Assembly: GCF_040438885.1 (NCBI RefSeq)
Contig: NZ_CP159218.1
Coordinates: 2,356,001 to 2,420,000, forward strand
Length of the DNA: 64,000 bases
Direction: 5' to 3'
From: Nakamurella sp. A5-74
GTDB taxonomy: Bacteria; Actinomycetota; Actinomycetes; Mycobacteriales; Nakamurellaceae
Shown here: one piece after another, positions 1 through 64,000 of the stretch
How positions within the stretch are numbered: the stretch's first letter is position 1
How the letters are laid out: each line of letters begins with the position of its first letter
Translations under genes and position numbers: made by a program
The notes under the pieces: model-generated
Database searches by the model: none
Told to the model about the DNA's origin: nothing
What the model saw: only the letters and a program-made list of their open reading frames with translations

Positions 1-1543
1 GGTTCAGCATCGAGTCGACGATGTGCACGAACGCCTCGTAGCAGTTGAACAGGCCGTGCCGTCCGGTGAGCAGGTAGCCCTCCAACCAGCCCTGGCACAG
101 ATGCTCGGACAACACCTCCATCACCCGGCCCCGGGGGGCGAGATGATCGTCGCCGGGGCGGATCTCGGCCGCCCACACCCGGTCGGTTGCCTCGAACACC
201 GCCTGCAGTCTGTTCGACGCCGTCTCGTCCGGGCCCATGATGCGGAACGTCTCCGGGTTTGCTCTGATCACGTCCCGCAGCAGGGCGCCCAGGACAGCCG
301 TCGCTCCGGAGAACGTGGTGGCCGGCCGGTCGACGGGCACGCCGTATGCGCGGAAGTCCGGCATCACCAGGTCCCGACGCAGCACCCCGCCGTTGCTGTG
401 CGGGTTGGCGCTCATCCGACGGGGTCCCTGCGGGGGCAACGCGCGGAGCTCCGACCGGAGCCGACCGTCGGAGTCGAACAGTCGCTCGGGCCGGTAGCTG
501 TGCATCCACGTCTCGAGCTGCCGTCGGTGCTCGTCGTTGGTCCTGACCTCGGCCAGCGGGACCTGGTGCGAGCGGAACGTCCCCTCCACCGGCTTGCCGT
601 CCACGATCTTCGGGCCGGTCCAGCCCTTCGGGGTGCGCAGGATGATCATCGGCCAGGCCGGCGGGTGGTCGGGGTCGGCCGGAGCGCCGGATCGAGCGTG
701 CTGCTGGATCGCCGCGATGTCGTCGACGGCCTGGTCGAGGACGGCGGACAGCTGTCGGTGCACCGCCATCGGCTCGTCGCCGGAGACGATCCGCGGGCTG
801 TAGCCGTGGCCCCGCATGAGTTCCAGGAGCCGGTGCTCCGGCATCCGCGCCGAGACCGTCGGGTTCGCGATCTTCCATCCGTTGAGGTGCAGGATCGGCA
901 GCACAGCACCGTCGGTGACGGGATCGATGAAGGTGCTCGACTGCCAGCTGCCGGCCAGCGGACCGGTCTCGGCCTCACCGTCGCCGATCACGCAGGCCAC
1001 CAGCAGATCCGGGTTGTCCAGCACTGCACCGAACGAGTGGGACAGCGAGTAGCCGAGCTCGCCGCCCTCGTGGATCGAGCCGGGTGTCTCGGGCGCCACG
1101 TGGCTCGGGATGCCACCGGGGAAGGAGAACTGTCGGAACAGCCGGCGGATGCCGTCCGTCGACGGGTCGATGTCGGGGTAGGTCTCGCTGTAGGTGCCCT
1201 CGAGATAGGCGTTGGCAACCAATGCCGGCCCGCCGTGTCCCGGACCGGTCACGAACAGCACGTTCAGATCACGGTTCCGGATCACCCGGTTCAGGTGGGC
1301 GTACAACAGGTTCAACCCTGGCGTGGTCCCCCAGTGTCCGAGCAGGCGAGGTTTGACGTGCTCGGGCAGCAGGGGCTCGGTCAGCAGCGGGTTGTCCAAC
1401 AGGTAGATCTGGCCCACCGCCAGGTAGTTGGCCGCCTCCCAGTACCGGTGCAGCAGTGAGAAGTCCTCGGGCACTGCGGCATCCGGCCCTGGCGGGGTTG
1501 TCGGCACCACGTGGTGCGCGGGTGGGGTGATGATGGCGGTCAT
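1..1543 (-). CDS. xfp: Phosphoketolase (XFP family), 3' part cut by window edge
   Basis: The reverse-strand frame encodes about 514 residues of a D-xylulose-5-phosphate/fructose-6-phosphate phosphoketolase, a thiamine-diphosphate enzyme that cleaves the sugar phosphate with inorganic phosphate to acetyl phosphate plus glyceraldehyde-3-phosphate or erythrose-4-phosphate. Diagnostic stretches visible are [15 protein letters not shown] near the start, [25 protein letters not shown], the cofactor-binding [15 protein letters not shown], and [12 protein letters not shown]. The protein is normally about 800 residues, so the C-terminal third lies off the left edge. The ATG overlaps the stop of the upstream P-type ATPase as ATGA, so it is the third gene of a USP-ATPase-phosphoketolase operon. 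No stop or frameshift is seen in the visible part. Family assignment is firm; sugar preference cannot be read. Confidence 0.95.
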
Positions 1544-4212
1544 CGGCGAGCTCCGGAGGATCGGGCGGGAGTCCCGTGACTGGTGTCGCGGGAGGGGGAA
1601 CGAGGAGGTACGGCTCCGGCGGCGGGCGAGCGCCGCGACCGGTGGTACTTCTGCGCGGCGTCGGCTCCCCAGAGCATCGGCACCGCCAGCAGGGCGAGTG
1701 CCCAACCGAGGAGATCAGGCATGGCCGCGCCGAGCAAGGACGGCAGCGGTGGAACTGCGAGGAAGACGAACAGCAACGCCACCTCGACGATCACGGAGAT
1801 CTGCAGGAGACGGTTGCCGGCGAAACCGACGGCACCGATCCAGCGGGTCTCGCTGCGACACGCAAAGGCATTGGCCAACTGTGCCAGCACGATCGCCGCG
1901 AACAGGCTGCCGGAGGCCAGCGCGAGCAGCGCTGGGCTCGCCGTCTCGCCGAAGGACCATCCGCCGAGCGCCAGCACGGCGAGATACGCCCCCAGTGAGG
2001 CAATTGCCTCGGCCGGTCCGAGCACACCGAATGCCCGGAACACGAGCCGACGATCGATGAGCGATCGGGACCTCACCGGCCCGGACATGGTGCGCCGATC
2101 GGCGGGTTCACCACCGAGGGCCAGCGCCGGCAGCAGATCGGTGCCGATGTCGAGGGCGAGGATCTGCAACACCGTCAGCCCGAGCGGGATCTGTCCGCCG
2201 GACAGCGCCCAGGCAACGAACGGGGCGAGCTCGGCGACGTTGTCGGTGAGGTGGTACGTGAGGAATCGCCGGACGTTGGCGAAGGTGGCCCGGCCGAGCT
2301 CGACCGCGCTGACGATGGTCCCGAAATGGTCGTCGAGCAGCACGATGTCGGCAGCCTGACGAGCGACGTCGGTGCCGGAGGCGCCCATGGCGACCCCGAT
2401 GTCGGCCCGGCGGAGCGCCGGACCGTCGTTGACGCCGTCGCCGGTCATGGCCACCACGTGGCCGGCCTCCTGCAACACCCGGGCGATCCGCAGTTTGTCC
2501 TCCGGCTCGACCCGCGCCACCACCACACCGTCCCGCTCCAGGATCGCGGCAAGCGCGGTGTCGTCCGCGGGAAGCTCACTGGCGCGCAACACGATCCCGG
2601 CCTGCCCCAGCAGCCCGACCTCCGCGGCGACAGCCCTGGCCGTGGCCGGATGGTCCCCGGTGACCATGGCGATCTTGATACCCGCGACCCGGCAGCGGGC
2701 GATCGCCTCGGCCACGTCGGGTCGGGGTGGGTCCTGCAGGGCCAGAACGGCGAGCAACTCCGGGCCCACGCCGAGCGCCGGCGAGGTGGGGAATGCGCGG
2801 TCGGCCGGATCCGCTGCGCCGCGGGCGACAGCGAGCACCCGCAGGCCCTGTCCGGTGAGAAGCTCCACCGCTGCGGCGGCCTCCGGGGTCGCTCCCCGGC
2901 CACACAGCGGGAGGATGACGTCGGGCGCTCCCACCAGGTGGGTACCGTCGACATCGGTCGCGCTCGCCCGGCGCAGTGCGGGATCGAACGGGCTGTGGCG
3001 CAACGTCTCAGGGTCAGCGGCGGGGTCGGCGCCCAGTCGGTCGCGGGCGACGTGCACTGCCACCTCCATGGGATCGCCGACCGCGGTCCACCGGTCCTCG
3101 TGCCGCGCTGCCCGGCTGTCGGGCGAACACCGCGAGGCCGAGTCGAGGGCCGTTGCGGCGGCAGCCCTGGCCACCGGATCCCCGAGGACTGCGGCCGTCG
3201 GTGCATAGCCGGAACCGTCGATGTCGACCCACCCGGACGGCGTCCAGACCCTGACAACGGCCATCGCGTTCTGGGTCAGGGTTCCGGTCTTGTCGGTACA
3301 GATGAAGGTGGTGGCCCCGAGGGTCTCGACCGATTCGAGTCGGCGGACGAGCGCGTGCTGCCGGGCCATCTGCTGGGCAGCCCTGGCCAACGAAAGCGTC
3401 ACCGTGGGCAGCAGGCCCTCCGGCACGAGGGCCACGCAGACACCGATGGCCAACAGCAGACCGTCCGTCAACGGCCTGCCGAGCAGCACCGAGACTCCGA
3501 AGAAGGCGACACCGACGCCGACGGCGACCAGGCCGATCGTCCGGACCACCCGGCGCAGTTGGACGGCCAGCGGGCTGGGCGGTGGTGCTGCGTCCCGGGT
3601 TGCCCGGTCGACGCCGGCCAGCCGGGTCCGTGGACCGGTCGCCGTGACGGTGGCCCACCCGTGTCCCAGCACGACGAAGGTGCCGGCGTACAACGACTCC
3701 CCCGTCCCTGGACGGACCGCACGGCTCTCCCCCGTCAGCAGCGAGGCATCGATGCCCAGCGTCGCCTCGCCGAGGATCGCCAGGTCTGCCGGCACCCGGT
3801 CACCGGCCTCCAGCACGACGACATCACCGACGACGAGCTCGGTGGCGTCCACCAGCACGCCGACACCGTCACGTCGGACGAGCGCCTGTGAGGGCATCAT
3901 CCCGCCGAGGCGTTCCGCTGCCCGATCAGCGCGGTACTCCTGCACGAAGGCGAAGACCCCGTTGATCACGATCACCGCGACGATGGCGATGGCCAACGTC
4001 GGCATCCCAGCCACCAGCGACAGCGCCGCGGCGACCCAGAGCATCACCGCGAAGGCATGCACCATCTGCTGGGCCAACTGCAGCACAGGGTGCCGGCGCC
4101 GCGGTGGCGGCAGCGAGTTCGGTCCGTCCGACAGCAACAGACGGGACGCGGCAGCGGACGACAGCCCCGCGGATGTCGGCTGCGCGGCAATCGGCGGGGC
4201 AGCGTCGCTCAT
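1540..4212 (-). CDS. P-type cation-transporting ATPase (P2/PacL-like)
   Basis: This 890-residue membrane pump shows the full P-type ATPase signature set: LLTGES (160-163) in the actuator domain, PEGLLP (264-269) in the ion-binding helix, the phosphorylated Asp in DKTGTLT (307-313), and a hinge [10 protein letters not shown]. The PEGLLP motif and the N-terminal cation-ATPase region place it with type II (Ca2+/Na+-like) pumps rather than heavy-metal P1B pumps; no N-terminal metal-binding domain is present. The frame is open 45 codons further upstream, but the ATG at 4212 is chosen because it overlaps the stop of the universal stress protein as ATGA. The gene is therefore translationally coupled to its neighbours. 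The transported ion is uncertain. Related pumps are found in mycobacterial DosR regulons (CtpF), which fits the surrounding stress genes. Confidence 0.92.
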
Positions 4213-5117
4213 CCGGTCAGGTGCGCCGTGTCGGGCAGGACGACGACGACCCCCGCAGCGGCGGCGAGCAGCGCCCGGCTCGTGGAACCCGCTGCCAGGG
4301 AATGGATCCGGCCGGATCCGCGACGACCGATCACCACTTCGCTGCAATCAGCGGCCCGATCCACCAGGGCACCGGCCGCGCGATGGTGCACCAGCTCCCC
4401 GGTGACCTCGAGATCGGGGAAGCGGGCCCGCAGTCCGGTCAGCAGCCGGGTCAGCTCGCGTTCCCAGCGGGACGATTCGACCGTCCAGTTCTGCACCATC
4501 TGCAGACCTCCGGAGCTCTCGTCCAGCACCACCTCCACCCAGGCCATCAGCACGATCAGGCCGACCTCGGAACGGCGGGCTTCGTGGGCCGCGAACTCCA
4601 GCGCGGCCAGCGATCGGGGCGATCCATCCACCCCGACGAGCACCGGTCCGTGCACCCGGCCGCCGCCCGCGACCACCGCGACCGGCGCCTGCGATCTGGC
4701 CACCAGCCGGACCGGCACGGAGCCGTCGGGCTCGAAGGCGTCTCCGCCGGCCGTCCCGACGACGATCATCGCTGCTCGCCGGGACATCTCGGTGAGGACC
4801 TCCACCGGGTCGCCGGTGCGCACCTCGAACCGTGCGTGGACGTCCGGCAGCAGCGCGGTGACCCGTCCGGCTATCCCCATCAGTTCACCCAGCGGGTGGT
4901 TCGAGGCGATGCCGGCACAGTGCACGATGGTCAGTGGAACCCCCTGCTGCACAGCATGTCTCGCGCCCCAGACGGCAGTGTGGACGGCGCTGGCCGAGTC
5001 GTCGACGCCGACCACCACGCCACCTGTCGGCAGCGGTCCCCGGTCGGGTGTCTTCGTCGTCCTGGCGGTCGGCAGAGCGGAGGTGATGCTCGGGGGGAGT
5101 ACCGGGGCGGTTGGCAT
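4209..5117 (-). CDS. Universal stress protein, tandem UspA domains
   Basis: A 302-residue protein with two UspA domains. The first begins at VVVGVDDSASA and the second at VLVGVDGSPRS, and the second ends in the nucleotide-binding type motif GRRGSGRIHSLAAGSTS. This two-domain size is typical of actinobacterial ATP-binding USPs such as those of the DosR regulon. The ATG at 5117 is chosen because GAGAGG lies just upstream and because the longer in-frame extension runs into low-quality arginine-rich sequence. It is the first large gene of the operon leading into the P-type ATPase (4-bp overlap), and follows a small membrane protein gene by 16 bp. Its likely role is ATP-dependent regulation during stress or dormancy; the exact partner is unknown. 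Confidence 0.93.
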   Translation of the reverse strand: MPTAPVLPPSITSALPTARTTKTPDRGPLPTGGVVVGVDDSASAVHTAVWGARHAVQQGVPLTIVHCAGIASNHPLGELMGIAGRVTALLPDVHARFEVRTGDPVEVLTEMSRRAAMIVVGTAGGDAFEPDGSVPVRLVARSQAPVAVVAGGGRVHGPVLVGVDGSPRSLAALEFAAHEARRSEVGLIVLMAWVEVVLDESSGGLQMVQNWTVESSRWERELTRLLTGLRARFPDLEVTGELVHHRAAGALVDRAADCSEVVIGRRGSGRIHSLAAGSTSRALLAAAAGVVVVLPDTAHLTG

Positions 5118-5133
5118 GACGGAACCTCTCGTG

Positions 5134-5346
5134 TCAGTGGGCGTTCCGGAGGGTGTGCTCCGGGATCGGTCGGCTCCGGCCGTGCGTCGACGACCGGCGC
5201 CGGAGCGTGGTGGTGATGTCCGCAGCTTCGCCGGGAGCACCGGCGGCCGGCGACTCGCCCTCGTACTGCTTGACGACCCGCACCGACAGGCCGAGCAGCA
5301 CCGGCACCACCACCGGCACGACGGGGGAAACACCCAGCACGTTCAT
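5134..5346 (-). CDS. Small membrane protein resembling the N-terminus of slipin/SPFH proteins
   Basis: A 70-residue reading frame starts at ATG 5346 with a strong GAGGAG ribosome site 6 bases upstream. It begins with a hydrophobic helix (VSPVVPVVVPVLLGLSV) followed by RVVKQYE, the sequence that opens the SPFH domain in actinobacterial slipins (stomatin-like proteins). The expected continuation (a glycine-rich FRLGR-type strand and the whole SPFH domain) is absent; instead the frame continues into a charged tail rich in Arg and ends 16 bp before the universal stress protein. It is either a decayed slipin whose anchor is still translated or a genuine small membrane protein. The good ribosome site argues that it is expressed with the operon. 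Confidence 0.6.
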   Translation of the reverse strand: MNVLGVSPVVPVVVPVLLGLSVRVVKQYEGESPAAGAPGEAADITTTLRRRSSTHGRSRPIPEHTLRNAH

Positions 5347-5409
5347 CACGATCTCCTCACACCACGGACAGCAGAACACCAGTCCACCCGATCGCGTCCT
5401 GCCGACACA

Positions 5410-5423
5410 GGGCCCAAGGTCCC
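5410..5423. promoter_or_regulatory. DosR/DevR-like box candidate
   Basis: GGGCCCAAGGTCCC lies in the 165-bp divergent intergenic region between the stress operon (leftward) and the BON gene (rightward). It fits GGGNC-N4-GNCCC, the core of the DosR consensus, and is a near-perfect palindrome. Similar 14-mers lie at 10996 and 15304. A short GC-rich motif like this can arise by chance. Confidence 0.35.
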
Positions 5424-5511
5424 GTTGCAGCTCTCCCGTGCCGGGGGGCGGCCGAGAGTTCGAGGACGAACGCCTCTGGTCCCTGACCGGAACGGTCAGC
5501 AGACTGGGGCG

Positions 5512-6180
5512 ATGACACAGACCGAACGGACGCTCGACCAGGCGCTGCAGGAAGCCGTCACCGACCAGCTCTGTCGGACGCCTGCGGTCGAGGAGGCCGC
5601 TGTCGGCGTCGGCGTGCTGAGCGGAACAGTGACCCTCTCGGGTGAGGTCCGGACCTACCCCGAGAAGCGGGCTGCCCTCGCTGCCGCGCTCGGCGTCCGG
5701 GGTGTCACTGCGGTCGCCGACGAGTTGGTCGTGGTGCGCAGCTCGGATCTTCCGTCCGACAGTCGTATCGCGGTGGCCGCATCGGAGGCACTGCGGAGTG
5801 CGGTTTCCGTTCCGGACACGGTCCAGGCAATGGTCCACGATCACGCGATCACGCTGTCCGGCAGCGTTTCCTGGGATTTTGAGCGTACTGCCGCACGTCA
5901 TGCGGTCGCCTCGTTGGCCGGTGTGGTGGGCGTGTGGAGCACCATGACGATCACCCACCGCGGCCTTGCGTCGCCGGCGGCGGCCGAAGTGGCCATCACC
6001 GCCGCCCTTGACCGCACCGCGTCACTTGATGCGGGCACCATCAGGGTCGGCGTCGCCGGGAACGAGGTGACCCTCAGCGGGACGGTGCGGTCCGCGGTCG
6101 AGCGGCGACAGGCTGAGGACGCCGCGTGGTCCTGCCCCGGGGCCTCGACGGTGCAGAACCTGCTCATCATCCGTTCCTGA
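5512..6180 (+). CDS. BON-domain protein (three BON repeats)
   Basis: A 222-residue protein made almost entirely of three BON domains. Each has the pattern of a conserved Gly-Xaa-Val-Thr-Leu-Ser-Gly strand: GTVTLSGEVRTY near residue 40, AITLSGSVSWD near 110 and EVTLSGTVRSA near 185. BON domains bind phospholipid or peptidoglycan-like surfaces and occur in OsmY-type stress proteins. There is no signal peptide, so this version is cytoplasmic or peripherally bound. The ATG at 5512 follows an open stretch with a frame extending far upstream, but only from this start does family sequence begin. It is divergent from the USP-ATPase-phosphoketolase operon and probably belongs to the same stress response. 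Confidence 0.85.
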   Translation: MTQTERTLDQALQEAVTDQLCRTPAVEEAAVGVGVLSGTVTLSGEVRTYPEKRAALAAALGVRGVTAVADELVVVRSSDLPSDSRIAVAASEALRSAVSVPDTVQAMVHDHAITLSGSVSWDFERTAARHAVASLAGVVGVWSTMTITHRGLASPAAAEVAITAALDRTASLDAGTIRVGVAGNEVTLSGTVRSAVERRQAEDAAWSCPGASTVQNLLIIRS

Positions 6181-6272
6181 CGACGGCGCAGCCGGACTAG
6201 TGTTCGGGAGCAGGTCGGCTGCCGTACCGAGGATCGGTATCCGGCGGCCGGGTCCCGTCGAGAGGAGCCCTC

Positions 6273-6914
6273 GTGCAGACCATCCGGGTGTTCCTGCTGG
6301 ACGACCACGAGATCGTGCGCCGTGGCATCGTTGCCCTGCTCAACGCCGAGACCGACATCGTGGTGGTGGCCGAAGCGGCCGGCGCGGAAGAAGCGCGGGT
6401 GCGGTTGTCCCGGACGACAGTCGACGTCGCCGTGTTGGACGCTCGGCTCCCGGACGGGTCGGGCATCGACGTCTGCCGGGAGCTCCGATCCGAGCATCCC
6501 GAGATCCGGTGTCTCATCCTGACCTCGTACGACGATGACGACGCGCTGGTGGCTGCCGTGCTGGCGGGGGCCGACGGCTACCTGTTGAAGGAGATCCGCG
6601 GGGACGGTCTGGTCCGGGCCATCCGCGAGTTGGCCGCAGGGCGTTCGTTGCTGGATCCACGGATCACCGGGCCCCTGTTGGACCGACTTCGCGACTCCGA
6701 CGTACGGGATCCCAGATTCGAAACCCTCACCGCGCGGGAGAAGGCCGTGCTGGCGCTCATCACCGAGGGGCTGACGAACCGTCAGATCGGCGACCGGTTG
6801 TTCCTGGCCGAGAAGACCATCAAGAACCACGTGTCGTCCCTGCTGTCCAAGCTCGGGATGGTGCGGCGGACCCAGGCGGCCGTGTACGGAGCCGACAACC
6901 GTCCTCCCGGGTGA
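6273..6914 (+). CDS. NarL/FixJ response regulator, DevR (DosR)-like
   Basis: A 213-residue response regulator starting at GTG 6273 with GAGGAG upstream. The receiver domain has acidic DD at 10-11 and the phospho-acceptor Asp56 in VLDARLPDG; the conserved Lys follows in GYLLKE. The C-terminal LuxR-type helix-turn-helix reads LTAREKAVLALITEGLTNRQIG with KTIKNHVSSLLSKLGM. Together with the GAF kinase encoded convergently at 6982-8508 it matches the DevR-DevS architecture that governs hypoxia and redox dormancy genes in actinobacteria. The surrounding nitroreductases and universal stress proteins are classical members of that regulon. That it controls this locus is an inference from context. Confidence 0.9.
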   Translation: MQTIRVFLLDDHEIVRRGIVALLNAETDIVVVAEAAGAEEARVRLSRTTVDVAVLDARLPDGSGIDVCRELRSEHPEIRCLILTSYDDDDALVAAVLAGADGYLLKEIRGDGLVRAIRELAAGRSLLDPRITGPLLDRLRDSDVRDPRFETLTAREKAVLALITEGLTNRQIGDRLFLAEKTIKNHVSSLLSKLGMVRRTQAAVYGADNRPPG

Positions 6915-6981
6915 CCGGGGCCGGGGACACCGGTGCGCTGCTCCGGCGCAGACAATCAAGCCTCGTTCGATGTCCTGGGGG

Positions 6982-8508
6982 TCAGGTGTCGAGAGGAACG
7001 GTCCACAGCAGGGAGGTCCCCGCGGTGGCCGAGGAGTCCAGCTCCATCCGGCCGCCCAACGCGCCGGCCCGGGATCGCAGGTTGGCCAGACCGCTGTCGC
7101 GGGTGGCACCACCCGTACCGACGCCGTCGTCCACGACCTCGATCCGGAACCAGCCGTCGCGCACCCCCACCCGGACGTCCACCCGGTGTGCCAGGGCATG
7201 CCTGGCGACGTTGGTCAGCGCCTCACCGAGGACGGCCCGGATGTCCTGGCGCAGGGACAGCGGGGTCAGGGTGTCGACAGGTCCGAAGAACCGCACCGAA
7301 GGGGCTCTGCCGAGCGTGTCGGCGAGCGAGGCCGCGGTGTCGAGCACCACGCTGCGGGTGCCGGCTCCCTGGTGCTGCAACGCGAAGATCGACGTCCGGA
7401 TCTGGGCGATGGCGTCGTCCAGCTCGCCGACGACATGCTCCAGCACCGGCAACAGTGCAGGGTCGACGGCCGGGGTGATCACACCTCTGATCGTCAGGCC
7501 GGCCGCGAACAACTGTTGGATCACCACATCGTGCAGATCGCGGGCGATGCGACTGCGATCCTCCCACTGGGCGATCCGGTCCTGGGCCTCACGGGTGTCC
7601 ACCAGCTCGAGGGCCAGCGCCGCCTGGCCCGCAAAAGCAGACCCCATGTCGAGCTCCGCCAGCGTGAACACCCGTCGGCCGATCAGGCGTCCGACGAGGA
7701 GCGCACCTCGCGGCCGACCCGCGACGATCAACGGCAACCCCAGGACCTGGCCCACCCGGACGGTGTCATCGACGTGCACCTCCAGGCCGGCCACCTGATC
7801 GGCGTCGGCCAACCGCACCGGTTCCCCGGTCTCGATGATCGCCCGGGAGAGCGTCCCGAGGCTCGGATACTCCTCGCCACCGCCGTCTTCGTCGTCCGGC
7901 ACCAGCGCAACTTCGACGCGCATCCGTTCCTGTCCCTCGACCTGCAGTACGACCTTGACGACGTCGGCGTCGACCAGTTCCCTGAGGCGTCGCGCGATGT
8001 CGCGCAGCGTGTGGTCGTTGCCCCGTCTGAGCAGCGTTCTGGTGATCTCGGTGGAGGCCCGGACCCAGGTGTCGCTGCGCTCGGTATCTGCGGCCAGCCG
8101 GAAGTTCTCGATGACCAGCGCTGCCGTCGCGGCCAGGAACTGCAGGATCGCGCCGGATCGGTCGCGGTCGCCCGCTGCGGTCGCGGAGATCTGGAGGACA
8201 CCCAGGACCTCGTCCCGGAGCATGATGTCCGCCGACGCGACCTGGTCGCCGACGAACTCACCCGGTACCAGGAGCTCGATCAACCCGTCCGCCCCGAACA
8301 CGGTGGCCGAACCGTCGGCCGCGCCGGTCAGCTCGCAGGCGCTACGGACCACACACGCCAGCGCCGATTCCACGGACGTCTGCGCGAGCACGTCACCGTG
8401 GACCGCCAGCAGGTCGGCCGCCGACACGAACGGGCCGAGACCGGTGCCGGCCCCCTGGTCACCTGCATTCGCCGGCCCGCGGGGCGTTCGAGCACGATCG
8501 TGTGCCAA
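6982..8508 (-). CDS. GAF-domain sensor histidine kinase, DevS/DosT-like
   Basis: A 508-residue soluble kinase. The N-terminal half contains two GAF-type domains (roughly residues 25-140 and 165-300), the C-terminal half a HisKA_3 dimerisation segment with the phospho-acceptor in IARDLHDVVIQQLFAAG and an HATPase with LTNVARHA and DDGVGTGG. No transmembrane helices are visible. DevS and DosT of mycobacteria have the same GAF-GAF-HisKA_3-HATPase order, with haem in the first GAF; whether haem is bound here cannot be shown from sequence. The gene converges on the response regulator at 6273-6914 (67 bp between stops), an unusual arrangement because such pairs are normally co-transcribed. Confidence 0.9.
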   Translation of the reverse strand: MAHDRARTPRGPANAGDQGAGTGLGPFVSAADLLAVHGDVLAQTSVESALACVVRSACELTGAADGSATVFGADGLIELLVPGEFVGDQVASADIMLRDEVLGVLQISATAAGDRDRSGAILQFLAATAALVIENFRLAADTERSDTWVRASTEITRTLLRRGNDHTLRDIARRLRELVDADVVKVVLQVEGQERMRVEVALVPDDEDGGGEEYPSLGTLSRAIIETGEPVRLADADQVAGLEVHVDDTVRVGQVLGLPLIVAGRPRGALLVGRLIGRRVFTLAELDMGSAFAGQAALALELVDTREAQDRIAQWEDRSRIARDLHDVVIQQLFAAGLTIRGVITPAVDPALLPVLEHVVGELDDAIAQIRTSIFALQHQGAGTRSVVLDTAASLADTLGRAPSVRFFGPVDTLTPLSLRQDIRAVLGEALTNVARHALAHRVDVRVGVRDGWFRIEVVDDGVGTGGATRDSGLANLRSRAGALGGRMELDSSATAGTSLLWTVPLDT

Positions 8509-8738
8509 GTGACACCTTCCCGATGCGTGGCCGGGCGGGGTGGCCGACGTACCGAGGGTCCCAGTCCCGGCGCCGAACCGCCAGCGGGCGTGGACTCCGC
8601 ATCCTCCATGCCCGCCAGGTGGCCGGCGACGCTCCCGGCGATCGCCGCCGACCGTTCGAGGACCTTCGGCCGTGGCGGTCCGGCAGGTTTGCGCAGCAGG
8701 CTCACCTCGACCATCTCTCCGACTGTCAGGGGCGCAGC

Positions 8739-9728
8739 GTGGTGTTATCGGTGCTGGACCTGCATCCCGAGCAGGTACGAGGAGCGCTTTCCTCCGCCTG
8801 CCGCGCTCCGTCGCTGCTCAACTCCCAGCCCTGGGCGTTCATGCTCGGGGCGGATCACATCGAGCTGCACCTGGACACCCGGCGGCTGCTGCGGTCTGCG
8901 GATCCGGAACGACGCCAGGCACTGATCGCGTGCGGGGCCGCCCTGTTCAACCTGCGCCTGGCGCTCGTCGACCTCGGGGTGCGGGTGGACGAGCGGATCT
9001 GGCCGGACGGCCCGGACGGACCGCTCGCACGGGTCAGCGGTGGCGCTCCGGCCCGGCCGCGTCACCGGCTGCTGGAGCTTGCGCGAGCGATCCCGCACCG
9101 CCGGTCCAACCCTCGGCCCTTCCTTGCCGTACCGGTGCCGATCGCATTCCAACAGGTGCTGCTGCAGGCGGCCGCGGGCGAGGGTGCGACCCTGCACCTC
9201 GTCACCGAGCCCCACTCGCTGGTCAGTCTGCGTACGTGGACTGTCGACGCCCGGCGTCGTGATCGTGCGGATCCGGAGCGGGTGTCCGAACGCGTCCGAT
9301 GGGCGGAAGCAGGCAGGTCACCTAAACCGACAGCGGCCGACCTCCGCGCTGACGGTCACCGCTGGACACCGACCACCGACGAGGTGCCGCGGTCGGTGGA
9401 TGGTGATGACCCCCCCGACGGTGCGAACGAGCAGCCGCTGATCGCGGTCCTGACCACCGTCACCGACACACCCGGTGGACAGGTCGCCGCGGGGCTCGCG
9501 CTGGAGCGGACGTTGCTGTCCGCCACTGCACTGGGCCTGTCGATGTCGACCCTCCCGGAGCTCGTCGAGTTCGCCCCGGCGCGTGATCGGATCCGCTGCA
9601 TGCTCGGCACGGGGGACTTCCCGCAGGCCCTGGTGCGGCTGGGCTTCGACGGTCCGGTCCGGCCCAGCGGGCGTCGGCCGGTCGAGGACTGCCTGATCAC
9701 CGGCCCGCTGACCGCAGCCGATCGGTGA
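8739..9728 (+). CDS. Acg-family nitroreductase-like protein
   Basis: A 329-residue protein of the Acg (Rv2032-like) branch of the nitroreductase superfamily. Diagnostic stretches are ACRAPSLLNSQPWAF near the N-terminus, CGAALFNLRLALVDLG, RRSNPRPF in the middle, and a second half with the RTLLSATALGLSMSTL core. Structural work on Acg indicates that such proteins bind FMN but cover it with a lid, suggesting flavin storage rather than catalysis; that is family knowledge. Two adjacent GTG codons (8739 and 8742) are possible starts; AGGGG at 8728-8732 supports either. It is divergent from the DevS-like kinase and is the first of three paralogs within 8 kb. Confidence 0.88.
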   Translation: MVLSVLDLHPEQVRGALSSACRAPSLLNSQPWAFMLGADHIELHLDTRRLLRSADPERRQALIACGAALFNLRLALVDLGVRVDERIWPDGPDGPLARVSGGAPARPRHRLLELARAIPHRRSNPRPFLAVPVPIAFQQVLLQAAAGEGATLHLVTEPHSLVSLRTWTVDARRRDRADPERVSERVRWAEAGRSPKPTAADLRADGHRWTPTTDEVPRSVDGDDPPDGANEQPLIAVLTTVTDTPGGQVAAGLALERTLLSATALGLSMSTLPELVEFAPARDRIRCMLGTGDFPQALVRLGFDGPVRPSGRRPVEDCLITGPLTAADR

Positions 9729-9916
9729 GGGCCGTTTCCAGGTCACCGTCGTTGCGGGACCGTCCTGGCGAGTGTGCCGGCGATGTCGGTTGCCCAGGAA
9801 CGGATCTGTTCGAAATCGCGATGCGTACCCGCATTCTCACCGACGGCCATCTGGAGCGGCTCGCCGCGCGTCTGCGACGCGAGCTCGCCGAGGTCGGTCC
9901 CTCCGCGCCGGGATGA
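9725..9916 (+). CDS. Possible small protein, 63 aa, unknown
   Basis: A GTG overlaps the nitroreductase stop as GTGA and opens a 63-codon frame ending one base before the convergent universal stress protein stop. The last 30 residues form an Arg/Leu-rich amphipathic pattern (LERLAARLRRELAEVG). No family is recognised. The overlap supports translation; the lack of homology and the GC-rich context make a chance frame equally likely. Confidence 0.25.
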   Translation: MRAVSRSPSLRDRPGECAGDVGCPGTDLFEIAMRTRILTDGHLERLAARLRRELAEVGPSAPG

Positions 9917-10849
9917 TCACCGCGCCCGGGGATGGACGATGCAGACCGGCCCGACGGCGTGGGCGACGAGCGCCTGGCCGACGGATCCCAGCAGCAGGCC
10001 GGTGAATCCGCCACGGCCCCGACTGCCGACGACCAGCAGCGCCGGGGTGGCGGGCAGCGCACCGTTCTCGTTGTCGAGCCCCAACAGTCCTGCCGCAGCC
10101 GGGCCACGCAGCACCAGCGGGTGGACGGGCACATCCGGGTACTTCTCGGACCAACCGGCGAGCTGCTCTGCCAACAACCGGTGCTGCTCCGCCTCGATGT
10201 CCTGGAGGTCGGTCTCGGTCAGGTACGGAACCAGGTAGCTGTCGCCGGGGGCGCCGGGCGAGGTCCGGACGGCGATCAGCCGGGTGTGCCGGAAGGAAGC
10301 TTCCTCGAAGGCGAACGAAAGTGCCTCCTCGGAGGAGTCCGATCCGTCGAGTCCGACCATCACCGGGTGTTCCCGACCGGGTCCGGTCGGTGGCTCGTCC
10401 CGCACGATGACCACCGGTCCCGTTCCGTGGGTGGCGAGCCGGAGAGCGACCGAGCCGACCAACATTCCCAGGATCCGGTTGCTGCCGTGCGCCCCGACGA
10501 CCGTCATCAGCGCCCGCTCCGACTGCTCGAGCAGTTCGACGGCCGGCTGCGAGCGGCAGAGCTCCGTGGTCACGGTCAGCGCCGGGAAGGCGGCGGTCAC
10601 CTGGGCGGCTCCCTGATCGAGGATCGTCCGGCCGTACTCCTCCAGCGTCTCGACGTAGGCCGGCTGCATGGCCTCCGCGCCCGAGAATGCTCCGACCACG
10701 GGGGACCATGCGTACACCAGACGGATGTCGGCACGGCGCCGATCTGCCTCGGTGGCGGCCCAATCGACGGCGGCGGTCGACTGCGGGGAGCCGTCCACCC
10801 CGACCACGATCACGTTCTCCGGTGACACACTGTCGACGAACTCACTCAT
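9917..10849 (-). CDS. Universal stress protein, tandem UspA domains
   Basis: A 310-residue protein with two UspA domains: VIVVGVDGSPQSTAAVDWA opens the first (around residue 14) and PVMVGLDGSDSSEEALSFA the second (around 165). ATP-site motifs are GAHGSNRILGMLVGSVA in domain one and GSRGRGGFTGLLLGSVGQ in domain two, matching the G-2X-G-9X-G(S/T) pattern of ATP-binding USPs. The ATG at 10849 has AAGGAGAT 8 bases upstream. The gene is divergent from the second nitroreductase; the 237-bp space between them carries a DosR-like box. Role: stress- or dormancy-associated nucleotide-binding protein; partners unknown. Confidence 0.93.
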   Translation of the reverse strand: MSEFVDSVSPENVIVVGVDGSPQSTAAVDWAATEADRRRADIRLVYAWSPVVGAFSGAEAMQPAYVETLEEYGRTILDQGAAQVTAAFPALTVTTELCRSQPAVELLEQSERALMTVVGAHGSNRILGMLVGSVALRLATHGTGPVVIVRDEPPTGPGREHPVMVGLDGSDSSEEALSFAFEEASFRHTRLIAVRTSPGAPGDSYLVPYLTETDLQDIEAEQHRLLAEQLAGWSEKYPDVPVHPLVLRGPAAAGLLGLDNENGALPATPALLVVGSRGRGGFTGLLLGSVGQALVAHAVGPVCIVHPRAR

Positions 10850-10995
10850 CGCTGGATCTCCTTGTTCCTGGAATGTGCTGGCGCACACCCTGACCTCAGC
10901 GTCCGCCGTCCCCGCCACGCTCGACAGAGGCGAAGGTCACGACCGGATCCGTCGCGCCACAGCGGCCGGCAGCGCCCGTAATCCTGGCCGTGGGG

Positions 10996-11009
10996 GGGTC
11001 TTCCGACCC
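10996..11009. promoter_or_regulatory. DosR/DevR-like box candidate
   Basis: GGGTC-TTCC-GACCC is a perfect 5-bp inverted repeat with a 4-bp spacer, 77 bp before the nitroreductase start at 11087 and in the divergent space with the universal stress protein at 9917-10849. It matches the GGGNC-N4-GNCCC core seen at 5410 and 15304. Confidence 0.35.
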
Positions 11010-11086
11010 TGGCGTCGGCGAGGCCGGCGCCGGAGGCTCGACGTCCGGACCCGTCCAGCCAGGACCGTCGCGTGGGAGGCTCATCG

Positions 11087-12100
11087 ATGAATGCAGACCC
11101 GCTTCCGTCGGGGGCGGTCGGCCGCCTCGATCGAGACCAGGTGGTGCAGGTACTGCGGGCCGCCGTCGCGGCGCCGTCCCTGCACAACAGTCAGCCGTGG
11201 AGATTCGGCACCACCGCGTCATCCTTCGAGGTGTTCGCCGATCCCGAACGCGGCCCGCGCATCTGCGATCCCGACGACCGGGCGGTGTACCTGGCGTGCG
11301 GGGCGGCACTGCTCAACCTGCGGCTCATGGTGAGCAACCTGGGTGTCCATCCCGACGTTCGGCTCTTCCCCGACGCAGCGGACCCGTCGCACGTGGCCTC
11401 CGTATCGTGCCGACAGCCGGCCCACGTCGACCCGATGACCCGACGGTTGGTCGCGGCCATCGCACTGCGCCACACCTATCGGCGACCCATGCTCGACAGT
11501 CGGGTTCCCGATCTGCTCCGCGCAGCTCTCCGCGACGCTGCTCGTGAGGAGCACGCGTGGTTGGTCGGGTTCCCCGAGGAGCAGTTGTCGCAGCTGCGGA
11601 CTCTGGTCGGTGAAGCGCATCGACTGCAGCACGCCGATCCTGCTTTCGTCCAGGAGTGGCGGTCGTGGACCGGTCGCCCGGCCGGCTCGCCGGACGGCGT
11701 GCCGGCAACGGCCGCAGGCCCCCTGCCGGAGCAACAGGACGTCTGGGTGCTCCGCGACTTCAGCGGTGGGAACGGGGTGGTCCGGGCACCGGGCCGGGAC
11801 TTCGAGTCCGACCCGTACCTGCTCTGTGTTGCGACCTTCGTGGAAGGCCCGCATGCGCAGGTCCAGGCCGGCGCCGCCCTGCAGCGGGTGTTGCTGCGCG
11901 CCGCGGCCGACGGTGTCACCGCGTCGTTCCTGTCCCAGCTCATCGAGGTGCCCTCGACATGCCGCGAGCTGCGTCGCCTGATCGGGGGTGCCCTGCGGCC
12001 GCAGGTCGTCCTTCGTCTCGGCTACGGAGGGCAGACACCGGCCACCGCCCGCCGCCCCGTCGCGGACGTCGTCGATTTCGGCGGACCCGCTGCGGGGTGA
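11087..12100 (+). CDS. Acg-family nitroreductase-like protein
   Basis: A 337-residue paralog of the protein at 8739-9728. It shows the same hallmarks: AVAAPSLHNSQPWRF at residues 27-41, CGAALLNLRLMVSNLG, RHTYRRPM in the middle and QRVLLRAAADGVTASFLSQ in the C-terminal half. An in-frame ATG lies at 11072, but ATG 11087 is preferred because GGGAGG sits 8 bases before it. The three copies in this locus diverge strongly outside these blocks. Expected function is flavin binding, possibly FMN sequestration or reduction of quinones or nitro compounds in dormancy; not determinable from sequence. Confidence 0.88.
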   Translation: MNADPLPSGAVGRLDRDQVVQVLRAAVAAPSLHNSQPWRFGTTASSFEVFADPERGPRICDPDDRAVYLACGAALLNLRLMVSNLGVHPDVRLFPDAADPSHVASVSCRQPAHVDPMTRRLVAAIALRHTYRRPMLDSRVPDLLRAALRDAAREEHAWLVGFPEEQLSQLRTLVGEAHRLQHADPAFVQEWRSWTGRPAGSPDGVPATAAGPLPEQQDVWVLRDFSGGNGVVRAPGRDFESDPYLLCVATFVEGPHAQVQAGAALQRVLLRAAADGVTASFLSQLIEVPSTCRELRRLIGGALRPQVVLRLGYGGQTPATARRPVADVVDFGGPAAG

Positions 12101-12105
12101 CGGGC

Positions 12106-12417
12106 TCAGCGCTCGGCGGCGACGTGCTGCTCCCGCATCCGGACCAGGTGATCGCCCAGATCGATGCACAGCTGTCGATCGTCATCGGCCAACGCGGCAC
12201 GCAGCAGGTCGTGGGCAGAGATGACAGCGACGACATCGTCGCCCTCCTTCACCACCAGCGAGCAGGTACCCAGCCTGATCATCTCCGCGGCGGCGCTCTG
12301 CAGGTCGGCATCGATGGAGGTGGACTGCGCCATGGCAGTGCGGTCGGCGGTCATCAGGGCACCATGGCTCCGGGTGTCACAGGTGGCGGACGGTTCGACC
12401 AGCTCACGGATCCTCAT
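12106..12417 (-). CDS. Small CBS-domain protein
   Basis: A 103-residue protein carrying a CBS repeat: residues 30-80 contain AAAEMIRLGTCSLVVKEGDDVVAVISAHDLLRAAL, the strand-helix pattern of a CBS motif with the terminal (S/T)xxDL signature. The N-terminal part is shorter than a full Bateman module. CBS proteins sense adenine nucleotides; DosR regulons contain several such small proteins. The ATG at 12417 lacks a strong ribosome site. It is convergent with the nitroreductase (5 bp between stops) and divergent from the universal stress protein at 12669. Confidence 0.75.
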   Translation of the reverse strand: MRIRELVEPSATCDTRSHGALMTADRTAMAQSTSIDADLQSAAAEMIRLGTCSLVVKEGDDVVAVISAHDLLRAALADDDRQLCIDLGDHLVRMREQHVAAER

Positions 12418-12668
12418 GCGGTGCTCCTCGGGGCTTCGGGATGGACTGCCTGCCTGCCTGCCTCAGACTCGCAGCGACCGAGGCGCCGGTGAAGAGTCCG
12501 AAGACCCTGCTCTCGCGAGGCTGCGTCCGGGACGTCGACGCGAAGCTCTCACTCTTCCCGAAACCCGCGCCGGCATGCGTCTTTCGGCCCTAGTCGGTGC
12601 GCGACCGGGTGCGGAGACTCATCGGTGACGAGGTCGTCGTGACCCCGATCCGGATGACAGGAGTTGAC

Positions 12669-13172
12669 ATGAGCGTGAACACGAGTGCGGCCCAGGCGGG
12701 CATCGTCGTCGGCGTGGACGGATCCGACGAGAGCCTGCTGGCGCTGCGATGGGCGTTGGCTGAGGGCGCGCGCCGATCGGAGGTCGTCGAGGTCGTGCAC
12801 TGCTGGTATCCGCGATCGATGGTGGATGCAGTGTTCGGCAACGGCGCGGAGATGCGGACCGGGTCGGAGTGCATGTTGCAGAACGAGGTCGCGAAGGCGC
12901 GCAATGAGTTCGACGGGGCACCTGAGGTGCGCACGCTGAGCGTCCACGGGCGTCCGGTGTCGACCCTGGTCGCGCGTTCGAGCGACGCGCGCCTGCTCGT
13001 CGTGGGCGACCGCGGGTACACCGGTCTCAAGGAGCGTCTGCTCGGCTACGTGTCCGACGGGTGCGTGCGACGCGCGCGCTGTTCCGTGGTCGTGGTTGGG
13101 GACGGCAAGGTCACCGTGACGCCGGCCCCGGTGGCCGCCGTCGGTGCAGATGCCGTGATGCCAGTCTGGTGA
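12669..13172 (+). CDS. Universal stress protein, single UspA domain
   Basis: A 167-residue single-domain universal stress protein: IVVGVDGSDESLLALRWAL at the N-terminus and GDRGYTGLKERLLGYVSDGCVRRARCSVVVV at the end, the latter resembling but not exactly matching the ATP-binding G-2X-G-9X-S motif. The ATG at 12669 follows ACAGGAGTTGAC, a good ribosome site. This gene differs from its tandem-domain relatives at 4209 and 9917 and ends with a 20-residue tail outside the domain. A perfect 13-bp hairpin follows it. Confidence 0.9.
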   Translation: MSVNTSAAQAGIVVGVDGSDESLLALRWALAEGARRSEVVEVVHCWYPRSMVDAVFGNGAEMRTGSECMLQNEVAKARNEFDGAPEVRTLSVHGRPVSTLVARSSDARLLVVGDRGYTGLKERLLGYVSDGCVRRARCSVVVVGDGKVTVTPAPVAAVGADAVMPVW

Positions 13173-13180
13173 TCAGCGAT

Positions 13181-13219
13181 CCCGGACGATCGCCGTCAAG
13201 AGCGTCGCGATCGTCCGGG
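13181..13219. terminator. Perfect 13-bp hairpin, bidirectional terminator candidate
   Basis: CCCGGACGATCGC (13181-13193) pairs perfectly with GCGATCGTCCGGG (13207-13219) across a 13-nt loop. It begins 8 bp after the stop of the universal stress protein and lies at the 3' side of the leftward P-type ATPase remnant, so it can serve both. There is no T-tract, as is common in high-GC actinobacteria. Confidence 0.7.
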
Positions 13220-13910
13220 CCACGGATTGCGCAGGGCCGTCAGGATGGCGAGCAGGTCGATCCTCCTGCACGGTGGCACCCGCCACGGGAGCGAGCAGTC
13301 CGGCGGCCGCCACTGCATGGCCGCCACTGAGAGTCCCATTCCTGCTCCGACGGCCTGCCGGGCGATGGTCCTGGTCCGGCGGGCCAGCACAATGGCCTCG
13401 GTGAGGACGTCGATCCGATCGACCGCGAGCACGACGGCGGTCTCCGATGACGCAATTGCGCCCCGGGCCGCCAGCGCGACACCCACGCCCGCGGCGGCCG
13501 GCGCAGGCGCATCGTTGATGCCGTCGCCGACCATGATGGTCAGCGCATCCGCCGATTCCCGCTGCCATTTTCCCTGCAGGATCCAGATCCGCTGCCACCA
13601 GGTCGACCCCGATGAGCTCCCCGGGGGGCTGGGCGAGATCCGTGCGGTCACCGGTGGCCACCACCGCGATGATGTTGCCCGCCTACGGTTGTCCGATCAG
13701 CAACGTGCCCGCCAGAGCCATCGCGGCCAGCACGTCCACGCCCGGACCACGGTGGAACCACCCGAGCACCGTCCATCCGATCGCAGCGACCGGTCCGACC
13801 AGCGTTCCGGTGGTCCACACCACCGTCGAGGCGGCCGCAGGTCCGCCGTCACCAGAGCCGCCCCTGCGATCAGCGCCCCCAGCGAGGCGACGAGCAGACG
13901 GAACGCACGG
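13190..13910 (-). pseudogene. Decayed heavy-metal P1B-type ATPase
   Basis: Two pieces of one pump are visible in order. Upstream (about 13910-13683) is a membrane portion ending GVDVLAAMALAGTLLIG, typical of the helix before the actuator domain. After a large internal deletion comes the C-terminal part (13651-13190) with MVGDGINDAPA, GVALAARGAIASSETAVV and AVDRIDVLTEAI, matching the hinge and last helices of Zn/Cd-type pumps. Within the C-terminal piece the frame changes near 13560: upstream family sequence (VVATGDRTDLAQPPGELIGV) is in one frame and the GDGINDAP block in another. The phosphorylation loop DKTGT is missing altogether, so it cannot pump. Confidence 0.8.
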
Positions 13911-14332
13911 CATCGCCGAGCGCCAGCGGCAGCAGCACGATGACGGCGAACAGCGCCGGGTCCAGACGTCCCGCCCGGACGGCCGGAAACCCGATCAGGA
14001 CAACGGCCACCGATCCGGCGCCGGTCAGCGCGAGGGCGAGCGACGCCCGGATCCCGGCCGACAGCGCCCGCGCACGGCTGATCCTCGTCAGCTGGGCATC
14101 GTGGATCGCGACGTCCTGCACTGCTCGCGGCACCCTGCCGGTGGCCACGAGATCGTCCATCCCGCCGAGCATCTCGGCCACCGTCCGGTCGCGGTCCCCG
14201 AGCCCGCAGGCGCGCACGATCACGATGGCCACCATCAGGGTCAGCACCCACCCCGCCCGCCGTCGTCACGATCAACCAGCCGGCGGTGCCGGTGAGCACC
14301 ACCGAGAACGCCGCTCCCCCGATCCCGGCCAT
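13870..14332 (-). pseudogene. cydC: Decayed cydC (thiol/haem ABC exporter subunit)
   Basis: The reverse strand carries CydC-like membrane-domain fragments: GTAGWLIVTTA in one frame, then VLTLMVAIVIVRACGLG in another, followed directly by GMDDLVATGRVPRAVQDV and PAVRAGRLDPALFAVIVLLPLAL. In intact CydC about 80 residues separate the GLG turn from the following helix, so there is both a frameshift (near 14250) and an internal deletion. The ATP-binding domain is absent. CydDC exports glutathione/cysteine and is needed for cytochrome bd assembly; no cydAB remains in the window. Confidence 0.7.
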
Positions 14333-14383
14333 TGCGGCGACCCAGTCGAGATCACCACGGCCGCAACAACTTCAGCACGGCGA

Positions 14384-14590
14384 TCACACGGTCACCAGGC
14401 CCAATCCGACGATCTCGTCCGCGAGGGCCGGCACTGCGGGGCGGTGGGTGGTGATCACGGCGGTCCGACCCGACAGCAGGGTCCGCAGGCCGGTGATGAC
14501 CTGGGCCTCGGCCGCATCGTCCAGACCCGCTGTCGGCTCGTCGAGCAACACCAGGGGGCCGTGGGTCGACCGGCGATCGCCGGCTATCTG
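14384..14590 (-). pseudogene. cydD: cydD 3' fragment (ABC ATPase C-terminus)
   Basis: Only the end of an ABC ATP-binding domain survives: Walker B with D-loop LVLLDEPTAGLDD, then the H-loop in AVITTHRPAV. The D-loop and tail match CydD-type ATPases. Walker A and the signature motif are absent; the fragment abuts the DoxX gene stop at 14592. Together with the adjacent cydC piece, which lies downstream in the order expected for cydDC, this is a lost exporter operon. Confidence 0.7.
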
Positions 14591-14591
14591 A

Positions 14592-15203
14592 TCAACGCAG
14601 CCACGGAAGGCGACGGACGAGGTCCGAATCGGCCCATCGACGTCCCAGCCCGAGGTGTTCCCCGGCGCCACAGAGAGCCACCACGATCAGCCCCAGCGCA
14701 TAGATCACGTGGTAGTCGATCAACGGGTTCGTCGAGCCGGACGGCTCGCCGGCATCGGTGAAGCGGGCCAGCGGCCATTCGGCGATCCACATCGAGGCCA
14801 TCAACACGGTTCCGGCCACGGCGGAGACTCGAAGGCCGATGCCGAGCAGGACGGCGACACCGACGCCCAGCAGCCCGAGCATGAACACCCAGTCGAGCAG
14901 CACGGCGCCCGACCACGAGCGGAACATGGCGCTGAACGGGCCGACGTCGCTGTGGCCGAGGAATCCGCTGGTCGGCGACCCACCGCTGATCCAGGATTTC
15001 GCGCCGGATGTGCTGTAGCCCAAGCCGATCAGCTTGTCGAGGAACGGCCAGAGGAAGATGAACCCGAGCCCGATGCGTAGCAGCGCCAGGGCCGTTCCGG
15101 CCGGACCTCGGGCGGGAGCAGCGACGGTCGACCTGTTGCCTGCGGGGACATCTCGCACCGGGGCAGTGAGCACGGGTGCGGGCTGAGCGGGATGGATGGT
15201 CAT
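14592..15203 (-). CDS. DoxX-family integral membrane protein
   Basis: A 203-residue protein with four predicted membrane helices (about 42-60, 100-125, 132-152 and 168-190) and the DoxX hallmark ALLRIGLGFIFLWPFLDKLIG. DoxX/DoxD proteins are quinone-linked membrane proteins; mycobacterial DoxX takes part in a membrane oxidoreductase complex against oxidative stress. The ATG at 15203 has AAAGGGAT 6 bases upstream. It reads leftward, ending 1 bp before the cydD fragment, and its promoter region (15204-15455) is shared divergently with the third nitroreductase and holds a perfect 11-bp inverted repeat. Confidence 0.88.
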   Translation of the reverse strand: MTIHPAQPAPVLTAPVRDVPAGNRSTVAAPARGPAGTALALLRIGLGFIFLWPFLDKLIGLGYSTSGAKSWISGGSPTSGFLGHSDVGPFSAMFRSWSGAVLLDWVFMLGLLGVGVAVLLGIGLRVSAVAGTVLMASMWIAEWPLARFTDAGEPSGSTNPLIDYHVIYALGLIVVALCGAGEHLGLGRRWADSDLVRRLPWLR

Positions 15204-15303
15204 GACGATCCCTTTCGACTGGATCTCGCGGCACCCGATCGGGGGTCTCCCCCGGGGGTGGGCCGGATGCACCCAGCGAACGCCACGCGTGATGGGCTCG
15301 ACA

Positions 15304-15355
15304 GGGTCAGAGGTCCCGTCCTGCGGCGTCTGCAACCTGTTGGAGGACGGGACCT
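15304..15355. promoter_or_regulatory. DosR-like box overlapping a perfect 11-bp inverted repeat
   Basis: In the divergent space between doxX and the nitroreductase, GGGTC-AGAG-GTCCC (15304-15317) fits the same core as the sites at 5410 and 10996. AGGTCCCGTCC (15311-15321) is repeated exactly in inverted form as GGACGGGACCT (15345-15355) with 23 bp between. Position and symmetry favour a paired operator for a response regulator; a transcript hairpin is the alternative. Confidence 0.5.
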
Positions 15356-15455
15356 TTGGCTCTGCAGCGCGACAGCCGGCCGGTGCGACGCTGGTCGAAT
15401 CCGAGAGACGGCCCCGTGGCTCCACCTCCCGATCAGGTGAGAAGGGTAGGTATCC

Positions 15456-16697
15456 GTGTCCGTCCAGACTCCCGTGGTTCCACCGCCGTCCGCTGCGGGC
15501 GACCCGGCCTCCGACGACGCCTTGCAGCGGCAGATCGGTAGGAGGGCAATGCTCAGGGGCTTGGGTCTGGCCGGCGCGACGATCGTCGTGGCGGGTGCCG
15601 GAGGTCTCAGCTATCGGGTGTTCGACAACGGTGTGCTGGACTCGGGTTCGGGTGATCCGTACGAGGCCTGGACGCACTGGCGCTCAGATGCCACCCTGAC
15701 GGGTGCGGTCGGCGCCGCGATCCTGGCGGCCAACCCGCACAACACACAGCCGTGGATCTTCGAGATCACCGACACCACCGTGGATGTGTTCACCGACCAG
15801 TCGCGCCGAATGCCGGAGACGGATCCTTTCGGACGGGAGCACCACGTCGGCATCGGCTGCGCGCTGGAGAACCTGGTGTTGGCCGCTCGAGCCCGCGGCT
15901 TGGAGCCCGCGGTGACACTCCTGCCGACCGCGGGCGACCCGCTGCATCTGGCCCACGTCACGACGACCACCCGCCCGGCAGCATCCTCCTCCCTGCACGA
16001 GGCCATCGGCAGCCGCCACAGCAATCGCGGCCCCTACACGAGCACGCCGCTGGCGGAGGCCACGTTGGCCGGCTTCTCCGACCTGGCCGCCGATCTGTCC
16101 GGGCTCACGGTTCGCTGGCTCACCACGGACAGCGAGAAGGCAGCACTGGGAGCCTTGATGCTCGACGCTGCGCAGGCTGTCGTCGACGATGAAAGGTCCT
16201 CTGCCGAGGGCTTCGGCTGGTTCCGGAACGACCGTGACGACATCGATCGGTTCCGCGACGGGCTCACGCTGGACGGCCAGGGAATGACCGACACCACGCT
16301 CGCGCTCGGCAAGATACTTCCCGCGTCCTCGCGCGTCGCCGGAGACCAGTTCTGGCTCGAGCAGACTCGCTCCGTACACACCGCCACCGCCGCGGCCTAC
16401 GGCGTGCTGCTCGCCGCGGACCCCTCGGACGTCCGGACCCGACTGGCAGGTGGTCGACTGCTACAGCGGACACACCTTTCTGCAACCGCCGAAGGGCTTG
16501 GCCTGCAACACATGAACCAGATCACCGAACGCATCGGTCGCGAACGATCCATCGGGGTCGCAGCTACGTTCGCGCCGCGGTTCGATGCCCTCATCGGCGA
16601 GCCCGGGCTGGCCGGCCTGTGCGCATTCCGTGCCGGACATCCCGTTGGGCTCGGCCGGCCGAGCCCACGACGGACACTCGCCGCGGTGATCCGATGA
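15456..16697 (+). CDS. Acg-like nitroreductase with twin-arginine-type leader
   Basis: A 413-residue protein starting at GTG 15456. Residues 29-50 read RRAMLRGLGLAGATIVVAG, a twin-arginine pair followed by a hydrophobic segment without an obvious cleavage site, suggesting Tat export or N-terminal anchoring. The rest is nitroreductase-like: AAILAANPHNTQPWIFEI, GCALENLVLAARARGL, RHSNRGPY and HLSATAEGLGLQHMNQI. The third Acg-type protein of the locus and the only one with a leader. An exported flavoprotein would act in the cell envelope. The next gene begins in its stop codon (ATGA), so the two are an operon. Confidence 0.85.
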   Translation: MSVQTPVVPPPSAAGDPASDDALQRQIGRRAMLRGLGLAGATIVVAGAGGLSYRVFDNGVLDSGSGDPYEAWTHWRSDATLTGAVGAAILAANPHNTQPWIFEITDTTVDVFTDQSRRMPETDPFGREHHVGIGCALENLVLAARARGLEPAVTLLPTAGDPLHLAHVTTTTRPAASSSLHEAIGSRHSNRGPYTSTPLAEATLAGFSDLAADLSGLTVRWLTTDSEKAALGALMLDAAQAVVDDERSSAEGFGWFRNDRDDIDRFRDGLTLDGQGMTDTTLALGKILPASSRVAGDQFWLEQTRSVHTATAAAYGVLLAADPSDVRTRLAGGRLLQRTHLSATAEGLGLQHMNQITERIGRERSIGVAATFAPRFDALIGEPGLAGLCAFRAGHPVGLGRPSPRRTLAAVIR

Positions 16698-17401
16698 CCC
16701 CCACGCGGACCTACCGGTCGGCCGCCGTGCTGGGCGTCGCCGGCGGTGTTCTCGGCATCCTCGCCGGCCTCGTCCAGCTCTCGTTCGGCAGCCGGATCGG
16801 CACCTGGGGTGGGCAGAAGACCGATCCGGTCGGTCTGGGCCTGCTGACCATGATGCTCGGGGCGGTCGCGGTCGCCAGTGCACTGGTCCTGGTCGGCGGT
16901 CGACGTCGATCCCCCACCCTGCCGTCACCGGAGCGGCGAGCTGGTGTGTCGGCCGGTCTGGGAATCCCTGCGCTGCTGTGCTTCACCACGGTCGGATCGC
17001 TGTGGTACCTGCCCGGAATCGTGCTGCTCACCGCAACGGTCCTCATCGTCCTTGCCGGCGATCGGCACGCCCTGCGGGCAGCCATCGCCTCCGACTGGCT
17101 CAGTGCTCTGCTGACGCTGCTGGGTGCGTTCGTGCTCATGATGGCGTTGACAGCGGCGCCGGTCACCACCATCGTCGGCGTGATCGGCGGGCTGGTGGTG
17201 ATGACCGGTGCCTGGCTGCCCGTCCGGCGTCCGGTCCGGATGCTCTTGGTCGCGGCCGGAACTCTCCCGTTCGCCGTTCTGACCTGGTGGACCCTGCTGA
17301 CTCCGGCACTGGCAGTGCTGGCGTTGGTTGTTGCGGCGGCTGCCTCGACATCACCTGCAGCGTTGACCCGATCGCGGCCGCGCGCTCCCGCCGCCGTCTG
17401 A
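16694..17401 (+). CDS. Polytopic membrane protein, unknown
   Basis: A 235-residue protein with about six to seven hydrophobic helices (near 10-30, 48-68, 88-105, 108-125, 137-155, 160-180, 195-220) and short loops. Small-residue-rich helices (GVAGGVLGILAGL) are evident, but no catalytic or transport motif is recognised. The ATG overlaps the stop of the leader-bearing nitroreductase, so it probably anchors or accompanies that protein. The C-terminus is basic (RSRPRAP). No homologous family can be named from sequence alone. Confidence 0.75.
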   Translation: MTPTRTYRSAAVLGVAGGVLGILAGLVQLSFGSRIGTWGGQKTDPVGLGLLTMMLGAVAVASALVLVGGRRRSPTLPSPERRAGVSAGLGIPALLCFTTVGSLWYLPGIVLLTATVLIVLAGDRHALRAAIASDWLSALLTLLGAFVLMMALTAAPVTTIVGVIGGLVVMTGAWLPVRRPVRMLLVAAGTLPFAVLTWWTLLTPALAVLALVVAAAASTSPAALTRSRPRAPAAV

Positions 17402-17453
17402 ATCAGACGCGACACCTGATGACCCGCCGGCTGTCGGTAGCTCCCTGCGGACA

Positions 17454-17468
17454 GGGGGACTTGAACCC
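17454..17468. repeat. tRNA T-arm-like fragment, possible old att remnant
   Basis: GGGGGACTTGAACCC is identical to 15 bases of the T-arm in the tRNA-Leu at 62078-62160 (reverse strand) and to part of the 25-bp tRNA copy at 49753. No tRNA can be folded around it. It sits at the junction between the stress locus and the catabolic cluster. The T-arm core is shared by many tRNAs, so the specific origin is uncertain. Confidence 0.4.
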
Positions 17469-17490
17469 AGGTCGGAGAGAAGCACGTTCT

Positions 17491-18216
17491 TCACATCAGT
17501 GAACCCTGCGGGTCCTCTCGGGTCCCGGTGGATCCCGTGCCATTGATCTGATCAGCGCACGGGTGGTCCCGGCGCCGCGACTGACTCGCCTCATGGTCGG
17601 GCGAGGACAGTGCGGGCTCGGGCACAAGCAGCCGTTGGAACGAGGGTCCGAGAGTTCGGACCAGCACTTCCATCTCGGCATCGACCAGAGCAGGCACGCC
17701 CACCACCCGTCGACCCACCACGACGCCGATCAGCAGCGACGCCGCCAAGCCAGCACGCAGGATTGCCTCGTCCCCGCGCCCAGCCATACCGTGTACCAAC
17801 CGGGACTGGATGAACTCGCGCAGCTGATCCCGTGCGGTAACAGTGACGACTGCACTTCGAAGCATCGCCATCAATGGTTCTGATTCTGCAGCAGGTCCGT
17901 CCCAAGCCTGCAGGTAGGCGCGCACAACCCGCTCCCCCAGGTGCTCGTCGGGGCCCTCGAAAGCCGTGTCGAATCGCTGCAGCGCTGAGGCGGGCACTTC
18001 CATCACCGCAGCGAACAGGCCGTTCTTGGAGCCGAAGAACTGCATGACCTGGGATGCATCCACTCCGGCGTCACCAGCAACACCGCGGATGGTCGTCCCG
18101 GCGAACCCGTCGGCAGCGAATCTCGCCCGGGCGGCTGCCAGCACGGCTTCCCGGGTGCTGGCAGTTCCGGGACGTCGCCCGACGCGGGACGGCCGCGGCG
18201 CACCGGATGACTTCAT
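17491..18216 (-). CDS. TetR-family regulator
   Basis: A 241-residue repressor. The DNA-binding domain is at 19-65: REAVLAAARARFAADGFAGTTIRGVAGDAGVD followed by VMQFFGSKNGLFAAVM. The ligand domain resembles TetR_C_17 proteins. The last 40 residues (from about 205) are hydrophilic, arginine-rich and unlike family C-termini, so the natural stop may have been lost at the island junction. The gene is divergent from the CocE-type hydrolase at 18334 with a 16-bp palindrome between them, so that hydrolase is its probable target. Confidence 0.88.
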   Translation of the reverse strand: MKSSGAPRPSRVGRRPGTASTREAVLAAARARFAADGFAGTTIRGVAGDAGVDASQVMQFFGSKNGLFAAVMEVPASALQRFDTAFEGPDEHLGERVVRAYLQAWDGPAAESEPLMAMLRSAVVTVTARDQLREFIQSRLVHGMAGRGDEAILRAGLAASLLIGVVVGRRVVGVPALVDAEMEVLVRTLGPSFQRLLVPEPALSSPDHEASQSRRRDHPCADQINGTGSTGTREDPQGSLM

Positions 18217-18245
18217 CCCCTCACGGTACTGCCAGTCACAGTTTT

Positions 18246-18261
18246 CTCAACATCTGTTGAG
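18246..18261. promoter_or_regulatory. TetR operator candidate
   Basis: CTCAACA-TC-TGTTGAG is a perfect 7-bp inverted repeat with a 2-bp centre, 30 bp upstream of the TetR gene start and 73 bp upstream of the hydrolase start. Size and position are typical of a TetR-family operator in a divergent promoter. Confidence 0.75.
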
Positions 18262-18333
18262 TTATTGCGTGTTCGGTCCTACTCTCGGATGTAGCAGAGC
18301 CCGCTGAGGACTCTCGACACCCAGGAGCACGTC

Positions 18334-20073
18334 ATGGTTGACGACCAGAAGCTGTACACCGCTTCGCATCCGCTGCCGGCGCCCAGGACCGGGCAGCTGA
18401 CCCCCTTCGAGCCGGGCACCCGCACCCTGGAGGCCGGGTTCCAGCTGGCCCCCCAGTTCAAGCCGCTCCCGGTCGACATCGTCCTGGACAAGGACGTCGC
18501 GGTGCAGCTGCGGGACGGCGTCACCATCCACGTCGATGTGTTCCGCCCGGCCGGCACCGAGCCGGTGCCGGTGCTGGTGGCGTGGAGCCCGTACGGGAAG
18601 GGTCAGGGCAGCTCGGTCAGTGTGATGGGCGTGTTCGGACTGGTCGGTCTCGGCAACGAGATCGTCTCGGGGCTGGAGAAGTTCGAAGCTCCAGATCCGG
18701 CGTACTGGTGCGCCCAGGGCTACGCCGTCTGCAACCCGGACATCCGCGGCGTGGTCGACTCCGAGGGTGACAGCGTGCTGTGGGACCGGCAGGAAGGACT
18801 GGACTGCTACGACCTCATCGAATGGTTGGCCGTCCAGGACTGGTGCACCGGCAAGGTCGGCATGAGCGGCACCTCCTATCTGGCTGTCGCCCAATGGTTC
18901 GCCGCTGCCGAGCAGCCGCCGCACCTGGTCGCGATCAACCCGTGGGAGGGTGTCAGCGACGTCTACCGCGACCTCGTCCTCCGCGGCGGGATGCCGGACA
19001 CCGGTTTCGCCCAGCAGCTGCAGGACGGCAGCTTCTTCGGAAAGAACTCGAAGGAGGACATCCTCGCCGAAGTCGAGCGGTACCCGCTGATGACCGATCT
19101 GTGGGAGAACAAGATCCCCGCGTTCGAGAAGATCACCGTGCCTGCCTACGTGGTCGCCAGTTACTCCAACACCCTGCACACCGCCGGCACGTTCCGGGCC
19201 TGGCGCCGGATGGCCTCCGAACAGAAGTGGCTGCGGATCCACAACACGCAGGAGTGGCCCGACTACTACGACGAGGCGAACGTGGAGGACCTCCGCCGCT
19301 TCTTCGACCACTACCTCAAGGGTGTCGACAACGATTGGGAGACAACGCCTGTCGTTCGCTACTCGCTGCTCGACCTCGGCGGAGGCGACCGGGTGGCACT
19401 GCCGGCCGAGGCGTTCCCACCCGCCGATGTCACGTCGACCAAGTACTACCTCGACGGTCGCACCCGGGCACTGACGACCACTGCTCCGACCGCCGAGGTC
19501 CCGGTGGCATACCAGGCGGACGGGAACCCTGCCGCTGCCTCCTTCATCACCCGCTTCGACCAGGAGACCATGCTTGCGGGATACCCGAAGGCACACCTGT
19601 GGGTCGAGGCCCGAGGTGCAGACGACATGGACCTGTTCGTACTCATCCAGAAGCTCGACGCCCACGGCACCCCGCTGCAGGCCTTCACCGTGTCGAACCG
19701 GAGCCCGATGGCTCACGACCTGACCGACCACGGCGCGACCATCCTGCGCTACAAGGGATCCGACGGCCGTCTCCGCGTATCGGCCCGACACCTCGACGAG
19801 ACCCTGGCGACGGCGGACGTCCCGGCCCACACCTTCGACCGGGTCGAGAAGCTCACGGACGGCCAGGTCGTCGACATCGAGATCGACCTGCTGCCACTGG
19901 GTCTGCTCTTCCGCGCCGGCGATCAGCTGCGGTTCATCGTCAGCTCCCGCAACCTGCTCGGCACCCTGATGCCAGGCATCCGCGAGTACGTCGGCGCGAA
20001 CGCGGGAACGCATGTCATCCACACCGGAGGCGACCGAGCCTCCTACTTGCAACTGCCGGTACAGGAGAACTGA
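18334..20073 (+). CDS. CocE/NonD-family hydrolase (X-Pro dipeptidyl-peptidase S15 type)
   Basis: A 579-residue serine hydrolase. The alpha/beta-hydrolase domain spans about 45-330: VQLRDGVTIHVDVFRPAG opens it, NPDIRGVVDSEGD carries the oxyanion-region turn, and the nucleophile elbow is VGMSGTSYLAV with Ser181. The C-terminal jelly-roll domain (about 360-579) ends with HTGGDRASYLQLP, typical of the family. Cocaine esterase and acylases share this fold; substrates are esters or amides. No signal peptide. It is transcribed alone, divergent from the TetR regulator. A second, longer member is at 34387-36783. Likely role: hydrolysis of an ester or acyl group of the pathway substrate; exact substrate unknown. 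Confidence 0.9.
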   Translation: MVDDQKLYTASHPLPAPRTGQLTPFEPGTRTLEAGFQLAPQFKPLPVDIVLDKDVAVQLRDGVTIHVDVFRPAGTEPVPVLVAWSPYGKGQGSSVSVMGVFGLVGLGNEIVSGLEKFEAPDPAYWCAQGYAVCNPDIRGVVDSEGDSVLWDRQEGLDCYDLIEWLAVQDWCTGKVGMSGTSYLAVAQWFAAAEQPPHLVAINPWEGVSDVYRDLVLRGGMPDTGFAQQLQDGSFFGKNSKEDILAEVERYPLMTDLWENKIPAFEKITVPAYVVASYSNTLHTAGTFRAWRRMASEQKWLRIHNTQEWPDYYDEANVEDLRRFFDHYLKGVDNDWETTPVVRYSLLDLGGGDRVALPAEAFPPADVTSTKYYLDGRTRALTTTAPTAEVPVAYQADGNPAAASFITRFDQETMLAGYPKAHLWVEARGADDMDLFVLIQKLDAHGTPLQAFTVSNRSPMAHDLTDHGATILRYKGSDGRLRVSARHLDETLATADVPAHTFDRVEKLTDGQVVDIEIDLLPLGLLFRAGDQLRFIVSSRNLLGTLMPGIREYVGANAGTHVIHTGGDRASYLQLPVQEN

Positions 20074-20147
20074 TCAACTGCCAGACGCTGATGGTGCGCC
20101 CGCTCGAGGGTGGGCCACCACCAGCCCGGTTGCACTGTGTCGGCGGG

Positions 20148-20200
20148 GTTCAGAAGTTGCTGAGACCCGCAGGCTGCTCGACGGCAGTGTCGGTCCGCGG
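20148..20200 (-). pseudogene. 3' end remnant of a GntR/FCD regulator
   Basis: Bases 20148-20185 match the 3' end of the GntR gene at 31198 with a single mismatch (37 of 38), including its stop, and encode VEQPAGLSNF against VEQHAGLSNF. Similarity fades after about 20200. The remaining intergenic space (20074-20458, 385 bp) holds no other gene; three GTGGAGGC-type direct repeats occur at about 20218-20240. The fragment marks a duplication or rearrangement within the cluster. Confidence 0.75.
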
Positions 20201-20458
20201 TGACTGACGCTCGACGCGTGGAGGCGTGGAGGCGTGGAGCGTCGACGATGTGTCCGTGGCCGACGGCGGCACATGACTGGTTTCGCGCCACATGTGCGAG
20301 AACAGCATTCGTGACAGGAAATCGTGCCTGGGGGCGGGCTGTCCTCTGTGCGGGGTGTGGGTTGCTCGAAGACCGGAGGCAGACTCTCGGGACATGCCGC
20401 AGACACCGACCGCTCGGCTCCCGACAGGCTGCCCTGGGAAGGCTCAGCCGAGGTGCCT

Positions 20459-21364
20459 TCAGGTCAAGCAGCATTCCAACGCGAAGGACAGTTGCCCGAC
20501 CTGGAAAGCCGCGCCGGCCCGGTGGAAGTCGATGCAGTGGCCCGAACCGGGCTGGATGCGGCTGTCCACGGAAGGTGCGGCGGTGAACCCGGTGCGGAAA
20601 CTGTCGATCTGACCTGGGTCAGTGATCCACAGGTGATCGAACTCGCCCTGCCGGTGATGGACAGGAACGGGTACCTCGGCACAGAACGCAGCACGGCCGG
20701 CGATCCAGGTGCCGGTGATGTCGAGCAGTTCCGCCTTGGGCACCAGCGCATTTGACGGGTGACTGGCGGCAGGCATGTCCGGGCCGTAGCTGCCGGCGGG
20801 CCCGAACATCACTTGGTCCTTCATCGGGGTGGGCAGGTCGATCATCGGAATGTCGGGAAGTGACTCCCACGCTGCGCGGGACTGCTGAGGCACCGACACC
20901 AGGCAACCGGAGATCGCAATGCCGAGCAGGGGCCAGCTCTGCGGACGGGCCGCGATGGCGGTGACGACTGCGGCACCGATGGAGTGCCCGACCAGAACGA
21001 TTCCGCTGGTGTCCGCTCCGTACTCGGCCCAGATCTCACCCAGCACCTCACCCAGGACGTCCGCATTGGCCACGATGATCGACCCGTCGGTTTCCAACGG
21101 GCTGCTCCCTGCGTAGTTCGGACGATCCAGGGCAATGACGGGAATGTCGAGGTCGGCGCCGCGACGGAGCAGGGAGTGTCCGGCGATGTCGAAGTATTCC
21201 GAGGTGTACGTGCCTCCGTGGAGCGCGACGACCAGCGGTACATCAGGGCGTGCGGCCCGCCTGAGGTGCCGGTTGGATCGGCCGCTGATGACGAATCCGG
21301 CGGCCGGACCGGCTCCGGTGACCGTGTGGGTGAGTGGCGTCGACGACGATGTCGGTGCAGTCAT
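20459..21364 (-). CDS. Alpha/beta hydrolase
   Basis: A 301-residue alpha/beta-hydrolase. The oxyanion region is VVALHGGTYTS at about 43-53, the nucleophile elbow VGHSIGAA has Ser near 125, a candidate acid is in GEFDHLW and the catalytic His is in GSGHCIDFH near the C-terminus. Size and motifs resemble meta-cleavage or lactone/ester hydrolases of catabolic clusters. It is downstream of a HIT-domain gene by 12 bp on the same strand, so the two form an operon. It may hydrolyse a C-C bond or an ester in the pathway; which one cannot be told. Confidence 0.87.
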   Translation of the reverse strand: MTAPTSSSTPLTHTVTGAGPAAGFVISGRSNRHLRRAARPDVPLVVALHGGTYTSEYFDIAGHSLLRRGADLDIPVIALDRPNYAGSSPLETDGSIIVANADVLGEVLGEIWAEYGADTSGIVLVGHSIGAAVVTAIAARPQSWPLLGIAISGCLVSVPQQSRAAWESLPDIPMIDLPTPMKDQVMFGPAGSYGPDMPAASHPSNALVPKAELLDITGTWIAGRAAFCAEVPVPVHHRQGEFDHLWITDPGQIDSFRTGFTAAPSVDSRIQPGSGHCIDFHRAGAAFQVGQLSFALECCLT

Positions 21365-21376
21365 GGCAGGCTCCTG

Positions 21377-21844
21377 TCAAGATGATGCGGGGCTCGGAGG
21401 GCTGACGGCGCCCGCAGGTGGGAGATCCAGCGCGGCGCGCACATGCTGCAGCGACGCGAGGGCGGCCGGCATGTCGCGCAGCGCGTCGCGAAGCTTGAGA
21501 ATGCCGGCGCCGCGCGACTCGGGCGGAATGTCCCCGCCGCGGGGAATCACCAGAAAATGAAAATGCGAGAAGTTCTCGCCGAAACTCATGAAGTACACGA
21601 ATTCAACGGCCAACGCCTTCTTGATGGCGGCAGAGAGCTGGGCGCAGCGGCCACCGAACTCAGCAAGCTCGTCGGCGGTGAGTTCGTTCCAGCCCTCGGC
21701 GTGGCGGCGCACTCGCAGGATGTACCACCCCGGCACTTCATAGCCTGCAGCGACCTCGCACGACCACCGTTCGTCGCGGAACAGCACAGCACCCGCAGCT
21801 GAGTCCTCGAGCTCGCACGGGAGACAGCCGATCATCGCGGTCAT
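21377..21844 (-). CDS. HIT-domain protein with altered triad
   Basis: A 155-residue member of the histidine-triad superfamily: CLPCELED near the N-terminus, GWYILRVRRH and the signature SHFHFLVIPRG. In the canonical H-x-H-x-H motif the third His is replaced by Leu, while the middle (nucleophilic) His remains. HIT proteins are nucleotide hydrolases or transferases. Presence in a catabolic operon with an alpha/beta hydrolase is unusual. A GATATATC element at 21908-21915 upstream matches the operator of the neighbouring GntR regulator. Substrate unknown. Confidence 0.8.
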   Translation of the reverse strand: MTAMIGCLPCELEDSAAGAVLFRDERWSCEVAAGYEVPGWYILRVRRHAEGWNELTADELAEFGGRCAQLSAAIKKALAVEFVYFMSFGENFSHFHFLVIPRGGDIPPESRGAGILKLRDALRDMPAALASLQHVRAALDLPPAGAVSPPSPASS

Positions 21845-21907
21845 ACCATCTCACCGAGCGCCGGCATCTGCATCGTCGTCTCCGCCTCTCTATCGGTGCC
21901 TCGCTAC

Positions 21908-21915
21908 GATATATC
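21908..21915. promoter_or_regulatory. Half of GATATA/TATATC operator
   Basis: GATATATC lies 64 bp upstream of the HIT gene start. Such A/T-rich sequence stands out in this GC-rich region and shares the TATATC/GATATA arms of the perfect palindrome at 22714-22728. Confidence 0.5.
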
Positions 21916-21958
21916 CTCGGACTCTAGATGCTGTCCCGAATCCAAGCAATACCTTGCG

Positions 21959-22642
21959 TCAGGCGCGCTCCCACTGGCGGATGTGCCGGAGAATGCGTCG
22001 CTCGTTCGCTTCTAGATGAGCGGTCAAAGCTTGGGTCATGACGTCCGGGTCGGCTCCCAGTGCCGCATCCAACAGCAACTGGTGCGTCTGATGGCGCCGG
22101 TCCCGTTCCTCGTCGGTGATCTGGGTCGGGTCGAACACCAAGTGGGTGTATCGCTCCGCTGCCGTCCACAGGGTCTCCAACATCCGGTCGTCCCACGCAG
22201 TGGCGGCCGGATGCACCAAGGCTGCGTGGAAGTCGTAGTGCGCCTGCCAGGCGAGTTCGGGATCCTCGTCGCGGCTGCTCTCGAGGAGCCTCCGGAGGGT
22301 TGCGCGGCGTGCGGGGTCGTGATGGCCGGCCGAAGCGGCCGCCAGCGGCAGCTCGATCACGTATCGCAGTCGGTAGATGGCCTGCAAGTCCGCCACGGTC
22401 AGGGACGCCACTTCGGCGCTCCGGGCAGGGCGCAGAATGACCAGGCCTTGAGATTCCAATCGGCGTAACGCTTCACGGATCGGAATGTGACTGACACCGA
22501 GTTGGACCGCCAGGTTCCGGATCGAGAACTGCTGACCGGGCGCCAGCGATCCGGTGAGTACCGCACGCCGGATCTCAGCGGTCACCAGATCGACCGCCGA
22601 ACTGTTCTGCGGTCGAACGGATCGAACCTGCTGGTCTGCCAC
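21959..22642 (-). CDS. GntR-family regulator, FCD subfamily
   Basis: A 227-residue regulator. The winged helix is at about 15-80: AEIRRAVLTGSLAPGQQFSIRNLA, QLGVSHIPIREALRRLESQGLV. The FCD ligand domain follows with IYRLRYVIELPLA, DFHAALVH and a C-terminal HLEANERRIL; the His/Asp pattern suggests a metal-assisted carboxylate pocket. FCD regulators usually sense an organic acid of the pathway. Divergent from the AceE-like gene at 22747; the palindrome at 22714-22728 lies between. It probably controls the 22.7-31.1 kb operon and perhaps the HIT-hydrolase pair. Confidence 0.9.
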   Translation of the reverse strand: MADQQVRSVRPQNSSAVDLVTAEIRRAVLTGSLAPGQQFSIRNLAVQLGVSHIPIREALRRLESQGLVILRPARSAEVASLTVADLQAIYRLRYVIELPLAAASAGHHDPARRATLRRLLESSRDEDPELAWQAHYDFHAALVHPAATAWDDRMLETLWTAAERYTHLVFDPTQITDEERDRRHQTHQLLLDAALGADPDVMTQALTAHLEANERRILRHIRQWERA

Positions 22643-22713
22643 CGGGGGCCACCTCCTTCGAGGACGTCAGGATTGCATGCTTCAGTCTTGCGACCCCGCA
22701 GATCGCTGGCTAG

Positions 22714-22728
22714 GATATAGCGTATATC
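22714..22728. promoter_or_regulatory. GntR/FCD operator candidate
   Basis: GATATA-GCG-TATATC is a perfect 6-bp inverted repeat with a 3-bp centre, 19 bp before the ATG of the AceE-like gene and 72 bp before the divergent GntR gene. FCD regulators often bind short A/T-rich palindromes of this kind. Confidence 0.75.
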
Positions 22729-22746
22729 TTCGACGAGGGAGTCGCG

Positions 22747-25173
22747 ATGCACAGTCCCACGGAGCAATCGGCGGCCGTGTATCCGTCCGTGCGAGCTCGG
22801 TCCACAGGCGAGCAGGACGTGCTGTCGGAGATCGAGCGCAAGATCCTGTGGATCTCCACGGCTGTCATCGACGCCGCGAACGGCATGGCCCGGAAAGACC
22901 CGGACGGCTTGAAGGTCGGCGGCCACCAAGCGTCCTGCGCATCAGCGGTCAGCCTCATGACCGCCTTGTGGTTCACCGAGCTCACCGCAGCAGACCGCGT
23001 GTCGGTCAAGCCTCACGCCTCCCCCGTTCTGCATGCGATCAACTATCTGCTGGGCGAGTTGCGTGCCGAGCAACTCGAGACGCTGCGCGCGCTGGGCGGC
23101 CTGCAGAGCTACCCCAGCCGATCGAAGGACCCCGATACCGTTGACTATTCGACCGGCTCCGTCGGGATCGGCGCAACGGCACCTCTCTGGGGAGCGATAG
23201 CCCGTCGCTACGCGGCCTCCGTGGCCACTGTTCCTCACTCGGTCAGCAGCGCGGCACCACCGGTGACGAGCGCGATCGTCGGACGTCAGTTCAGCATCGT
23301 GGGCGACGCCGAACTGGATGAGGGTGCCGTGTGGGAGGCGATCCTCGATCCGATGGTCTCCGATCTCGGCGAAATTGTGTGGATCGTCGACTTCAACCGG
23401 CAATCACTGGACCGCGTGGTGCCCGACATCTCGGCCGTCCGGCTGCAGGCGATGTTCCGTGCGGCCGGGTGGCAGGTCATCACCCTCAAGTACGGCCGGC
23501 TGCTGACAGAGCTGTTCCGTCGGCCGGGCGGCGAGCTGCTCGAGCGGCGCATCGACGAGATGTCCAACCCGGAGTTCCAGCGGCTGCTGCGCTGCTCTCC
23601 CGCCGAGTTGCGCGAGCGACTCCCCGGCGCCGACGAAGGGCGGGAGGCGATCAAGGAATTGCTGGCAACGGTGGCCGACGCGACCCTCCACGACGTCATC
23701 ACCGGCCTCGGTGGCCACGACATTGCGGGCTTGATGGATGCCTTCGAGCAGATCGAGGACCACCGCCCCACCATCATCTTCGCCTACACCATCAAGGGCT
23801 ATGGACTGCCGAGCGCTGGACACCCGCAGAATCACTCCAACCTGCTCACCTCGGATCAACTGTCCTTGCTCTCCCGTGCGCTCGGTGAGAACACCGACGA
23901 CCCCTGGCGGGCTTTCACACCCGGATCGGCCGCGGATCTGGTGTGCAAGGACGTCAGTGCCCGGCTGCAGCGACCGACCGTCCCCCCGCCGTCACCGCCG
24001 GTGGTCCCCACCGATTTCGGCCGCACCCCCGGCAGCCGGAGTTCGACCCAGCAGTCACTGGGTCGGTTCCTGCTCGACCTGTCCCGCCTGGCCCCCGACG
24101 TAGCCCGCCGGGTGGTGACGGTGGCGCCGGACGTGGCCTCCAGCACCAACCTCGGGGGATGGCTGAACAAGGTAGGAGTCTGGTCTCCGGCCGCACGCAC
24201 CGACTGGTTCGCCGACGACGCCGAAACCCTGCTCCACTGGGATGAGCGCCCGAGTGGTCAGCACATCGAACTGGGTATCGCCGAGGTCAATCTGGTCGGT
24301 CTGCTCGGTGAGCTCGGATCCACCTGGAGTCGGTGGGGCCAGACCCTGCTGCCGATCGGCACGCTGTACGACCCGTTCGTCACCCGGGCGCTGGAGCCGT
24401 GGTCGTTCGGCGTGTACGCGGGCGGGCAGTCCATCATGGTCGGAACTCCTTCCGGAGTCACGCTGGCCGCCGAGGGCGGCGCGCACCAGTCGATCATCAC
24501 CCCGTCCATCGGTCTGGAGCAGCCCGGGGTGGTGGCGTTCGAACCGGCCTTCGCACACGAAGTCGAGTGGTGCATGCTCGATGCGTTGAGCCGCCTGGGA
24601 CACCGGGACGGATCTTCCAGCTACTTGCGCCTCTCCTCCCGCGTTCTCGATCAGACGTTGGCGGCAGTGCCGGTCGATCCCGCCGCCCGTGAACGACGTC
24701 GCCGGCAGGTCGTCGGCGGCGGCTATGCGCTCCGGAGGGCACCGCGCCCTGACATCACCCTGGTCGGCATGGGGGCGATCATGCCCGAGGTGCTGAGCGC
24801 CGCAGCGCGCCTGCAAGAGCTGGGATTGGCCGCCGACGTCATCTGTGTCACCAGTGCCGATCGCCTCTACCGTGCATCGCGTGCAGTGCGCGGCTACGGC
24901 GACGGAAATCCCTCGGTGCTGTGGCAGGCTTTTCCGGCCGATCGAGCCGTGCCGATGGTCACCGTCCTGGATGGACATCCACACACCCTGTCGTTCCTCG
25001 CCACGGTGCACGCAGTGCCGAGCATCAACCTCGGCGTCACCGATTTCGGCCAGACCGGGACCCTGCAAGAGCTCTACCGGCTGCACGGCATCGGTCCCGA
25101 TGCGATCGTCGGTGCCGCTCTGGATCTTCTGGACCCCCCGACGCAGTCCACATCCGCCGACACCGCCCGCTGA
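22747..25173 (+). CDS. AceE-like thiamine-diphosphate dehydrogenase/transketolase
   Basis: An 808-residue protein homologous to homodimeric pyruvate dehydrogenase E1 (AceE) and transketolases. The N-terminal half has DAANGMARKDPDGLKVGGHQAS, a histidine region (KPHASPVLHAINYLLG) and the cofactor motif GDAELDEGAVWEAILDP followed after about 30 residues by DFN (GD...N). The middle domain has the conserved Glu in HIELGIAEVNLVG, and the C-terminal domain ends VTDFGQTGTLQELYRLHGI. Size is about 80 residues short of AceE. No E2 or E3 gene is nearby, so it may act alone (transketolase- or decarboxylase-like) on a 2-oxo acid or oxo-sugar-like intermediate, or borrow housekeeping E2/E3. It leads the operon to 31090. 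Confidence 0.85.
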   Translation: MHSPTEQSAAVYPSVRARSTGEQDVLSEIERKILWISTAVIDAANGMARKDPDGLKVGGHQASCASAVSLMTALWFTELTAADRVSVKPHASPVLHAINYLLGELRAEQLETLRALGGLQSYPSRSKDPDTVDYSTGSVGIGATAPLWGAIARRYAASVATVPHSVSSAAPPVTSAIVGRQFSIVGDAELDEGAVWEAILDPMVSDLGEIVWIVDFNRQSLDRVVPDISAVRLQAMFRAAGWQVITLKYGRLLTELFRRPGGELLERRIDEMSNPEFQRLLRCSPAELRERLPGADEGREAIKELLATVADATLHDVITGLGGHDIAGLMDAFEQIEDHRPTIIFAYTIKGYGLPSAGHPQNHSNLLTSDQLSLLSRALGENTDDPWRAFTPGSAADLVCKDVSARLQRPTVPPPSPPVVPTDFGRTPGSRSSTQQSLGRFLLDLSRLAPDVARRVVTVAPDVASSTNLGGWLNKVGVWSPAARTDWFADDAETLLHWDERPSGQHIELGIAEVNLVGLLGELGSTWSRWGQTLLPIGTLYDPFVTRALEPWSFGVYAGGQSIMVGTPSGVTLAAEGGAHQSIITPSIGLEQPGVVAFEPAFAHEVEWCMLDALSRLGHRDGSSSYLRLSSRVLDQTLAAVPVDPAARERRRRQVVGGGYALRRAPRPDITLVGMGAIMPEVLSAAARLQELGLAADVICVTSADRLYRASRAVRGYGDGNPSVLWQAFPADRAVPMVTVLDGHPHTLSFLATVHAVPSINLGVTDFGQTGTLQELYRLHGIGPDAIVGAALDLLDPPTQSTSADTAR

Positions 25174-25193
25174 ATCCTCGAAGGAGAGAATCG

Positions 25194-25805
25194 ATGCCCG
25201 AGAACAAGGCCACGAACTACCCGGTCAACCCACCGAAGCTGCACCACACCACCTTCACCACACTCCGCATGGACCAGATGGTCCAGTGGTACGGCCTGGT
25301 GTGTGGGCTCCGCCCCGTCTTCCAGAGCGATGAGGCGTCCTGGATGACCAACGATGCGGCAAACCATCGGATCGCGCTGCTGTCCCCCCCGGGATTGAAG
25401 CATCCCACCGACAAGGGTCACGAAACGGGGATCCATCACACTGCATTCGAGTTCGCGACGTTCGACATGTGGCTCAACAACTACATCCGACTGCGGGACC
25501 ACGGCGTCCTGCCGTTCCTCACTCTGGACCACGGCATCACGATGTCGGTCTACTACCAGGATCCCGACGGCAACGGTGTCGAGATCCAGGTGGACGGATT
25601 CGGCGACTGGGCCGCGTCCAGCGAGTGGATAGCGACCGCGCGGGAGTTCGCCGCCAACCCGATCGGGATCTTCTTCGACCCGGAGAAGATCGTGCTCGCT
25701 CGCGAGGAGGGCATGTCCTTCCAGGAGATCCACGAGCGGACGCGGGCAGGCGAGTATTTGCCGGCGACCATTCCCGAAGACATCTTCCTGCCCGAGGTCT
25801 GGTGA
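25194..25805 (+). CDS. Single-domain VOC/extradiol dioxygenase-like protein
   Basis: A 203-residue vicinal-oxygen-chelate protein. Candidate metal ligands are His in KLHHTTF near residue 17, His in GIHHTAFEF near 83 and Glu in DPDGNGVEIQVD near 128, the same spacing as in type I extradiol dioxygenases; YYQDPDGNGVEI is the usual closing motif. A C-terminal extension rich in aromatic and acidic residues (EIHERTRAGEYLP) follows. ATG 25194 has AAGGAGAG 8 bases upstream. As it lies between hydroxylase and hydrolase genes it is the best candidate for ring cleavage; a glyoxalase-type isomerase is the alternative. Confidence 0.8.
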   Translation: MPENKATNYPVNPPKLHHTTFTTLRMDQMVQWYGLVCGLRPVFQSDEASWMTNDAANHRIALLSPPGLKHPTDKGHETGIHHTAFEFATFDMWLNNYIRLRDHGVLPFLTLDHGITMSVYYQDPDGNGVEIQVDGFGDWAASSEWIATAREFAANPIGIFFDPEKIVLAREEGMSFQEIHERTRAGEYLPATIPEDIFLPEVW

Positions 25806-25810
25806 GCTGA

Positions 25811-26905
25811 GTGCGTGCACTGACGATCACCAACGCGAGAGTCTTCGACGGAACCCGGCTGAGCGAGCCACGGTCAGTGCGGATCATCGATGGGCTCATC
25901 GACGAGTCCCGCGCCGGAGCAGCTCACGACGAGGTTGTTGATGCCGAGGGCGGCGTACTTCTGCCAGGTCTGATCGACGGGCACGTCCACATCGACGACC
26001 CCGGCCAGACCCTCACATTGGCCCGATGGGGTGTGAGCACCGCCCTGGACATGGGGGCCAAGGACCCCGGTCTGATCAGAGAATGCCGCGACCAGACGGG
26101 TCGGACCTCGCTGCGCAGCGCAGGATTTCCGGCCGGGCCGGTGACCGGAACCCACATAGCTCGGCTCGGCTATCCCGCCTGGATCGCGATCGCCGAGGCT
26201 GATGACGCCGTCGGCTGGGTCGCTCAACGGGCAGCGGAAGGATCGGACTACATCAAGGTGCTGCTCGAGCCTCAGATCCCCGGGCAGCCCGAGCCGCTCT
26301 CCCCCACCACTGCCGCGGCAGTGGTGGACGCCGCCCACGCCGGCGGTCGACGGGTCGTCATGCACACCACGACCGTGGACACCGTCCGGATCGCCGTCAC
26401 CGCCGGCGCAGACGTCTTCACCCACTCGCCGCTGGCCGGCGCACCCGACGCCGAATTGGTGCAGCAGATCGTGGATGCTGACACGGTCGCCGTTCCAACC
26501 CTGTCGATGATGAAGGCGCTCGCTGACCATTGGCCATTTCCGGTGCGTCCGCCCGAGGTTGCCTTCGAGAACGCTTTGGCGTGGGTCGGGGCCCTGCACC
26601 GTGCCGGGGTGAGCATCGTGGCCGGGACCGACGCGAATGCAGACCCGGCCACCCCTGCTCGGGTGCCCCACGGCGAATCCCTGCACGACGAACTCGCCTT
26701 GATGGTGGAGGCGGGACTCACCCCGGTCGATGCCCTCCGAGCCGCAACCGAGGTCTCCGCGAACCGGTTCGGGCTCAGCGATCGCGGTGCGATCCGCTCC
26801 GGCTTACGGGCTGACCTCCTGCTGGTGGCCGCAGATCCGACGGTCGACATCGCCGCGACTCGCGACATCCGCGGCGTCTGGATCGCCGGCGAGAGAGTCC
26901 GGTGA
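25811..26905 (+). CDS. Amidohydrolase-superfamily enzyme
   Basis: A 364-residue metal-dependent hydrolase starting at GTG 25811, 5 bp after the dioxygenase stop. Metal site: GLIDGHVHIDD (HxH) near residue 57, carboxylated-Lys candidate in DYIKVLLEPQ, His in VVMHTTTVDT and THSPL, and Asp in IVAGTDANAD. The C-terminal strand GLRADLLLVAADP is typical of imidazolonepropionase/prolidase-like members. It hydrolyses a C-N, or less often C-O or C-C, bond; here probably a cyclic or lactone intermediate. No arginine or guanidine-pathway partner is present, so a catabolic role with the cluster is inferred. Confidence 0.87.
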   Translation: MRALTITNARVFDGTRLSEPRSVRIIDGLIDESRAGAAHDEVVDAEGGVLLPGLIDGHVHIDDPGQTLTLARWGVSTALDMGAKDPGLIRECRDQTGRTSLRSAGFPAGPVTGTHIARLGYPAWIAIAEADDAVGWVAQRAAEGSDYIKVLLEPQIPGQPEPLSPTTAAAVVDAAHAGGRRVVMHTTTVDTVRIAVTAGADVFTHSPLAGAPDAELVQQIVDADTVAVPTLSMMKALADHWPFPVRPPEVAFENALAWVGALHRAGVSIVAGTDANADPATPARVPHGESLHDELALMVEAGLTPVDALRAATEVSANRFGLSDRGAIRSGLRADLLLVAADPTVDIAATRDIRGVWIAGERVR

Positions 26906-26912
26906 GCGGAGC

Positions 26913-28538
26913 ATGATCAGTACCCCGGTGCTGGTGGTCGGCGGGGGTCCCGTCGGACTGACCGCGGCCCTGGAACTGGCGCACCACGGCGTCGCGAGTG
27001 TGGTCCTGGAACCCCGCGTCGTCGTTGACCACCAACGGCCCCGGGCCAAGACGACGTCCGCGCGCAGCATGGAGCTGTTCCGGCGAACGGGGGTGGCAGC
27101 AGAGATCCGGCGGCGAGCCGCGCTCCCCGCAGCGTGGTCGCACGAGATCCGCTTCTGCACGACGGTGTTGGGCGCAGAGGTCACCCGGATGAGCCACACC
27201 CTCGGTCTGGAACTGATCGATTCCCCGCTCACGTCCGAGTCCGCGCAACAGGTGACCCAGCCCGTAGTGGAGGAGGCACTCCGAGCAGTGATCGCCGAGC
27301 AACCCCTGGTGCGGACCCTGTTCGGGTGGCAGGCCAACACGATCACCTTGGCCGGAGACCGCCGCCAGGTACGGGTGCTGGACGGGTCGGGTGAGTCCGA
27401 CGACATCGAGTTCCGGTACCTTATCGGCGCCGACGGATCACGGAGCGTCGTCCGGGAGGCGTTGGGGGCCCACTATGTCGGTGCACCAGGCGGTCGACCC
27501 AACGTCAACATCACGTTCCGGTCCGAGCAGCTCCGAGACCGGCTCTCCGGCACGCCTGCCGTGCATCACTGGGTGCTCAATCCCGCCGCTCCCGGCGTCG
27601 TGGGCGCTCTTGACCTGGCCGGCACCTGGTGGGCCATCGCCACCGGCACCGCATCGATCGCCGACGACGACGAGGCAGCCGCACTGGTCCGAGCACTGGT
27701 CGGCGACGACATCGATGTCCGGATCATTGCCACCGACCCCTGGCAGGCGCGCTTGCTGCTGAGCGACTCCTACGGCCGCGACGGCGCCTACCTGGTGGGT
27801 GACGCGGCCCACCAGAATCCGCCGTGGGGTGGCCACGGATTCAACACCGGGGTCGGGGATGCGGTGAACCTTGCCTGGAAGATCGCAGCGGTGCTCAACG
27901 GCTGGGCACCACCGGAGCTCCTGGACAGCTACGAAGCCGAACGCCGCCCGGTGGCCGAACGGACCATCGAGCTGGCCGCCGTCAACATGCGGGCACTGCC
28001 GATCGAACTCGGGAACCCGGCCATGACCACCGCCGGCCTCCCCGGCCAAGCCGCTCGCGAGGCTGCGGCCACCGCCATCGAGAGCGTGAAGCGCTCCGAG
28101 TTCTACAGCCTGGGTCTGGTCCTGGGCCATACCTACGGGCCGGATCCGGCGGCCCACTCCTCCAGCACCGAGATCTACCAACCCCAGGTACAACCGGGAA
28201 ACAGGCTGCCGCACCAACGATCGATGGATGGGCAGTCCTTGTACGACCTGCTCGGCCCGGAATTCACCGTCCTCGGTCCAGCGGAGGCGGCCGGGCCGCT
28301 GGTCACAGCGGCTGCACAGCTCGGGGTCCCCCTGATGCAGGTGGATCCGCAGCAGAACCACTTCGCCGCAGTGGACGGAACCAGGGCGGTGCTCGTGCGG
28401 CCGGACCAACACATCGCCTGGGTCGGCCAGCCGTCCGCACCCGACACGGACGACCGATCGGAGTGCCACCCGCGGGACATCATCAGAACGGCACTCCGCG
28501 GCTTCAACCCCCCGAAGACCCCCGCCGCGACACCCTGA
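26913..28538 (+). CDS. FAD-dependent aromatic hydroxylase (PheA/TfdB-MhpA type)
   Basis: A 541-residue group A flavoprotein monooxygenase. FAD motifs are visible in order: VVGGGPVGLTAALELA at residue 7, the DG motif in LIGADGSRSVVREAL, and the GD motif AYLVGDAAHQNPPWGGHGFNTGVGDA. The C-terminal thioredoxin-like domain (from about 420) ends before WVGQPS. The enzymes hydroxylate phenols using NAD(P)H and O2. ATG 26913 follows the amidohydrolase stop by 7 bp. A second hydroxylase, only distantly similar, is at 43785-45401. Likely prepares a catechol- or hydroquinone-type ring for cleavage. Confidence 0.92.
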   Translation: MISTPVLVVGGGPVGLTAALELAHHGVASVVLEPRVVVDHQRPRAKTTSARSMELFRRTGVAAEIRRRAALPAAWSHEIRFCTTVLGAEVTRMSHTLGLELIDSPLTSESAQQVTQPVVEEALRAVIAEQPLVRTLFGWQANTITLAGDRRQVRVLDGSGESDDIEFRYLIGADGSRSVVREALGAHYVGAPGGRPNVNITFRSEQLRDRLSGTPAVHHWVLNPAAPGVVGALDLAGTWWAIATGTASIADDDEAAALVRALVGDDIDVRIIATDPWQARLLLSDSYGRDGAYLVGDAAHQNPPWGGHGFNTGVGDAVNLAWKIAAVLNGWAPPELLDSYEAERRPVAERTIELAAVNMRALPIELGNPAMTTAGLPGQAAREAAATAIESVKRSEFYSLGLVLGHTYGPDPAAHSSSTEIYQPQVQPGNRLPHQRSMDGQSLYDLLGPEFTVLGPAEAAGPLVTAAAQLGVPLMQVDPQQNHFAAVDGTRAVLVRPDQHIAWVGQPSAPDTDDRSECHPRDIIRTALRGFNPPKTPAATP

Positions 28539-28575
28539 GCGCGCGGCGGCCGCCAGACGAGCTGAAGGAAACAAC

Positions 28576-29448
28576 ATGCGCATCGCCAACATCGCCGGCC
28601 GACTGAACCTGGTCGACGGTCCACTCGCCGTCGACGTCCAGACCACCAGCAGTTCGACGTTCGAGGCCGATCCCGCGGCCGTGTACGCACGGTGGCACGA
28701 GTTCGCCACCTGGGCCGCCCGTCAGGACGTCCGTCACTCCACAGCAGCAGTGGCCTTCGATCCGAGCCGGCTGGGTGCGCCATCGCCGAGTGCGCGACAG
28801 GTGTTCGGCATCGGACTGAACTACGCCGACCACGCAGCGGAAGCAGGTCTTCCGATCCCGCAGCAACCGCTGGTCTTCACCAAGTTCGCTTCCTCTGTCA
28901 CCGGCCCGCAGACCGACGTCGAGCTCCCCGGTGACACGGTCGACTGGGAGGCGGAACTGGTCGTGGTCATCGGTCAGGGCGGCCGACACATCGACGTACC
29001 CGAGGCCGCAGCCCGGATCGCCGGCTACACCGTCGGGCAGGACATCTCAGAGCGGACCGTCCAATGGCAGGGTGAACCCGCACAGTTCAGCGTCGGGAAG
29101 TCCTTCGCCGGATTTGCCCCAACGGGGCCCTTCCTGGTCACCCCTGACGAGTTCGAGGATCCGGCTCGCCTCCATCTGTCCTGCACCATCACCGATTCCG
29201 CCGGCTCCACCACCACCGTTCAGGACGGATCCACCGAACAGCTGATCTTCTCGATTCCAGAACTCGTCAGCAGGCTCTCCCAGATCGTGGAACTGCTGCC
29301 CGGAGACCTGATCTTCACCGGCACCCCGCCGGGTATCGGAGCGGCCAGGAAGCCTCCGAGGTTTCTGACGCCCGGAGATGTCCTGACCACCGAGATCGAC
29401 GGCATAGGGCGTTTGGTGCAACGATTCATCACCGCCGGGCACCGATGA
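28576..29448 (+). CDS. Fumarylacetoacetate hydrolase-family protein
   Basis: A 290-residue FAH-family enzyme. Metal and active-site blocks are VFGIGLNYADHAAEAG near residue 76, the acidic pair in VDWEAELVVVIG, GYTVGQDISERTVQW and GDLIFTGTPPGIG. Members hydrolyse or hydrate acylpyruvates and 2-oxo-acids produced by ring cleavage; decarboxylase/isomerase forms exist too. An AAGGAA site precedes ATG 28576. Its stop overlaps the next start (ATGA). A paralog, sharing the same motifs but lacking close similarity elsewhere, is at 45749-46600. Confidence 0.92.
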   Translation: MRIANIAGRLNLVDGPLAVDVQTTSSSTFEADPAAVYARWHEFATWAARQDVRHSTAAVAFDPSRLGAPSPSARQVFGIGLNYADHAAEAGLPIPQQPLVFTKFASSVTGPQTDVELPGDTVDWEAELVVVIGQGGRHIDVPEAAARIAGYTVGQDISERTVQWQGEPAQFSVGKSFAGFAPTGPFLVTPDEFEDPARLHLSCTITDSAGSTTTVQDGSTEQLIFSIPELVSRLSQIVELLPGDLIFTGTPPGIGAARKPPRFLTPGDVLTTEIDGIGRLVQRFITAGHR

Positions 29449-30347
29449 TCCTGGTGACCGCTGCGGCCGGCAACCAGGGTCGGCAGCTGATCCCGAAGCT
29501 GGTCCGGTCCGGCGAGCAGGTCCGTGCTTGTGTGCAATCGGAAGCCTCCGCCCGGCGCCTGCGATCGGCCGGAGTGAGCGAGGTCCTGATCGGCGACCTC
29601 GGCGATCCACGGGTCCAGGTCGAGGCGGTACGCGGAGTCCGGAGCGTCTATCACGTCGGACCGACCGCCCACCCGCTGGAGCGCCGGATGGGGATGGGCC
29701 TGGTGGATGCGGCACGCGAGGCGGGCGTTGGCCATTTCGTGTTCAGTTCGGTCCTGCACGCCATCACCACCGATCTGGTCCAACACGAGATCAAACGCGA
29801 CGTCGAGGAACACCTGCTGTCGTCGGGGTTGGAATTCACCATCCTGCAACCGTCGAACTACATGCTGCCCCTCAAACTCAAGCCGGCCTTCGAGCGAGGG
29901 GTTTTCGAGCTCTCCTGGTCACTGAGCAGGCGCCAGTCCCTGGTCGACCTCGCCGACGTGGCCGACGTCGCACGACTGGTACTCACCGATGCGGCTGCTC
30001 ATGTCGGAGCGACGTATGAGCTGGCGGGGCCGGGTCGTTACACAGCGCACGAACTCGGTGCCATCATCTCTTCCGTACTGGGACAACCGATCGAGGTCCG
30101 TGAGATCGACGCCGACACCTATTTGGCCGCGTGGTTCGGCGACGCGGATCCAGCTGCCTTCCCCCACCAGGCGCGCATGCTCCGCGCCATCTCCACCAGA
30201 TACAGCAGCCACGACTTCGTCGGAAACCCCAACGTGCTGAACTGGCTACTGCGCCGGGCACCGACCACTTTCGAGCAGTACGTCCGCCGAGAGCTCGAAC
30301 AGTTCCGCACCGACAACCCCACGGCCGCACCTGGAGAATCACCATGA
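29445..30347 (+). CDS. NmrA-like NAD(P)-binding protein (atypical SDR)
   Basis: A 300-residue Rossmann protein. The N-terminal [20 protein letters not shown] is the atypical-SDR nucleotide motif, [13 protein letters not shown] and [10 protein letters not shown] follow, and no Tyr-x-x-x-Lys catalytic pair is evident. The second half ([32 protein letters not shown]) is NmrA/HSCARG-like. It could be a quinone or enone reductase or a redox sensor. Both junctions are ATGA overlaps (with the FAH gene before and the SDR after), so expression is tightly coupled to the operon. Confidence 0.87.
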
Positions 30348-31090
30348 AACTCGATGGGCGCACCATCCTGATCACCGGCGGCGGATCCGGCATCGGTCGT
30401 GCGCTGGCCCACGAGCTGCACCAACGTGGCAACCAGGTGATCATCGCGGGTCGACGCGGTGTGGCCCTCGACGCGGTCACCTCGACACACCCGGGGATGA
30501 CCTCGTTCCTGCTGGATGTGTCTGATCCCGCGAGCATCGCCACGGTCGTGCCCGCAATCCTGGCCCGGCACAGCACCCTCGATGTGCTGATCAACAACGC
30601 CGGCATCATGGTCGGTGACGACATCACCGGACCCCTGCGGGACGCCGAACTCGCCGACATCGTGTCGACGAATCTCCTCGGTCCCATACGTATGGTTTCT
30701 GCGCTGATAGATCACCTGAAGACGATGCCGACCGCCACCATCATCAACGTGACGTCCATGCTCGGATATGCACCGCTCGCAACGTCCGCTCAGTACAGCG
30801 CCACCAAAGCGGGTCTGCACTCCTACACCCTCTCCCTCAGACATCTGCTCGAGGAGACGTTTGTCGACGTCGTGGAGATCGCGCCGCCCTACACCCGCAC
30901 CCCGCTGATGGATGTCAACCTCACGGACCCCAGGGCCATGCCGCTGGATGAGTTCATCGCCGAGACCATCGTCGTCCTCGAAACCGACAGCCCAGAGGCA
31001 TATGTCGCACGTGCCCGTGAGCGCCGCGACGCACTGCGTCCCCGCGAGATCGAAGCGACTCGCCAGTTCAACGACGCCATGTCGCTCTGA
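30344..31090 (+). CDS. Short-chain dehydrogenase/reductase
   Basis: A 248-residue classical [14 protein letters not shown] (13-23) is the cofactor loop, NNAGIMVG the NNAG motif, Ser in INVTSMLGY and the catalytic pair Tyr-x-x-x-Lys in YSATKAG. The profile resembles DltE-type reductases. ATG 30344 overlaps the preceding stop, and it is the last gene of the operon starting at 22747. Substrate: an alcohol/ketone or dihydrodiol intermediate; not determinable. No terminator is obvious in the 107 bp before the convergent GntR gene. Confidence 0.92.
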
Positions 31091-31197
31091 CGGCACGGAG
31101 CCCGTCGTGGTGGCTGCTGGCTTTCGCAGCAGAGCCGAACCTCCCAGGCCGTACCGAGAACCACGCCGTGGCGCAGAGTCAGCTGTGTCGCTGAGGT

Positions 31198-31893
31198 TCA
31201 GAAGTTGCTGAGACCCGCATGCTGCTCGACGGCGATCTTGGTCCGGGGTACGTCTCCGGAAACGATGGCTTCGACGAGCTCTTCATGGATCTCGAAGCGA
31301 TCCTTGAGCCAGGTGGCAGCAGAGACAGGATCGTCGTCGTGCCGGGCGGCCACGGCATGTTCGCGGACGAACCGCATCATCGACAGGTACAGCGCTGACC
31401 CGGTCTGGTTCGGCGAGATCTGCGCGATCCGTTCGTGCAGGTCCCAGTTGGCCAGGAGGAACTCGGTACGTCCTCGGCCGGCGGCAACCTGCAGCCGTCG
31501 CACGAGCTTGCGCATGGCGGTGATGTCCCGCGAGGTCCTGTGCTCGGCGGCGTCCACGTCGATGAGCACTTCGAGTGCTTCACGAACGGCGACCGCCTCG
31601 GCCACCGAAGCTGGAGCGTCCGTGACAGCGAGCAGCGTGTGTCGGATGCGGACCATCGGGCCGGCGGCGGTCGCGAACAGTCCCCCGCTGCGCCCAGGCC
31701 GGATTTCGGCGAGGCCGCGATCGGTGAGGATGCGGATCGCTTCGGCCACGGTCGAGCGAGCGAAGCCGGTGCGGGTCTTGAGTGCATCGATGGTGCCGAT
31801 GAGTTCGCCGGGTTTGAACTCTCGGTCGAGGATCTGTTGCTCGATCTCGCCGGCGAGGACCTGAGCGCGGGTCTGTGCCACGAAGGAGGTCAT
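31198..31893 (-). CDS. GntR-family regulator, FCD subfamily
   Basis: A 231-residue regulator. Winged helix at about 10-75: GEIEQQILDREFKPGELIGTIDALK, TGFARSTVAEAIRILTDRGLAEIRPG; FCD domain with VREALEVLIDVDAAEH, LANWDLHERIAQIS and a C-terminal VEQHAGLSNF. The upstream 20-bp palindrome at 31906-31925 shares its arms with elements at 33166, 33289 and 43708, which makes this the best candidate regulator for those promoters. Its 3' 38 bp are duplicated at 20148. Confidence 0.9.
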   Translation of the reverse strand: MTSFVAQTRAQVLAGEIEQQILDREFKPGELIGTIDALKTRTGFARSTVAEAIRILTDRGLAEIRPGRSGGLFATAAGPMVRIRHTLLAVTDAPASVAEAVAVREALEVLIDVDAAEHRTSRDITAMRKLVRRLQVAAGRGRTEFLLANWDLHERIAQISPNQTGSALYLSMMRFVREHAVAARHDDDPVSAATWLKDRFEIHEELVEAIVSGDVPRTKIAVEQHAGLSNF

Positions 31894-31905
31894 GTCGGGA
31901 GCCTA

Positions 31906-31925
31906 GCAACGGTCATAACCGTTGC
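31906..31925. promoter_or_regulatory. Autoregulatory GntR operator candidate
   Basis: GCAACGGT-CATA-ACCGTTGC: perfect 8-bp inverted repeat with a 4-bp spacer, 12 bp upstream of the GntR start. The CATAACCGTT half recurs at 33169-33178 and, as CATAACCATT, at 33293-33302. Confidence 0.75.
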
Positions 31926-31980
31926 TCGTGTTTCTGCGGCTGCGGTAGGAATGCGGCCCGGGTCCGTGTCGGCATGTGTT

Positions 31981-33138
31981 TCACCAGGACCAGTCGTTGG
32001 CCATCAGTTCGGTGCCCTCGCTCGACGTCGTACGACTGGTGAGGTGATCGCCGTGCTCGGCGATGCGCGCGAGATACTTCTCGTGCGCAGCGGCGGCGAA
32101 ATCCTGATCGAAGTCCCTGATCACCGAATGGATGTGATTGCCGCTGTCGACTGCGTTGACCATTTCGATCAGGAGGGCTCGGGTCTGCACCCGGAAGTAG
32201 TGCGGCACGCCCCGGGTCGTTCCGCCCGCCCAGGCGAAGTGGATCGTCGCGGGACCGTCGGCGTCGATCCCGGTCCGGTACTCGGCGGCGACCGAGTCCG
32301 ACACGCGTTGCAGGTAGGTGTCGATCAGCTGCATCAGGACGTCCAGCTGGTGTTCCTCCAGCTGATCGGCGCGGATCCCGGACGGCTGGTTCCGGTTCAG
32401 TGCCAACGCTTTTCGATCGGCGGTGGTGATCTGGTACTGCGGCATCCCCAGGTCGTAGTGGTCGGGGTACTCCAGGGCGCCGATTCTGGGAACCTGCCTC
32501 GACACGAAGTCCGCGGGGGCGGTGTCGTGGATGACCGCGGTGGAGCGCTGTCGCTCATCGAGGGTCTCCAGCAGTTGGAAGCCCAGACCTTCGTCCTCTG
32601 CCAGCGGATTGAGCACGCCCGCATCGAGCGCGGGTTGCTGCCCCAACGCGCTGGGTGTCATGGAGATCCAGCGCTGGTTGACGATCGTGACATTGAGGCA
32701 CACGTGATGACCGAGGAAGCGAAGCGACCAGGTGTCCTCGAACCCGGGCCGCCCGAAGATGGAGAAGAAGTAGGAATCGGACGTGCGCCACAGCGGTGCC
32801 GCGACACCCAGGAACTGCGCCTCCCGCGCCCGCAGCACGTGCTCCAGCTGCATGATGGCCAGGATCTTGGTGAAGACCTCTTCGGACACGGTCAGCCGGA
32901 TCAGGTCCAGCAGCACCACTTTCTGGTGCCGGTCCAGTTGATGCAAAGAGACACCGATGCGGTCCGGCTTGGGGATGATGTCCCAGTCGAGCCGGCGCGG
33001 ATCGTCGAAGGCGAACAGGGAACCTGCTCGCTGATCTGCTGAGAACGTGTCGAGCAGACCGATGACGCCGACCAGTAGCTTCTGGATGGTGTGCGCGTCC
33101 TCATGCAGGTGCTCGGGCGGATCGGAACTGGGCGTCAC
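31981..33138 (-). CDS. DUF3500-family protein
   Basis: A 385-residue protein of the DUF3500 family. Hallmarks: DSYFFSIFGRPG, WSLRFLGHHVCLNVTIVNQRWISMTP, LADEDEG-like LAEDEGLGFQLLETLDERQR, and a C-terminal ATIHFAWAGG...HYFRVQT. The function of the family is unsettled; it is often found near aromatic or xenobiotic degradation genes, and several conserved His and Asp residues suggest an enzyme. It reads leftward, divergent from the 33323-38738 operon. An operator-like element (33166-33187) lies 27 bp upstream of its start, so it is probably co-regulated with that operon. Confidence 0.82.
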   Translation of the reverse strand: MTPSSDPPEHLHEDAHTIQKLLVGVIGLLDTFSADQRAGSLFAFDDPRRLDWDIIPKPDRIGVSLHQLDRHQKVVLLDLIRLTVSEEVFTKILAIMQLEHVLRAREAQFLGVAAPLWRTSDSYFFSIFGRPGFEDTWSLRFLGHHVCLNVTIVNQRWISMTPSALGQQPALDAGVLNPLAEDEGLGFQLLETLDERQRSTAVIHDTAPADFVSRQVPRIGALEYPDHYDLGMPQYQITTADRKALALNRNQPSGIRADQLEEHQLDVLMQLIDTYLQRVSDSVAAEYRTGIDADGPATIHFAWAGGTTRGVPHYFRVQTRALLIEMVNAVDSGNHIHSVIRDFDQDFAAAAHEKYLARIAEHGDHLTSRTTSSEGTELMANDWSW

Positions 33139-33165
33139 GGCTGACCTTCCGTCGAATAATCAAAG

Positions 33166-33187
33166 CATCATAACCGTTCGCATGGTT
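33166..33187. promoter_or_regulatory. 22-bp shared regulatory element
   Basis: CATCATAACCG followed by TTCGCATGGTT. It is identical at 20 of 22 positions to the reverse complement of 43708-43729, 10.5 kb away, and shares its first half with 31913 and 33291. Located 27 bp upstream of the DUF3500 gene. Confidence 0.8.
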
Positions 33188-33288
33188 TGGGGGAAGACGG
33201 GTGCGACCGACAGCGCGCACTGCACCGCCGACGACGAGGTTGGCGACCGCCCTTGACAGCGGTACAGCTCCGTCGCATACTCGAGAAA

Positions 33289-33306
33289 CCATCATAACCA
33301 TTTAGG
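33289..33306. promoter_or_regulatory. Operator-like half site before the oxidoreductase operon
   Basis: CCATCATAACCATTTAGG lies 17 bp before the start of the gene at 33323, overlapping the expected -10 region, and repeats the CATCATAACC half of the 22-bp element at 33166. Confidence 0.6.
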
Positions 33307-33322
33307 TATTAAGGGAGTCTGC

Positions 33323-34390
33323 GTGAGCCTCCGGGACGCCGTGCGGTCGCGCGACGAAGCAGCCGCCGAAACAGCTGCCGCCGTGGTCGACCGCCCCGGA
33401 GCTGCACCTCGACTCGACTCGATCGCGATGGCTCCCCGGACCGCGGGCACGACGCTGCTGTCCGTGCTTGCAGCCCCACTGAACCCGCTGGATCTGTTGA
33501 TCGCATCAGGCGCCTTCCATTCCGCGCGGCATGAGGTCCCCTACGTTCCCGGCAGCGAATGCGTCGGAGTCGTGCAGGAGTCGGACATCCACCCGGCGGG
33601 ATCGTTGGTGTACGCCGAACGCCGTGCCTCACCAACAACGCCGGGCACATTCGCGGACCGCGTTCTGGTGCGCGACGCGGACGTCCTGCCATTGCCGGCC
33701 GGTGTCGATGCTGTGCGCGCTGCCGCTGTCGGCAACTCGGGTGTGGCCGCCTGGCTGCCGTTGATCGAGACCGCCGGACTCCGTACCGGCGAGACCGTGG
33801 TCGTGCTCGGCGCCACCGGTGCTGTCGGACAGCTCGCGGTGCAGATCGCCCGCCGACACGGTGCTGGTCGAGTTATCGGCGTCGGTCGCGATCAGGCTGC
33901 ACTGCAACGACTTCTCATCCTGGGCGCGGACGCTGTCGTCGATCTGCGTCCCGATGAGAGCGAAGCTGCCTTGTCGGCGCGGATGGCCGAAGCCACTGCC
34001 GGGCCCGTCGACGTCGTCCTGGACGGCTTGTACGGCCTTCCGCTCCAGGCTGTGCTGCCACTGTGCGCACAGCACGCCCGGGTGGTCAACATCGGAAACT
34101 CGGCCGGGTCGACAGCGACCATTCCCGCGGGCCTGCTGCGCGGCAAACAGATCCAGCTGTCGGGCTTCGCCGGCCTGCACACAGAGCTGAAGGACAAGCA
34201 GCGTGCCCTGGCCTGGCTGTGGGCCGCGCTCGGACGCGGGGACCTGTACGTCGACGTCCGCACCGTTGCCCTCGCCGATCTGCCCGAAGCCTGGGAGGCC
34301 CAGGCGTCCTCCCCGCACGTCAAGCTCGTTGTACTGCCGGGCGATCGCCAGTCGAACCTCCACCGAAACCCATCGGGAGCTCTGTCATGA
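33323..34390 (+). CDS. Zinc-less medium-chain dehydrogenase (quinone oxidoreductase-like)
   Basis: A 355-residue MDR protein. The GroES-like half contains VLAAPLNPLDLLIASG and VPYVPGSECVGVV; the Rossmann half has VVVLGATGAVGQLAVQIARRHGAGRVIGVG. The catalytic zinc ligands of alcohol dehydrogenases are missing, as in quinone oxidoreductases (QOR). Start ATG vs GTG: GTG 33323 follows AAGGGAG. It leads the operon 33323-38738 with ATGA overlaps to the next gene. It probably reduces an enone or quinone formed in the pathway. Confidence 0.88.
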   Translation: MSLRDAVRSRDEAAAETAAAVVDRPGAAPRLDSIAMAPRTAGTTLLSVLAAPLNPLDLLIASGAFHSARHEVPYVPGSECVGVVQESDIHPAGSLVYAERRASPTTPGTFADRVLVRDADVLPLPAGVDAVRAAAVGNSGVAAWLPLIETAGLRTGETVVVLGATGAVGQLAVQIARRHGAGRVIGVGRDQAALQRLLILGADAVVDLRPDESEAALSARMAEATAGPVDVVLDGLYGLPLQAVLPLCAQHARVVNIGNSAGSTATIPAGLLRGKQIQLSGFAGLHTELKDKQRALAWLWAALGRGDLYVDVRTVALADLPEAWEAQASSPHVKLVVLPGDRQSNLHRNPSGALS

Positions 34391-36783
34391 CCGCGACCCC
34401 AGACACCATCCATCACCCGGGAAACGGAGCGGCGGAGCAGGCTTCGGCTGCATCCGGGACCGCGGCCGTCGAGGTCTCCACCGTGGTCGAGTCACTCACC
34501 GGAGTCTTCGCCGGGCCGATCCGCGGTCTGGCCTTCCGGACCCCGACCGAGCGAGGTCTGACCGACGAGCGCGGCAGCTTCCGCTACCGGCAGGGCGAAT
34601 CTGTGACGTTCCTGGTCGGCGGCCTGGTCCTCGGCAATGCGGTGGGCGCACCGCGGGTGAACCTGGCCCAACTGGTCAACCGGGTGGACGGCAAGATGGA
34701 GCGGCTCCGCGATCCCATCGTCACCAACCTCGCCCGTCTCGTGCACACTCTGGATCACGACGGAACAGTGGAGTCGGGGGTCACCATCGCGCCCGCTGTC
34801 CACGAAGTCGTGGGGCCCATGGTCCTCAACTTCAACCAGGCAGACACCGACGCTGCTGACGTGGCACCTTCGGCTGACGAGTCCGGAACCGCAACCCGGA
34901 TGGTGTCCTTCAGCGGCGATCGATCCGCTGCGTTCGCCGCCGACCCGGCCGTCGTCGCCCTGCTGGACACGCTGAACGCAACCGAAGGCGCCTTCAGTGG
35001 CAACTCTCCCCGCTCCCTGCAGAACGCGGCAGCATCCCGTAATGAGCTGCGCCGCAACATCCGCGGCATCATCAAGGCGACCGATGTGCAGATCCCGCTG
35101 CGAGACGGCTCCTACGTGTGTGCCGATGTCTTCCGACCGGACGACGGCAGCCAGCACCCGGTCGTCATGAACCAGGGCTTCTACGGCAAAGCGTTCGACC
35201 ACGGCTGCATCGGGAATGCTGCCGACGCCGAGCGCAAGGAGATACTCGAGGACCGCTACTTCTCCGGCAACCCGGACGGCCTGCAGTACGAGAACCACGA
35301 AAGTGTCGACTCCTCGGTGTGGGTGCCCGAGGGCTACGTGTGCATCCGTGTCGACGCGCGCGGGGTCGGCAACAGCCCCGGCCTGCAAGCCCCCTTCAGC
35401 GTGCAGCAGGCCGAGGACTACTACGACGCCATCGAGTGGGCCGGCACCCAGGACTTCTCGAACGGGAACGTCGGCCTGTGGGGAATGTCGTACCTGGCCA
35501 TCACCCAGCACACCGTCGCCAGCCTGCAGCCACCACACCTCAAGGCCATGGTCGCCATCGGTACCGATGCCGACCTCTACAACGAAGCCTTCTACGGTGG
35601 CGGCCTCTACGGTGAGGGATTCTGGGGCTGGTGGCGAAAGGCCATGGCAGGCACCAACTTCACCGGCGAACGGCAGGAGACCGACTGGATGGCGCAGATG
35701 CTGGCCACTCCGTTCAACGACCCGGCAGCCTACGGCGCCCAGGGCTCGATCTTCATGCGCCCCGAGCTGGAGAAGGCCACAGCCCCCGTGTGGATCGTCG
35801 GCCCGCAGACGGGTGTGGTGATCCACCAGCTCGGCAGCAGCGAAACCTTCCTGCGTTCCACCGGCGCTCAAGCCAAGCGGTTCGACTTCGTGGACGCCTG
35901 GTTCACCCACAGCTACCAGCAGTCCACGATCGCCGAGCACCAGCAGTTCTTCGACCACTGGCTGGGCGGTGCGGACAACGCAATCATGGACGCGGCCCCC
36001 GTCCGGGTTCAGGTCAGGACCGGCAACGGCGGGCACTTCGTCTCCGAGGAGTCCGAATGGCCGATCGCCCGGACCACCTATCCCCGTTGGTATCTCGACG
36101 CGACCCCGTCGGACTGGAGCGGCGACGACCGCCGGCAGGACTTCCTGCGCATCACCACCGAGGCGCCGACTGCCGCAGCGAGCGCGGACTACGACGCCCA
36201 CCTGGACATCGGCCGACCGTCCATGGCACCGGTCGGATCGATCGGCGGAACACCTCGCTGGTCCACCGGTGTCTCGTTCATCAGCGACCCCATGACGCAG
36301 GACCTGGTGCTCGCCGGCTACCTGAAGGTAGGGCTGTGGGTGTCCTCCACCAGCGCCGACATGGATGCGTTCGTGTCGTTGCGTGTGCTCGATGAGAACG
36401 ACCGCGAGATCCGCTACGAATCCCTGGTCCCCCCTGTCGACCCGTCCAGCATCCACCCGGTCGGCCACGGGTTGCTGAAGGTGTCGCACCGCAAGCTCGA
36501 CGAGTCGCGATCCACCGACTACTGGCCGGTGCACACCCACCTGGAAGCAGACCACCGACCGCTGACACCTGATGAGATCGTGGCCGTCGAGATCGGTCTC
36601 AACCCGAGCAGCGCCCTGATCCGCAAGGGATGCCGGCTCAGGATCGATGTGCAGCCCTACTCAGCCGCCGGGGTGCCGGCCCGCGCCTACGACGAGAGCT
36701 ACCACGTCGGGGCCAGGAACACCGTGTACACCGGTCCCGAGTATCCGAGCTATCTGCAATTGCCGATCGTGCCGAACCGATGA
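34387..36783 (+). CDS. CocE/NonD hydrolase with extra N-terminal beta domain
   Basis: A 798-residue protein. Residues about 230-798 form a CocE/NonD hydrolase: VQIPLRDGSYVCADVFRP, VRVDARGVGNSPG-like IRVDARGVGNSPG, nucleophile elbow NVGLWGMSYLAITQ with Ser368, and the C-terminal jelly roll closing with YTGPEYPSYLQLP. Residues 35-145 form a different module, GVFAGPIRGLAFRTPTERG with TDERGSFRYRQGESVTFLVG and ILNLARLVHTLDHDGTVESG-like sequence, a pattern I associate with secreted or surface proteins; yet no signal peptide precedes it. The linker 150-220 is acidic and Ala-rich. Coupled by ATGA at both ends. Likely an esterase/acylase on the pathway substrate; the added domain may bind it. Confidence 0.87.
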   Translation: MTATPDTIHHPGNGAAEQASAASGTAAVEVSTVVESLTGVFAGPIRGLAFRTPTERGLTDERGSFRYRQGESVTFLVGGLVLGNAVGAPRVNLAQLVNRVDGKMERLRDPIVTNLARLVHTLDHDGTVESGVTIAPAVHEVVGPMVLNFNQADTDAADVAPSADESGTATRMVSFSGDRSAAFAADPAVVALLDTLNATEGAFSGNSPRSLQNAAASRNELRRNIRGIIKATDVQIPLRDGSYVCADVFRPDDGSQHPVVMNQGFYGKAFDHGCIGNAADAERKEILEDRYFSGNPDGLQYENHESVDSSVWVPEGYVCIRVDARGVGNSPGLQAPFSVQQAEDYYDAIEWAGTQDFSNGNVGLWGMSYLAITQHTVASLQPPHLKAMVAIGTDADLYNEAFYGGGLYGEGFWGWWRKAMAGTNFTGERQETDWMAQMLATPFNDPAAYGAQGSIFMRPELEKATAPVWIVGPQTGVVIHQLGSSETFLRSTGAQAKRFDFVDAWFTHSYQQSTIAEHQQFFDHWLGGADNAIMDAAPVRVQVRTGNGGHFVSEESEWPIARTTYPRWYLDATPSDWSGDDRRQDFLRITTEAPTAAASADYDAHLDIGRPSMAPVGSIGGTPRWSTGVSFISDPMTQDLVLAGYLKVGLWVSSTSADMDAFVSLRVLDENDREIRYESLVPPVDPSSIHPVGHGLLKVSHRKLDESRSTDYWPVHTHLEADHRPLTPDEIVAVEIGLNPSSALIRKGCRLRIDVQPYSAAGVPARAYDESYHVGARNTVYTGPEYPSYLQLPIVPNR

Positions 36784-38144
36784 GCACCACGGCCGCCGCC
36801 ACCACGCCACGCCAGGGCGCATCGCGTAGCCCGATCGAACCCGCCCACCAGGAGATGAACACGATGGTTGCCACTTACGTCGAGCACGACACCGACCGAA
36901 CCGTCCAGGTGATCCTGGAGAAGGTGCGGGCTCTCGGTCCCACGCTCCGTCAGCGAGCACCGGAGGCGGAGCAAGCCGGCAGGCACTCCGATGAAACCAT
37001 CGCGGATCTGGACGCGACCGGCGTCTTCGACATCGGCAGCCCAGCGGAGTACGCCGGGACTGAGCTGACCGTCCGTCAGCAACTGGACGTCGTCACCGAG
37101 GTGGCGAAATGGGACGGGTCGGCCGGATGGACCGTGTGGGTCGGGGCTTCGACGAACTGGATCCCGGCCGGATCGGGTGCACGTGTTGTCGAAGAGGTCT
37201 ACGGCCACCCGTGGGTCGGCCCGCGGGTCGCCGGCTCGAGCCATTTCCCCGCCACTCGCGGGCGGGTGGAGCGAGTCCAGGGAGGATGGCTGATCTCCGG
37301 CGGACCATGGACCTTCGGCAGCGACTCACTGTGGGCGCCGTACACCAACCTGGGCTGCATCGCCGATGAAGGCGACGGCCAGTACCTGGTCGGCGTGCAG
37401 GTTCCGCGGGACGAGCTGGAGTTCCTGGACGATTGGAAGGTCGCCGGCATGCGCGCGACCGGCAGCGTCTCCTGCAAGCTGGCCAAGGGTGAGCTGTTCG
37501 TCCCCGAGTACCGAGGCGTGGATTTCCGCGACGTGACGGGCCAGAAGCTGGACAACGGTCTGCGGGGCTCGATCTGGAAGGCACCGACGCTCGGATGGGC
37601 GTTCAGCCTGATGGCCGGCATGTCGATCGGCATCGCACAGGGTGCACTGGATCGGTTCCTGGAACGCTCCGACGGGCGACCGATCCGCGGCACCACCTAC
37701 AAGAACCAGCTCGAAGCGCCCTTGACGCACCTGATGCTCTCCGAGGTGCACTCCAAGATCCAGTCGGCCACGCTCATGGCGGAGGCGAACGCGGCCGAGA
37801 CAGACCGACTCGGCGAGCTGGCCGCTGCCGGTACTCCGGCCGATCCGGAGTACCTGCAGAAGTTCAGCGCCCGGGTCCTGGTCGAGACCGCGTACTGCGC
37901 GAAGTGGTGTGCGGAAGCGATCGAGTTGCTGCAACGCAACTCCGGGTCGACCGCCATCATGGACTTCGAACCGATCCAGCGGTCCTGGCGCGATGCTCGC
38001 ATCATCACCCTGCACGGTGCGCTGAATCTGGAGGCACTGTCGGAGAACTACGGCCGACTGATGGCCAGGCTCGCACCGCACAACTTCGCCGGCATCACCA
38101 CACTCGACCGATTCGCCCCGACACCGGTGACCAAGGTCAGCTGA
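36780..38144 (+). CDS. Group D flavin monooxygenase, oxygenase component (acyl-CoA dehydrogenase fold)
   Basis: A 454-residue protein of the HsaA/HpaB/DszC class. It shows VTEVAKWDGSAGWTVWVGAS, the fold-typical GGWLISGGPWTFGSD, VAGMRATGSVS and a C-terminal helical domain with LMLSEVHSKIQSATLMAEA. The general base of true acyl-CoA dehydrogenases is not apparent. Such enzymes hydroxylate phenols or indoles with FMNH2/FADH2 supplied by a separate reductase; the reductase at 42495-43688 is the natural partner. The ATG at 36780 overlaps the preceding stop (ATGA), but ATG 36864 has a better AGGAG site 9 bases upstream and may be the true start, trimming 28 residues. Confidence 0.85.
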   Translation: MSTTAAATTPRQGASRSPIEPAHQEMNTMVATYVEHDTDRTVQVILEKVRALGPTLRQRAPEAEQAGRHSDETIADLDATGVFDIGSPAEYAGTELTVRQQLDVVTEVAKWDGSAGWTVWVGASTNWIPAGSGARVVEEVYGHPWVGPRVAGSSHFPATRGRVERVQGGWLISGGPWTFGSDSLWAPYTNLGCIADEGDGQYLVGVQVPRDELEFLDDWKVAGMRATGSVSCKLAKGELFVPEYRGVDFRDVTGQKLDNGLRGSIWKAPTLGWAFSLMAGMSIGIAQGALDRFLERSDGRPIRGTTYKNQLEAPLTHLMLSEVHSKIQSATLMAEANAAETDRLGELAAAGTPADPEYLQKFSARVLVETAYCAKWCAEAIELLQRNSGSTAIMDFEPIQRSWRDARIITLHGALNLEALSENYGRLMARLAPHNFAGITTLDRFAPTPVTKVS

Positions 38145-38195
38145 CCAACCGCACCCAACTGGACACTCCCTCCCCGAGATGCAAGGAATCCCAGC

Positions 38196-38738
38196 ATGAT
38201 CGAGCACGACAAGGCCGCCATCATCGAAGCGCTCAACCTGTATGCGTTCGCTCTGGATGCCCGCCAGTGGGACCTGTTCGACCTGGTGTTCACCCAGGAC
38301 GTGCGGGCAGAGTTCGGCCCGGCCGGCACCGGGTGGCGCGACCTGACGGCATTCAAGCAAGGATTCGCAGAGTTCCACGACACCCTCGACAGCCACCAGC
38401 ACACGATGTTGGGGCAGCTCGTCACCGTCGACGGCGACACCGCCCACGCCTTCAGCTACGGCAACTGGCTGCTCGTCCGACATGCTGCCGACGGTGGCCC
38501 CACCTGGACCGGAACCGGCTGGTACGACGACGTTCTCATCCGAACCGAACAAGGCTGGCGCATCTCACACCGGGTCTGCAAGCTGCAGTCCTGGTCGGGT
38601 AATCCGCGCGTGCCCGAACCCATCGGCACCCAGAACCCCGACATGCAGATGAACGTGCTCCACGACTTCGCCGCCGATGGTCGGATTGCTTTCCTCGATG
38701 CCGTCAAGGCTCGGGGGGGTTTCGGCGCCACCACCTGA
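38196..38738 (+). CDS. SnoaL-like (NTF2-fold) protein
   Basis: A 180-residue cone-fold protein: AIIEALNLYAFALDARQWDLFDLVFTQDVRAEFG opens the SnoaL_4-type domain, with GWYDDVLIRTEQGWRISHRVCKLQSW at the end. Such proteins act as small cyclases, dehydratases, isomerases or hydroxylase accessory proteins in aromatic pathways. It is the last gene of the operon from 33323. Asp and His residues (DTLDSHQHTMLG) could form the pocket acid/base. The following 289 bp, before the transporter, contain no recognisable gene. Confidence 0.85.
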   Translation: MIEHDKAAIIEALNLYAFALDARQWDLFDLVFTQDVRAEFGPAGTGWRDLTAFKQGFAEFHDTLDSHQHTMLGQLVTVDGDTAHAFSYGNWLLVRHAADGGPTWTGTGWYDDVLIRTEQGWRISHRVCKLQSWSGNPRVPEPIGTQNPDMQMNVLHDFAADGRIAFLDAVKARGGFGATT

Positions 38739-39027
38739 CCTGCCGCACTGACCTTCGGTTCACCACGCGCCGGCACAAGGCTGCGCCACAGCGGATTTCG
38801 CCCTGGACGACTGGATGCGCCGCAGAAGTCGCTGTCTGTTTCGCTGCAGTTCGTGCCGTCCTCCCGACTCTCAGGAACGGGACCAGCACCACCTGTATGC
38901 CGCTGCTCACACCAGCGCCCCAGCGCTCTCGGCTGCGCACACCCGGACGGCATCCATCCGCCCGCGTGTGCAGCAGGCGTTCAGCACCACCACCTCGACG
39001 TGACCCCACAATGACGCGGAGATCCTC

Positions 39028-40494
39028 ATGTCCACAGCAGTCGTGCACACGAAGCAACCGAGGAAGGCCGCCGTCGCCGCCTGGGCCGGCAGTTCGCTGG
39101 AGTACTACGACTTCTTCCTCTACGGGACCATCGCCGCTCTGGTCTTCCCGAAGATCTTCTTCGACCCGTCCGATCCCACCACTGCCACCCTGGCTTCGTT
39201 GGCCACCTTCGGCGCCGGTTACCTCGCCCGGCCGGTCGGATCGCTGCTGCTGGGCCACATCGGCGACAAGGTGGGTCGCAAGAAGGTCCTGGTTGGCACC
39301 TTGCTGCTGATGGGCATCTCCACGTTCCTGATCGGCTGTCTTCCCACCTACGGCACCATCGGTATCTGGGCTCCGGCGTTGCTCGTTGTCCTGCGGTTGT
39401 TGCAGGGCCTGTCTGCTGCCGGCGAGCAGGCCGGCGCCAGCTCGATGTCGTTCGAACATGCACCCGATCACCGCCGCGGGTTCTTCACCTCATGGACCCT
39501 GTCCGGCACCGTCGGAGGCCAGGTCCTGGCAACTGCCGTGGTCCTCGTCCTGTCGGCAAACCTCTCCCCCGCCCAGCTGCTCAGCTGGGGTTGGCGGATC
39601 CCGTTCTGGCTGAGCGCAGTCGTCGTCCTCGTCGGCTTCCTGATCCGCCGCCGACTCGCCGAGACACCCGCCTTCGAGGTGCAGGCCGAGAAAGGAAAGG
39701 TCGCCGCAGTTCCCCTGAAGGTGCTGTTTCGCGACCACCGCAGAGGCCTGGTGCGAGTGTTCTTCGCCGCCTTCATCGGCTCCGTCGGAACCCTGTTCAA
39801 CGTCTTCGGCCTGGCTTTCGCCACCGGACCCGCCTACGGGAACGGCATCAGCATCACCAGCATGCTGTGGCTGTCACTGGTCTCGAACTTCGTGGCGATC
39901 TTCACCATCCCGCTGTTCGGCGGGCTGTCCGACCGGATAGGGCGCAAGAAGATCTTCATCACCGGGATCGCGGGATCCGCAGTGTCACTGTCCGTCTTCT
40001 TCTGGGCCATCACCACCGGAAGCCTGCCCCTGGTGTTCATCACCGGCATCGTCTTCAACGGTCTGACTTTCGCCATGGTCAACGCAGCTTGGCCCGCCAC
40101 CTACGCCGAGATCTTCCCGACCAGGGTCCGGTTGTCCGGCATCGCGGTCGGCACCCAGTTCGCGTTCCCGCTGGCGGGCTTCACCCCGACGATCGCGGTT
40201 GCCCTCGCCGGCGGATCCGCGAATGGCTGGGCGGCCGCCGCAGGCCTCGGTGCAGTGATTTGCTTGATCGCTGGAATCTCAGTGGCTCTCGGCCGGGAGA
40301 CGTTCGCAACGCCCGCAGCAGAGCTCGGCACACACCGCCCCCTCGCGGAGACGTCAACCCCAGCCGCGCACCCCGCGGCTCCCGAAAATTTCGAGGCCAT
40401 CGCTCGTCAGATCGAGGGATCCCGAGCGCCCGACGCTCGTGTCACCCCTGAGACGCACCGGGCCTCCGGAAGTCCAACAGGATTGCTTGACTGA
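39028..40494 (+). CDS. MFS transporter, metabolite:H+ symporter (MHS) family
   Basis: A 488-residue permease with 12 predicted membrane helices. The MHS signature is plain: SSLEYYDFFLYGTIAAL in helix 1, GHIGDKVGRKKVLVGTLLLMG in loop 2-3, a second copy GGLSDRIGRKKIFITG in loop 8-9, and EIFPTRVRLSGIAVGTQFAFPLAG near helix 11. Relatives carry shikimate, proline betaine or aromatic acids with protons. The C-terminal 60 residues are hydrophilic and outside the fold. It lies inside the catabolic cluster and probably imports the substrate. The start at ATG 39028 has CGGAGAT upstream. Confidence 0.93.
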   Translation: MSTAVVHTKQPRKAAVAAWAGSSLEYYDFFLYGTIAALVFPKIFFDPSDPTTATLASLATFGAGYLARPVGSLLLGHIGDKVGRKKVLVGTLLLMGISTFLIGCLPTYGTIGIWAPALLVVLRLLQGLSAAGEQAGASSMSFEHAPDHRRGFFTSWTLSGTVGGQVLATAVVLVLSANLSPAQLLSWGWRIPFWLSAVVVLVGFLIRRRLAETPAFEVQAEKGKVAAVPLKVLFRDHRRGLVRVFFAAFIGSVGTLFNVFGLAFATGPAYGNGISITSMLWLSLVSNFVAIFTIPLFGGLSDRIGRKKIFITGIAGSAVSLSVFFWAITTGSLPLVFITGIVFNGLTFAMVNAAWPATYAEIFPTRVRLSGIAVGTQFAFPLAGFTPTIAVALAGGSANGWAAAAGLGAVICLIAGISVALGRETFATPAAELGTHRPLAETSTPAAHPAAPENFEAIARQIEGSRAPDARVTPETHRASGSPTGLLD

Positions 40495-40521
40495 GTAATC
40501 ACTCTCTTATACTGTTGGATC

Positions 40522-41088
40522 ATGGCCAGACCACGAAGTGAGGACCGCCGCAACGCCATCCTGGGAGCGGCGAGCCGGGTCGTGGCCACTGAAGGGCTCG
40601 GCGCGTCCACGTCAGGGATCGCCCGCGAAGCCGGCGTCTCGAACGGTTCGTTGTTCGTCTACTTCGAGACCAAGTCGGTCCTGCTGAACGAGCTCTACGT
40701 GTCCCTCAAGACCGAGATGGGGGCAATGGCAGTCGACGGGCTGCCCGACGGGAGTGATCCTCACGATCAGGTCCGTCACCTGTGGGACCAGTGGATGCGT
40801 TGGGCCACATCACATCCTGACAAGCGGCGTGCCCTCGCCCAACTAGCCGTCTCGGACGACATCACCGCTGAGAGTCGACAGGCCGCGCGTTCCGGGTTCG
40901 GTGGCATCGCAGAACTCCTGGACCGCTGCAGGCAACGCGGGCCGGTCCGTGACGCCCCGCTCGGGTTCCTGCTCGAAATCATGAACGCGATGGCCGACGC
41001 GACTGTCGATGCCATCCAGCGGCACCCCGACCACGCCGAGGAGTACAGCCGGATCGCGTTCGACGCTCTCTGGCGCGTCCTGGGCTGA
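40522..41088 (+). CDS. TetR-family regulator
   Basis: A 188-residue repressor: RRNAILGAASRVVATEGLGASTSGIAREAGVSNGSLFVYFETKSVLLNELY is the N-terminal HTH (helix-turn-helix at 29-48). The ligand domain is all-helical and of TetR_C-type. It lies 27 bp after the MFS gene with the A/T-rich GAGTAATCACTC around 40492 between, which could be its operator. It reads in the same direction as the transporter and the SDR that follows 48 bp later, so it may regulate both. Confidence 0.88.
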   Translation: MARPRSEDRRNAILGAASRVVATEGLGASTSGIAREAGVSNGSLFVYFETKSVLLNELYVSLKTEMGAMAVDGLPDGSDPHDQVRHLWDQWMRWATSHPDKRRALAQLAVSDDITAESRQAARSGFGGIAELLDRCRQRGPVRDAPLGFLLEIMNAMADATVDAIQRHPDHAEEYSRIAFDALWRVLG

Positions 41089-41136
41089 CGCACTCCACCC
41101 GCTGACCGAAACCCCACAGAACGACAAGGACCCATC

Positions 41137-42069
41137 ATGACCACCCCTGCAGCAAGATCTCCCAATGACAAGGCGTGGATCATCACCGGGCCGACGTCCG
41201 GCATCGGCCACCGCACCGCTCTGCAGCTGGCGAAGCACGGAACAGTCGTCCTGGTCGGACGCAGCACGAACAAACTCAACGAAGTTCAACAGGAGATCCT
41301 CGCCGCAGGAGGGCGCGCCATCAGCGTTGTGTGCGACCTGGGCGACATCTCCAGCGTCCGTCGGGCCGCCGCCGACATCGTCGCGCTGGGCCTGCCGATC
41401 GCGGGCCTGCTCAACAACGCCGGCACTTCACCGACAGTCCCGTTCCGGTCACCCCAGGGCTGGGACGGCACCTACGCCACCAACCATCTGGGCCCCTTCG
41501 CCTTCACCGAAGCACTCCTCCCCCATCTTCCCGATCACGCCCAGGTGCTGTTCATCGCGTCAGCCGTCGAAGACCCCAATCGCGGACCAGCCAGGATGGC
41601 AGGCTTCCGGGGCGCCCGGTACATCTCCACTGAGGCCAGCAGCAGAGGCGTATGGCTCTCGCCCGGCGGATCGAAGCTCCCCGGCGCAGACGCCTATGCC
41701 ACCTCGAAGCAAGGCAATCTCGCCACCGCCCTCGCCTTTGCCCGTGAGAACCCACGACTGCGCATCAACGCTGTCGAGCCCGGCTTCAGCCCCGGCTCCA
41801 ACCTCGGTCGGGACGCCAACATCGCAATCCGCCTGCTGTCGAAGTGCGTGCTCTCACCCATCGCGCCGCTCGTGAAGTACTGGAGCACCCCCAAACGTGC
41901 TGCGCGGGTCATCACTTCGATCCTTGTCGCAGACAGCACTGCGAGCGGTGTCTACTTCGACGAGAAGGGCCGGCCCATGACCGGATCCGACCAGGTGAGC
42001 GATCCCGCTTTCCAGGACCGAGTGGTCAGCGAGACACGCGCCCTGCTCGGCACCCTCGAGTCGAACTGA
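41137..42069 (+). CDS. Short-chain dehydrogenase/reductase, extended
   Basis: A 310-residue SDR. Cofactor loop TGPTSGIGHRTALQLA, NNAGTSP, the serine strand FIASAVED, and Tyr-x-x-x-Lys in YATSKQG; GFSPGSNLG follows. The family resembles protochlorophyllide-reductase/WW-domain-oxidoreductase-type SDRs with a longer C-terminus. AAGGAC upstream of ATG 41137 is a fair ribosome site. A hairpin 20 bp after the stop probably ends the unit. Substrate unknown. Confidence 0.9.
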   Translation: MTTPAARSPNDKAWIITGPTSGIGHRTALQLAKHGTVVLVGRSTNKLNEVQQEILAAGGRAISVVCDLGDISSVRRAAADIVALGLPIAGLLNNAGTSPTVPFRSPQGWDGTYATNHLGPFAFTEALLPHLPDHAQVLFIASAVEDPNRGPARMAGFRGARYISTEASSRGVWLSPGGSKLPGADAYATSKQGNLATALAFARENPRLRINAVEPGFSPGSNLGRDANIAIRLLSKCVLSPIAPLVKYWSTPKRAARVITSILVADSTASGVYFDEKGRPMTGSDQVSDPAFQDRVVSETRALLGTLESN

Positions 42070-42087
42070 CCGATTGGCACAGCAGCC

Positions 42088-42115
42088 GGACTGCCCGGGG
42101 CCACCCGGGCCAGTC
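42088..42115. terminator. Hairpin between convergent genes
   Basis: GACTG-CCCGG (42089-42098) pairs with CCGGGCCAGTC (42105-42115) with one bulged base, between the SDR (rightward) and the DUF2316 gene (leftward). No T-tract. Confidence 0.6.
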
Positions 42116-42180
42116 ATCACAAGCTCCCCGTGCAGATCCGGGCTCTTGCAGCACCCCACGGCCCCTCTGTCGGGTCACCG

Positions 42181-42495
42181 TCAGTGTCCTTGCTCTCCCA
42201 GGACAGCTTCGACGTCCCTCAGACCGAACCAGCCCTGAGCTGCGGCTCTCGCCGATTCGGTCAGCGAGGTATAGGGATACGGCGTGCCCCCGGCGCGACG
42301 GATCGTCCGGTCAAGGAAGTCACGGACGAGCCAGACGTCCTGTGGTGCAGCCCCGGAGACGCCCAAGGCCGACTGCACGCGCTCGAGGCTCATACCGAGG
42401 GCGTTCGCGATGGCGTCAGCGGACAACCCGGACAGCTCTGTGTTGCTGTGGAGTTCAGCACGCGTCGCCTCGCTCTGGTTGCGGTTCAACGACAT
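42181..42495 (-). CDS. DUF2316-family protein
   Basis: A 104-residue protein: MSLNRNQSEATRAELHSN, LGMSLERVQSALGV, DVWLVRDFLDRTIRRAG and AAQGWFGLRDV are the conserved blocks of DUF2316. The middle looks like a helix-turn-helix (LSADAIANALGMSLERVQSAL), so it may bind DNA, but no function has been established. The ATG shares one base with the stop of the flavin reductase (TGATG), so the two are translationally coupled; in catabolic clusters such small proteins may be accessory regulators. Confidence 0.85.
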   Translation of the reverse strand: MSLNRNQSEATRAELHSNTELSGLSADAIANALGMSLERVQSALGVSGAAPQDVWLVRDFLDRTIRRAGGTPYPYTSLTESARAAAQGWFGLRDVEAVLGEQGH

Positions 42496-43688
42496 CAGAG
42501 GTGCCCTTTCGACGCCGACAGAAGCTCGGATGATGAGGCGGTCTGCTTCCTGCATGCTGACGCCACCTGCTGCAGGCTGTGGATCCAGGTCTGCACCTGA
42601 GCAGCAGATGCTCCGGGTGACATCCCGGTCATTCGCAGTGCCATCGGCGGCAAATCCGGGCCCGTCTCCAGCAGGACCACGACGGTGGTCAGATCGTAGG
42701 TCCGGCCGGGGATCAGTTCCGGGGTGAAGTGCGCAGCGAGTTCGGACGTCGCCTGCCGTACAGCACGCTCCTGTCGGGGCAGTCTGTCGGACTGTTCGAA
42801 CGCCGACAGCAACGCCTCGTGCCGTTGCAGTGCTTCGGGTGTCGCGGTCAGCAGGGAGTAGCCGCGGGTCTTCACCGCTGCCAGCAGCGCTTCGTTGAGC
42901 GCACGACGGTCCGGGTCCGCGTCCGGAGCTCGAAGGAGCCACTCCTGGATGTCTGATTCCGCAGCCTGGGCCATGAAGACAGCACCGAAGGGCGGGATGA
43001 GAGGTTGCCGGTGACCGAGCGGGAAGGACTCGGCCACGGTGCTGGCATTGGCGGCCAGCACTTGCACTGCGTCCCATCGGATCTGAGCCAGCACGCTGCA
43101 GTTGACAGCGAAAAGTTCGGCCAGTTCCTCCACCTGCGAACGGACCGACTCGGCGAACTGTGCGGCCTGGATCAGTTCCGGACCGGGTGCAGCGACGAAC
43201 GAGCCTGGCGAGAATCGTCCGTAACCGCCCTGGAAGAACAGCAGCGGGAGAGTCGAACGCTGCACCGCGAACTCGTGCACCAGCCCCAGAACGACGAAGT
43301 GATCACCGGCTTCACGGATCTCCGCGTAGGTGCACTCGATCCAGGACACGGCCCCATCGAGGACCGGAGACCCGAGCGGACCAGGACGCCACTGCACACC
43401 GTCGAACTTCGCCGCCCCGCCGGTAGCCAACTGGCGGCACAGCGGTTCCTGATCCGAAGCGAAGACGTTGATGCAGAACGCCGGTGCGTTCCGCAGGATG
43501 GCGAAGCTGGCCGAGGTCTTCGTCGGGAAGAACGCGACCAGCGGCGGATCCATCGACACCGAAGAGAAGGTGCCGACGACCATGCCGGCCGGATTGCCGT
43601 CCTCGCCGATGGCCGTCACGACAGCCACACCGGTCGGGTAGTGACCCAGCGTCTCTCGGAACAGCCCCGCGTCGAATGCTGTCGTCAT
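42495..43688 (-). CDS. Flavin reductase fused to an IclR-effector-like domain
   Basis: A 397-residue two-part protein. Residues 1-165 are a HpaC/HsaB-type flavin reductase: LGHYPTGVAVVTAIGEDG, SSVSMDPPLVAFFPTKTSAS, NAPAFCINVFA, CTYAEIREAGDHFVVLGLVHEF. Residues 175-397 are all-alpha/beta with AQIRWDAVQVLAA, PLGHRQPLIPPFGAVFMA and an AVKTRGYSLLT-type helix, resembling the IclR effector-binding domain without its winged helix. The reductase should supply FMNH2 to the oxygenase at 36780. Divergent from the hydroxylase at 43785; the 22-bp element at 43708-43729 lies between. Confidence 0.85.
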   Translation of the reverse strand: MTTAFDAGLFRETLGHYPTGVAVVTAIGEDGNPAGMVVGTFSSVSMDPPLVAFFPTKTSASFAILRNAPAFCINVFASDQEPLCRQLATGGAAKFDGVQWRPGPLGSPVLDGAVSWIECTYAEIREAGDHFVVLGLVHEFAVQRSTLPLLFFQGGYGRFSPGSFVAAPGPELIQAAQFAESVRSQVEELAELFAVNCSVLAQIRWDAVQVLAANASTVAESFPLGHRQPLIPPFGAVFMAQAAESDIQEWLLRAPDADPDRRALNEALLAAVKTRGYSLLTATPEALQRHEALLSAFEQSDRLPRQERAVRQATSELAAHFTPELIPGRTYDLTTVVVLLETGPDLPPMALRMTGMSPGASAAQVQTWIHSLQQVASACRKQTASSSELLSASKGHL

Positions 43689-43707
43689 GTCGGCCTCCGT
43701 TGCCCTA

Positions 43708-43729
43708 AACCATGCGAATGGTTACGATG
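43708..43729. promoter_or_regulatory. 22-bp shared regulatory element
   Basis: In the divergent space between the flavin reductase and the hydroxylase. AACCAT-GCGA-ATGGTT (43708-43723) is a 6-bp inverted repeat with 4-bp spacer; the following TACGATG completes the match to 33166-33187 (20 of 22 positions, opposite strand). Confidence 0.8.
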
Positions 43730-43784
43730 TTATCGTAGCCGCGAGGGCGCGACCAGAGCCAACCTGAACCCGGAGGGAGCGACC

Positions 43785-45401
43785 ATGACTGTTGTCGTAC
43801 CCGCGGGCGCCCGCGCCTCGGTCGATGACGGATCCGGTCGGTTCGAATTCCTGGTGGTCGGCGCGGGACCAGTCGGCCTCACCACCGCGATGCTGCTGGG
43901 CCGCAGAGGTCATCGCGTTCTGGTGGTGGAGCGGTGGCCTGTTCGCTACCCGCTGCCCCGGGCCTGCACGATCGATCACGAAGCACTCCGAATCCTGCAG
44001 TCCGCCGGTGTGATGCAGCACCACAACGATCTCTTCGAACCGTCCCGCGGCGAGCGAGGCGGCTACCAGATCCGTAACGGCGCCGGCGAACTGCTCCGGC
44101 AGATCAACTGGAACCGGCCGGCAGAGTCGGGATGGGCGAACACCAACGGCTTCTATCAACCCGACCTCGAGGCCGCGCTCGAGACCATGGCCGGCGAACT
44201 TCCGACCGTCGAGATCCGGCGCGGCTGCTCGGCGGTCGGAGTCGACCAGGACGACACCGGCGTCAACCTGACGATCCAGTCGACATCGGGAACGACCAGC
44301 CGGGTCCGCGGGAACTGGCTCATTGCCTGCGACGGAGCCAACAGCGCGATCCGCGGCCTGGTCGGACTCGAGAGCGCATCAGCCGACTTCGAAGCCGACT
44401 GGCTCGTCGTTGATTACCAGCCCATCGTGGACCGGGAGTGGGACGCGTTCGTCACCCAGTACTGCGATCCCGCACAACCTGCGACGGCAGTGAAGAGCGG
44501 ACCCGGGCGCCGGCGGTTCGAGTTCATGCGCCGCCAGGACATCACGGTCGAGGAGCTCGGCAGACCCGAGACCGCATGGCGGTTGATGCAGCCCTGGAAC
44601 GTCACCCCCGCCAATGCTCGACTGGAACGGCACGCTGTCTACACCTTCCGGGGTCGCTGGGCCGACGAATGGCGTCGGGGTCGGGTGCTGCTCGCCGGGG
44701 ACGCCGCCCATCTGATGCCGCCGTTCCTCGGCCAGGGGCTGTGCGCCGGACTGCGCGACGCCAGCGCGCTGGCCTGGCGGCTGTCGATGATTGCCGACGG
44801 ACAGGCGGCCCCGTCGGTGCTGGACAGCTACACCACCGAGCGCCGCGCTCATGTCCGCGAGATCATCGATGCAGCAATCGATATCGGGAAGGTCATCTGC
44901 GAGCTCGACCCGAAACGTGCCGCGCAGCGCGATGCACGGATGAAAGCCGAACTCGCCGACGAAACCGTCGAGCCGCCGCACCCTCGGCTCGGCCAACCCT
45001 CGCTCGCTCGGATCGGCGACGAGCATGCCGGCACGCTGTCCGTACAGGGTCGTGTCGAGGTTGACGGGCGGGCCGGGCTGTTCGACGAGATCACCGGCGG
45101 CAGTTGGCAGCTGATCGGCCTCGACATCGATCCCATGGTCCAGGTGGGCGAAGAGCTGAGGGAGTGGTTTGCAGAGATCGGCGGCACCTCAACCGCCGTC
45201 GGACGCCGCGGAGCGGTCCGCGATGTCGACGACACCTACCGGACATGGTTCGGGACCCATGACTGCCGGATCGTGTTGTCCCGCCCTGACTTCTACATCT
45301 ACGGAACCGGCGATGAGAACGACGTCGCCGATCTTCTGGACGCCCTACGCGCCACACTCACCGGCCTTTCCGTCCCCACCCGTTCAGGAGCAGCTTCATG
45401 A
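43785..45401 (+). CDS. FAD-dependent hydroxylase, MhpA-like
   Basis: A 538-residue group A flavin monooxygenase similar to 3-(3-hydroxyphenyl)propionate hydroxylase. VVGAGPVGLTTAMLLGRRG is the FAD motif near residue 25, LPRACTIDHEALRILQ and LIACDGANSAIRGL follow, and GRVLLAGDAAHLMPPFLGQGLCAGLRDA is the GD motif. A C-terminal thioredoxin-like part has VVLSRPDFYIYG-type sequence. ATG 43785 is preceded by GGAGGGAG. It overlaps the cupin gene (ATGA). Probably adds a hydroxyl to a phenolic ring of the substrate. Confidence 0.92.
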   Translation: MTVVVPAGARASVDDGSGRFEFLVVGAGPVGLTTAMLLGRRGHRVLVVERWPVRYPLPRACTIDHEALRILQSAGVMQHHNDLFEPSRGERGGYQIRNGAGELLRQINWNRPAESGWANTNGFYQPDLEAALETMAGELPTVEIRRGCSAVGVDQDDTGVNLTIQSTSGTTSRVRGNWLIACDGANSAIRGLVGLESASADFEADWLVVDYQPIVDREWDAFVTQYCDPAQPATAVKSGPGRRRFEFMRRQDITVEELGRPETAWRLMQPWNVTPANARLERHAVYTFRGRWADEWRRGRVLLAGDAAHLMPPFLGQGLCAGLRDASALAWRLSMIADGQAAPSVLDSYTTERRAHVREIIDAAIDIGKVICELDPKRAAQRDARMKAELADETVEPPHPRLGQPSLARIGDEHAGTLSVQGRVEVDGRAGLFDEITGGSWQLIGLDIDPMVQVGEELREWFAEIGGTSTAVGRRGAVRDVDDTYRTWFGTHDCRIVLSRPDFYIYGTGDENDVADLLDALRATLTGLSVPTRSGAAS

Positions 45402-45739
45402 CCATGCGCGTCACCAGGATCGGCGATGCCGAACGTTTCCAGTCAGAAGGACACGACGGTGTGGGTCCCGTCCGGCTGCAGGGCGGCAGCGGTACCCCGA
45501 CCAGCGACTTCACCGTGGCGCTGTCGCACTACCTGCCCGGAGCCACGGCGAACATGGCCCCACAGCCAGGGGAAACGGTGTACGTCCTGGTGTCGGGCGA
45601 GTTGGTCATGGTCAGTGACGGCATCGAGGAGACCCTCCAGCAGCACGACTCGGTGCACTTCACACCGGGAACGATGCGCTCCGTCGAGAACCGCACGAAC
45701 CTGCCGGCTTCCATGCTGGTCATCCGGTCGAAGAACTGA
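45398..45739 (+). CDS. Small cupin protein
   Basis: A 113-residue single cupin domain: YLPGATANMAPQPGETVYVLVSGELVM is cupin motif 1 (the first metal His positions are replaced by Met/Gln, with Glu retained), and VHFTPGTMRSVENRT is motif 2, also with one His missing. The altered metal ligands suggest a sensory or isomerase role rather than a dioxygenase. Its start overlaps the hydroxylase stop and the FAH-family gene follows after 9 bp, so it is a pathway protein. Confidence 0.85.
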   Translation: MTMRVTRIGDAERFQSEGHDGVGPVRLQGGSGTPTSDFTVALSHYLPGATANMAPQPGETVYVLVSGELVMVSDGIEETLQQHDSVHFTPGTMRSVENRTNLPASMLVIRSKN

Positions 45740-45748
45740 GGAGCAGAC

Positions 45749-46600
45749 ATGCGCATCGTGGGAGTGGACGACGGCAGCGGGCAGGTGATGGTCGGCTCAT
45801 TGAACTCGGACGACACGGAAGTAGTTGTCATCGCGGAGCTCGCCGAGTTCTGGGCGGCACCCGCGGACCATCTGACCCGTGACCTGAGGGACTCGGTTCG
45901 GATGCGAGCCCACGCGGTGCGGCTCGTGCCGCCGGTGCTCCCCGGGGCTCGTGTGGTGTGCATCGGGCTGAACTACGCAGACCATGTCGCCGAGGGCACC
46001 TTCAAGGACCAGGAACTGCCGGAGTACCCGACGCTGTTCGCTCGCTGGACGGCGTCGCTGACCGTCGATGGTGCACACGTTCCGGTGCCCGCAGGTGAGG
46101 ACGGCCTGGACTGGGAGGGCGAGGTCGTCGCCTGGGTCGGGGCAACGCTCGTGGACGCGACTCCCGAGGAGGCACTGGCGGCCGTCGTCGGCTACTCGGC
46201 GTTCAACGACATCACCTCACGGAAGGCCCAGAAGCGAACCAGTCAGTGGATCATCGGCAAGAACGGTGACAACTCAGGTCCACTGGGCCCGATGGTCCCT
46301 GCCGGTGAGGTGGGAGATCTCCGCAACGGGCTGACGGTGCAGACCCGAGTCAACGGGACGATTGTCCAACACGGGAGCACTGCACAGATGATCTACGGCG
46401 TGGGCGAAACCCTCGCCCACATCTCGGAGCTGCTGACGCTGAACCCCGGGGACCTCCTGGCAACCGGAACACCGTCCGGAGTCGGCTATGCGCGCACTCC
46501 CCCGTGGTTGCTGCACCCAGGTGATGTCGTCGAAGTCGAGATCGACCGCCTGGGAACTCTGACCACCCATGTCGTCGACAACACGCACCGTCTTGCCTGA
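45749..46600 (+). CDS. Fumarylacetoacetate hydrolase-family protein
   Basis: A 283-residue FAH enzyme: VVCIGLNYADHVAEG (around 71-85), DWEGEVVAWVG with the metal acids, GYSAFNDITSRKAQKRTSQWIIGKNGDN, and GDLLATGTPSGVGYAR. It shares its motif set with 28576-29448, but the middle segment (KAQKRTSQWIIGKNGDN) is that of 2-hydroxyhepta-2,4-diene-1,7-dioate isomerase/5-oxopent-3-ene-1,2,5-tricarboxylate decarboxylase-like or acylpyruvase members. Last gene of the operon beginning at 43785. Confidence 0.92.
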   Translation: MRIVGVDDGSGQVMVGSLNSDDTEVVVIAELAEFWAAPADHLTRDLRDSVRMRAHAVRLVPPVLPGARVVCIGLNYADHVAEGTFKDQELPEYPTLFARWTASLTVDGAHVPVPAGEDGLDWEGEVVAWVGATLVDATPEEALAAVVGYSAFNDITSRKAQKRTSQWIIGKNGDNSGPLGPMVPAGEVGDLRNGLTVQTRVNGTIVQHGSTAQMIYGVGETLAHISELLTLNPGDLLATGTPSGVGYARTPPWLLHPGDVVEVEIDRLGTLTTHVVDNTHRLA

Positions 46601-46706
46601 CCTCTGTTGCCTGTCGGTCGGACATGTCGGCGGGCAGAGAGCTCCTCCGAACTCGAGCCACCGATTGAACCCGCCCCGGCTTGGCCGGCGGCTTCGTTCG
46701 ACGGGA

Positions 46707-47204
46707 CTAGGCGTTGCCGAGGTCCGCCTCGCCGGCTTGCCGCAGGGAGCTGCGGTCGAGAGCAGTGGGGTTGAGCGACAGGAGAACCCTGAGTAGGAAG
46801 TCCTTCAGATCGCTCACTTCGCTGTCATTGAGGCTCGCAACGAGACGCGCGTCGGCACTGGTGACCGCAGAGCTCGCTTGCCCAGCGACCATCAGGCCCT
46901 CGGGGGTGAGGAAGTTGCCGAGCACGCGTTGGTGAACCGGGTGGGGGCGTCGCTGCACCCACTCTCGCTCCAGTAGAGGACGCAGGGCCGTTTGGATGGA
47001 CTGTGGCGCCAGGTTCACCCGCCGTGCGAGCTCAGCTGCGGAGATCCCCGGTTCGCGACCGGTGTGGATCAGAGCGCCGAACTGTGCAGCGGTGAGGTCG
47101 AAGGGTTCCAGTGCGGTCGTCAACTGTCGCCCTGCCAAGTGCGCGGTCTGCCACAACAGATAGCTGGACCGGTCTGCAGGATCGAAGAGCTCGGGTGACA
47201 TCAT
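46707..47204 (-). CDS. MarR-family regulator
   Basis: A 165-residue MarR protein: LTAAQFGALIHTGREPGISAAELARRVNLAPQSIQTALRPLLEREWVQRRP is the winged helix (about 36-85) and LTPEGLMVAGQASSAV the following helix. Two ATG codons (47204, 47201) are possible. Divergent from the membrane protein at 47231 with a palindrome between them. MarR regulators with such neighbours usually repress an efflux system. Convergent with the FAH gene at its 3' end. Confidence 0.88.
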   Translation of the reverse strand: MMSPELFDPADRSSYLLWQTAHLAGRQLTTALEPFDLTAAQFGALIHTGREPGISAAELARRVNLAPQSIQTALRPLLEREWVQRRPHPVHQRVLGNFLTPEGLMVAGQASSAVTSADARLVASLNDSEVSDLKDFLLRVLLSLNPTALDRSSLRQAGEADLGNA

Positions 47205-47216
47205 GTCAGATAACTG
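47205..47216. promoter_or_regulatory. MarR operator candidate
   Basis: TCAGATAACTGA (47205-47216): arms TCAG and CTGA with an A/T centre, in the 26-bp gap between the MarR gene and the membrane protein gene, so binding would block both promoters. Confidence 0.55.
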
Positions 47217-47230
47217 ATACATTAACAGGC

Positions 47231-48298
47231 ATGGATGACATGTCGACAACAGTACCCAACCAGGAGGCCGAGCGCCACAACGCCCATGAGGCGAGCGGCA
47301 CGGCTCGGCTCCCGGTCAACATTCGGGCCGTGCTCATCCCTGTCCTGGTGGGTCTGATGATCGGCGGTCTGTTCGTCGGCGTGTTCCTCTCGGCCTTCCA
47401 TGACCCCAAGCCGCACGGGTTGCCCGTAGCCGTCGTGGCGCCCGCATCGGTGGTCTCAACCGTGCAGTCCCAAGCCGCGGCCGCGGACAACGCGTTGGAC
47501 GTGCTCGCCTACCCCGACCGCACTGCCGCGCTCAATGCCGTGCTCGACCGCACGGTCCTGGGTGCCTTCGTGGTCGGGCCGCAAGGTCCCGAACTGCTCA
47601 TCGCAGGAGCGAACGGCCCCTCGGTCACCCAGACGCTGCAAGGAGCATTCGGCGCCGCGGCCCAAGCCTCCGGGAAGCCCCTGAACACGTCCGACGTCAG
47701 TCCCCTCAGCAGTGGTGACTCCCGCGCCTTGTCCATTTTCTACGGCGCCTTCGGCGTCGTCCTGGCTGCGTTCCTTTTCGCCCTGACCAGCATGCAGATC
47801 GGGTCGGCACTGGCTGCGGGGTGGCGGGCGCTCAGCGCCGCAGTCTTCGCTGTCGGCATTGGTGTTGTCGTCGCCGTGCTGATCCAACCGATCTTCGGAG
47901 CCCTGCCGGCGCCGTTCCTGACGACCACCGCCCTCGTCGCACTGCTTGCTCTCGCGATCGCCGCCACCACAGCTGCGCTGCTGAAAGTGTTCGGGTCCGC
48001 CGGTACGTTCATCGCCTCCGTTCTGCTGCTCGTGCTCGGCAACGCCACCAGCACCGGCATCCTCCCGGCGCAGTTCCTACCGGGGTGGCTGGAGCCATTG
48101 GCACCCGTACTGCCGGTCGGCGTTGCGGTACGAGCCTTGCGAGGAGCGGCATATTTCGCCAACGACGGGCTGGTGAGCGGACTGCTCATCCTGACCGCTT
48201 GGACCGTGGGAGCAGGGCTGGTGTTCACCGTCGCCGCCCGCCGGCAGCTTCGAAGCCAGCAGGCACTCGATGGCAGGCATGCAGCGGTAGTGGCATGA
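47231..48298 (+). CDS. YhgE/Pip-like ABC-2 type membrane protein
   Basis: A 355-residue protein: one N-terminal helix (VLIPVLVGLMIGGLFVGVFLSAF), an external domain (about 55-165, with Ala-rich AAAADNALDVLAYPD and PQGPELLIAGANGPS), and five C-terminal helices from about 170. This topology is that of YhgE/Pip/SNG1 (DUF3533) and ABC-2 permease-like exporters. No ATPase gene accompanies it. Controlled probably by the MarR regulator divergently encoded; an export or tolerance role for a toxic compound is inferred. Confidence 0.78.
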   Translation: MDDMSTTVPNQEAERHNAHEASGTARLPVNIRAVLIPVLVGLMIGGLFVGVFLSAFHDPKPHGLPVAVVAPASVVSTVQSQAAAADNALDVLAYPDRTAALNAVLDRTVLGAFVVGPQGPELLIAGANGPSVTQTLQGAFGAAAQASGKPLNTSDVSPLSSGDSRALSIFYGAFGVVLAAFLFALTSMQIGSALAAGWRALSAAVFAVGIGVVVAVLIQPIFGALPAPFLTTTALVALLALAIAATTAALLKVFGSAGTFIASVLLLVLGNATSTGILPAQFLPGWLEPLAPVLPVGVAVRALRGAAYFANDGLVSGLLILTAWTVGAGLVFTVAARRQLRSQQALDGRHAAVVA

Positions 48299-48451
48299 GA
48301 GTCCCTCAACCATGGCGCCAGACAGATCAGTGCCAAGTACTGACCTTCCACCAAAGCCCACGACCCGATTGAAGGCCCTCGAGCCTTCCCGGGGTGCCGC
48401 TCTCGCGGCGGCGGTCGGAGGATTGGAACAAGCACGGGGAGGTGGTGGCTG

Positions 48452-49507
48452 ATGTCTCGAAACGCGGATGCACCCGCCGCCGCCGTGAGCCGCGTCAAGG
48501 TCATCGCGGCCGCCGTTCTCGGTGCCCTGCTGGTCCTCGAGGGCATCTTCGCCGCGCCGTACATCGCACACGCGATGGTGGTTCTCGGGGCGCCGGACAT
48601 GCGCTACCTGGCGTTCGCGGTGCTGGCCGAGGTCGCCTCGATGGGATTCTTCGCCCGCGTACAGCGACGCATGCTGTTCGCCGGCGGAACGCGGGTGTCG
48701 ATGCGCCACATGATCGCGCTCACCTACGCGGCCAACGCCGTGAGCGTCAGTCTTCCCGCCGGCACGGTCCTGGGCTCCGGTTACACCTTCAGACGCATGC
48801 GGGTTCTGGGTGCCACCGTCCCCGCCGTCAGCTTCACGCTGCTGTCCTCCGGAATCCTGAGCACAGTGACGTTCGCATTGCTCGGTGTGGTGTCCGCTGT
48901 CCTTGCCGGCGGTGTCGCGCTCGGTTCAGTGATGGTCGTCGCGGTCGCGGCTACGGCTGAAGTCGTGGTGATCTTCCTGCGGCGCCACCATGGGGGCGAG
49001 GTGGTCGCCCGCCTCACCCCACGGGCACTTCATCTGGTCAACCGGATCAGGCACCGCGCTCCGGAAACTGGACTGGCCGCGCTGCGAAAGACGATGAGCG
49101 ACCTCGCCGCCATCCGGCCACGCGGGCGGGACTGGCTCGCCGGTACAGGGTTCGCAGGGTTGAACTGGGTCACCGACCTGGCGTGCCTTGTCGCCTGTTG
49201 CTACGCGGTCAGCGCAGACCCGTGGTCCCTGTCGTTGCTGACAGTGGCCTACCTCGCCGGGATGGGCGCATCCAGCCTGTCCCTGCTTGCGGGAGGACTG
49301 GGAGTCGTCGAAGCCGCGATGATCTTCACCCTCACACAGGGTGGAGTGAACACTGCGTCAGCGACGGCAGGAGTGCTGCTGTACCGCCTGATCAGTTTCG
49401 CGTTCATCGTGGCACTTGGCTGGGCAGTATGGGCAGCAACCGGAATCGCCGACCGGCGCGCCCATCGACGGAGCGCGTCAACCACCTCGCTCGGGAGCGG
49501 CGCGTGA
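48452..49507 (+). CDS. YbhN/UPF0104-type flippase-like membrane protein, C-terminus at a repeat junction
   Basis: A 351-residue polytopic protein with about eight helices and the YbhN/UPF0104 (lysylphosphatidylglycerol synthase membrane region) features: ALTYAANAVSVSLPAGTVLGSGYTFRRM and YLAGMGASSLSLLAGGLGVVEAAMI. ATG 48452 has GGGAGG 6 bases upstream. The last dozen residues (SASTTSLGSGA) are read out of the antisense strand of the degenerate HTH antitoxin copy that begins at about 49476, so the natural C-terminus appears to have been replaced when that repeat arrived. The membrane core is intact. Confidence 0.83.
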   Translation: MSRNADAPAAAVSRVKVIAAAVLGALLVLEGIFAAPYIAHAMVVLGAPDMRYLAFAVLAEVASMGFFARVQRRMLFAGGTRVSMRHMIALTYAANAVSVSLPAGTVLGSGYTFRRMRVLGATVPAVSFTLLSSGILSTVTFALLGVVSAVLAGGVALGSVMVVAVAATAEVVVIFLRRHHGGEVVARLTPRALHLVNRIRHRAPETGLAALRKTMSDLAAIRPRGRDWLAGTGFAGLNWVTDLACLVACCYAVSADPWSLSLLTVAYLAGMGASSLSLLAGGLGVVEAAMIFTLTQGGVNTASATAGVLLYRLISFAFIVALGWAVWAATGIADRRAHRRSASTTSLGSGA

Positions 49508-49640
49508 TCGTCGCTGCTGGTCAGGGTCAGATGCGTCGGGTTGCTCAGCACCAAGGCCTGGAGCTGTGCGATATCCGCACGCGTCCCGCCGACCGTCGGG
49601 GCCGGATCGGCTGCTCAATCGCGGAAGTCGATGAGGTCAT
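49476..49640 (-). pseudogene. Truncated, frameshifted copy of the HTH antitoxin
   Basis: Reverse-strand sequence matches the 5' third of the antitoxin gene at 61374-61853. The start MTSSTSAIEQP matches MASPTTSTEQP, then a single-base loss near 49606 shifts the frame, after which PTVGGTRADI, LQALVLSNPTHLTLTSSDDHAPLPSEVVDALRR continues in close agreement. The copy stops at about 49476 inside the end of the membrane protein gene. The HTH part is gone. It has the same upstream landmarks as the intact copy. Confidence 0.8.
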
Positions 49641-49690
49641 CAGATTAGGGTGAAACAAAAGAATCGCTGCTGCGCTTCCAGAGAACATAT

Positions 49691-49722
49691 CCCATGGGCA
49701 CACATAGCGATTTCCATGGGCA
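49691..49722. promoter_or_regulatory. Repeated CCATGGGC elements upstream of the broken antitoxin
   Basis: CCCATGGGC (49691-49699) and CCATGGGCA (49714-49722), 22 bp apart, mirror the pair at 62019 and 62038 upstream of the intact antitoxin gene. About two helix turns of spacing fits cooperative binding by the antitoxin protein. Confidence 0.55.
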
Positions 49723-49752
49723 TCTGGCACCCGTTTTTGCAGGCCGAGCGTG

Positions 49753-49777
49753 GTGTCCGGAGGGGGACTTGAACCCC
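49753..49777. repeat. 25-bp copy of the tRNA-Leu 3' end (att-like)
   Basis: These 25 bp are identical to 62077-62101, which cover the acceptor 3' strand, T-arm and one base beyond the discriminator of tRNA-Leu(GAG). The remaining tRNA sequence is absent. Same orientation as the tRNA. Typical of the attachment site left when an element integrates into a tRNA 3' end. Confidence 0.8.
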
Positions 49778-49844
49778 GGGCGTCGCTTTCGGACACGTGT
49801 GGTCACTGTGTCCGGTTGGGACCTGACGGGTTCGGCCGGAACCA

Positions 49845-49985
49845 GTGGTGGGCGTTCATCGGCTACGCGGTGCGGCGGACTGCACCAACTGCAGTCGATC
49901 GTGGTTCCGTCGGTCGACGCTACTCAGCACGAACTTGCGGAACGCGGTTGCCCACAGCACTGCGCTGGCCGCCGCGACGGCGCCG
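49845..49985 (-). pseudogene. Remnant of a P-type ATPase C-terminus
   Basis: The sequence from about 49845 to 49985 resembles 56600-56745, which encodes the end of a cation ATPase: the runs CAGTCGATCG, CCGTCGGTCGAC and TCAGCAC/GAACTTGCGGA recur in the same order. On the reverse strand it would read a degraded AVAMASTVVWAAELRKLVLRSVD-type tail. No open frame remains. A second, more decayed copy of the same 3' end. Confidence 0.65.
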
Positions 49986-50647
49986 CGGGGGCTCATTGAT
50001 GCTGGGTGTTCGGCCGCTACCACGGGTCGGCGTCCGAGTACCCCGGAACGGGAACGGGGGCTGCTGCACAGTCGGACGACGGCTGAATTCAGGTTGTCCT
50101 GAGAGTTCTCGGTTCTCTCCTGCCTGTGTCGCTGCAGTCAGTCTGCCAACCTAGACACCGCTGGCGGCCAGGGCTCCTCGTCGATCTCGACGTAGGGGTC
50201 ACGGTGCGGGTCGCCGCGCGAGGCGCTCTCGCACTTATCCCTTGGGTGCCGATCTCGGCTGCAACCCAGGCCCGAGTTACCACCGCTTTCGTGCCACCTG
50301 TTCAAGATGTCGACCGAGTCCGGTGCAGGGCGGCTGGCGCGCTTAAGTCCTTGTGGGCGGCAATCCGGGAGCCCGCGCACCACCGTTGACTCGATCGCGA
50401 ACCACATGGGGGGCCGGGCGCGCGTCGACCGTGCTGCACGACGTAGACATCTACGGCACGAAGTGCTCCCTGCAGCGCACTGTCAGTGGTCGCCATCCGA
50501 GACCCAGATGCCCGAGGCCAGAAAGCCGCACCTGGCAGGCTGGCCAGCCCGCGGAGTCCTCGGCGTGCGCTGTCCCGAGCCGCTGGGTCGCCCGGCATAC
50601 CGGGCCATTCGTCACGGGAACGCGCTGGATGGCGGACGATCGACATC
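49986..50647. other. No gene recognised
   Basis: This 662-bp stretch before the response regulator has no frame with family resemblance or convincing ribosome site on either strand. Short open frames here are composed of arginine- and proline-rich sequence typical of chance frames in GC-rich DNA. The promoter of the regulator must lie near the right end; no clear palindrome is seen. Confidence 0.5.
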
Positions 50648-51343
50648 ATGACGCCGCAGAAGGTCCTGATCATCGACGACGACCGGGCGATCAGGGTGTC
50701 GCTCCGCCGCGCGCTGACGCTCGAGGGGTACGAGGTCGCCGAGGCTCCCGATGGCGTGCAGGGGATGCTGGCTGCGCGCGAGCGCTCTACCGACGCGATC
50801 ATTCTGGACGTCATGATGCCTGGTATCGACGGCATCGGTGTATGCCGCCTGTTGCGCGCCGAGCAGGTGACGACGCCAATCCTAATGCTGACCGCACGCG
50901 TCGAGACCGGTGACAGGGTCGCCGGATTGGATGCCGGCGCCGACGATTACCTGCCAAAGCCGTTCGAGCTCGACGAGCTGTTGGCGAGGCTGCGGGCGCT
51001 GGTACGCCGCAGCCGCATCTCTGGGGACGCCAACCAGGAGGCCGAGCTGCAGTGGTCGTTGCTGCGGATCTCACCTGACCGCCGCCAGGCATGGTGGGCG
51101 GATTTGGAACTCTCCTTGTCCAAGACCGAGTTCGATCTGCTGGAGCTGCTGGTGCGCAACGCGGGCCAAGTACTGCCGCACCGGGTGATCTACGAACGTA
51201 TCTGGGGATATGACTTCGGACCCGACTCCAACAACCTGGCCGTCTACATCAGTTATCTGCGGCGCAAACTGCTCGATGCCGGAGCGCCGGATCTGATCCG
51301 CACTGTGCGCGGCATCGGCTACGGGCTGAGCAGGCCGTCATGA
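50648..51343 (+). CDS. OmpR/MprA-type response regulator
   Basis: A 231-residue response regulator. Receiver: IIDDDRAIRVSLRRAL with acidic D10-D12, phospho-acceptor Asp54 in IILDVMMPGIDG, and the conserved Lys in DYLPKPFELDELLAR. The C-terminal winged helix has LSKTEFDLLELLVRNAGQVLPHRVIYERIWGYDFGPDSNNLAVYISYLRRKL. Overlaps the kinase start (ATGA). The paired sites at 53271-53337 in front of the electron-transfer operon, with an 11-bp repeat period typical of OmpR-family binding, are its likely targets. Confidence 0.92.
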   Translation: MTPQKVLIIDDDRAIRVSLRRALTLEGYEVAEAPDGVQGMLAARERSTDAIILDVMMPGIDGIGVCRLLRAEQVTTPILMLTARVETGDRVAGLDAGADDYLPKPFELDELLARLRALVRRSRISGDANQEAELQWSLLRISPDRRQAWWADLELSLSKTEFDLLELLVRNAGQVLPHRVIYERIWGYDFGPDSNNLAVYISYLRRKLLDAGAPDLIRTVRGIGYGLSRPS

Positions 51344-52758
51344 GCGCGCCTGCGTGGGTCTCGACGAGCTTGCGACGCCGGCTGGTGATCGCATTCACCG
51401 GCCTGGTCGTGATGGCGGTCGTACTGGTGGGCGGGATCAGCTACTTCGCAGCGGTGGACGCTTACAACGATGAGCTGGACCGTGCGCTTGTCTCCGCAGC
51501 CACAACGATCGCCGACGGCGGGACCGTCGCCACCTCGAGTCCGGACGGCCGTGCCGGGCTGGCACCGGTCGACGCCGACTCCACCGGACCGATCATCTCC
51601 GCTGCCCAGAATCTCAGCCCCGACGGAGCCGTGACACCGGCAGCGGGCTCGATCGAGCTCCCGGTGACCCGGGAGTCCCTTCAGCTCGCTGCCGCGGGGC
51701 CCGCGGGCGACACACGGTACGACGAGGTCGGCGCCGGTGGCGCCGAGTACCGGGTCTACACCGTGGCCGGCGGCCCCGGTCGGGGAGCGCTCCAAGTGGC
51801 CCGCAACCTGGCGCGGGCCGACGAGGTTCTCACCAGGATCGCCGTCGTCACACTGCTCGCCGGACTGGGCGTGATCGTTCTGGCCGTGGTTGCCGGCTCG
51901 TGGATCGCGCGGCACATCAGCCGTCGATTGGCGGCGCTGTCCGCGGCAGCCGAGAAGGTCGCCCGCACGGGCGATCTCAGCATTCCCATCGAAGCTGTCG
52001 GGCATGACGAGGTCGGCAGCCTCGGCACTTCGCTGCGCACCATGCTGACCAGGCTCCGCGCGTCCCAGAACGCCCAGCAGGAGCTCGTCCAGAACGCCGG
52101 TCACGAACTCCGCACCCCGATCACCAGCCTGCGGACGAATGCGCGCGTGTTGCGCAGACTCGACGAGCTCTCCGTCGCCGAGCGGAGTGAGCTGCTCGAC
52201 GATGTCGACACTGAGCTGAGGGAGCTGACCGGGTTGGTGAATGAACTCATCGAGCTGGCTACAGCCACCCGGGAACCCGAAGTGCAGCAGTCGGTTCGAC
52301 TGTCCACGATGATCGAGCGGGTCGCCGACCGAACCCGCCGCCGCACCGGCCGCACCGTCACCACGACTTCTGCCGGCCAGGGCACGGACGTCACCACGGA
52401 CACGGTCGTCGCGGCGCCGCACGCCCTCGAACGGGCGATCACCAACCTCGTCGACAACGCCGCGAAGTTCGACCGCGGAGAGCATCCGATCCTTCTCACG
52501 ACCTCACTGGATCACGCTGGGGCGCAGACGATCGAGGTCGCTGATCGTGGTCCGGGCGTTCCGCCGGAGGACCTGGAGCGGATCTTCGACCGGTTCCACC
52601 GCACCGACACCGCGCGCAGTCTTCCCGGATCGGGCTTGGGCCTGGCCATCGTCCGCGAAATCGCGGAACAGCATCACGGCACCGTGCGGGCCTGCAACCG
52701 TGCCGGTGGCGGTCTGACGGTGTCGATCACCTTGCCCGCGCGCTCGCCCGCCGGATGA
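51340..52758 (+). CDS. HAMP-type sensor histidine kinase (MprB-like)
   Basis: A 472-residue membrane kinase: helix 1 at about 15-35, an external sensor of about 140 residues (to about 170), helix 2 near 165-190 (IAVVTLLAGLGVIVLAVVAGSW), HAMP, then HisKA with NAGHELRTPITSLRTNARVL (phospho-His) and HATPase with NLVDNAAKFDR, ADRGPGVPPED and GSGLGLAIVREI. It is co-translated with the response regulator. The external domain is of unknown ligand; envelope redox state or stress is a plausible signal given the downstream genes. Confidence 0.92.
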   Translation: MSAPAWVSTSLRRRLVIAFTGLVVMAVVLVGGISYFAAVDAYNDELDRALVSAATTIADGGTVATSSPDGRAGLAPVDADSTGPIISAAQNLSPDGAVTPAAGSIELPVTRESLQLAAAGPAGDTRYDEVGAGGAEYRVYTVAGGPGRGALQVARNLARADEVLTRIAVVTLLAGLGVIVLAVVAGSWIARHISRRLAALSAAAEKVARTGDLSIPIEAVGHDEVGSLGTSLRTMLTRLRASQNAQQELVQNAGHELRTPITSLRTNARVLRRLDELSVAERSELLDDVDTELRELTGLVNELIELATATREPEVQQSVRLSTMIERVADRTRRRTGRTVTTTSAGQGTDVTTDTVVAAPHALERAITNLVDNAAKFDRGEHPILLTTSLDHAGAQTIEVADRGPGVPPEDLERIFDRFHRTDTARSLPGSGLGLAIVREIAEQHHGTVRACNRAGGGLTVSITLPARSPAG

Positions 52759-52785
52759 CCTGGGTCCGCCGGGCCCACACGGGAA

Positions 52786-53205
52786 TCAGGCCTGTGCGAC
52801 AAGCGATCGACGTACCTGTGCGGACCTGATCGGCAACCAGACCGCCAGCGCCATGATGGCCATCGCCAGCGGGATGTGCACGACGGTGAGCGTGTCCTTG
52901 CTGTCATCGCGGATGAGCCCACCCAAGTACGACTCCAGAACCAGCACCAGGGTCAACACTGCGCCACCGATCCACAGGCTGCGCGCCGAGCGCACCCGCC
53001 ACAGGACCAACACCGTCGCCAGTGCCGACAGCACGATGGCGATGTCGGCACCCCTGGCGTGCACGTCGATCCACCCCTGGTAGTCGTCCCGCGAACCGTC
53101 ATGGGCCAGGAAGATGCCCGCCCACACTCCCTGCAGCACAACGAGCAGGCCGGCCAGCCCGGTCAGTGCTCCGAAAGTGATCAGTTCCCGACGACGGTTC
53201 TGCAT
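52786..53205 (-). CDS. Small four-helix membrane protein, unknown
   Basis: A 139-residue protein with four hydrophobic helices (about 8-30, 50-68, 75-92 and 105-125) and an external loop containing AHDGSRDDYQGWIDVHARG. Helices contain His and Asp residues (WIDVHARGADIAI, LTVVHIPLAMAIM) that could bind haem or a quinone. ATG 53205 has AGAGGAGAT 8 bases upstream. Divergent from the ferric-reductase-like gene across the paired regulatory sites, so it probably belongs to the same regulon. No named family is recognised. Confidence 0.75.
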   Translation of the reverse strand: MQNRRRELITFGALTGLAGLLVVLQGVWAGIFLAHDGSRDDYQGWIDVHARGADIAIVLSALATVLVLWRVRSARSLWIGGAVLTLVLVLESYLGGLIRDDSKDTLTVVHIPLAMAIMALAVWLPIRSAQVRRSLVAQA

Positions 53206-53270
53206 GGGATCTCCTCTGTGCATGGCAATGGTGCGCCGTGACCGACGCACCGCAGCCAAGTGTCGCGACC

Positions 53271-53337
53271 GAGTCTCAGAGTTTCCTCAGAACCTGGTGT
53301 GCGCGGGGCCGCTGGTTCAGAGCCGGCTCTGAGACTC
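53271..53337. promoter_or_regulatory. Two inverted response-regulator sites
   Basis: A site at 53271-53294 (GAGTCTCAGAG, then CTCAGAACC after 4 bases) is repeated in inverted form at 53314-53337 with GAGTCTCAGAG perfectly conserved and CTCTGAACC in the second half. Each contains CTCAGA-type half-sites at 11-bp spacing, typical of OmpR-family response regulators, and they lie head-to-head between the divergent 52786 and 53345 genes. Confidence 0.75.
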
Positions 53338-53344
53338 CTTCGTC

Positions 53345-54829
53345 ATGCTGGGGCCAACGAACAAGGACGGAGTGATCCAGGTGACCGCAGTCCCCGCTGG
53401 ACCGATCACCGAACAACGGTCCTTGGCGCGCTATCCGGACGTGAGCGGTGCACGCCGGCGCCGATGGATCGGCGACCTGGTCGGCTCCGTCGCCGTTGCC
53501 GGACTGGCCGCCGTGGTTGCCCTGTGGGTGCACGACGGTGGTGTCCAGGCGATGCACGATTCCGCCGGGATCCTCACCGGGGCAGGGCGTCTCACCGGTC
53601 TGGTCGCGTCGTACCTGCTGTTGCTGCAGGTGGTGATGATGGCCCGCATCCCGTGGGTGGAGGGCATCTGGGGACAGGACACCCTGGTCCGGCGTCACCG
53701 GCTGATCGGCTTCCTGTCGTTCCATCTGATGATCGTCCACATCGTGACGATCACCATCGGCTACGCCGCCACGGGCAGGACGGGCTTCTGGGCCGAACTG
53801 GTGACGCTCGTGCTGGACTCTCCCGGCATGCTGCTCGCCACCGCGGGCACGCTGGCCCTTGTGCTGGTCGTTGTCACCTCGATCCGCGCGGCTCGCCGGT
53901 CGATGCGCTACGAGTCCTGGCACCTGATCCACCTGTACGCCTATGTCGGAGTCGCGCTGGCGCTGCCCCATCAGCTGTGGACCGGCGCCGATTTCACCGC
54001 CTCGCCTCTCGCGACGGTCTTCTGGTGGTCGGTGTGGGGCCTGGCGATCGGCTCGATCCTGTTGTGGCGCGTCGGTCATCCGTTCTTCCTCAGCTTGCGT
54101 CATCGACTGGTGGTCGAGCAGGTGGTCGGTGAGAGCTCTGACGTGATCTCCATCGTCATGCGCGGCCACCGACTGGACCGCTGGGGGTTGCGGGCTGGTC
54201 AGTACTGCCAGTGGCGATTCCTCGGCGCTCCCGGCTGGACCCGCGCCCACCCCGTCACGGTGTCTGCGGCGCCAACCCCGCACCACGTCCGGATCACCAT
54301 GCGCCTGGCCGGCGACGGCACCCGGGACAAGGCAGCCGTCCCGGTGGGCAGCCGAGTGCTCGTGGAGGGCGGCCACGGCCGCATGACGGCGCACCGCAGG
54401 ACCCAGCGGGACGTGCTGATGATCGCCGCCGGCGTCGGGGTCACCACGATGCGAGGCCTAGCCGAGGAGATCATCGGCGAGCGACCCACCGACGGTCCCG
54501 GTGGGGTTCACTCGCCCTCAGTGGCGATCATCCACCGCATCGCCGGCCCGGAGCAGATGCTCTTCGGTCGGGAGTTCGCCGCCCTGGCGGCGCGCGGGAA
54601 CCTGCTGGTACTGGCGGCGACGGGCCATCGGCACCCGGAGCTGTCGGGTTGGTGGGGTGGCACCGCCCGGGTCGATCCGGCGATGGCCGTCCGCATGTTC
54701 GTGCCGGACGTCGCCGACCGCGAGGTGTACCTGTGCGGACCGACAGCCTGGATGGCCGAGGTACGCACCACCGTGCTCGCACTCGGCGTGAGCGCCCGGT
54801 GCATCCACACCGAAGAATTCTCCACCTGA
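53345..54829 (+). CDS. Ferric-reductase-like flavocytochrome
   Basis: A 494-residue membrane oxidoreductase. Six helices (about 45-270) carry His pairs suited to haem b: RRHRLIGFLSFHLMIVHIV and SWHLIHLYAYVGVALALPHQ. The cytosolic part has the FAD site (GQYCQWRFL, HPVTVSAAP) and an NAD(P)H end with MIAAGVGVTTMRGL and VYLCGPTAWM. It should move electrons from NAD(P)H across the membrane. ATG 53345 is only 8 bp after the regulatory site; GTG 53381, with AAGGACGGAG 8 bases before, is an equally good start. Leads the operon with FMN-binding and ApbE genes. Confidence 0.9.
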   Translation: MLGPTNKDGVIQVTAVPAGPITEQRSLARYPDVSGARRRRWIGDLVGSVAVAGLAAVVALWVHDGGVQAMHDSAGILTGAGRLTGLVASYLLLLQVVMMARIPWVEGIWGQDTLVRRHRLIGFLSFHLMIVHIVTITIGYAATGRTGFWAELVTLVLDSPGMLLATAGTLALVLVVVTSIRAARRSMRYESWHLIHLYAYVGVALALPHQLWTGADFTASPLATVFWWSVWGLAIGSILLWRVGHPFFLSLRHRLVVEQVVGESSDVISIVMRGHRLDRWGLRAGQYCQWRFLGAPGWTRAHPVTVSAAPTPHHVRITMRLAGDGTRDKAAVPVGSRVLVEGGHGRMTAHRRTQRDVLMIAAGVGVTTMRGLAEEIIGERPTDGPGGVHSPSVAIIHRIAGPEQMLFGREFAALAARGNLLVLAATGHRHPELSGWWGGTARVDPAMAVRMFVPDVADREVYLCGPTAWMAEVRTTVLALGVSARCIHTEEFST

Positions 54830-54848
54830 GCAGAAAGGTCTGATCCCG

Positions 54849-55460
54849 ATGAGACGCATCACTTTCGCACTGATGAGCACACTCGCCGCGCTCGTGCTGC
54901 TGCTGTCCTACCGCACCAGTTCCGGCGACGGTGGAATGACGGCAGCCACGGTCGTCTCCCCTGCCCGCATCGTGGCCCAGGCACCGATGATCACCGCGAG
55001 CACCGGACCCGACCCGCTGTCCACCCCGAGCGGGACGAATCACCCGGTGAACCGGACGTCCGTAGCCCCCCGGACCACGCCTTCCAGCACCACCAGATCC
55101 GCACGCCCGAGGTCGGCACCGTCGAGCAGTTCGGCCCCCCGGACCTCCACGGCACCGACCACCCCCACCACAGCTGCGCCTGTCACCGTCCAGGGGTCCA
55201 CCGAGATGACGCAGTACGGCGCAGTTCAGGTACAGGTCACTATCGCCGGTCACACGATCACCGACGTGACAGCGCTCGCCTACCCGAACGGGGGCGGCCG
55301 AGACCAGGAGATCAACTCCTACGCCGTTCCTGACCTGCAGAACCAGGTTCTCAAGGCCCAGAGCGCACAAGTGCAAGGGGTCAGCGGGGCGACCTACACG
55401 ACACAGGGGTTCCTCGCATCGGTGCAGTCGGCTCTGGATGCCGCCGGGTTCCACGCGTGA
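54849..55460 (+). CDS. Exported FMN-binding domain protein
   Basis: A 203-residue protein. An N-terminal helix (ITFALMSTLAALVLLLSY) is a signal or anchor, followed by a Thr/Ser/Pro-rich linker (about 45-115) and an FMN-binding domain with VQVQVTIAGHTITDVTALAYP and the flavinylation motif VSGATYTT near the C-terminus. ApbE attaches FMN to the Thr of this motif. In flavin-based envelope electron transfer such a protein carries electrons outside the membrane. The partner ApbE gene overlaps its stop (GTGA). Neighbouring flavocytochrome is the expected donor. Confidence 0.9.
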   Translation: MRRITFALMSTLAALVLLLSYRTSSGDGGMTAATVVSPARIVAQAPMITASTGPDPLSTPSGTNHPVNRTSVAPRTTPSSTTRSARPRSAPSSSSAPRTSTAPTTPTTAAPVTVQGSTEMTQYGAVQVQVTIAGHTITDVTALAYPNGGGRDQEINSYAVPDLQNQVLKAQSAQVQGVSGATYTTQGFLASVQSALDAAGFHA

Positions 55461-56248
55461 GGAATCTCCATGTTCGCTCGTGGAACCAACTGGGTTTGCC
55501 GTTCTCCCTGCACGTCCGCGATGCTCCCGCTGAGGTGGTGGATGCAGCGGTGGGTCGGATGCGCACTCTCCTCGAGCGGGTCGACCGGGTGTTCAGCACC
55601 TACCGCCCAGTCAGCGACGTGATTCGCGTGCGAGCCGGGACACCGGTCGAGGACGTCGATCCGGACGTCGCCCTCGTCCTGCAACTGGCAGCTACCGCTC
55701 ACCGGATCACCGGCGGCCTGTTCGACGTGCGGGAGGGGGCCGAGCTCGACCCGTCCGGAGTGGTGAAGGGCTGGGCAACGGGAGCTGCATTCGCCGACAG
55801 CGGGCTCGGCGCTTTCCCTGGTTACCTGAACGCCGGTGGGGATTTGGCCGTGAACGGTGGTCCCTGGCGGATTGGCATCGAGCATCCTGCAGACCCGACC
55901 GGTCTGCTGACGGTGCTGGCGGTCACCGGCGGCGCCGTGGCAACCTCTGGTTCCGCTCACCGCGGCAGTCATCTCTGGGATCCCCGCACCGGTCAACCGG
56001 TGATGAATCCGTGGCAAGCAACTGTTGTCGGCCCGGAGCTGGTCTGGGCCGACATCCTTGCCACTGCTGCTGCGGTCGCTGGACCGGAAACCCTGGATGT
56101 CACCAGCTGGCCGGCGGACTACGAGGTGCTGCTCTGCTCGAGCACAGGCGAGGTGCGCACATCGCGCGGCTTCGAAAGGTGGATCGCTCCAGACATCGGA
56201 TCGCTGTCGTCCGCTGAGCTGGGAGTCGGGCCCGAATCCGGCAGCTGA
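55457..56248 (+). CDS. apbE: FAD:protein FMN transferase
   Basis: A 263-residue ApbE. Recognisable are STYRPVSDVIRVRAG near residue 48, VVKGWATGAA near 98 (FAD binding), YLNAGGDLAVNGG, and the metal region TSGSAHRGSHLWDPRTGQPV. It transfers FMN from FAD to the Thr of the FMN-binding motif in the upstream protein. No signal peptide is obvious. GTG 55457 overlaps the preceding stop. It is slightly shorter than most ApbE proteins but all motifs are present. Confidence 0.92.
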   Translation: MRNLHVRSWNQLGLPFSLHVRDAPAEVVDAAVGRMRTLLERVDRVFSTYRPVSDVIRVRAGTPVEDVDPDVALVLQLAATAHRITGGLFDVREGAELDPSGVVKGWATGAAFADSGLGAFPGYLNAGGDLAVNGGPWRIGIEHPADPTGLLTVLAVTGGAVATSGSAHRGSHLWDPRTGQPVMNPWQATVVGPELVWADILATAAAVAGPETLDVTSWPADYEVLLCSSTGEVRTSRGFERWIAPDIGSLSSAELGVGPESGS

Positions 56249-56614
56249 GGGACTTACGACAGACATTATCCGCTCCGGAAACAGGTGTGTCTGGCCTGAT
56301 TCGACCTACGAGACTTGCCCGACTGGTTGACCATGCGATCGAACTGACCCACCCTGCCCACAATGCTCCACCGGGTGATCGACGGGCACGCCGGTGCCGG
56401 GATGCCCACCCACGGTTGCTGCCGGATTCTGAGATCGAGCCGGGCAAGACCACCATGGAGCAGAAACGCACAGCCACGACACAGACGTACCTGCGATGCC
56501 GTGGCTGACCGGACTGATCCGCGAGGTGCCCGCCTGCTGCGGCACTGACGGCTACCGCCGAGCAGATGACGGCGATCGGCGTCAAGTGCAGTGCCGACTG
56601 CCAGTGATGAGCGC
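56249..56614. other. No gene recognised
   Basis: This 366-bp space separates apbE from the convergent truncated ATPase. Neither strand shows a family-like frame or RNA structure. It contains no clear hairpin terminator. Confidence 0.5.
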
Positions 56615-57362
56615 TCATTGGCTACGCGGGTGGTTGGACTGCACTCTCGGCAGTCGATCGTTGCTCCGTCGGTCGACACTACGCAGCACCAACTTGCGGA
56701 GCTCAGCTGCCCACACCACGGTGCTGGCCATCGCGACGGCGCTCAGCCACTGCGTCCAGCTGAGAGGTGCGGTGCTGAAGGCGGAGTTGAGGAACGGGAT
56801 GTGCACAACAGCGACCTGGAGCACCACTGATCCGCCGAGGGCGATCCACAGCCAGCGGTTGACGAACAGGTGGCTGAAGGCGCTGGCCGTCTCGGATCTG
56901 GCGTTGAGGCAGTTGAACAGCTGGGCCAGGACCAGCTCGGTGAACCCGGCGGTGCGTGCCGTGGCGAGGTCGTCGGTGCCTTCGATGAGTCCCCCGGGCA
57001 CGTTCAGGTCGATGGTTGTCAGGGTGGCTACGGCCATCACCAGACCGAGGGTGACGACGCCGATCCACATCCGGGCATCGATGACGCGCTCGTCGAGTCG
57101 CCGGGGGCGTCGGGCCATGACGTCTTCTGTCTCGGGATCCATGCCCATGGCCAACGCGGGGGCAGAGTCGGTGACGAGGTTGATCCACAGGATCTGGGTG
57201 GCCAACAGAGGCAGGACCAACGCTGTGCCGCCGTCTGACAGGCCGATGACGCCGGCGAGGACGACGCCCAGGAACACGGTGAGGACCTCACCCATGTTGG
57301 ACGACAACAGGTAACGAAGGAATTTGCGAATGTTGTCGAAGATGCCGCGACCTTCGCGGACG
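56615..57362 (-). pseudogene. P-type cation ATPase, only C-terminal membrane part left
   Basis: The reverse strand encodes the last 250 residues of a type II pump: VREGRGIFDNIRKFLRYLLSSNMGEVL, LLATQILWINLVTDSAPALAMGMDP and ELVLAQLFNCLNARSE are all typical of PacL-like C-terminal helices. Actuator, phosphorylation and nucleotide domains are missing; the homologous sequence stops at about 57362 exactly where IS3 sequence begins. The tail (RSVDRRSNDRLPRVQ) goes beyond the usual end. A decayed second copy of its 3' part is at 49845. Confidence 0.85.
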
Positions 57363-57605
57363 GAGTCGGAGTGGGCGGCGATGGCGCGGGTGGCGCAGCT
57401 GCTCGGGGTCGGTACTCCGGAGACGGTGCGGAAGTGGGTTCGCCGCTCGGAGGTCGACGCTGGCGCCAGGCCAGGTACGACGTCGGAGGAGTCGGCGGAG
57501 GTGCGTCGGCTCAAGCGTGAGAACGCGGAGTTGAAGCGGGCGAACGCGATCTTGAAGGCGGCGTCAACTTTCTTCGCGGCCGAGCTCGACCGGCCTTCCC
57601 GGTGA
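57363..57605 (+). pseudogene. IS3 OrfA fragment
   Basis: Residues SEWAAMARVAQLLGVGTPETVRKW are the HTH of OrfA and ESAEVRRLKRENAELKRANAILKAAS is its leucine zipper, ending FFAAELDRPSR. The usual first 25 or so residues are missing because the element is truncated at 57362. A longer frame starts at 57324 inside the ATPase remnant. Normally OrfA binds the ends and is fused with OrfB by frameshifting. Confidence 0.8.
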
Positions 57606-57611
57606 TCGCTG

Positions 57612-58545
57612 AGTCATCCGTACCCACGCCGGCCGGCGTGATGGGGATGGCCTGCGCTGGGGTGTCGAGCCGATCTGCAGGGTGCTCACCGAGCACGGCA
57701 TGCAGGTCGCCCCGTCGTCGTACTACGAATATATGGCCCGCCGGCCGTCGCCCCGGATCTTGCGGGATGCGTTGTTGTCCAACGAGATCCGCCGGGTTCA
57801 TCGGGAAAACTATGCGGTGTACGGGGCCCGGAAGGTGTGGTTGCAGCTCAACCGGGAAGGCATCCCGGTCGCCAGGTGCACGGTGGAGCGGCTGATGCGC
57901 GATGCGGGCCTGGCCGGCGCGGTCCGCGGGAAGGTCAAGCGCACGACGATCCCGGACCCCACAGCGCAGCGGCCGGAGGATCTGGTGCAGCGCCGCTTCA
58001 CCCCGGCAGTGCCGGACCGGCTGTGGGTTGCCGACATCACCTACGTGTCGACGTGGTCGGGGTGGGTGTACGTGGCGTTCGTGACCGATGCGTTCGCCCG
58101 ACGGATCCTGGGCTGGCGGGCCGGGACGTGCATGTCGACGCAGCTGGTGCTGGATGCGTTGGAGCAGGCGGTGTGGACCCGGCAGCACGCAGGTCGGGAC
58201 GTCGGATCTGTTGTGGCACATAGCGACAGGGGCTCGCAGTACACGTCCATTCGCTGTTCGGAGCGGCTGGCGGAGGCTGGTATTGCTGGGTCGGTGGGGT
58301 CGGTGGGCGACTCCTACGACAACGCGCTGGCTGAGACGATGAACGGCTTGTACAAGACCGAGTTGATCAAACCGCGTGGGCCGTGGCGCGGTTCGGACGC
58401 CGTGGAGATGGCCACTGCGGAGTGGGTCGATTGGTTCAACTATCGCCGGCTGCACTCCTACAACTTCGACCTTCCACCCGTCGAGATGGAGGAGCATCAC
58501 TACGCTGCACTTGGGACCCAGCAGCCCGCTGAGGTTCCCGTTTGA
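57612..58545 (+). CDS. IS3 OrfB transposase (DDE)
   Basis: Family sequence starts at about 57612 (IRTHAGRRDGDGLRWGVEPICRVL) in the frame of OrfB, with the first ATG at 57682. The catalytic core has Asp in LWVADITYVSTWSG, Asp in VAHSDRGSQYTS and Glu in NALAETMNGLYK, plus the end motif WVDWFNYRRLHS. OrfB is normally expressed as a -1 fusion with OrfA; OrfA is truncated here, so activity is doubtful. Confidence 0.85.
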
Positions 58546-58669
58546 GGAAGCCTCCGGACTAGCCGGGGCGGTTCAGCACTACTCTGATCCATGCTCGTGG
58601 CCTTCGCTGCTGGACGTTGTGAGAGACCAACAGCATGCGCGGGCCACGAGCCCTACCTCAGAGCGCCCC

Positions 58670-59084
58670 GGTCAACGTCCAAGAGCCCACATGCCCGCAC
58701 CCTTCGCAGCGGTAACGCCGCACCCAGACCAGCAGCACCGTCGGGCGCCAACCCATCGGCTCGTGCGCCAACCGGCGAGTCACGCTGTCCCGCAACACTC
58801 CTGGGCGGCCGCACCGCCGGCAGGTTCGGTCATCGGCTGTGACCCAGCACTCCAACACAACCCGGCCCGGCTCTATGAACTGGCCGACCACGCGCAGACC
58901 GAGACCATCCAGCCGGGCGAACGTGGTCACATCAGGGGTCGTGAAAGTAGAGTCGGGCATCGTCGAGGTCTTCCTGCTGGACTGGTGTGAGAACCTCCAT
59001 CATCGGAAGACCTCGACACCCACCAGCAGCCACCCCCGGGCGTCGCCGGTCAGTCAGGACCTACACCGTCGATTGCGAAGAGCC
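58670..59084 (-). mobile_element. ISL3-family remnant
   Basis: The reverse frame 58658-58960 begins MPDSTFTTPDVTTFARLDGLG and continues with a zinc-finger segment (CRRCGRPG, RRYRCEGCGHV), the N-terminal part of ISL3 transposases; the catalytic part is lost. CTACACCGTCGATTGCGAAG and AGCC (59061-59084) resemble the ISL3-type terminal inverted repeat, in the correct place upstream. Only the left end of the element remains. Confidence 0.75.
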
Positions 59085-60209
59085 GGTTTACTCTCCAGTC
59101 GCTGTACGAAGCCGCACTGAGCCATGCGCTTGTCAAACTTCAGTCATGAACCGGAGACAGGTGCCTGATTCACCCACCGCGGCCCTCTGCAAGCGACCCC
59201 GGACCACCGTGATCGCCAGGAACGTCGACCCACGGCTGACGGCCGATGGCGAGAACCCTCCACGGGTCGAACACATCGTGTCGAGCAAGCATCACCCACA
59301 GGATTGGATCCTGAATGACGTACTCCGCGAACACCTGCCCGCCGACATCGGTCTCGATGAGTTTGAAGTAGCAGAGGAAATCCGGGCGTTCGAGATCGGG
59401 ATGGCGGCCCTGTGCCAATGAGTGTCCTTCGATCATCAGGGGGACGGCTGTGTAGTCGCCCCAGTGAGCAGGGTCGTAGCTCAGCTTTCTGAGAATCTCG
59501 AGAGATTCTGGATGATCGAACAGGACTAGTGAAGCGTGCCAGAGGGCGACAACACCCTCCGGCGTCAGAGCATCTGGTGTACCGCCGGGGAAAAACGCCT
59601 CGCTCAGCTCTTCCGGAGACTTGAACTCGATCGGCATGGGCATGTCCAACGCGGTCACCTGTTTCGGAGGGGTCTCCCCTGCGCCGGCCAATGCCGAAAG
59701 CTCCGCAGCGAATTGCGGGACATTGCGCGCCAGCGCAAGGTGAAACTGTTCTACGGTCACAGACGGTGCTCTCAAACGTCGGCGCTGCTGGTCCACCGCT
59801 TCGAAGACACCGACTGGGTCCGCGTCAAACAGTTCGAGCGTGAAGTCGTCTGGATGGATGACGGTGATCCCGTAGGGCAGCAACGCGTCGACCGGGAAGT
59901 CCTTCAGATTCTCGGTGACGATGTGGGTTGCGCCAGCCACGACGGCGGCGGCGGCCGCAACGTGCTTGTCCTTCTCGTGAACGGTCATGGCATCGACGAG
60001 CTGGACGGGCGGTTCTGCCACGGCCCACGGGAACGCCTTCTGCATCAATTCGATCCGGCGGGCCGCGCGTTCGGGACTCACACCCAACTTGCCGAGATTG
60101 CGCCGGGTCTCGTCCAACAACTCGGCCGACCAGGTCGGCTCGAAGTGTCCACCCTCGGCCAGGTGCAGCAACGTGTCGGCCAACGGCATGGGGATCAGCA
60201 CACAAGCAT

Positions 60210-61298
60210 CTAGTGTCCCGCGCCAGTAATGCGTTGCAATAGCCGTCCGAGGGAGTTGAGGATCTCGTCGGCGCTTTTGGTCCAGATGAACGGTCTGGGT
60301 TTGGTGTTCCAATCCTTGATCCAGGTGCGGATGTCGGCTTCCAGTTGCGCAACGGTGTCGTGGTGGCTGCGTTGCAGCAGGTCCCCGGTGACGTAGGCGA
60401 AGAAGCGTTCGACCTGATTGATCCAGCTGGAATAGGTTGGGGTGTAGTGCATGTGGAACCTTGGATGCTCGGTGAGCCAAGTTTTGATCGCCGGCGACTT
60501 GTGCGTGCCGTAGTTGTCGCAGACCAGGTGCACGGCCAGATCTGCCGGCACTTCGGCGTCGATCTTGGTGAGGAACTTCTTGAACTCGATGGTTCGGTGC
60601 CGACGGTGCAGGCTGGAGATGACGGTGCCGTCTGCGGTGTTGAACGCCGCGAACAGGCTCGTAGTGCCGTTGCGAACGTAGTCATGGGTGCGTTTCTCGG
60701 GCATGTCGGGCATCATCGGGAACGCCGGTTGCGACCTGCCCAGGGCCTGGACCTGCGATTTCTCGTCCACGCACAGCACCACCGCAGCCTCCGGCGGGTT
60801 CAGATACAGACCGATGACGTCGTAGACCTTGGCGACGAATTGCGGGTCGTTGGACAGTTTGAACCCGTCGGCGCGGTGTGGTTTGAGCTCGAACGCCTTC
60901 CAGATCCGCCCGATCGTCGACTTCGACAGACCCGAACGTTCGGCCATCTTCGACCTCGACCAGTGGGTGGCATGCTTGGGGGTGGACTCCAAGGTGGCGA
61001 CCACGACGTCCTCGATCTGCTCGGCGGTGATCGTGGGCGGCTTGCCGGGCCTGGGGTCGTCCACCAAACCGTCCAGCCGGGACTCGACGAACCGAGCCCG
61101 CCACTTGCCCACCGTGGGCTTGGCAACCCGCTCCTGCGCAGCCACTTCAGTGTTGTTCAGCCCAGATGCGCAGGCCAACACGATCCGCGAGCGCAACGCC
61201 AGAGCCTGCGAAGACTTCGCCCGCCGAGCCCACCGCCGCAACTGCTCAGACTCTTCCCCGGTCAACTCCAGCAGCGCCATCGGGCGACCCCTCGTCAT
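60210..61298 (-). CDS. IS630 transposase (DDE)
   Basis: A 362-residue transposase. N-terminal HTH: ALRSRIVLACASGLNNTEVAAQERVAKPTVGKWR; catalytic Asp in VLCVDEKSQVQAL, Asp in HLVCDNYGTHKSP and Glu in SSWINQVERFFAYV (DDE), with the typical YTPTYSSWINQ. Start taken at ATG 61298 (MTRGRPMALL); TTG further upstream is possible. Its stop codon TAG is completed by the TA target duplication plus one flanking base. The gene is intact. Confidence 0.93.
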   Translation of the reverse strand: MTRGRPMALLELTGEESEQLRRWARRAKSSQALALRSRIVLACASGLNNTEVAAQERVAKPTVGKWRARFVESRLDGLVDDPRPGKPPTITAEQIEDVVVATLESTPKHATHWSRSKMAERSGLSKSTIGRIWKAFELKPHRADGFKLSNDPQFVAKVYDVIGLYLNPPEAAVVLCVDEKSQVQALGRSQPAFPMMPDMPEKRTHDYVRNGTTSLFAAFNTADGTVISSLHRRHRTIEFKKFLTKIDAEVPADLAVHLVCDNYGTHKSPAIKTWLTEHPRFHMHYTPTYSSWINQVERFFAYVTGDLLQRSHHDTVAQLEADIRTWIKDWNTKPRPFIWTKSADEILNSLGRLLQRITGAGH

Positions 61299-61342
61299 AC
61301 CCAAATTCTACCCGCTGACAACGGATTACTGGCGCAGGACAC
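60213..61342 (-). mobile_element. Intact IS630-family element
   Basis: The 1130-bp element is bounded by 18-bp inverted repeats, GTGTCCCGCGCCAGTAAT at 60213-60230 and its complement at 61325-61342 with a single mismatch, and flanked by TA at 60211-60212 and 61343-61344, the TA duplication typical of IS630. It carries a complete transposase gene on the reverse strand. Confidence 0.92.
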
Positions 61343-61373
61343 TAGTACCGCGCGCACCTTCACGATGATGTCG

Positions 61374-61853
61374 TCAGCGGACAGCGGACTCGTCGTCCGC
61401 TGACGCAGTCTCCAGGTAGTACTGGGCGCTGTCCTTCATCAACTCGTCGAGGGCCTCAGCTGTCTGCTGCCTGCTGCGCTGCTGGTAGGCGACGAGGTCG
61501 GCAAGCTGGATGCGACGGTGCCGTCCAGGCGTCACGAACGGGATCTCCCCCGCCTCGAGGATCTTGACGATCGTCGGCCTGGAAACACCCAAGATGTCTG
61601 CAGCCTGCTGAGTGGTCAGCAGCGTTGCAGTCGGCAGGATCGTCACCGCCTGATCCCTGGCCAGTGCCGCCAGCGCCTGACTGAGCACGTCGACCACCTC
61701 GCTCGGCAGCGGCGCGTGGTCGTCACCGCTCGTCAGGGTCAGATGCGTCGGGTTACTCAACACCAAGGCTTGGAGGTGAGTGATCTCCGCACGCGAGCCG
61801 CCAACGGTCGGCGGCAAGACCGGCTGCTCAGTCGAAGTAGTGGGCGAAGCCAT
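61374..61853 (-). CDS. HTH antitoxin (excisionase-type) of a PIN toxin pair
   Basis: A 159-residue protein. The N-terminal 80 residues contain LQALVLSNPTHLTLTSGDD and PLPSEVVDVLSQALAALARD; the C-terminal half is an excisionase/MerR-like HTH: LLTTQQAADILGVSRPTIVKILEAGEIPFVTPGRHRRIQLADLVAYQQ. Such proteins are antitoxins of PIN nucleases; the adjacent gene 10 bp downstream is the IS630-split PIN toxin. The two repeats at 62019 and 62038 upstream are probably its own operator. A truncated copy is at 49476. The antitoxin is now an orphan. Confidence 0.87.
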   Translation of the reverse strand: MASPTTSTEQPVLPPTVGGSRAEITHLQALVLSNPTHLTLTSGDDHAPLPSEVVDVLSQALAALARDQAVTILPTATLLTTQQAADILGVSRPTIVKILEAGEIPFVTPGRHRRIQLADLVAYQQRSRQQTAEALDELMKDSAQYYLETASADDESAVR

Positions 61854-62018
61854 GACACCACGCTAAGCGAAAGAATCGAAACCTGCTAGATCGACGACCA
61901 CAGCACCTTGGCGCGAGCCGATTGGCGTTCATCGAACCCGTCTCGCGCCCACAGCTTGTCTCTCAACCGTCAAGCTTATTCGGAGCTTGAGGCCGAAACT
62001 GCAAGAGAGCTGCGATCT

Positions 62019-62047
62019 CATGGGCCAAATCCCCGATCCCATGGGCC
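62019..62047. promoter_or_regulatory. Repeated CATGGGCC elements, antitoxin operator candidate
   Basis: CATGGGCC (62019-62026) and CCCATGGGCC (62038-62047), 21 bp apart (two helix turns), lie about 170 bp upstream of the antitoxin start. The same pair occurs before the broken copy at 49691-49722. CCCATGGG is itself palindromic. Confidence 0.55.
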
Positions 62048-62077
62048 ACAATAGCCTATAACCGCAGGTCGAAGTAG

Positions 62078-62160
62078 TGTCCGGAGGGGGACTTGAACCC
62101 CCACGCCCTTGCGGGCACTAGCACCTCAAGCTAGCGCGTCTGCCATTCCGCCACCCGGAC
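62078..62160 (-). tRNA. trnL: tRNA-Leu(GAG)
   Basis: The reverse strand folds as a class II tRNA. GTCCGGG pairs with TCCGGAC (one G-T), the anticodon stem CTAGC/GCTAG encloses loop TTGAGGT with anticodon GAG, there is a variable arm of about 15 nt (GCCCGCAAGGGC hairpin), and GGGGG-TTCAAGT-CCCCC forms the T-arm. The discriminator base is A; CCA is not encoded. A 25-bp copy of the 3' end lies at 49753. This gene is the attachment site hypothesised for the island. Confidence 0.95.
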
Positions 62161-62266
62161 TCAGGTGTCGCACCCGTTGCCGAGCGACCTGTCGATGCTA
62201 CTCGATCGGTGAGGATGGTCAGAACACGGCGAGCGCCCTCGCTGCCCATGCGCCGGCGTTCGCCGG

Positions 62267-62857
62267 TCAACCTTCGACGTCCGCCAGGTGGTGCTGGATG
62301 TCGTGCCAGAAGTACTGCGCGAACGTCCGTACGGTGAACTCCGATCCGTTGCTGCGGACGCCGCGGTGGTTCCACAGCTCACCCTGCACGGAGTCGAAGC
62401 GGTCCGCCAGGGTGCCGGCCGCGTCCGCGAACCGGGCAGCCGTCGCGGACGGGTCCTGCTCGCCGTACCTGGCCGCCAGCGCTGTCTCGTCCTGGTCCCA
62501 GTTCGAGAACTCGGCGCCGTCCTGCGCGAGCATGGCCCGCAGGCGTTCGTCGAACAGCACGCACACGTCGACCACGTGGCAGCCGTACTCGAGCGGTGAC
62601 CACACCTCAGGACGCGGACGTCGACGTGCCTCCTCGCGCTGCAGCACGGCCGCCCATCGCGGGACCGCGCTCCGCAGCAACTCGCCCACCTGCGCGGGGG
62701 ATTGCGCAGCCGGATCGAATCCGCACGCCGGGCACGGCTGTGTCAGGACCCAGGTCCAGTCCTTGTCGTCGGGTTCGATGTCGGCGCGTTCGGTCTCGTC
62801 GGGTTCGGTGTCGGCGGGTTCGGTGTCGGCGGGTTCGGTGTCGGCGGACCGCGTCAC
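62267..62857 (-). CDS. DinB/maleylpyruvate isomerase-like protein
   Basis: A 196-residue protein. The start GTG 62857 has GAGGAG 5 bases upstream. A repeated ADTEP segment covers residues 5-30, then comes a DinB-like helical bundle: VPRWAAVLQREEARRRP, WSPLEYGCHVVDVCVLFDERL with a metal-type His, DQDETALAARYGEQ, and VRTFAQYFWHDIQHHLADVEG with paired His, the position of metal ligands in DinB enzymes. Function: metal-dependent thiol transfer or unknown. The repeat length is likely to vary between strains. Confidence 0.82.
   Translation of the reverse strand: MTRSADTEPADTEPADTEPDETERADIEPDDKDWTWVLTQPCPACGFDPAAQSPAQVGELLRSAVPRWAAVLQREEARRRPRPEVWSPLEYGCHVVDVCVLFDERLRAMLAQDGAEFSNWDQDETALAARYGEQDPSATAARFADAAGTLADRFDSVQGELWNHRGVRSNGSEFTVRTFAQYFWHDIQHHLADVEG
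62771..62845. repeat. 15-bp tandem repeat in the DinB-like gene
   Basis: Three perfect copies of GGGTTCGGTGTCGGC at 62801-62845 are preceded by two diverged copies at 62771-62800. On the reverse strand each encodes a pentapeptide of ADTEP type, giving an acidic N-terminal tail. Confidence 0.9.
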
Positions 62858-62923
62858 GGGACTCCTCGGGAGTGTGGGCCGGCACAGTGGACACTGCCCG
62901 CGAACAGGCACAGGATCTGCATC

Positions 62924-63304
62924 ATGCCCGACATCATCATCACCGGCGACAGCCCCGCTTCCCCGCTGTACAACCAAGGCACGCGGGCAGGTGGGTTCAT
63001 CTGGACGTCGGGGATGGCCGGAATCGACGCCGCGACCGGGGCGATCGCGGGACCGACCATCCGGGAACAGACCCGGCAGTCGATCATCAACTGCGCTGCG
63101 ATCCTGGCCGCGGCGGGAGCATCGCTCGCCGACGTCGTCGAGGTCGGGGTACTGCTCGCAGATCCGAACGACTTCGCCGGCCTCAACGAGGAGTGGACGG
63201 CGGCGTTCCCCGAGAACCCGCCCACCCGCTCCGTGGCCAAGCTGGGGGCCGTCATCCCCGGCGTGCTCGTCTCGATCCGGATGACTGCGTACCACCCGGC
63301 CTGA
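62924..63304 (+). CDS. RidA-family protein (enamine/imine deaminase)
   Basis: A 126-residue YjgF/YER057c/UK114 family protein. FIWTSGMAGIDAATG near residue 25, IREQTRQSIINCAAILAAAGASLADVVEVGVLLADPNDF and PTRSVAKLGAVIPGVLVSIRMTAY with the Arg near residue 107 that binds the substrate carboxylate. The Arg in PTRS also matches the family. Members hydrolyse reactive enamines/imines formed by PLP enzymes. ATG 62924 lacks a strong ribosome site. Divergent from the DinB-like gene. Confidence 0.9.
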   Translation: MPDIIITGDSPASPLYNQGTRAGGFIWTSGMAGIDAATGAIAGPTIREQTRQSIINCAAILAAAGASLADVVEVGVLLADPNDFAGLNEEWTAAFPENPPTRSVAKLGAVIPGVLVSIRMTAYHPA

Positions 63305-63322
63305 GCAGCGATCAGATCGACA

Positions 63323-64000
63323 TCACCTGCTCCCGCGCACTGCACCCGCCGGCAGCAGGGCGTGCACTCCCCAGACCTGGTTCGCCACCTGCGTGACCCG
63401 CAGATCGACGACGGCACTCGCGAGTGCCAGCGCGGCGGGAGTATCAAGGCAATGGAGCACGCCGATCCACCCGAGCATTGCCTCCAGGGCCTGCGCCGTC
63501 GCCTCGTTCAGATCTGCATCGAATCCGAAGGTGATCCGCCCGGCCGGTGTCTCGGCATGGATCTCGGGGATCACCGGGTCACTCACCACGTCGACGATGA
63601 CGGTGGTGGTCATGGGGCACTCGATGGCCGTCCCACCCACCTCGCCGTCGCCCTGCCGGGCGTGACCGTCGCCGAGGGTCAGCAGCGCACCGGGGACGTT
63701 GATCGGCAGGTACAGCACCGAACCCGCACCCAGACTGCGGCAGTCGATGTTGCCGCCGCTGGCGGCCCGGGGCGGCACGGTCAAGTGTTCGCCCGGTTCC
63801 GCCGGCGCCGTACCCATCACGCCCAGGAACGGATCGAGCGCCACCCGGTGGCCGTACTGATCGGTGGCCGTGTCAGCTCCGATGTCGAGGTCCCACAACA
63901 ACCAGCTCGGCGCGGCATCCGCCAGACCCAGCCGACGGTTGAGCCAGTTGTCGCGGGCAGCAGCGAGGGTCCAGCCCCAGGGGCCCGGGTGCACCGACTG
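63323..64000 (-). CDS. Acetamidase/formamidase family, 5' part cut by window edge
   Basis: The visible 225 residues match acetamidase/formamidase: LDIGADTATDQYGHRVALDPFLGVMG, PPRAASGGNIDCRSLGAGSVLYLPINVPGALLTLGDGHARQGDGEVGGTAIE and a closing NQVWGVHALLP. GDGHARQGDGEV is the metal-binding and catalytic centre of the family. It hydrolyses formamide or acetamide to acid and ammonia. The N-terminal part lies off the right edge. It is convergent with the RidA gene; both ends are 18 bp apart. Confidence 0.92.
   Translation of the reverse strand, partial: QSVHPGPWGWTLAAARDNWLNRRLGLADAAPSWLLWDLDIGADTATDQYGHRVALDPFLGVMGTAPAEPGEHLTVPPRAASGGNIDCRSLGAGSVLYLPINVPGALLTLGDGHARQGDGEVGGTAIECPMTTTVIVDVVSDPVIPEIHAETPAGRITFGFDADLNEATAQALEAMLGWIGVLHCLDTPAALALASAVVDLRVTQVANQVWGVHALLPAGAVRGSR

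Follow-up and report, generated by a model that had tools for sequence, protein, structure and literature searches.

An AceE-like thiamine diphosphate enzyme at the head of a putative ring-cleavage operon in Nakamurella sp. A5-74

A tight operon of seven genes, all on the plus strand and with junctions ranging from 4 bp of overlap to 37 bp of spacer, occupies positions 22747-31090 of a 64-kb stretch of Nakamurella sp. A5-74 DNA (here called the window). The first gene encodes an AceE-like, E1-type thiamine diphosphate (ThDP) enzyme of 808 aa (22747..25173), identified by Pfam, profile scores, and alignment. Next come genes for a single-domain VOC extradiol-type dioxygenase of 203 aa with an H18/H82/E130 triad (25194..25805; Pfam, alignment, and structure search), a 364-aa amidohydrolase-superfamily protein (25811..26905), a 541-aa FAD monooxygenase possessing FAD_binding_3 and Rng_hyd_C domains and scoring above the NF004780 cut-off (26913..28538; Pfam/NCBIfam), a 290-aa FAH-family hydrolase (28576..29448; Pfam and PDB relatives), an NmrA-like NAD(P)-binding protein (29445..30347), and a short-chain dehydrogenase (SDR; 30344..31090). 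Pfam backs the family label of each of the seven; the starts of the VOC, FAD monooxygenase, and SDR genes were picked within longer open frames. All of the genes named in a preliminary description of this DNA are present, at the coordinates it gave, with Pfam backing. Also supported are its two broader claims, that the operon is of an aromatic catabolic type and that it pairs a hydroxylase, here the FAD monooxygenase, with an extradiol-type enzyme, here the VOC protein. A promoter scan of 11.6 kb returned one promoter-like and three terminator-like sites, no more than in shuffled sequences.

The conserved unit exceeds the operon, with genes upstream and downstream to about 46.6 kb. Upstream, on the minus strand, lie a divergent gene for a GntR/FCD regulator (21959..22642), found in 4/4 Microbacteriaceae loci, a gene for a HIT-like small protein labeled by eye and lacking a Pfam match (21377..21844), and an alpha/beta hydrolase gene (20459..21364; family search) whose product is 52% identical to one of the Paraburkholderia D15 cluster. 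Between regulator and operon, the inverted repeat GATATA-N3-TATATC (22714..22728), a motif read by eye across loci, is a candidate operator for the divergent GntR protein; by eye, TATA-N3-TATATC also stands 5' of the ThDP gene in loci L022, L023, L024, and L049. Two plus-strand genes encode CocE/NonD-family hydrolases by Pfam (18334..20073 and 34387..36783), and a third (36825..38144, start approximate) encodes an HsaA-type flavin monooxygenase oxygenase subunit with an acyl-CoA dehydrogenase fold, which scores 156 bits against an HsaA cut-off of 450 and so falls below it. Locus L024 shares all three, at 78%, 74%, and 76%, respectively. Family searches identify, farther downstream, a SnoaL-like protein (38196..38738, plus strand), an MFS transporter of the metabolite/H+ symporter type that scores under the NCBIfam cut-off (39028..40494, plus), a flavin reductase domain protein that could partner the HsaA-type oxygenase (42495..43688, minus), a second FAD_binding_3 monooxygenase (43830..45401, plus, start approximate), and a second FAH-family protein (45749..46600, plus). 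From the HsaA-type gene to the second FAH gene, the HsaA-type gene is the one shown to be common to a relative (L024).

Judged by its residues and scores, the ThDP enzyme is AceE-like rather than transketolase-like. Specifically, it scores 190.3 bits against TIGR00759, the profile for AceE, the homodimeric pyruvate dehydrogenase E1 (cut-off 859.9, not reached), and 67.5 bits against TIGR00232, the profile for bacterial transketolase (cut-off 682.25, not reached). Conversely, a profile built from its own family gives AceE 205 bits and transketolases at most 97 bits, and a fold search likewise prefers AceE. The structure model of the ThDP enzyme is mediocre (pLDDT 65). The ThDP/Mg motif and the catalytic residues of AceE all align and are identical: for the active-site residues that we took for comparison, those shared are H106, H142, Y177, D230, N260, Q262, K392, D521, E571, Y599, E636, and H640. 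Changes are H407 to N (with a His two residues earlier), E522 to V, M194 to V, E401 to H, V192 to G, and N258 to D. E522, E401, and the surroundings of H407 presumably fall within the loop serving E2 or close to it. No counterpart exists for the N-terminal ~72 residues of E. coli AceE, which we take to be the E2-binding part; only 19 unaligned residues stand opposite them. Relatives that possess their own E2 share this short N-terminus. The family forms a separate clade beside AceE/MdeB and is present in 33/101 related genomes and 48/296 class genomes, own genome counted. The own genome also harbors an AceE (C1:2102180).

The His-His-Glu iron triad of the VOC protein is invariant in 9/9 sequences, with a spacing of 64/48 compared to 63/48 in IppB (residues 29/92/140; PMC12442392), and the protein is 33-36% identical to VOC proteins of Rhodococcus plasmids. 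By profile (E 1.6e-13; next 1.5e-9) and by structural Z score (10.4), its best solved relative is 9u42, titled as a homogentisate 1,2-dioxygenase. FosA and glyoxalase-like chains tie 9u42 on Z, and thus the VOC fold alone says nothing about substrate; a phmmer search of the PDB with the single VOC sequence returned nothing at E 0.001. Among characterized VOC enzymes, IppB provides a para-diol lead, as does 9u42 by its title, but BphC2/BphC3, the closest relatives of IppB, cleave the ortho-diol 2,3-dihydroxybiphenyl (PMC12442392). The flavonoid-type chemistry raised in the preliminary description is at most conjectural for this operon. The FAH protein has an acylpyruvase and a putative fumarylpyruvate hydrolase among its PDB relatives.

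The operon block recurs in four Microbacteriaceae loci, in which the VOC protein is 86-89% identical, and more distantly in class genomes G189 and G194; thus, its assembly is not due to chance. In 4/4 of the Microbacteriaceae loci, the ThDP gene is accompanied by the VOC, FAD hydroxylase, FAH, GntR, alpha/beta hydrolase, and amidohydrolase genes. Across a class sample not chosen by context, the VOC gene occurs in 8/296 genomes, the ThDP gene in 48/296, and both in 7. With the own genome set aside, the ThDP gene is present in 6/7 VOC genomes versus 47/295 overall (hypergeometric p 8e-5, for genomes that are related to one another), and the VOC gene lies within 10 kb of the ThDP gene in 4/7 cases (5/8 with the own genome). 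G329 (L142) and L075 represent the same contig stretch and are not independent.

A plasmid sample provides a second view of this linkage. It comprises 13 loci from 17 records, with H42, H44, H47, and H48 left out as near-duplicates by their table rows; loci were read 9 kb to each side of the VOC gene in A. tumefaciens, Priestia, Paraburkholderia, and Streptomyces NBC_00984, 12 kb to each side of the E1 gene in pNit, and 20 kb elsewhere. FAH and FAD hydroxylase homologs accompany the VOC gene in 10/13 loci, and 7 of those 10 (7/13 overall) carry a 2-oxo-acid ThDP enzyme, with function assigned by family, of one of three types. Three Rhodococcus loci encode an enzyme of the same family as ours together with an E2; the Paraburkholderia and Cupriavidus loci encode an MdeB-type E1, a distant relative, together with an E2; and two Streptomyces loci encode an unrelated indolepyruvate ferredoxin oxidoreductase (IOR). 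The E2 gene is adjacent in all five E1-type loci. Within ±20 kb, three of the loci with the VOC, FAH, and FAD hydroxylase genes show no ThDP enzyme; a further three carry VOC but no ThDP, FAH, or FAD hydroxylase gene. The sister locus L072 (neither VOC nor FAH nearby), R. pyridinivorans pRJH2 (E1 and E2 present, no VOC within 12 kb), and 72/80 family loci that lack such a VOC nearby (the best 80 of 221, some with short flanks) indicate that this ThDP enzyme also occurs outside the VOC pathway.

We queried the 64-kb window by tblastn (E 1e-3) with E. coli AceF and Lpd, the own-genome E2 and lpd-like E3, and two accessory E2s; no E2/E3 matched, nor, at the same threshold, did an IOR or an acetoacetyl-CoA synthetase, which bears out the earlier claim that no lipoyl acyltransferase lies near the operon. 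No E2/E3 was found at the four closest loci, the flanks read for 11/13 class loci with both the ThDP and the VOC gene (3 to 20 kb apiece; 64 kb for the window) showed no E2, and an E2-like ORF is absent at 76/80 family loci (the best 80 of 221, several on short contigs; 19/80 counted without a flank-length check). The preliminary description considered that a stand-alone AceE-like enzyme would be new here. That view is not supported: relatives are common, most lack a nearby E2, and a Rhodococcus cluster of the same kind already lists such a gene (PMC6498646). In pNit, R. pyridinivorans, R. koreensis, and Novosphingobium, a lipoyl E2 gene adjoins that of a relative which is equally short at its N-terminus and carries the E522/E401 changes too; the lipoyl E2 domains were checked in three of these. 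At E 1e-70 or better, the accessory pNit E2 is matched in 95/101 related genomes, usually once per genome, and its own-genome match is the E2 adjoining an lpd-like gene (a label given by eye). The accessory E2 thus resembles a PDH-type housekeeping E2. The lack of an E2 around the class loci with both genes makes use of an E2 by this ThDP subgroup hypothetical. The own genome specifies three E2-type catalytic domains: the first stands beside the lpd-like ORF (L122, labeled by eye), the second comes after an ORF bearing a GDGA motif (L121; putative E1 alpha/beta assignment), and the third resides in a 1398-aa frame that is kgd-like by length alone. We considered an orphan third E2 as partner, and by gene neighborhood no free E2 stood out among the three.

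We lean, by a modest degree, toward a ring-cleavage operon for a substituted phenol that includes E1-type oxidative decarboxylation of a 2-oxo acid with E2/E3 supplied in trans. The notion is that the phenol may be liberated by an esterase or amidase; hydroxylation would fall to a flavin enzyme (the operon FAD enzyme and/or the HsaA-type two-component oxygenase), ring opening to the VOC dioxygenase, and hydrolysis of a C-C bond in the opened product to the FAH-family enzyme. The AceE-like E1 would use ThDP to decarboxylate a 2-oxo acid, which could be the ring-opening product itself or an FAH-released fragment, and would hand the acyl group to a lipoyl-E2 from another locus, in the simplest case that of the housekeeping E2-E3 pair, to yield an acyl-CoA. 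The order of steps, the substrate, the E2 used, and GntR control are inferred. In favor of this reading are the conserved gene set, the linkage to VOC, the recurrence on plasmids, the AceE-type active site, the resemblance of the accessory E2 to a housekeeping one, and the EdcC precedent; weighing against it are the class loci without an E2 in their flanks, the missing N-terminal segment, the six changed residues, the plasmid VOC loci without a ThDP enzyme, the family loci without VOC, and the mediocre structure model. That the ThDP enzyme acts on a cleavage product, a possibility raised in the preliminary description, is plausible given the precedent of EdcC, an unrelated ThDP enzyme of estrogen degradation (PMC7793797), and the statistical ThDP/VOC linkage. 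More tentatively, and with somewhat less than even confidence, we regard the enzyme as an AceE-like E1 recruited into an aromatic ring-cleavage pathway and lacking, in this lineage, an E2 gene of its own; it either would borrow the housekeeping PDH E2/E3 or would decarboxylate a ring-fission 2-oxo acid unaided.

Other roles for the ThDP enzyme must be weighed. Working alone, it could decarboxylate a 2-oxo acid non-oxidatively or act as a carboligase, producing an aldehyde or acyloin, with the SDR or an aldehyde dehydrogenase accepting the aldehyde. The lack of E2/E3 in the window and at the four closest loci, the missing AceE N-terminus, the changes at E522, E401, and around H407, the operon SDR, and aldehyde dehydrogenase-like ORFs (by eye) in L022 and L049 all fit this scenario, but relatives with the same N-terminus and the E522/E401 changes adjoin a lipoyl E2 gene, and the enzymes of parallel loci are, by family, acyl-CoA-forming types; we consider it unlikely. 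Alternatively, a second pyruvate E1 could burn FAH-released pyruvate using the housekeeping E2/E3, consistent with the AceE-like active site and the acylpyruvase and putative fumarylpyruvate hydrolase relatives of the FAH protein. However, the genome already possesses an AceE, the window protein reaches only 190 of the 859.9 bits for AceE, the Streptomyces loci use IOR, and the Paraburkholderia E1 passes the NCBIfam alpha-ketoglutarate dehydrogenase cut-off (though AceE's too), making this role quite improbable.

We judge it highly unlikely that the enzyme acts upstream, on an amino-acid-derived 2-oxo acid, and owes its operon position to a different logic. Lrp/AsnC-like genes (by eye) near 29/100 family members (19 with only 1.5-kb flanks), annotated Lrp/AsnC genes beside the ThDP genes of several relatives, and an aminotransferase gene that immediately follows in Arthrobacter NicSoilE8 and lies no more than about 10 kb away in Novosphingobium pLA3 point in that direction; against it, the neighboring regulator in the window is GntR, and the ThDP gene heads a ring-cleavage operon and is linked to VOC. 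Finally, Transketolase_N and _C Pfam domains and the annotation of many relatives would suggest a transketolase acting on sugar phosphates. This function is disfavored, to the point that we give it almost no credence, because AceE residues Y177, Q262, D521, and Y599 are kept where E. coli TktA differs, the transketolase score is far under its cut-off, and profile and fold searches prefer AceE.

If the E2/E3-in-trans reading is true, one PDH E2 core serves both central metabolism and an aromatic pathway, and the orphan E1 provides a direct test case for an accessory E1 using a housekeeping E2 core. Judging from the window and its relatives together with the plasmid loci, many VOC/FAH/hydroxylase sets seem to include oxidative decarboxylation of a 2-oxo acid as a regular step, for which they employ either one of two distantly related E1 types or a ferredoxin oxidoreductase of unrelated origin. 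In rhodococci, a hydroxylase, an extradiol enzyme, and a hydrolase together have been listed as a central aromatic pathway, pathway VIII, with no substrate assigned (PMC6498646); that a 2-oxo acid arises could be a chemical hint toward this missing substrate.

Compared with AceE/MdeB-type homodimeric E1s, the ThDP enzyme has the fold, the ThDP motif, and most active-site residues in common, and differs in its own clade, its missing first ~72 residues, and its score far under the AceE cut-off. EdcC of the estrogen edc pathway, in line with the role we propose, is a ThDP enzyme reported to decarboxylate an extradiol ring-opening product, but it is an indolepyruvate ferredoxin oxidoreductase and thus belongs to another enzyme family (PMC7793797). 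Among the papers surveyed, we found none assigning decarboxylation of a ring-fission 2-oxo acid to an AceE-family enzyme; PMC6498646 only lists the gene. The ipp cluster of Rhodococcus sp. D-6, for 2-isopropylphenol, resembles the window in its HsaA-type hydroxylase and reductase, its VOC enzyme of ~210 aa with an HHE triad, and its FAH protein, whereas Table 1 of PMC12442392 names no ThDP enzyme or operon-type FAD hydroxylase among its eight genes (one hypothetical). Rhodococcus pathway VIII, as listed in PMC6498646, shares with the window VOC, FAH, FAD monooxygenase, HsaA-like acyl-CoA-dehydrogenase type 2, and flavin reductase genes, and AsnC and "pyruvate dehydrogenase E1 component" genes stand alongside. 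The Rhodococcus set includes acetoacetyl-CoA synthetase and AsnC, with a dedicated E2 in three plasmid loci, whereas the window has GntR, amidohydrolase, NmrA, and CocE hydrolase genes and neither E2 nor acetoacetyl-CoA synthetase. The window nonetheless holds, by family, the FAD hydroxylase, VOC dioxygenase, FAH hydrolase, and HsaA-type oxygenase with flavin reductase of the pathway VIII/ipp module, the HsaA-type and flavin reductase genes lying outside the operon. The window is best read as a variant both of Rhodococcus pathway VIII, listed without a substrate (PMC6498646), and of the ipp cluster (PMC12442392).

Seven genes on the plus strand make up the operon at 22747-31090. Specifically, genes for the ThDP enzyme, the VOC protein, an amidohydrolase, an FAD hydroxylase, FAH, NmrA and SDR were recovered by Pfam and NCBIfam labels where the preliminary description had placed them, on a single strand; adjacent genes overlap by at most 4 bp and lie at most 37 bp apart. 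The first gene (22747-25173) encodes an 808-aa AceE-like ThDP protein. The claim that no lipoyl acyltransferase accompanies it holds across the 64-kb window, in which tblastn (E 1e-3) returned no E2 match; nor did it return E3, ferredoxin oxidoreductase, or acetoacetyl-CoA synthetase. The genome, a single 4.75-Mb contig that is 98% complete, encodes a separate AceE at C1:2102180 (29% identity) and carries E2-type domains at three places, one of which adjoins an ORF that by eye is lpd-like.

The best solved relative of the ThDP protein is E. coli AceE. A profile of 17 family members scores AceE at 205 bits versus at most 97 for transketolases, and AceE chains rank first in Foldseek searches with a mediocre predicted model (pLDDT 65). 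The protein nonetheless scores 190.3 bits against a curated AceE cut-off of 859.9. Among the AceE active-site residues compared, H106, H142, Y177, D230, N260, Q262, K392, D521, E571, Y599, E636, and H640 are identical in the window protein, and V192 is changed to G, M194 to V, E522 to V, N258 to D, and E401 to H. The position of AceE H407 is occupied by N, with a His two residues earlier. AceE residues 1 to ~72, which we take to be the E2-binding segment, lie opposite only 19 unaligned residues. A tree of 110 sequences places the family, including a Novosphingobium member, in a separate clade next to AceE/MdeB (support 0.994), within which the window protein clusters with five Microbacteriaceae loci (support 0.971). 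Both VOC and FAH are missing from the neighborhood of one of these sisters, L072.

With the own genome counted, 33 of 101 related genomes (E 1e-60), 48 of 296 class-wide genomes (E 1e-100), and 4 of the 17 genomes of the genus carry the ThDP gene; it also occurs in 161 of 72,556 plasmid records (E 1e-20). The operon type is patchy, because the three other members of the genus are 58-60% identical to the window protein and the VOC gene, not found in the 16 other genomes of the genus, was detected in the own genome only. Where VOC does occur, the ThDP gene usually occurs too: VOC (E 1e-15) is present in 8 of the 296 class genomes, 7 of which carry both. With the own genome excluded, the ThDP gene is present in 6 of 7 VOC genomes versus 47 of 295 overall (p 8e-5, a guide only, because the genomes are related). 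The two genes lie within 10 kb in the own genome and four others (G125, G189, G194, G329) and are unlinked in G076 (one contig, far apart) and G368 (separate contigs); in the VOC genome G286, no ThDP gene passes the E 1e-100 limit. G189 and G194 carry a fuller set, comprising FAD hydroxylase, FAH, amidohydrolase, and alpha/beta hydrolase. Among the 101 relatives, all three VOC genomes (own, G033, G076) carry the ThDP gene (p 0.1), a sample that proves nothing alone because VOC genomes are so few. In G033, 11.4 kb separate the two genes, and the 20 kb read showed no FAH or FAD hydroxylase homolog.

Near the best 80 of 221 ThDP loci (up to 10 kb each side), homologs of FAH (14 loci), VOC (8), FAD hydroxylase (6), and GntR (6) recur. 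An Lrp/AsnC-like gene, assigned by eye, lies near 29 of 100 ThDP stretches, 19 of which had flanks of just 1.5 kb. Closest to the window among those 80 are the Microbacteriaceae loci L022, L023, L024, and L049, with VOC proteins 86-89% identical and with FAH, FAD hydroxylase, GntR, alpha/beta hydrolase, and an amidohydrolase (45-64%) in common. The two CocE hydrolases and the HsaA-type oxygenase of the window also have counterparts in L024 (74-78% identity).

Parallel loci exist on plasmids. The VOC query matched 17 plasmid records, from which 13 loci were read; 10 of the 13 have homologs of FAH and FAD hydroxylase, and 7 have a ThDP enzyme for 2-oxo acids. Specifically, Rhodococcus rhodochrous pNit, R. 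koreensis, and Rhodococcus USK10 encode a member of the window-type E1 family together with an E2, VOC lying 8 to 19 kb away; Paraburkholderia D15 and Cupriavidus P-10 encode an MdeB-type E1, a distant relative of the window E1, with an E2; and two Streptomyces loci encode indolepyruvate ferredoxin oxidoreductase, which is unrelated. No ThDP enzyme was found at the VOC loci of Novosphingobium resinovorum, Variovorax, Sphingobium, two Agrobacterium, and Priestia. Mainly because different enzymes fill the same slot across loci, we infer that a 2-oxo acid undergoes oxidative decarboxylation. As a counter-case, R. pyridinivorans pRJH2 encodes the window-type E1 with E2 but has no VOC in 12 kb, and therefore the E1 family also serves elsewhere. 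The Paraburkholderia cluster also encodes an HsaA-type protein and an alpha/beta hydrolase that shares 52% identity with its window counterpart. The accessory E2s of pNit and R. koreensis have lipoyl and catalytic domains with the E3-binding domain PF02817 unmatched, unlike those of Novosphingobium and Paraburkholderia, in which it is matched. Both of these Rhodococcus loci, and L104 as well, have close by a gene whose annotation is acetolactate synthase large subunit, itself a ThDP enzyme.

The best reading is that the substrate would be hydroxylated, its ring opened, the product hydrolyzed by FAH, and the resulting 2-oxo acid oxidatively decarboxylated by the E1-type enzyme, with E2/E3 supplied in trans. 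We infer the step order, the substrate, and the E2 that would be used. The most serious doubt is that the ThDP genes of this lineage lack a nearby E2, because of which the enzyme may instead be a self-sufficient decarboxylase. E2 was not seen at 11 of the 13 loci with both genes (window, L022, L023, L024, L049, L066, L075, which is the G329 stretch, L079, L093, G125, G189, G194, G033; 3 to 20 kb each side, 64 kb for the window), the two with E2 being L066 and L079. Among the best 80 of 221 loci, four have an E2-like ORF. In L065, L066, and L079 it follows the ThDP gene at a distance of no more than 1.4 kb; in L090 it lies 9.6 kb away. The L079 ORF follows HIT (by eye) and VOC genes, and the contig ends inside it. 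Family members with their own E2 also lack the AceE-type N-terminal segment; therefore, its absence does not exclude E2 as a partner.

A divergent GntR gene (21959-22642) is separated from the first operon gene by 104 bp. A TATA-N3-TATATC repeat, identified by eye, precedes the ThDP gene both in the window (within 22714-22728) and in 4 of 4 Microbacteriaceae loci and is a candidate operator. The operon is closely followed by another GntR gene (31198-31893), next to which lies a minus-strand gene for a DUF3500 protein of unknown function (31984-33138). A minus-strand flavin reductase gene (42495-43688) specifies a C-terminal extension of ~240 residues that Pfam leaves unmatched at E 0.001. G+C content is 0.64-0.67 over 17400-62076, lower than the 0.70 preceding this region and the 0.69 following it, in keeping with horizontal acquisition of a catabolic region. 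The 25-bp 3' end (62077-62101) of a minus-strand tRNA-Leu(gag) gene (62077-62160) recurs as an exact direct repeat 12.3 kb away at 49753-49777, as an element integrated into the tRNA gene might leave. Between the repeats lie genes for a two-component system, a ferric reductase-like protein, an ApbE protein, and, by eye, IS3- and IS630-type transposases.

The VOC protein (25194-25805) is a single-domain protein of 203 aa (predicted model, pLDDT 81.5) whose H18, H82, and E130 are invariant in 9 of 9 sequences. The spacing of this triad is close to that of IppB (H29/H92/E140, positions from PMC12442392). IppB, according to that paper, cleaves 2-isopropylhydroquinone, and the best PDB relative by profile, 9u42, is titled homogentisate 1,2-dioxygenase. 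Because both enzymes act on para-diols, a hydroquinone-type substrate is the first candidate, although as a lead only. Counting against it, the IppB relatives BphC2 and BphC3 cleave 2,3-dihydroxybiphenyl (PMC12442392), and identity between the window VOC and the Rhodococcus plasmid proteins reaches only 33-36%. The main text of PMC12442392, the source for the ipp cluster, does not use the term "pyruvate dehydrogenase." In PMC7793797, in vivo evidence is given for EdcC action on an extradiol cleavage product. Finally, Rhodococcus central pathway VIII comprises a hydroxylase, VOC, FAH, acetoacetyl-CoA synthetase, AsnC, and a "pyruvate dehydrogenase E1 component"; its substrate is given as unknown in both PMC6498646, which describes these genes, and PMC10266561.
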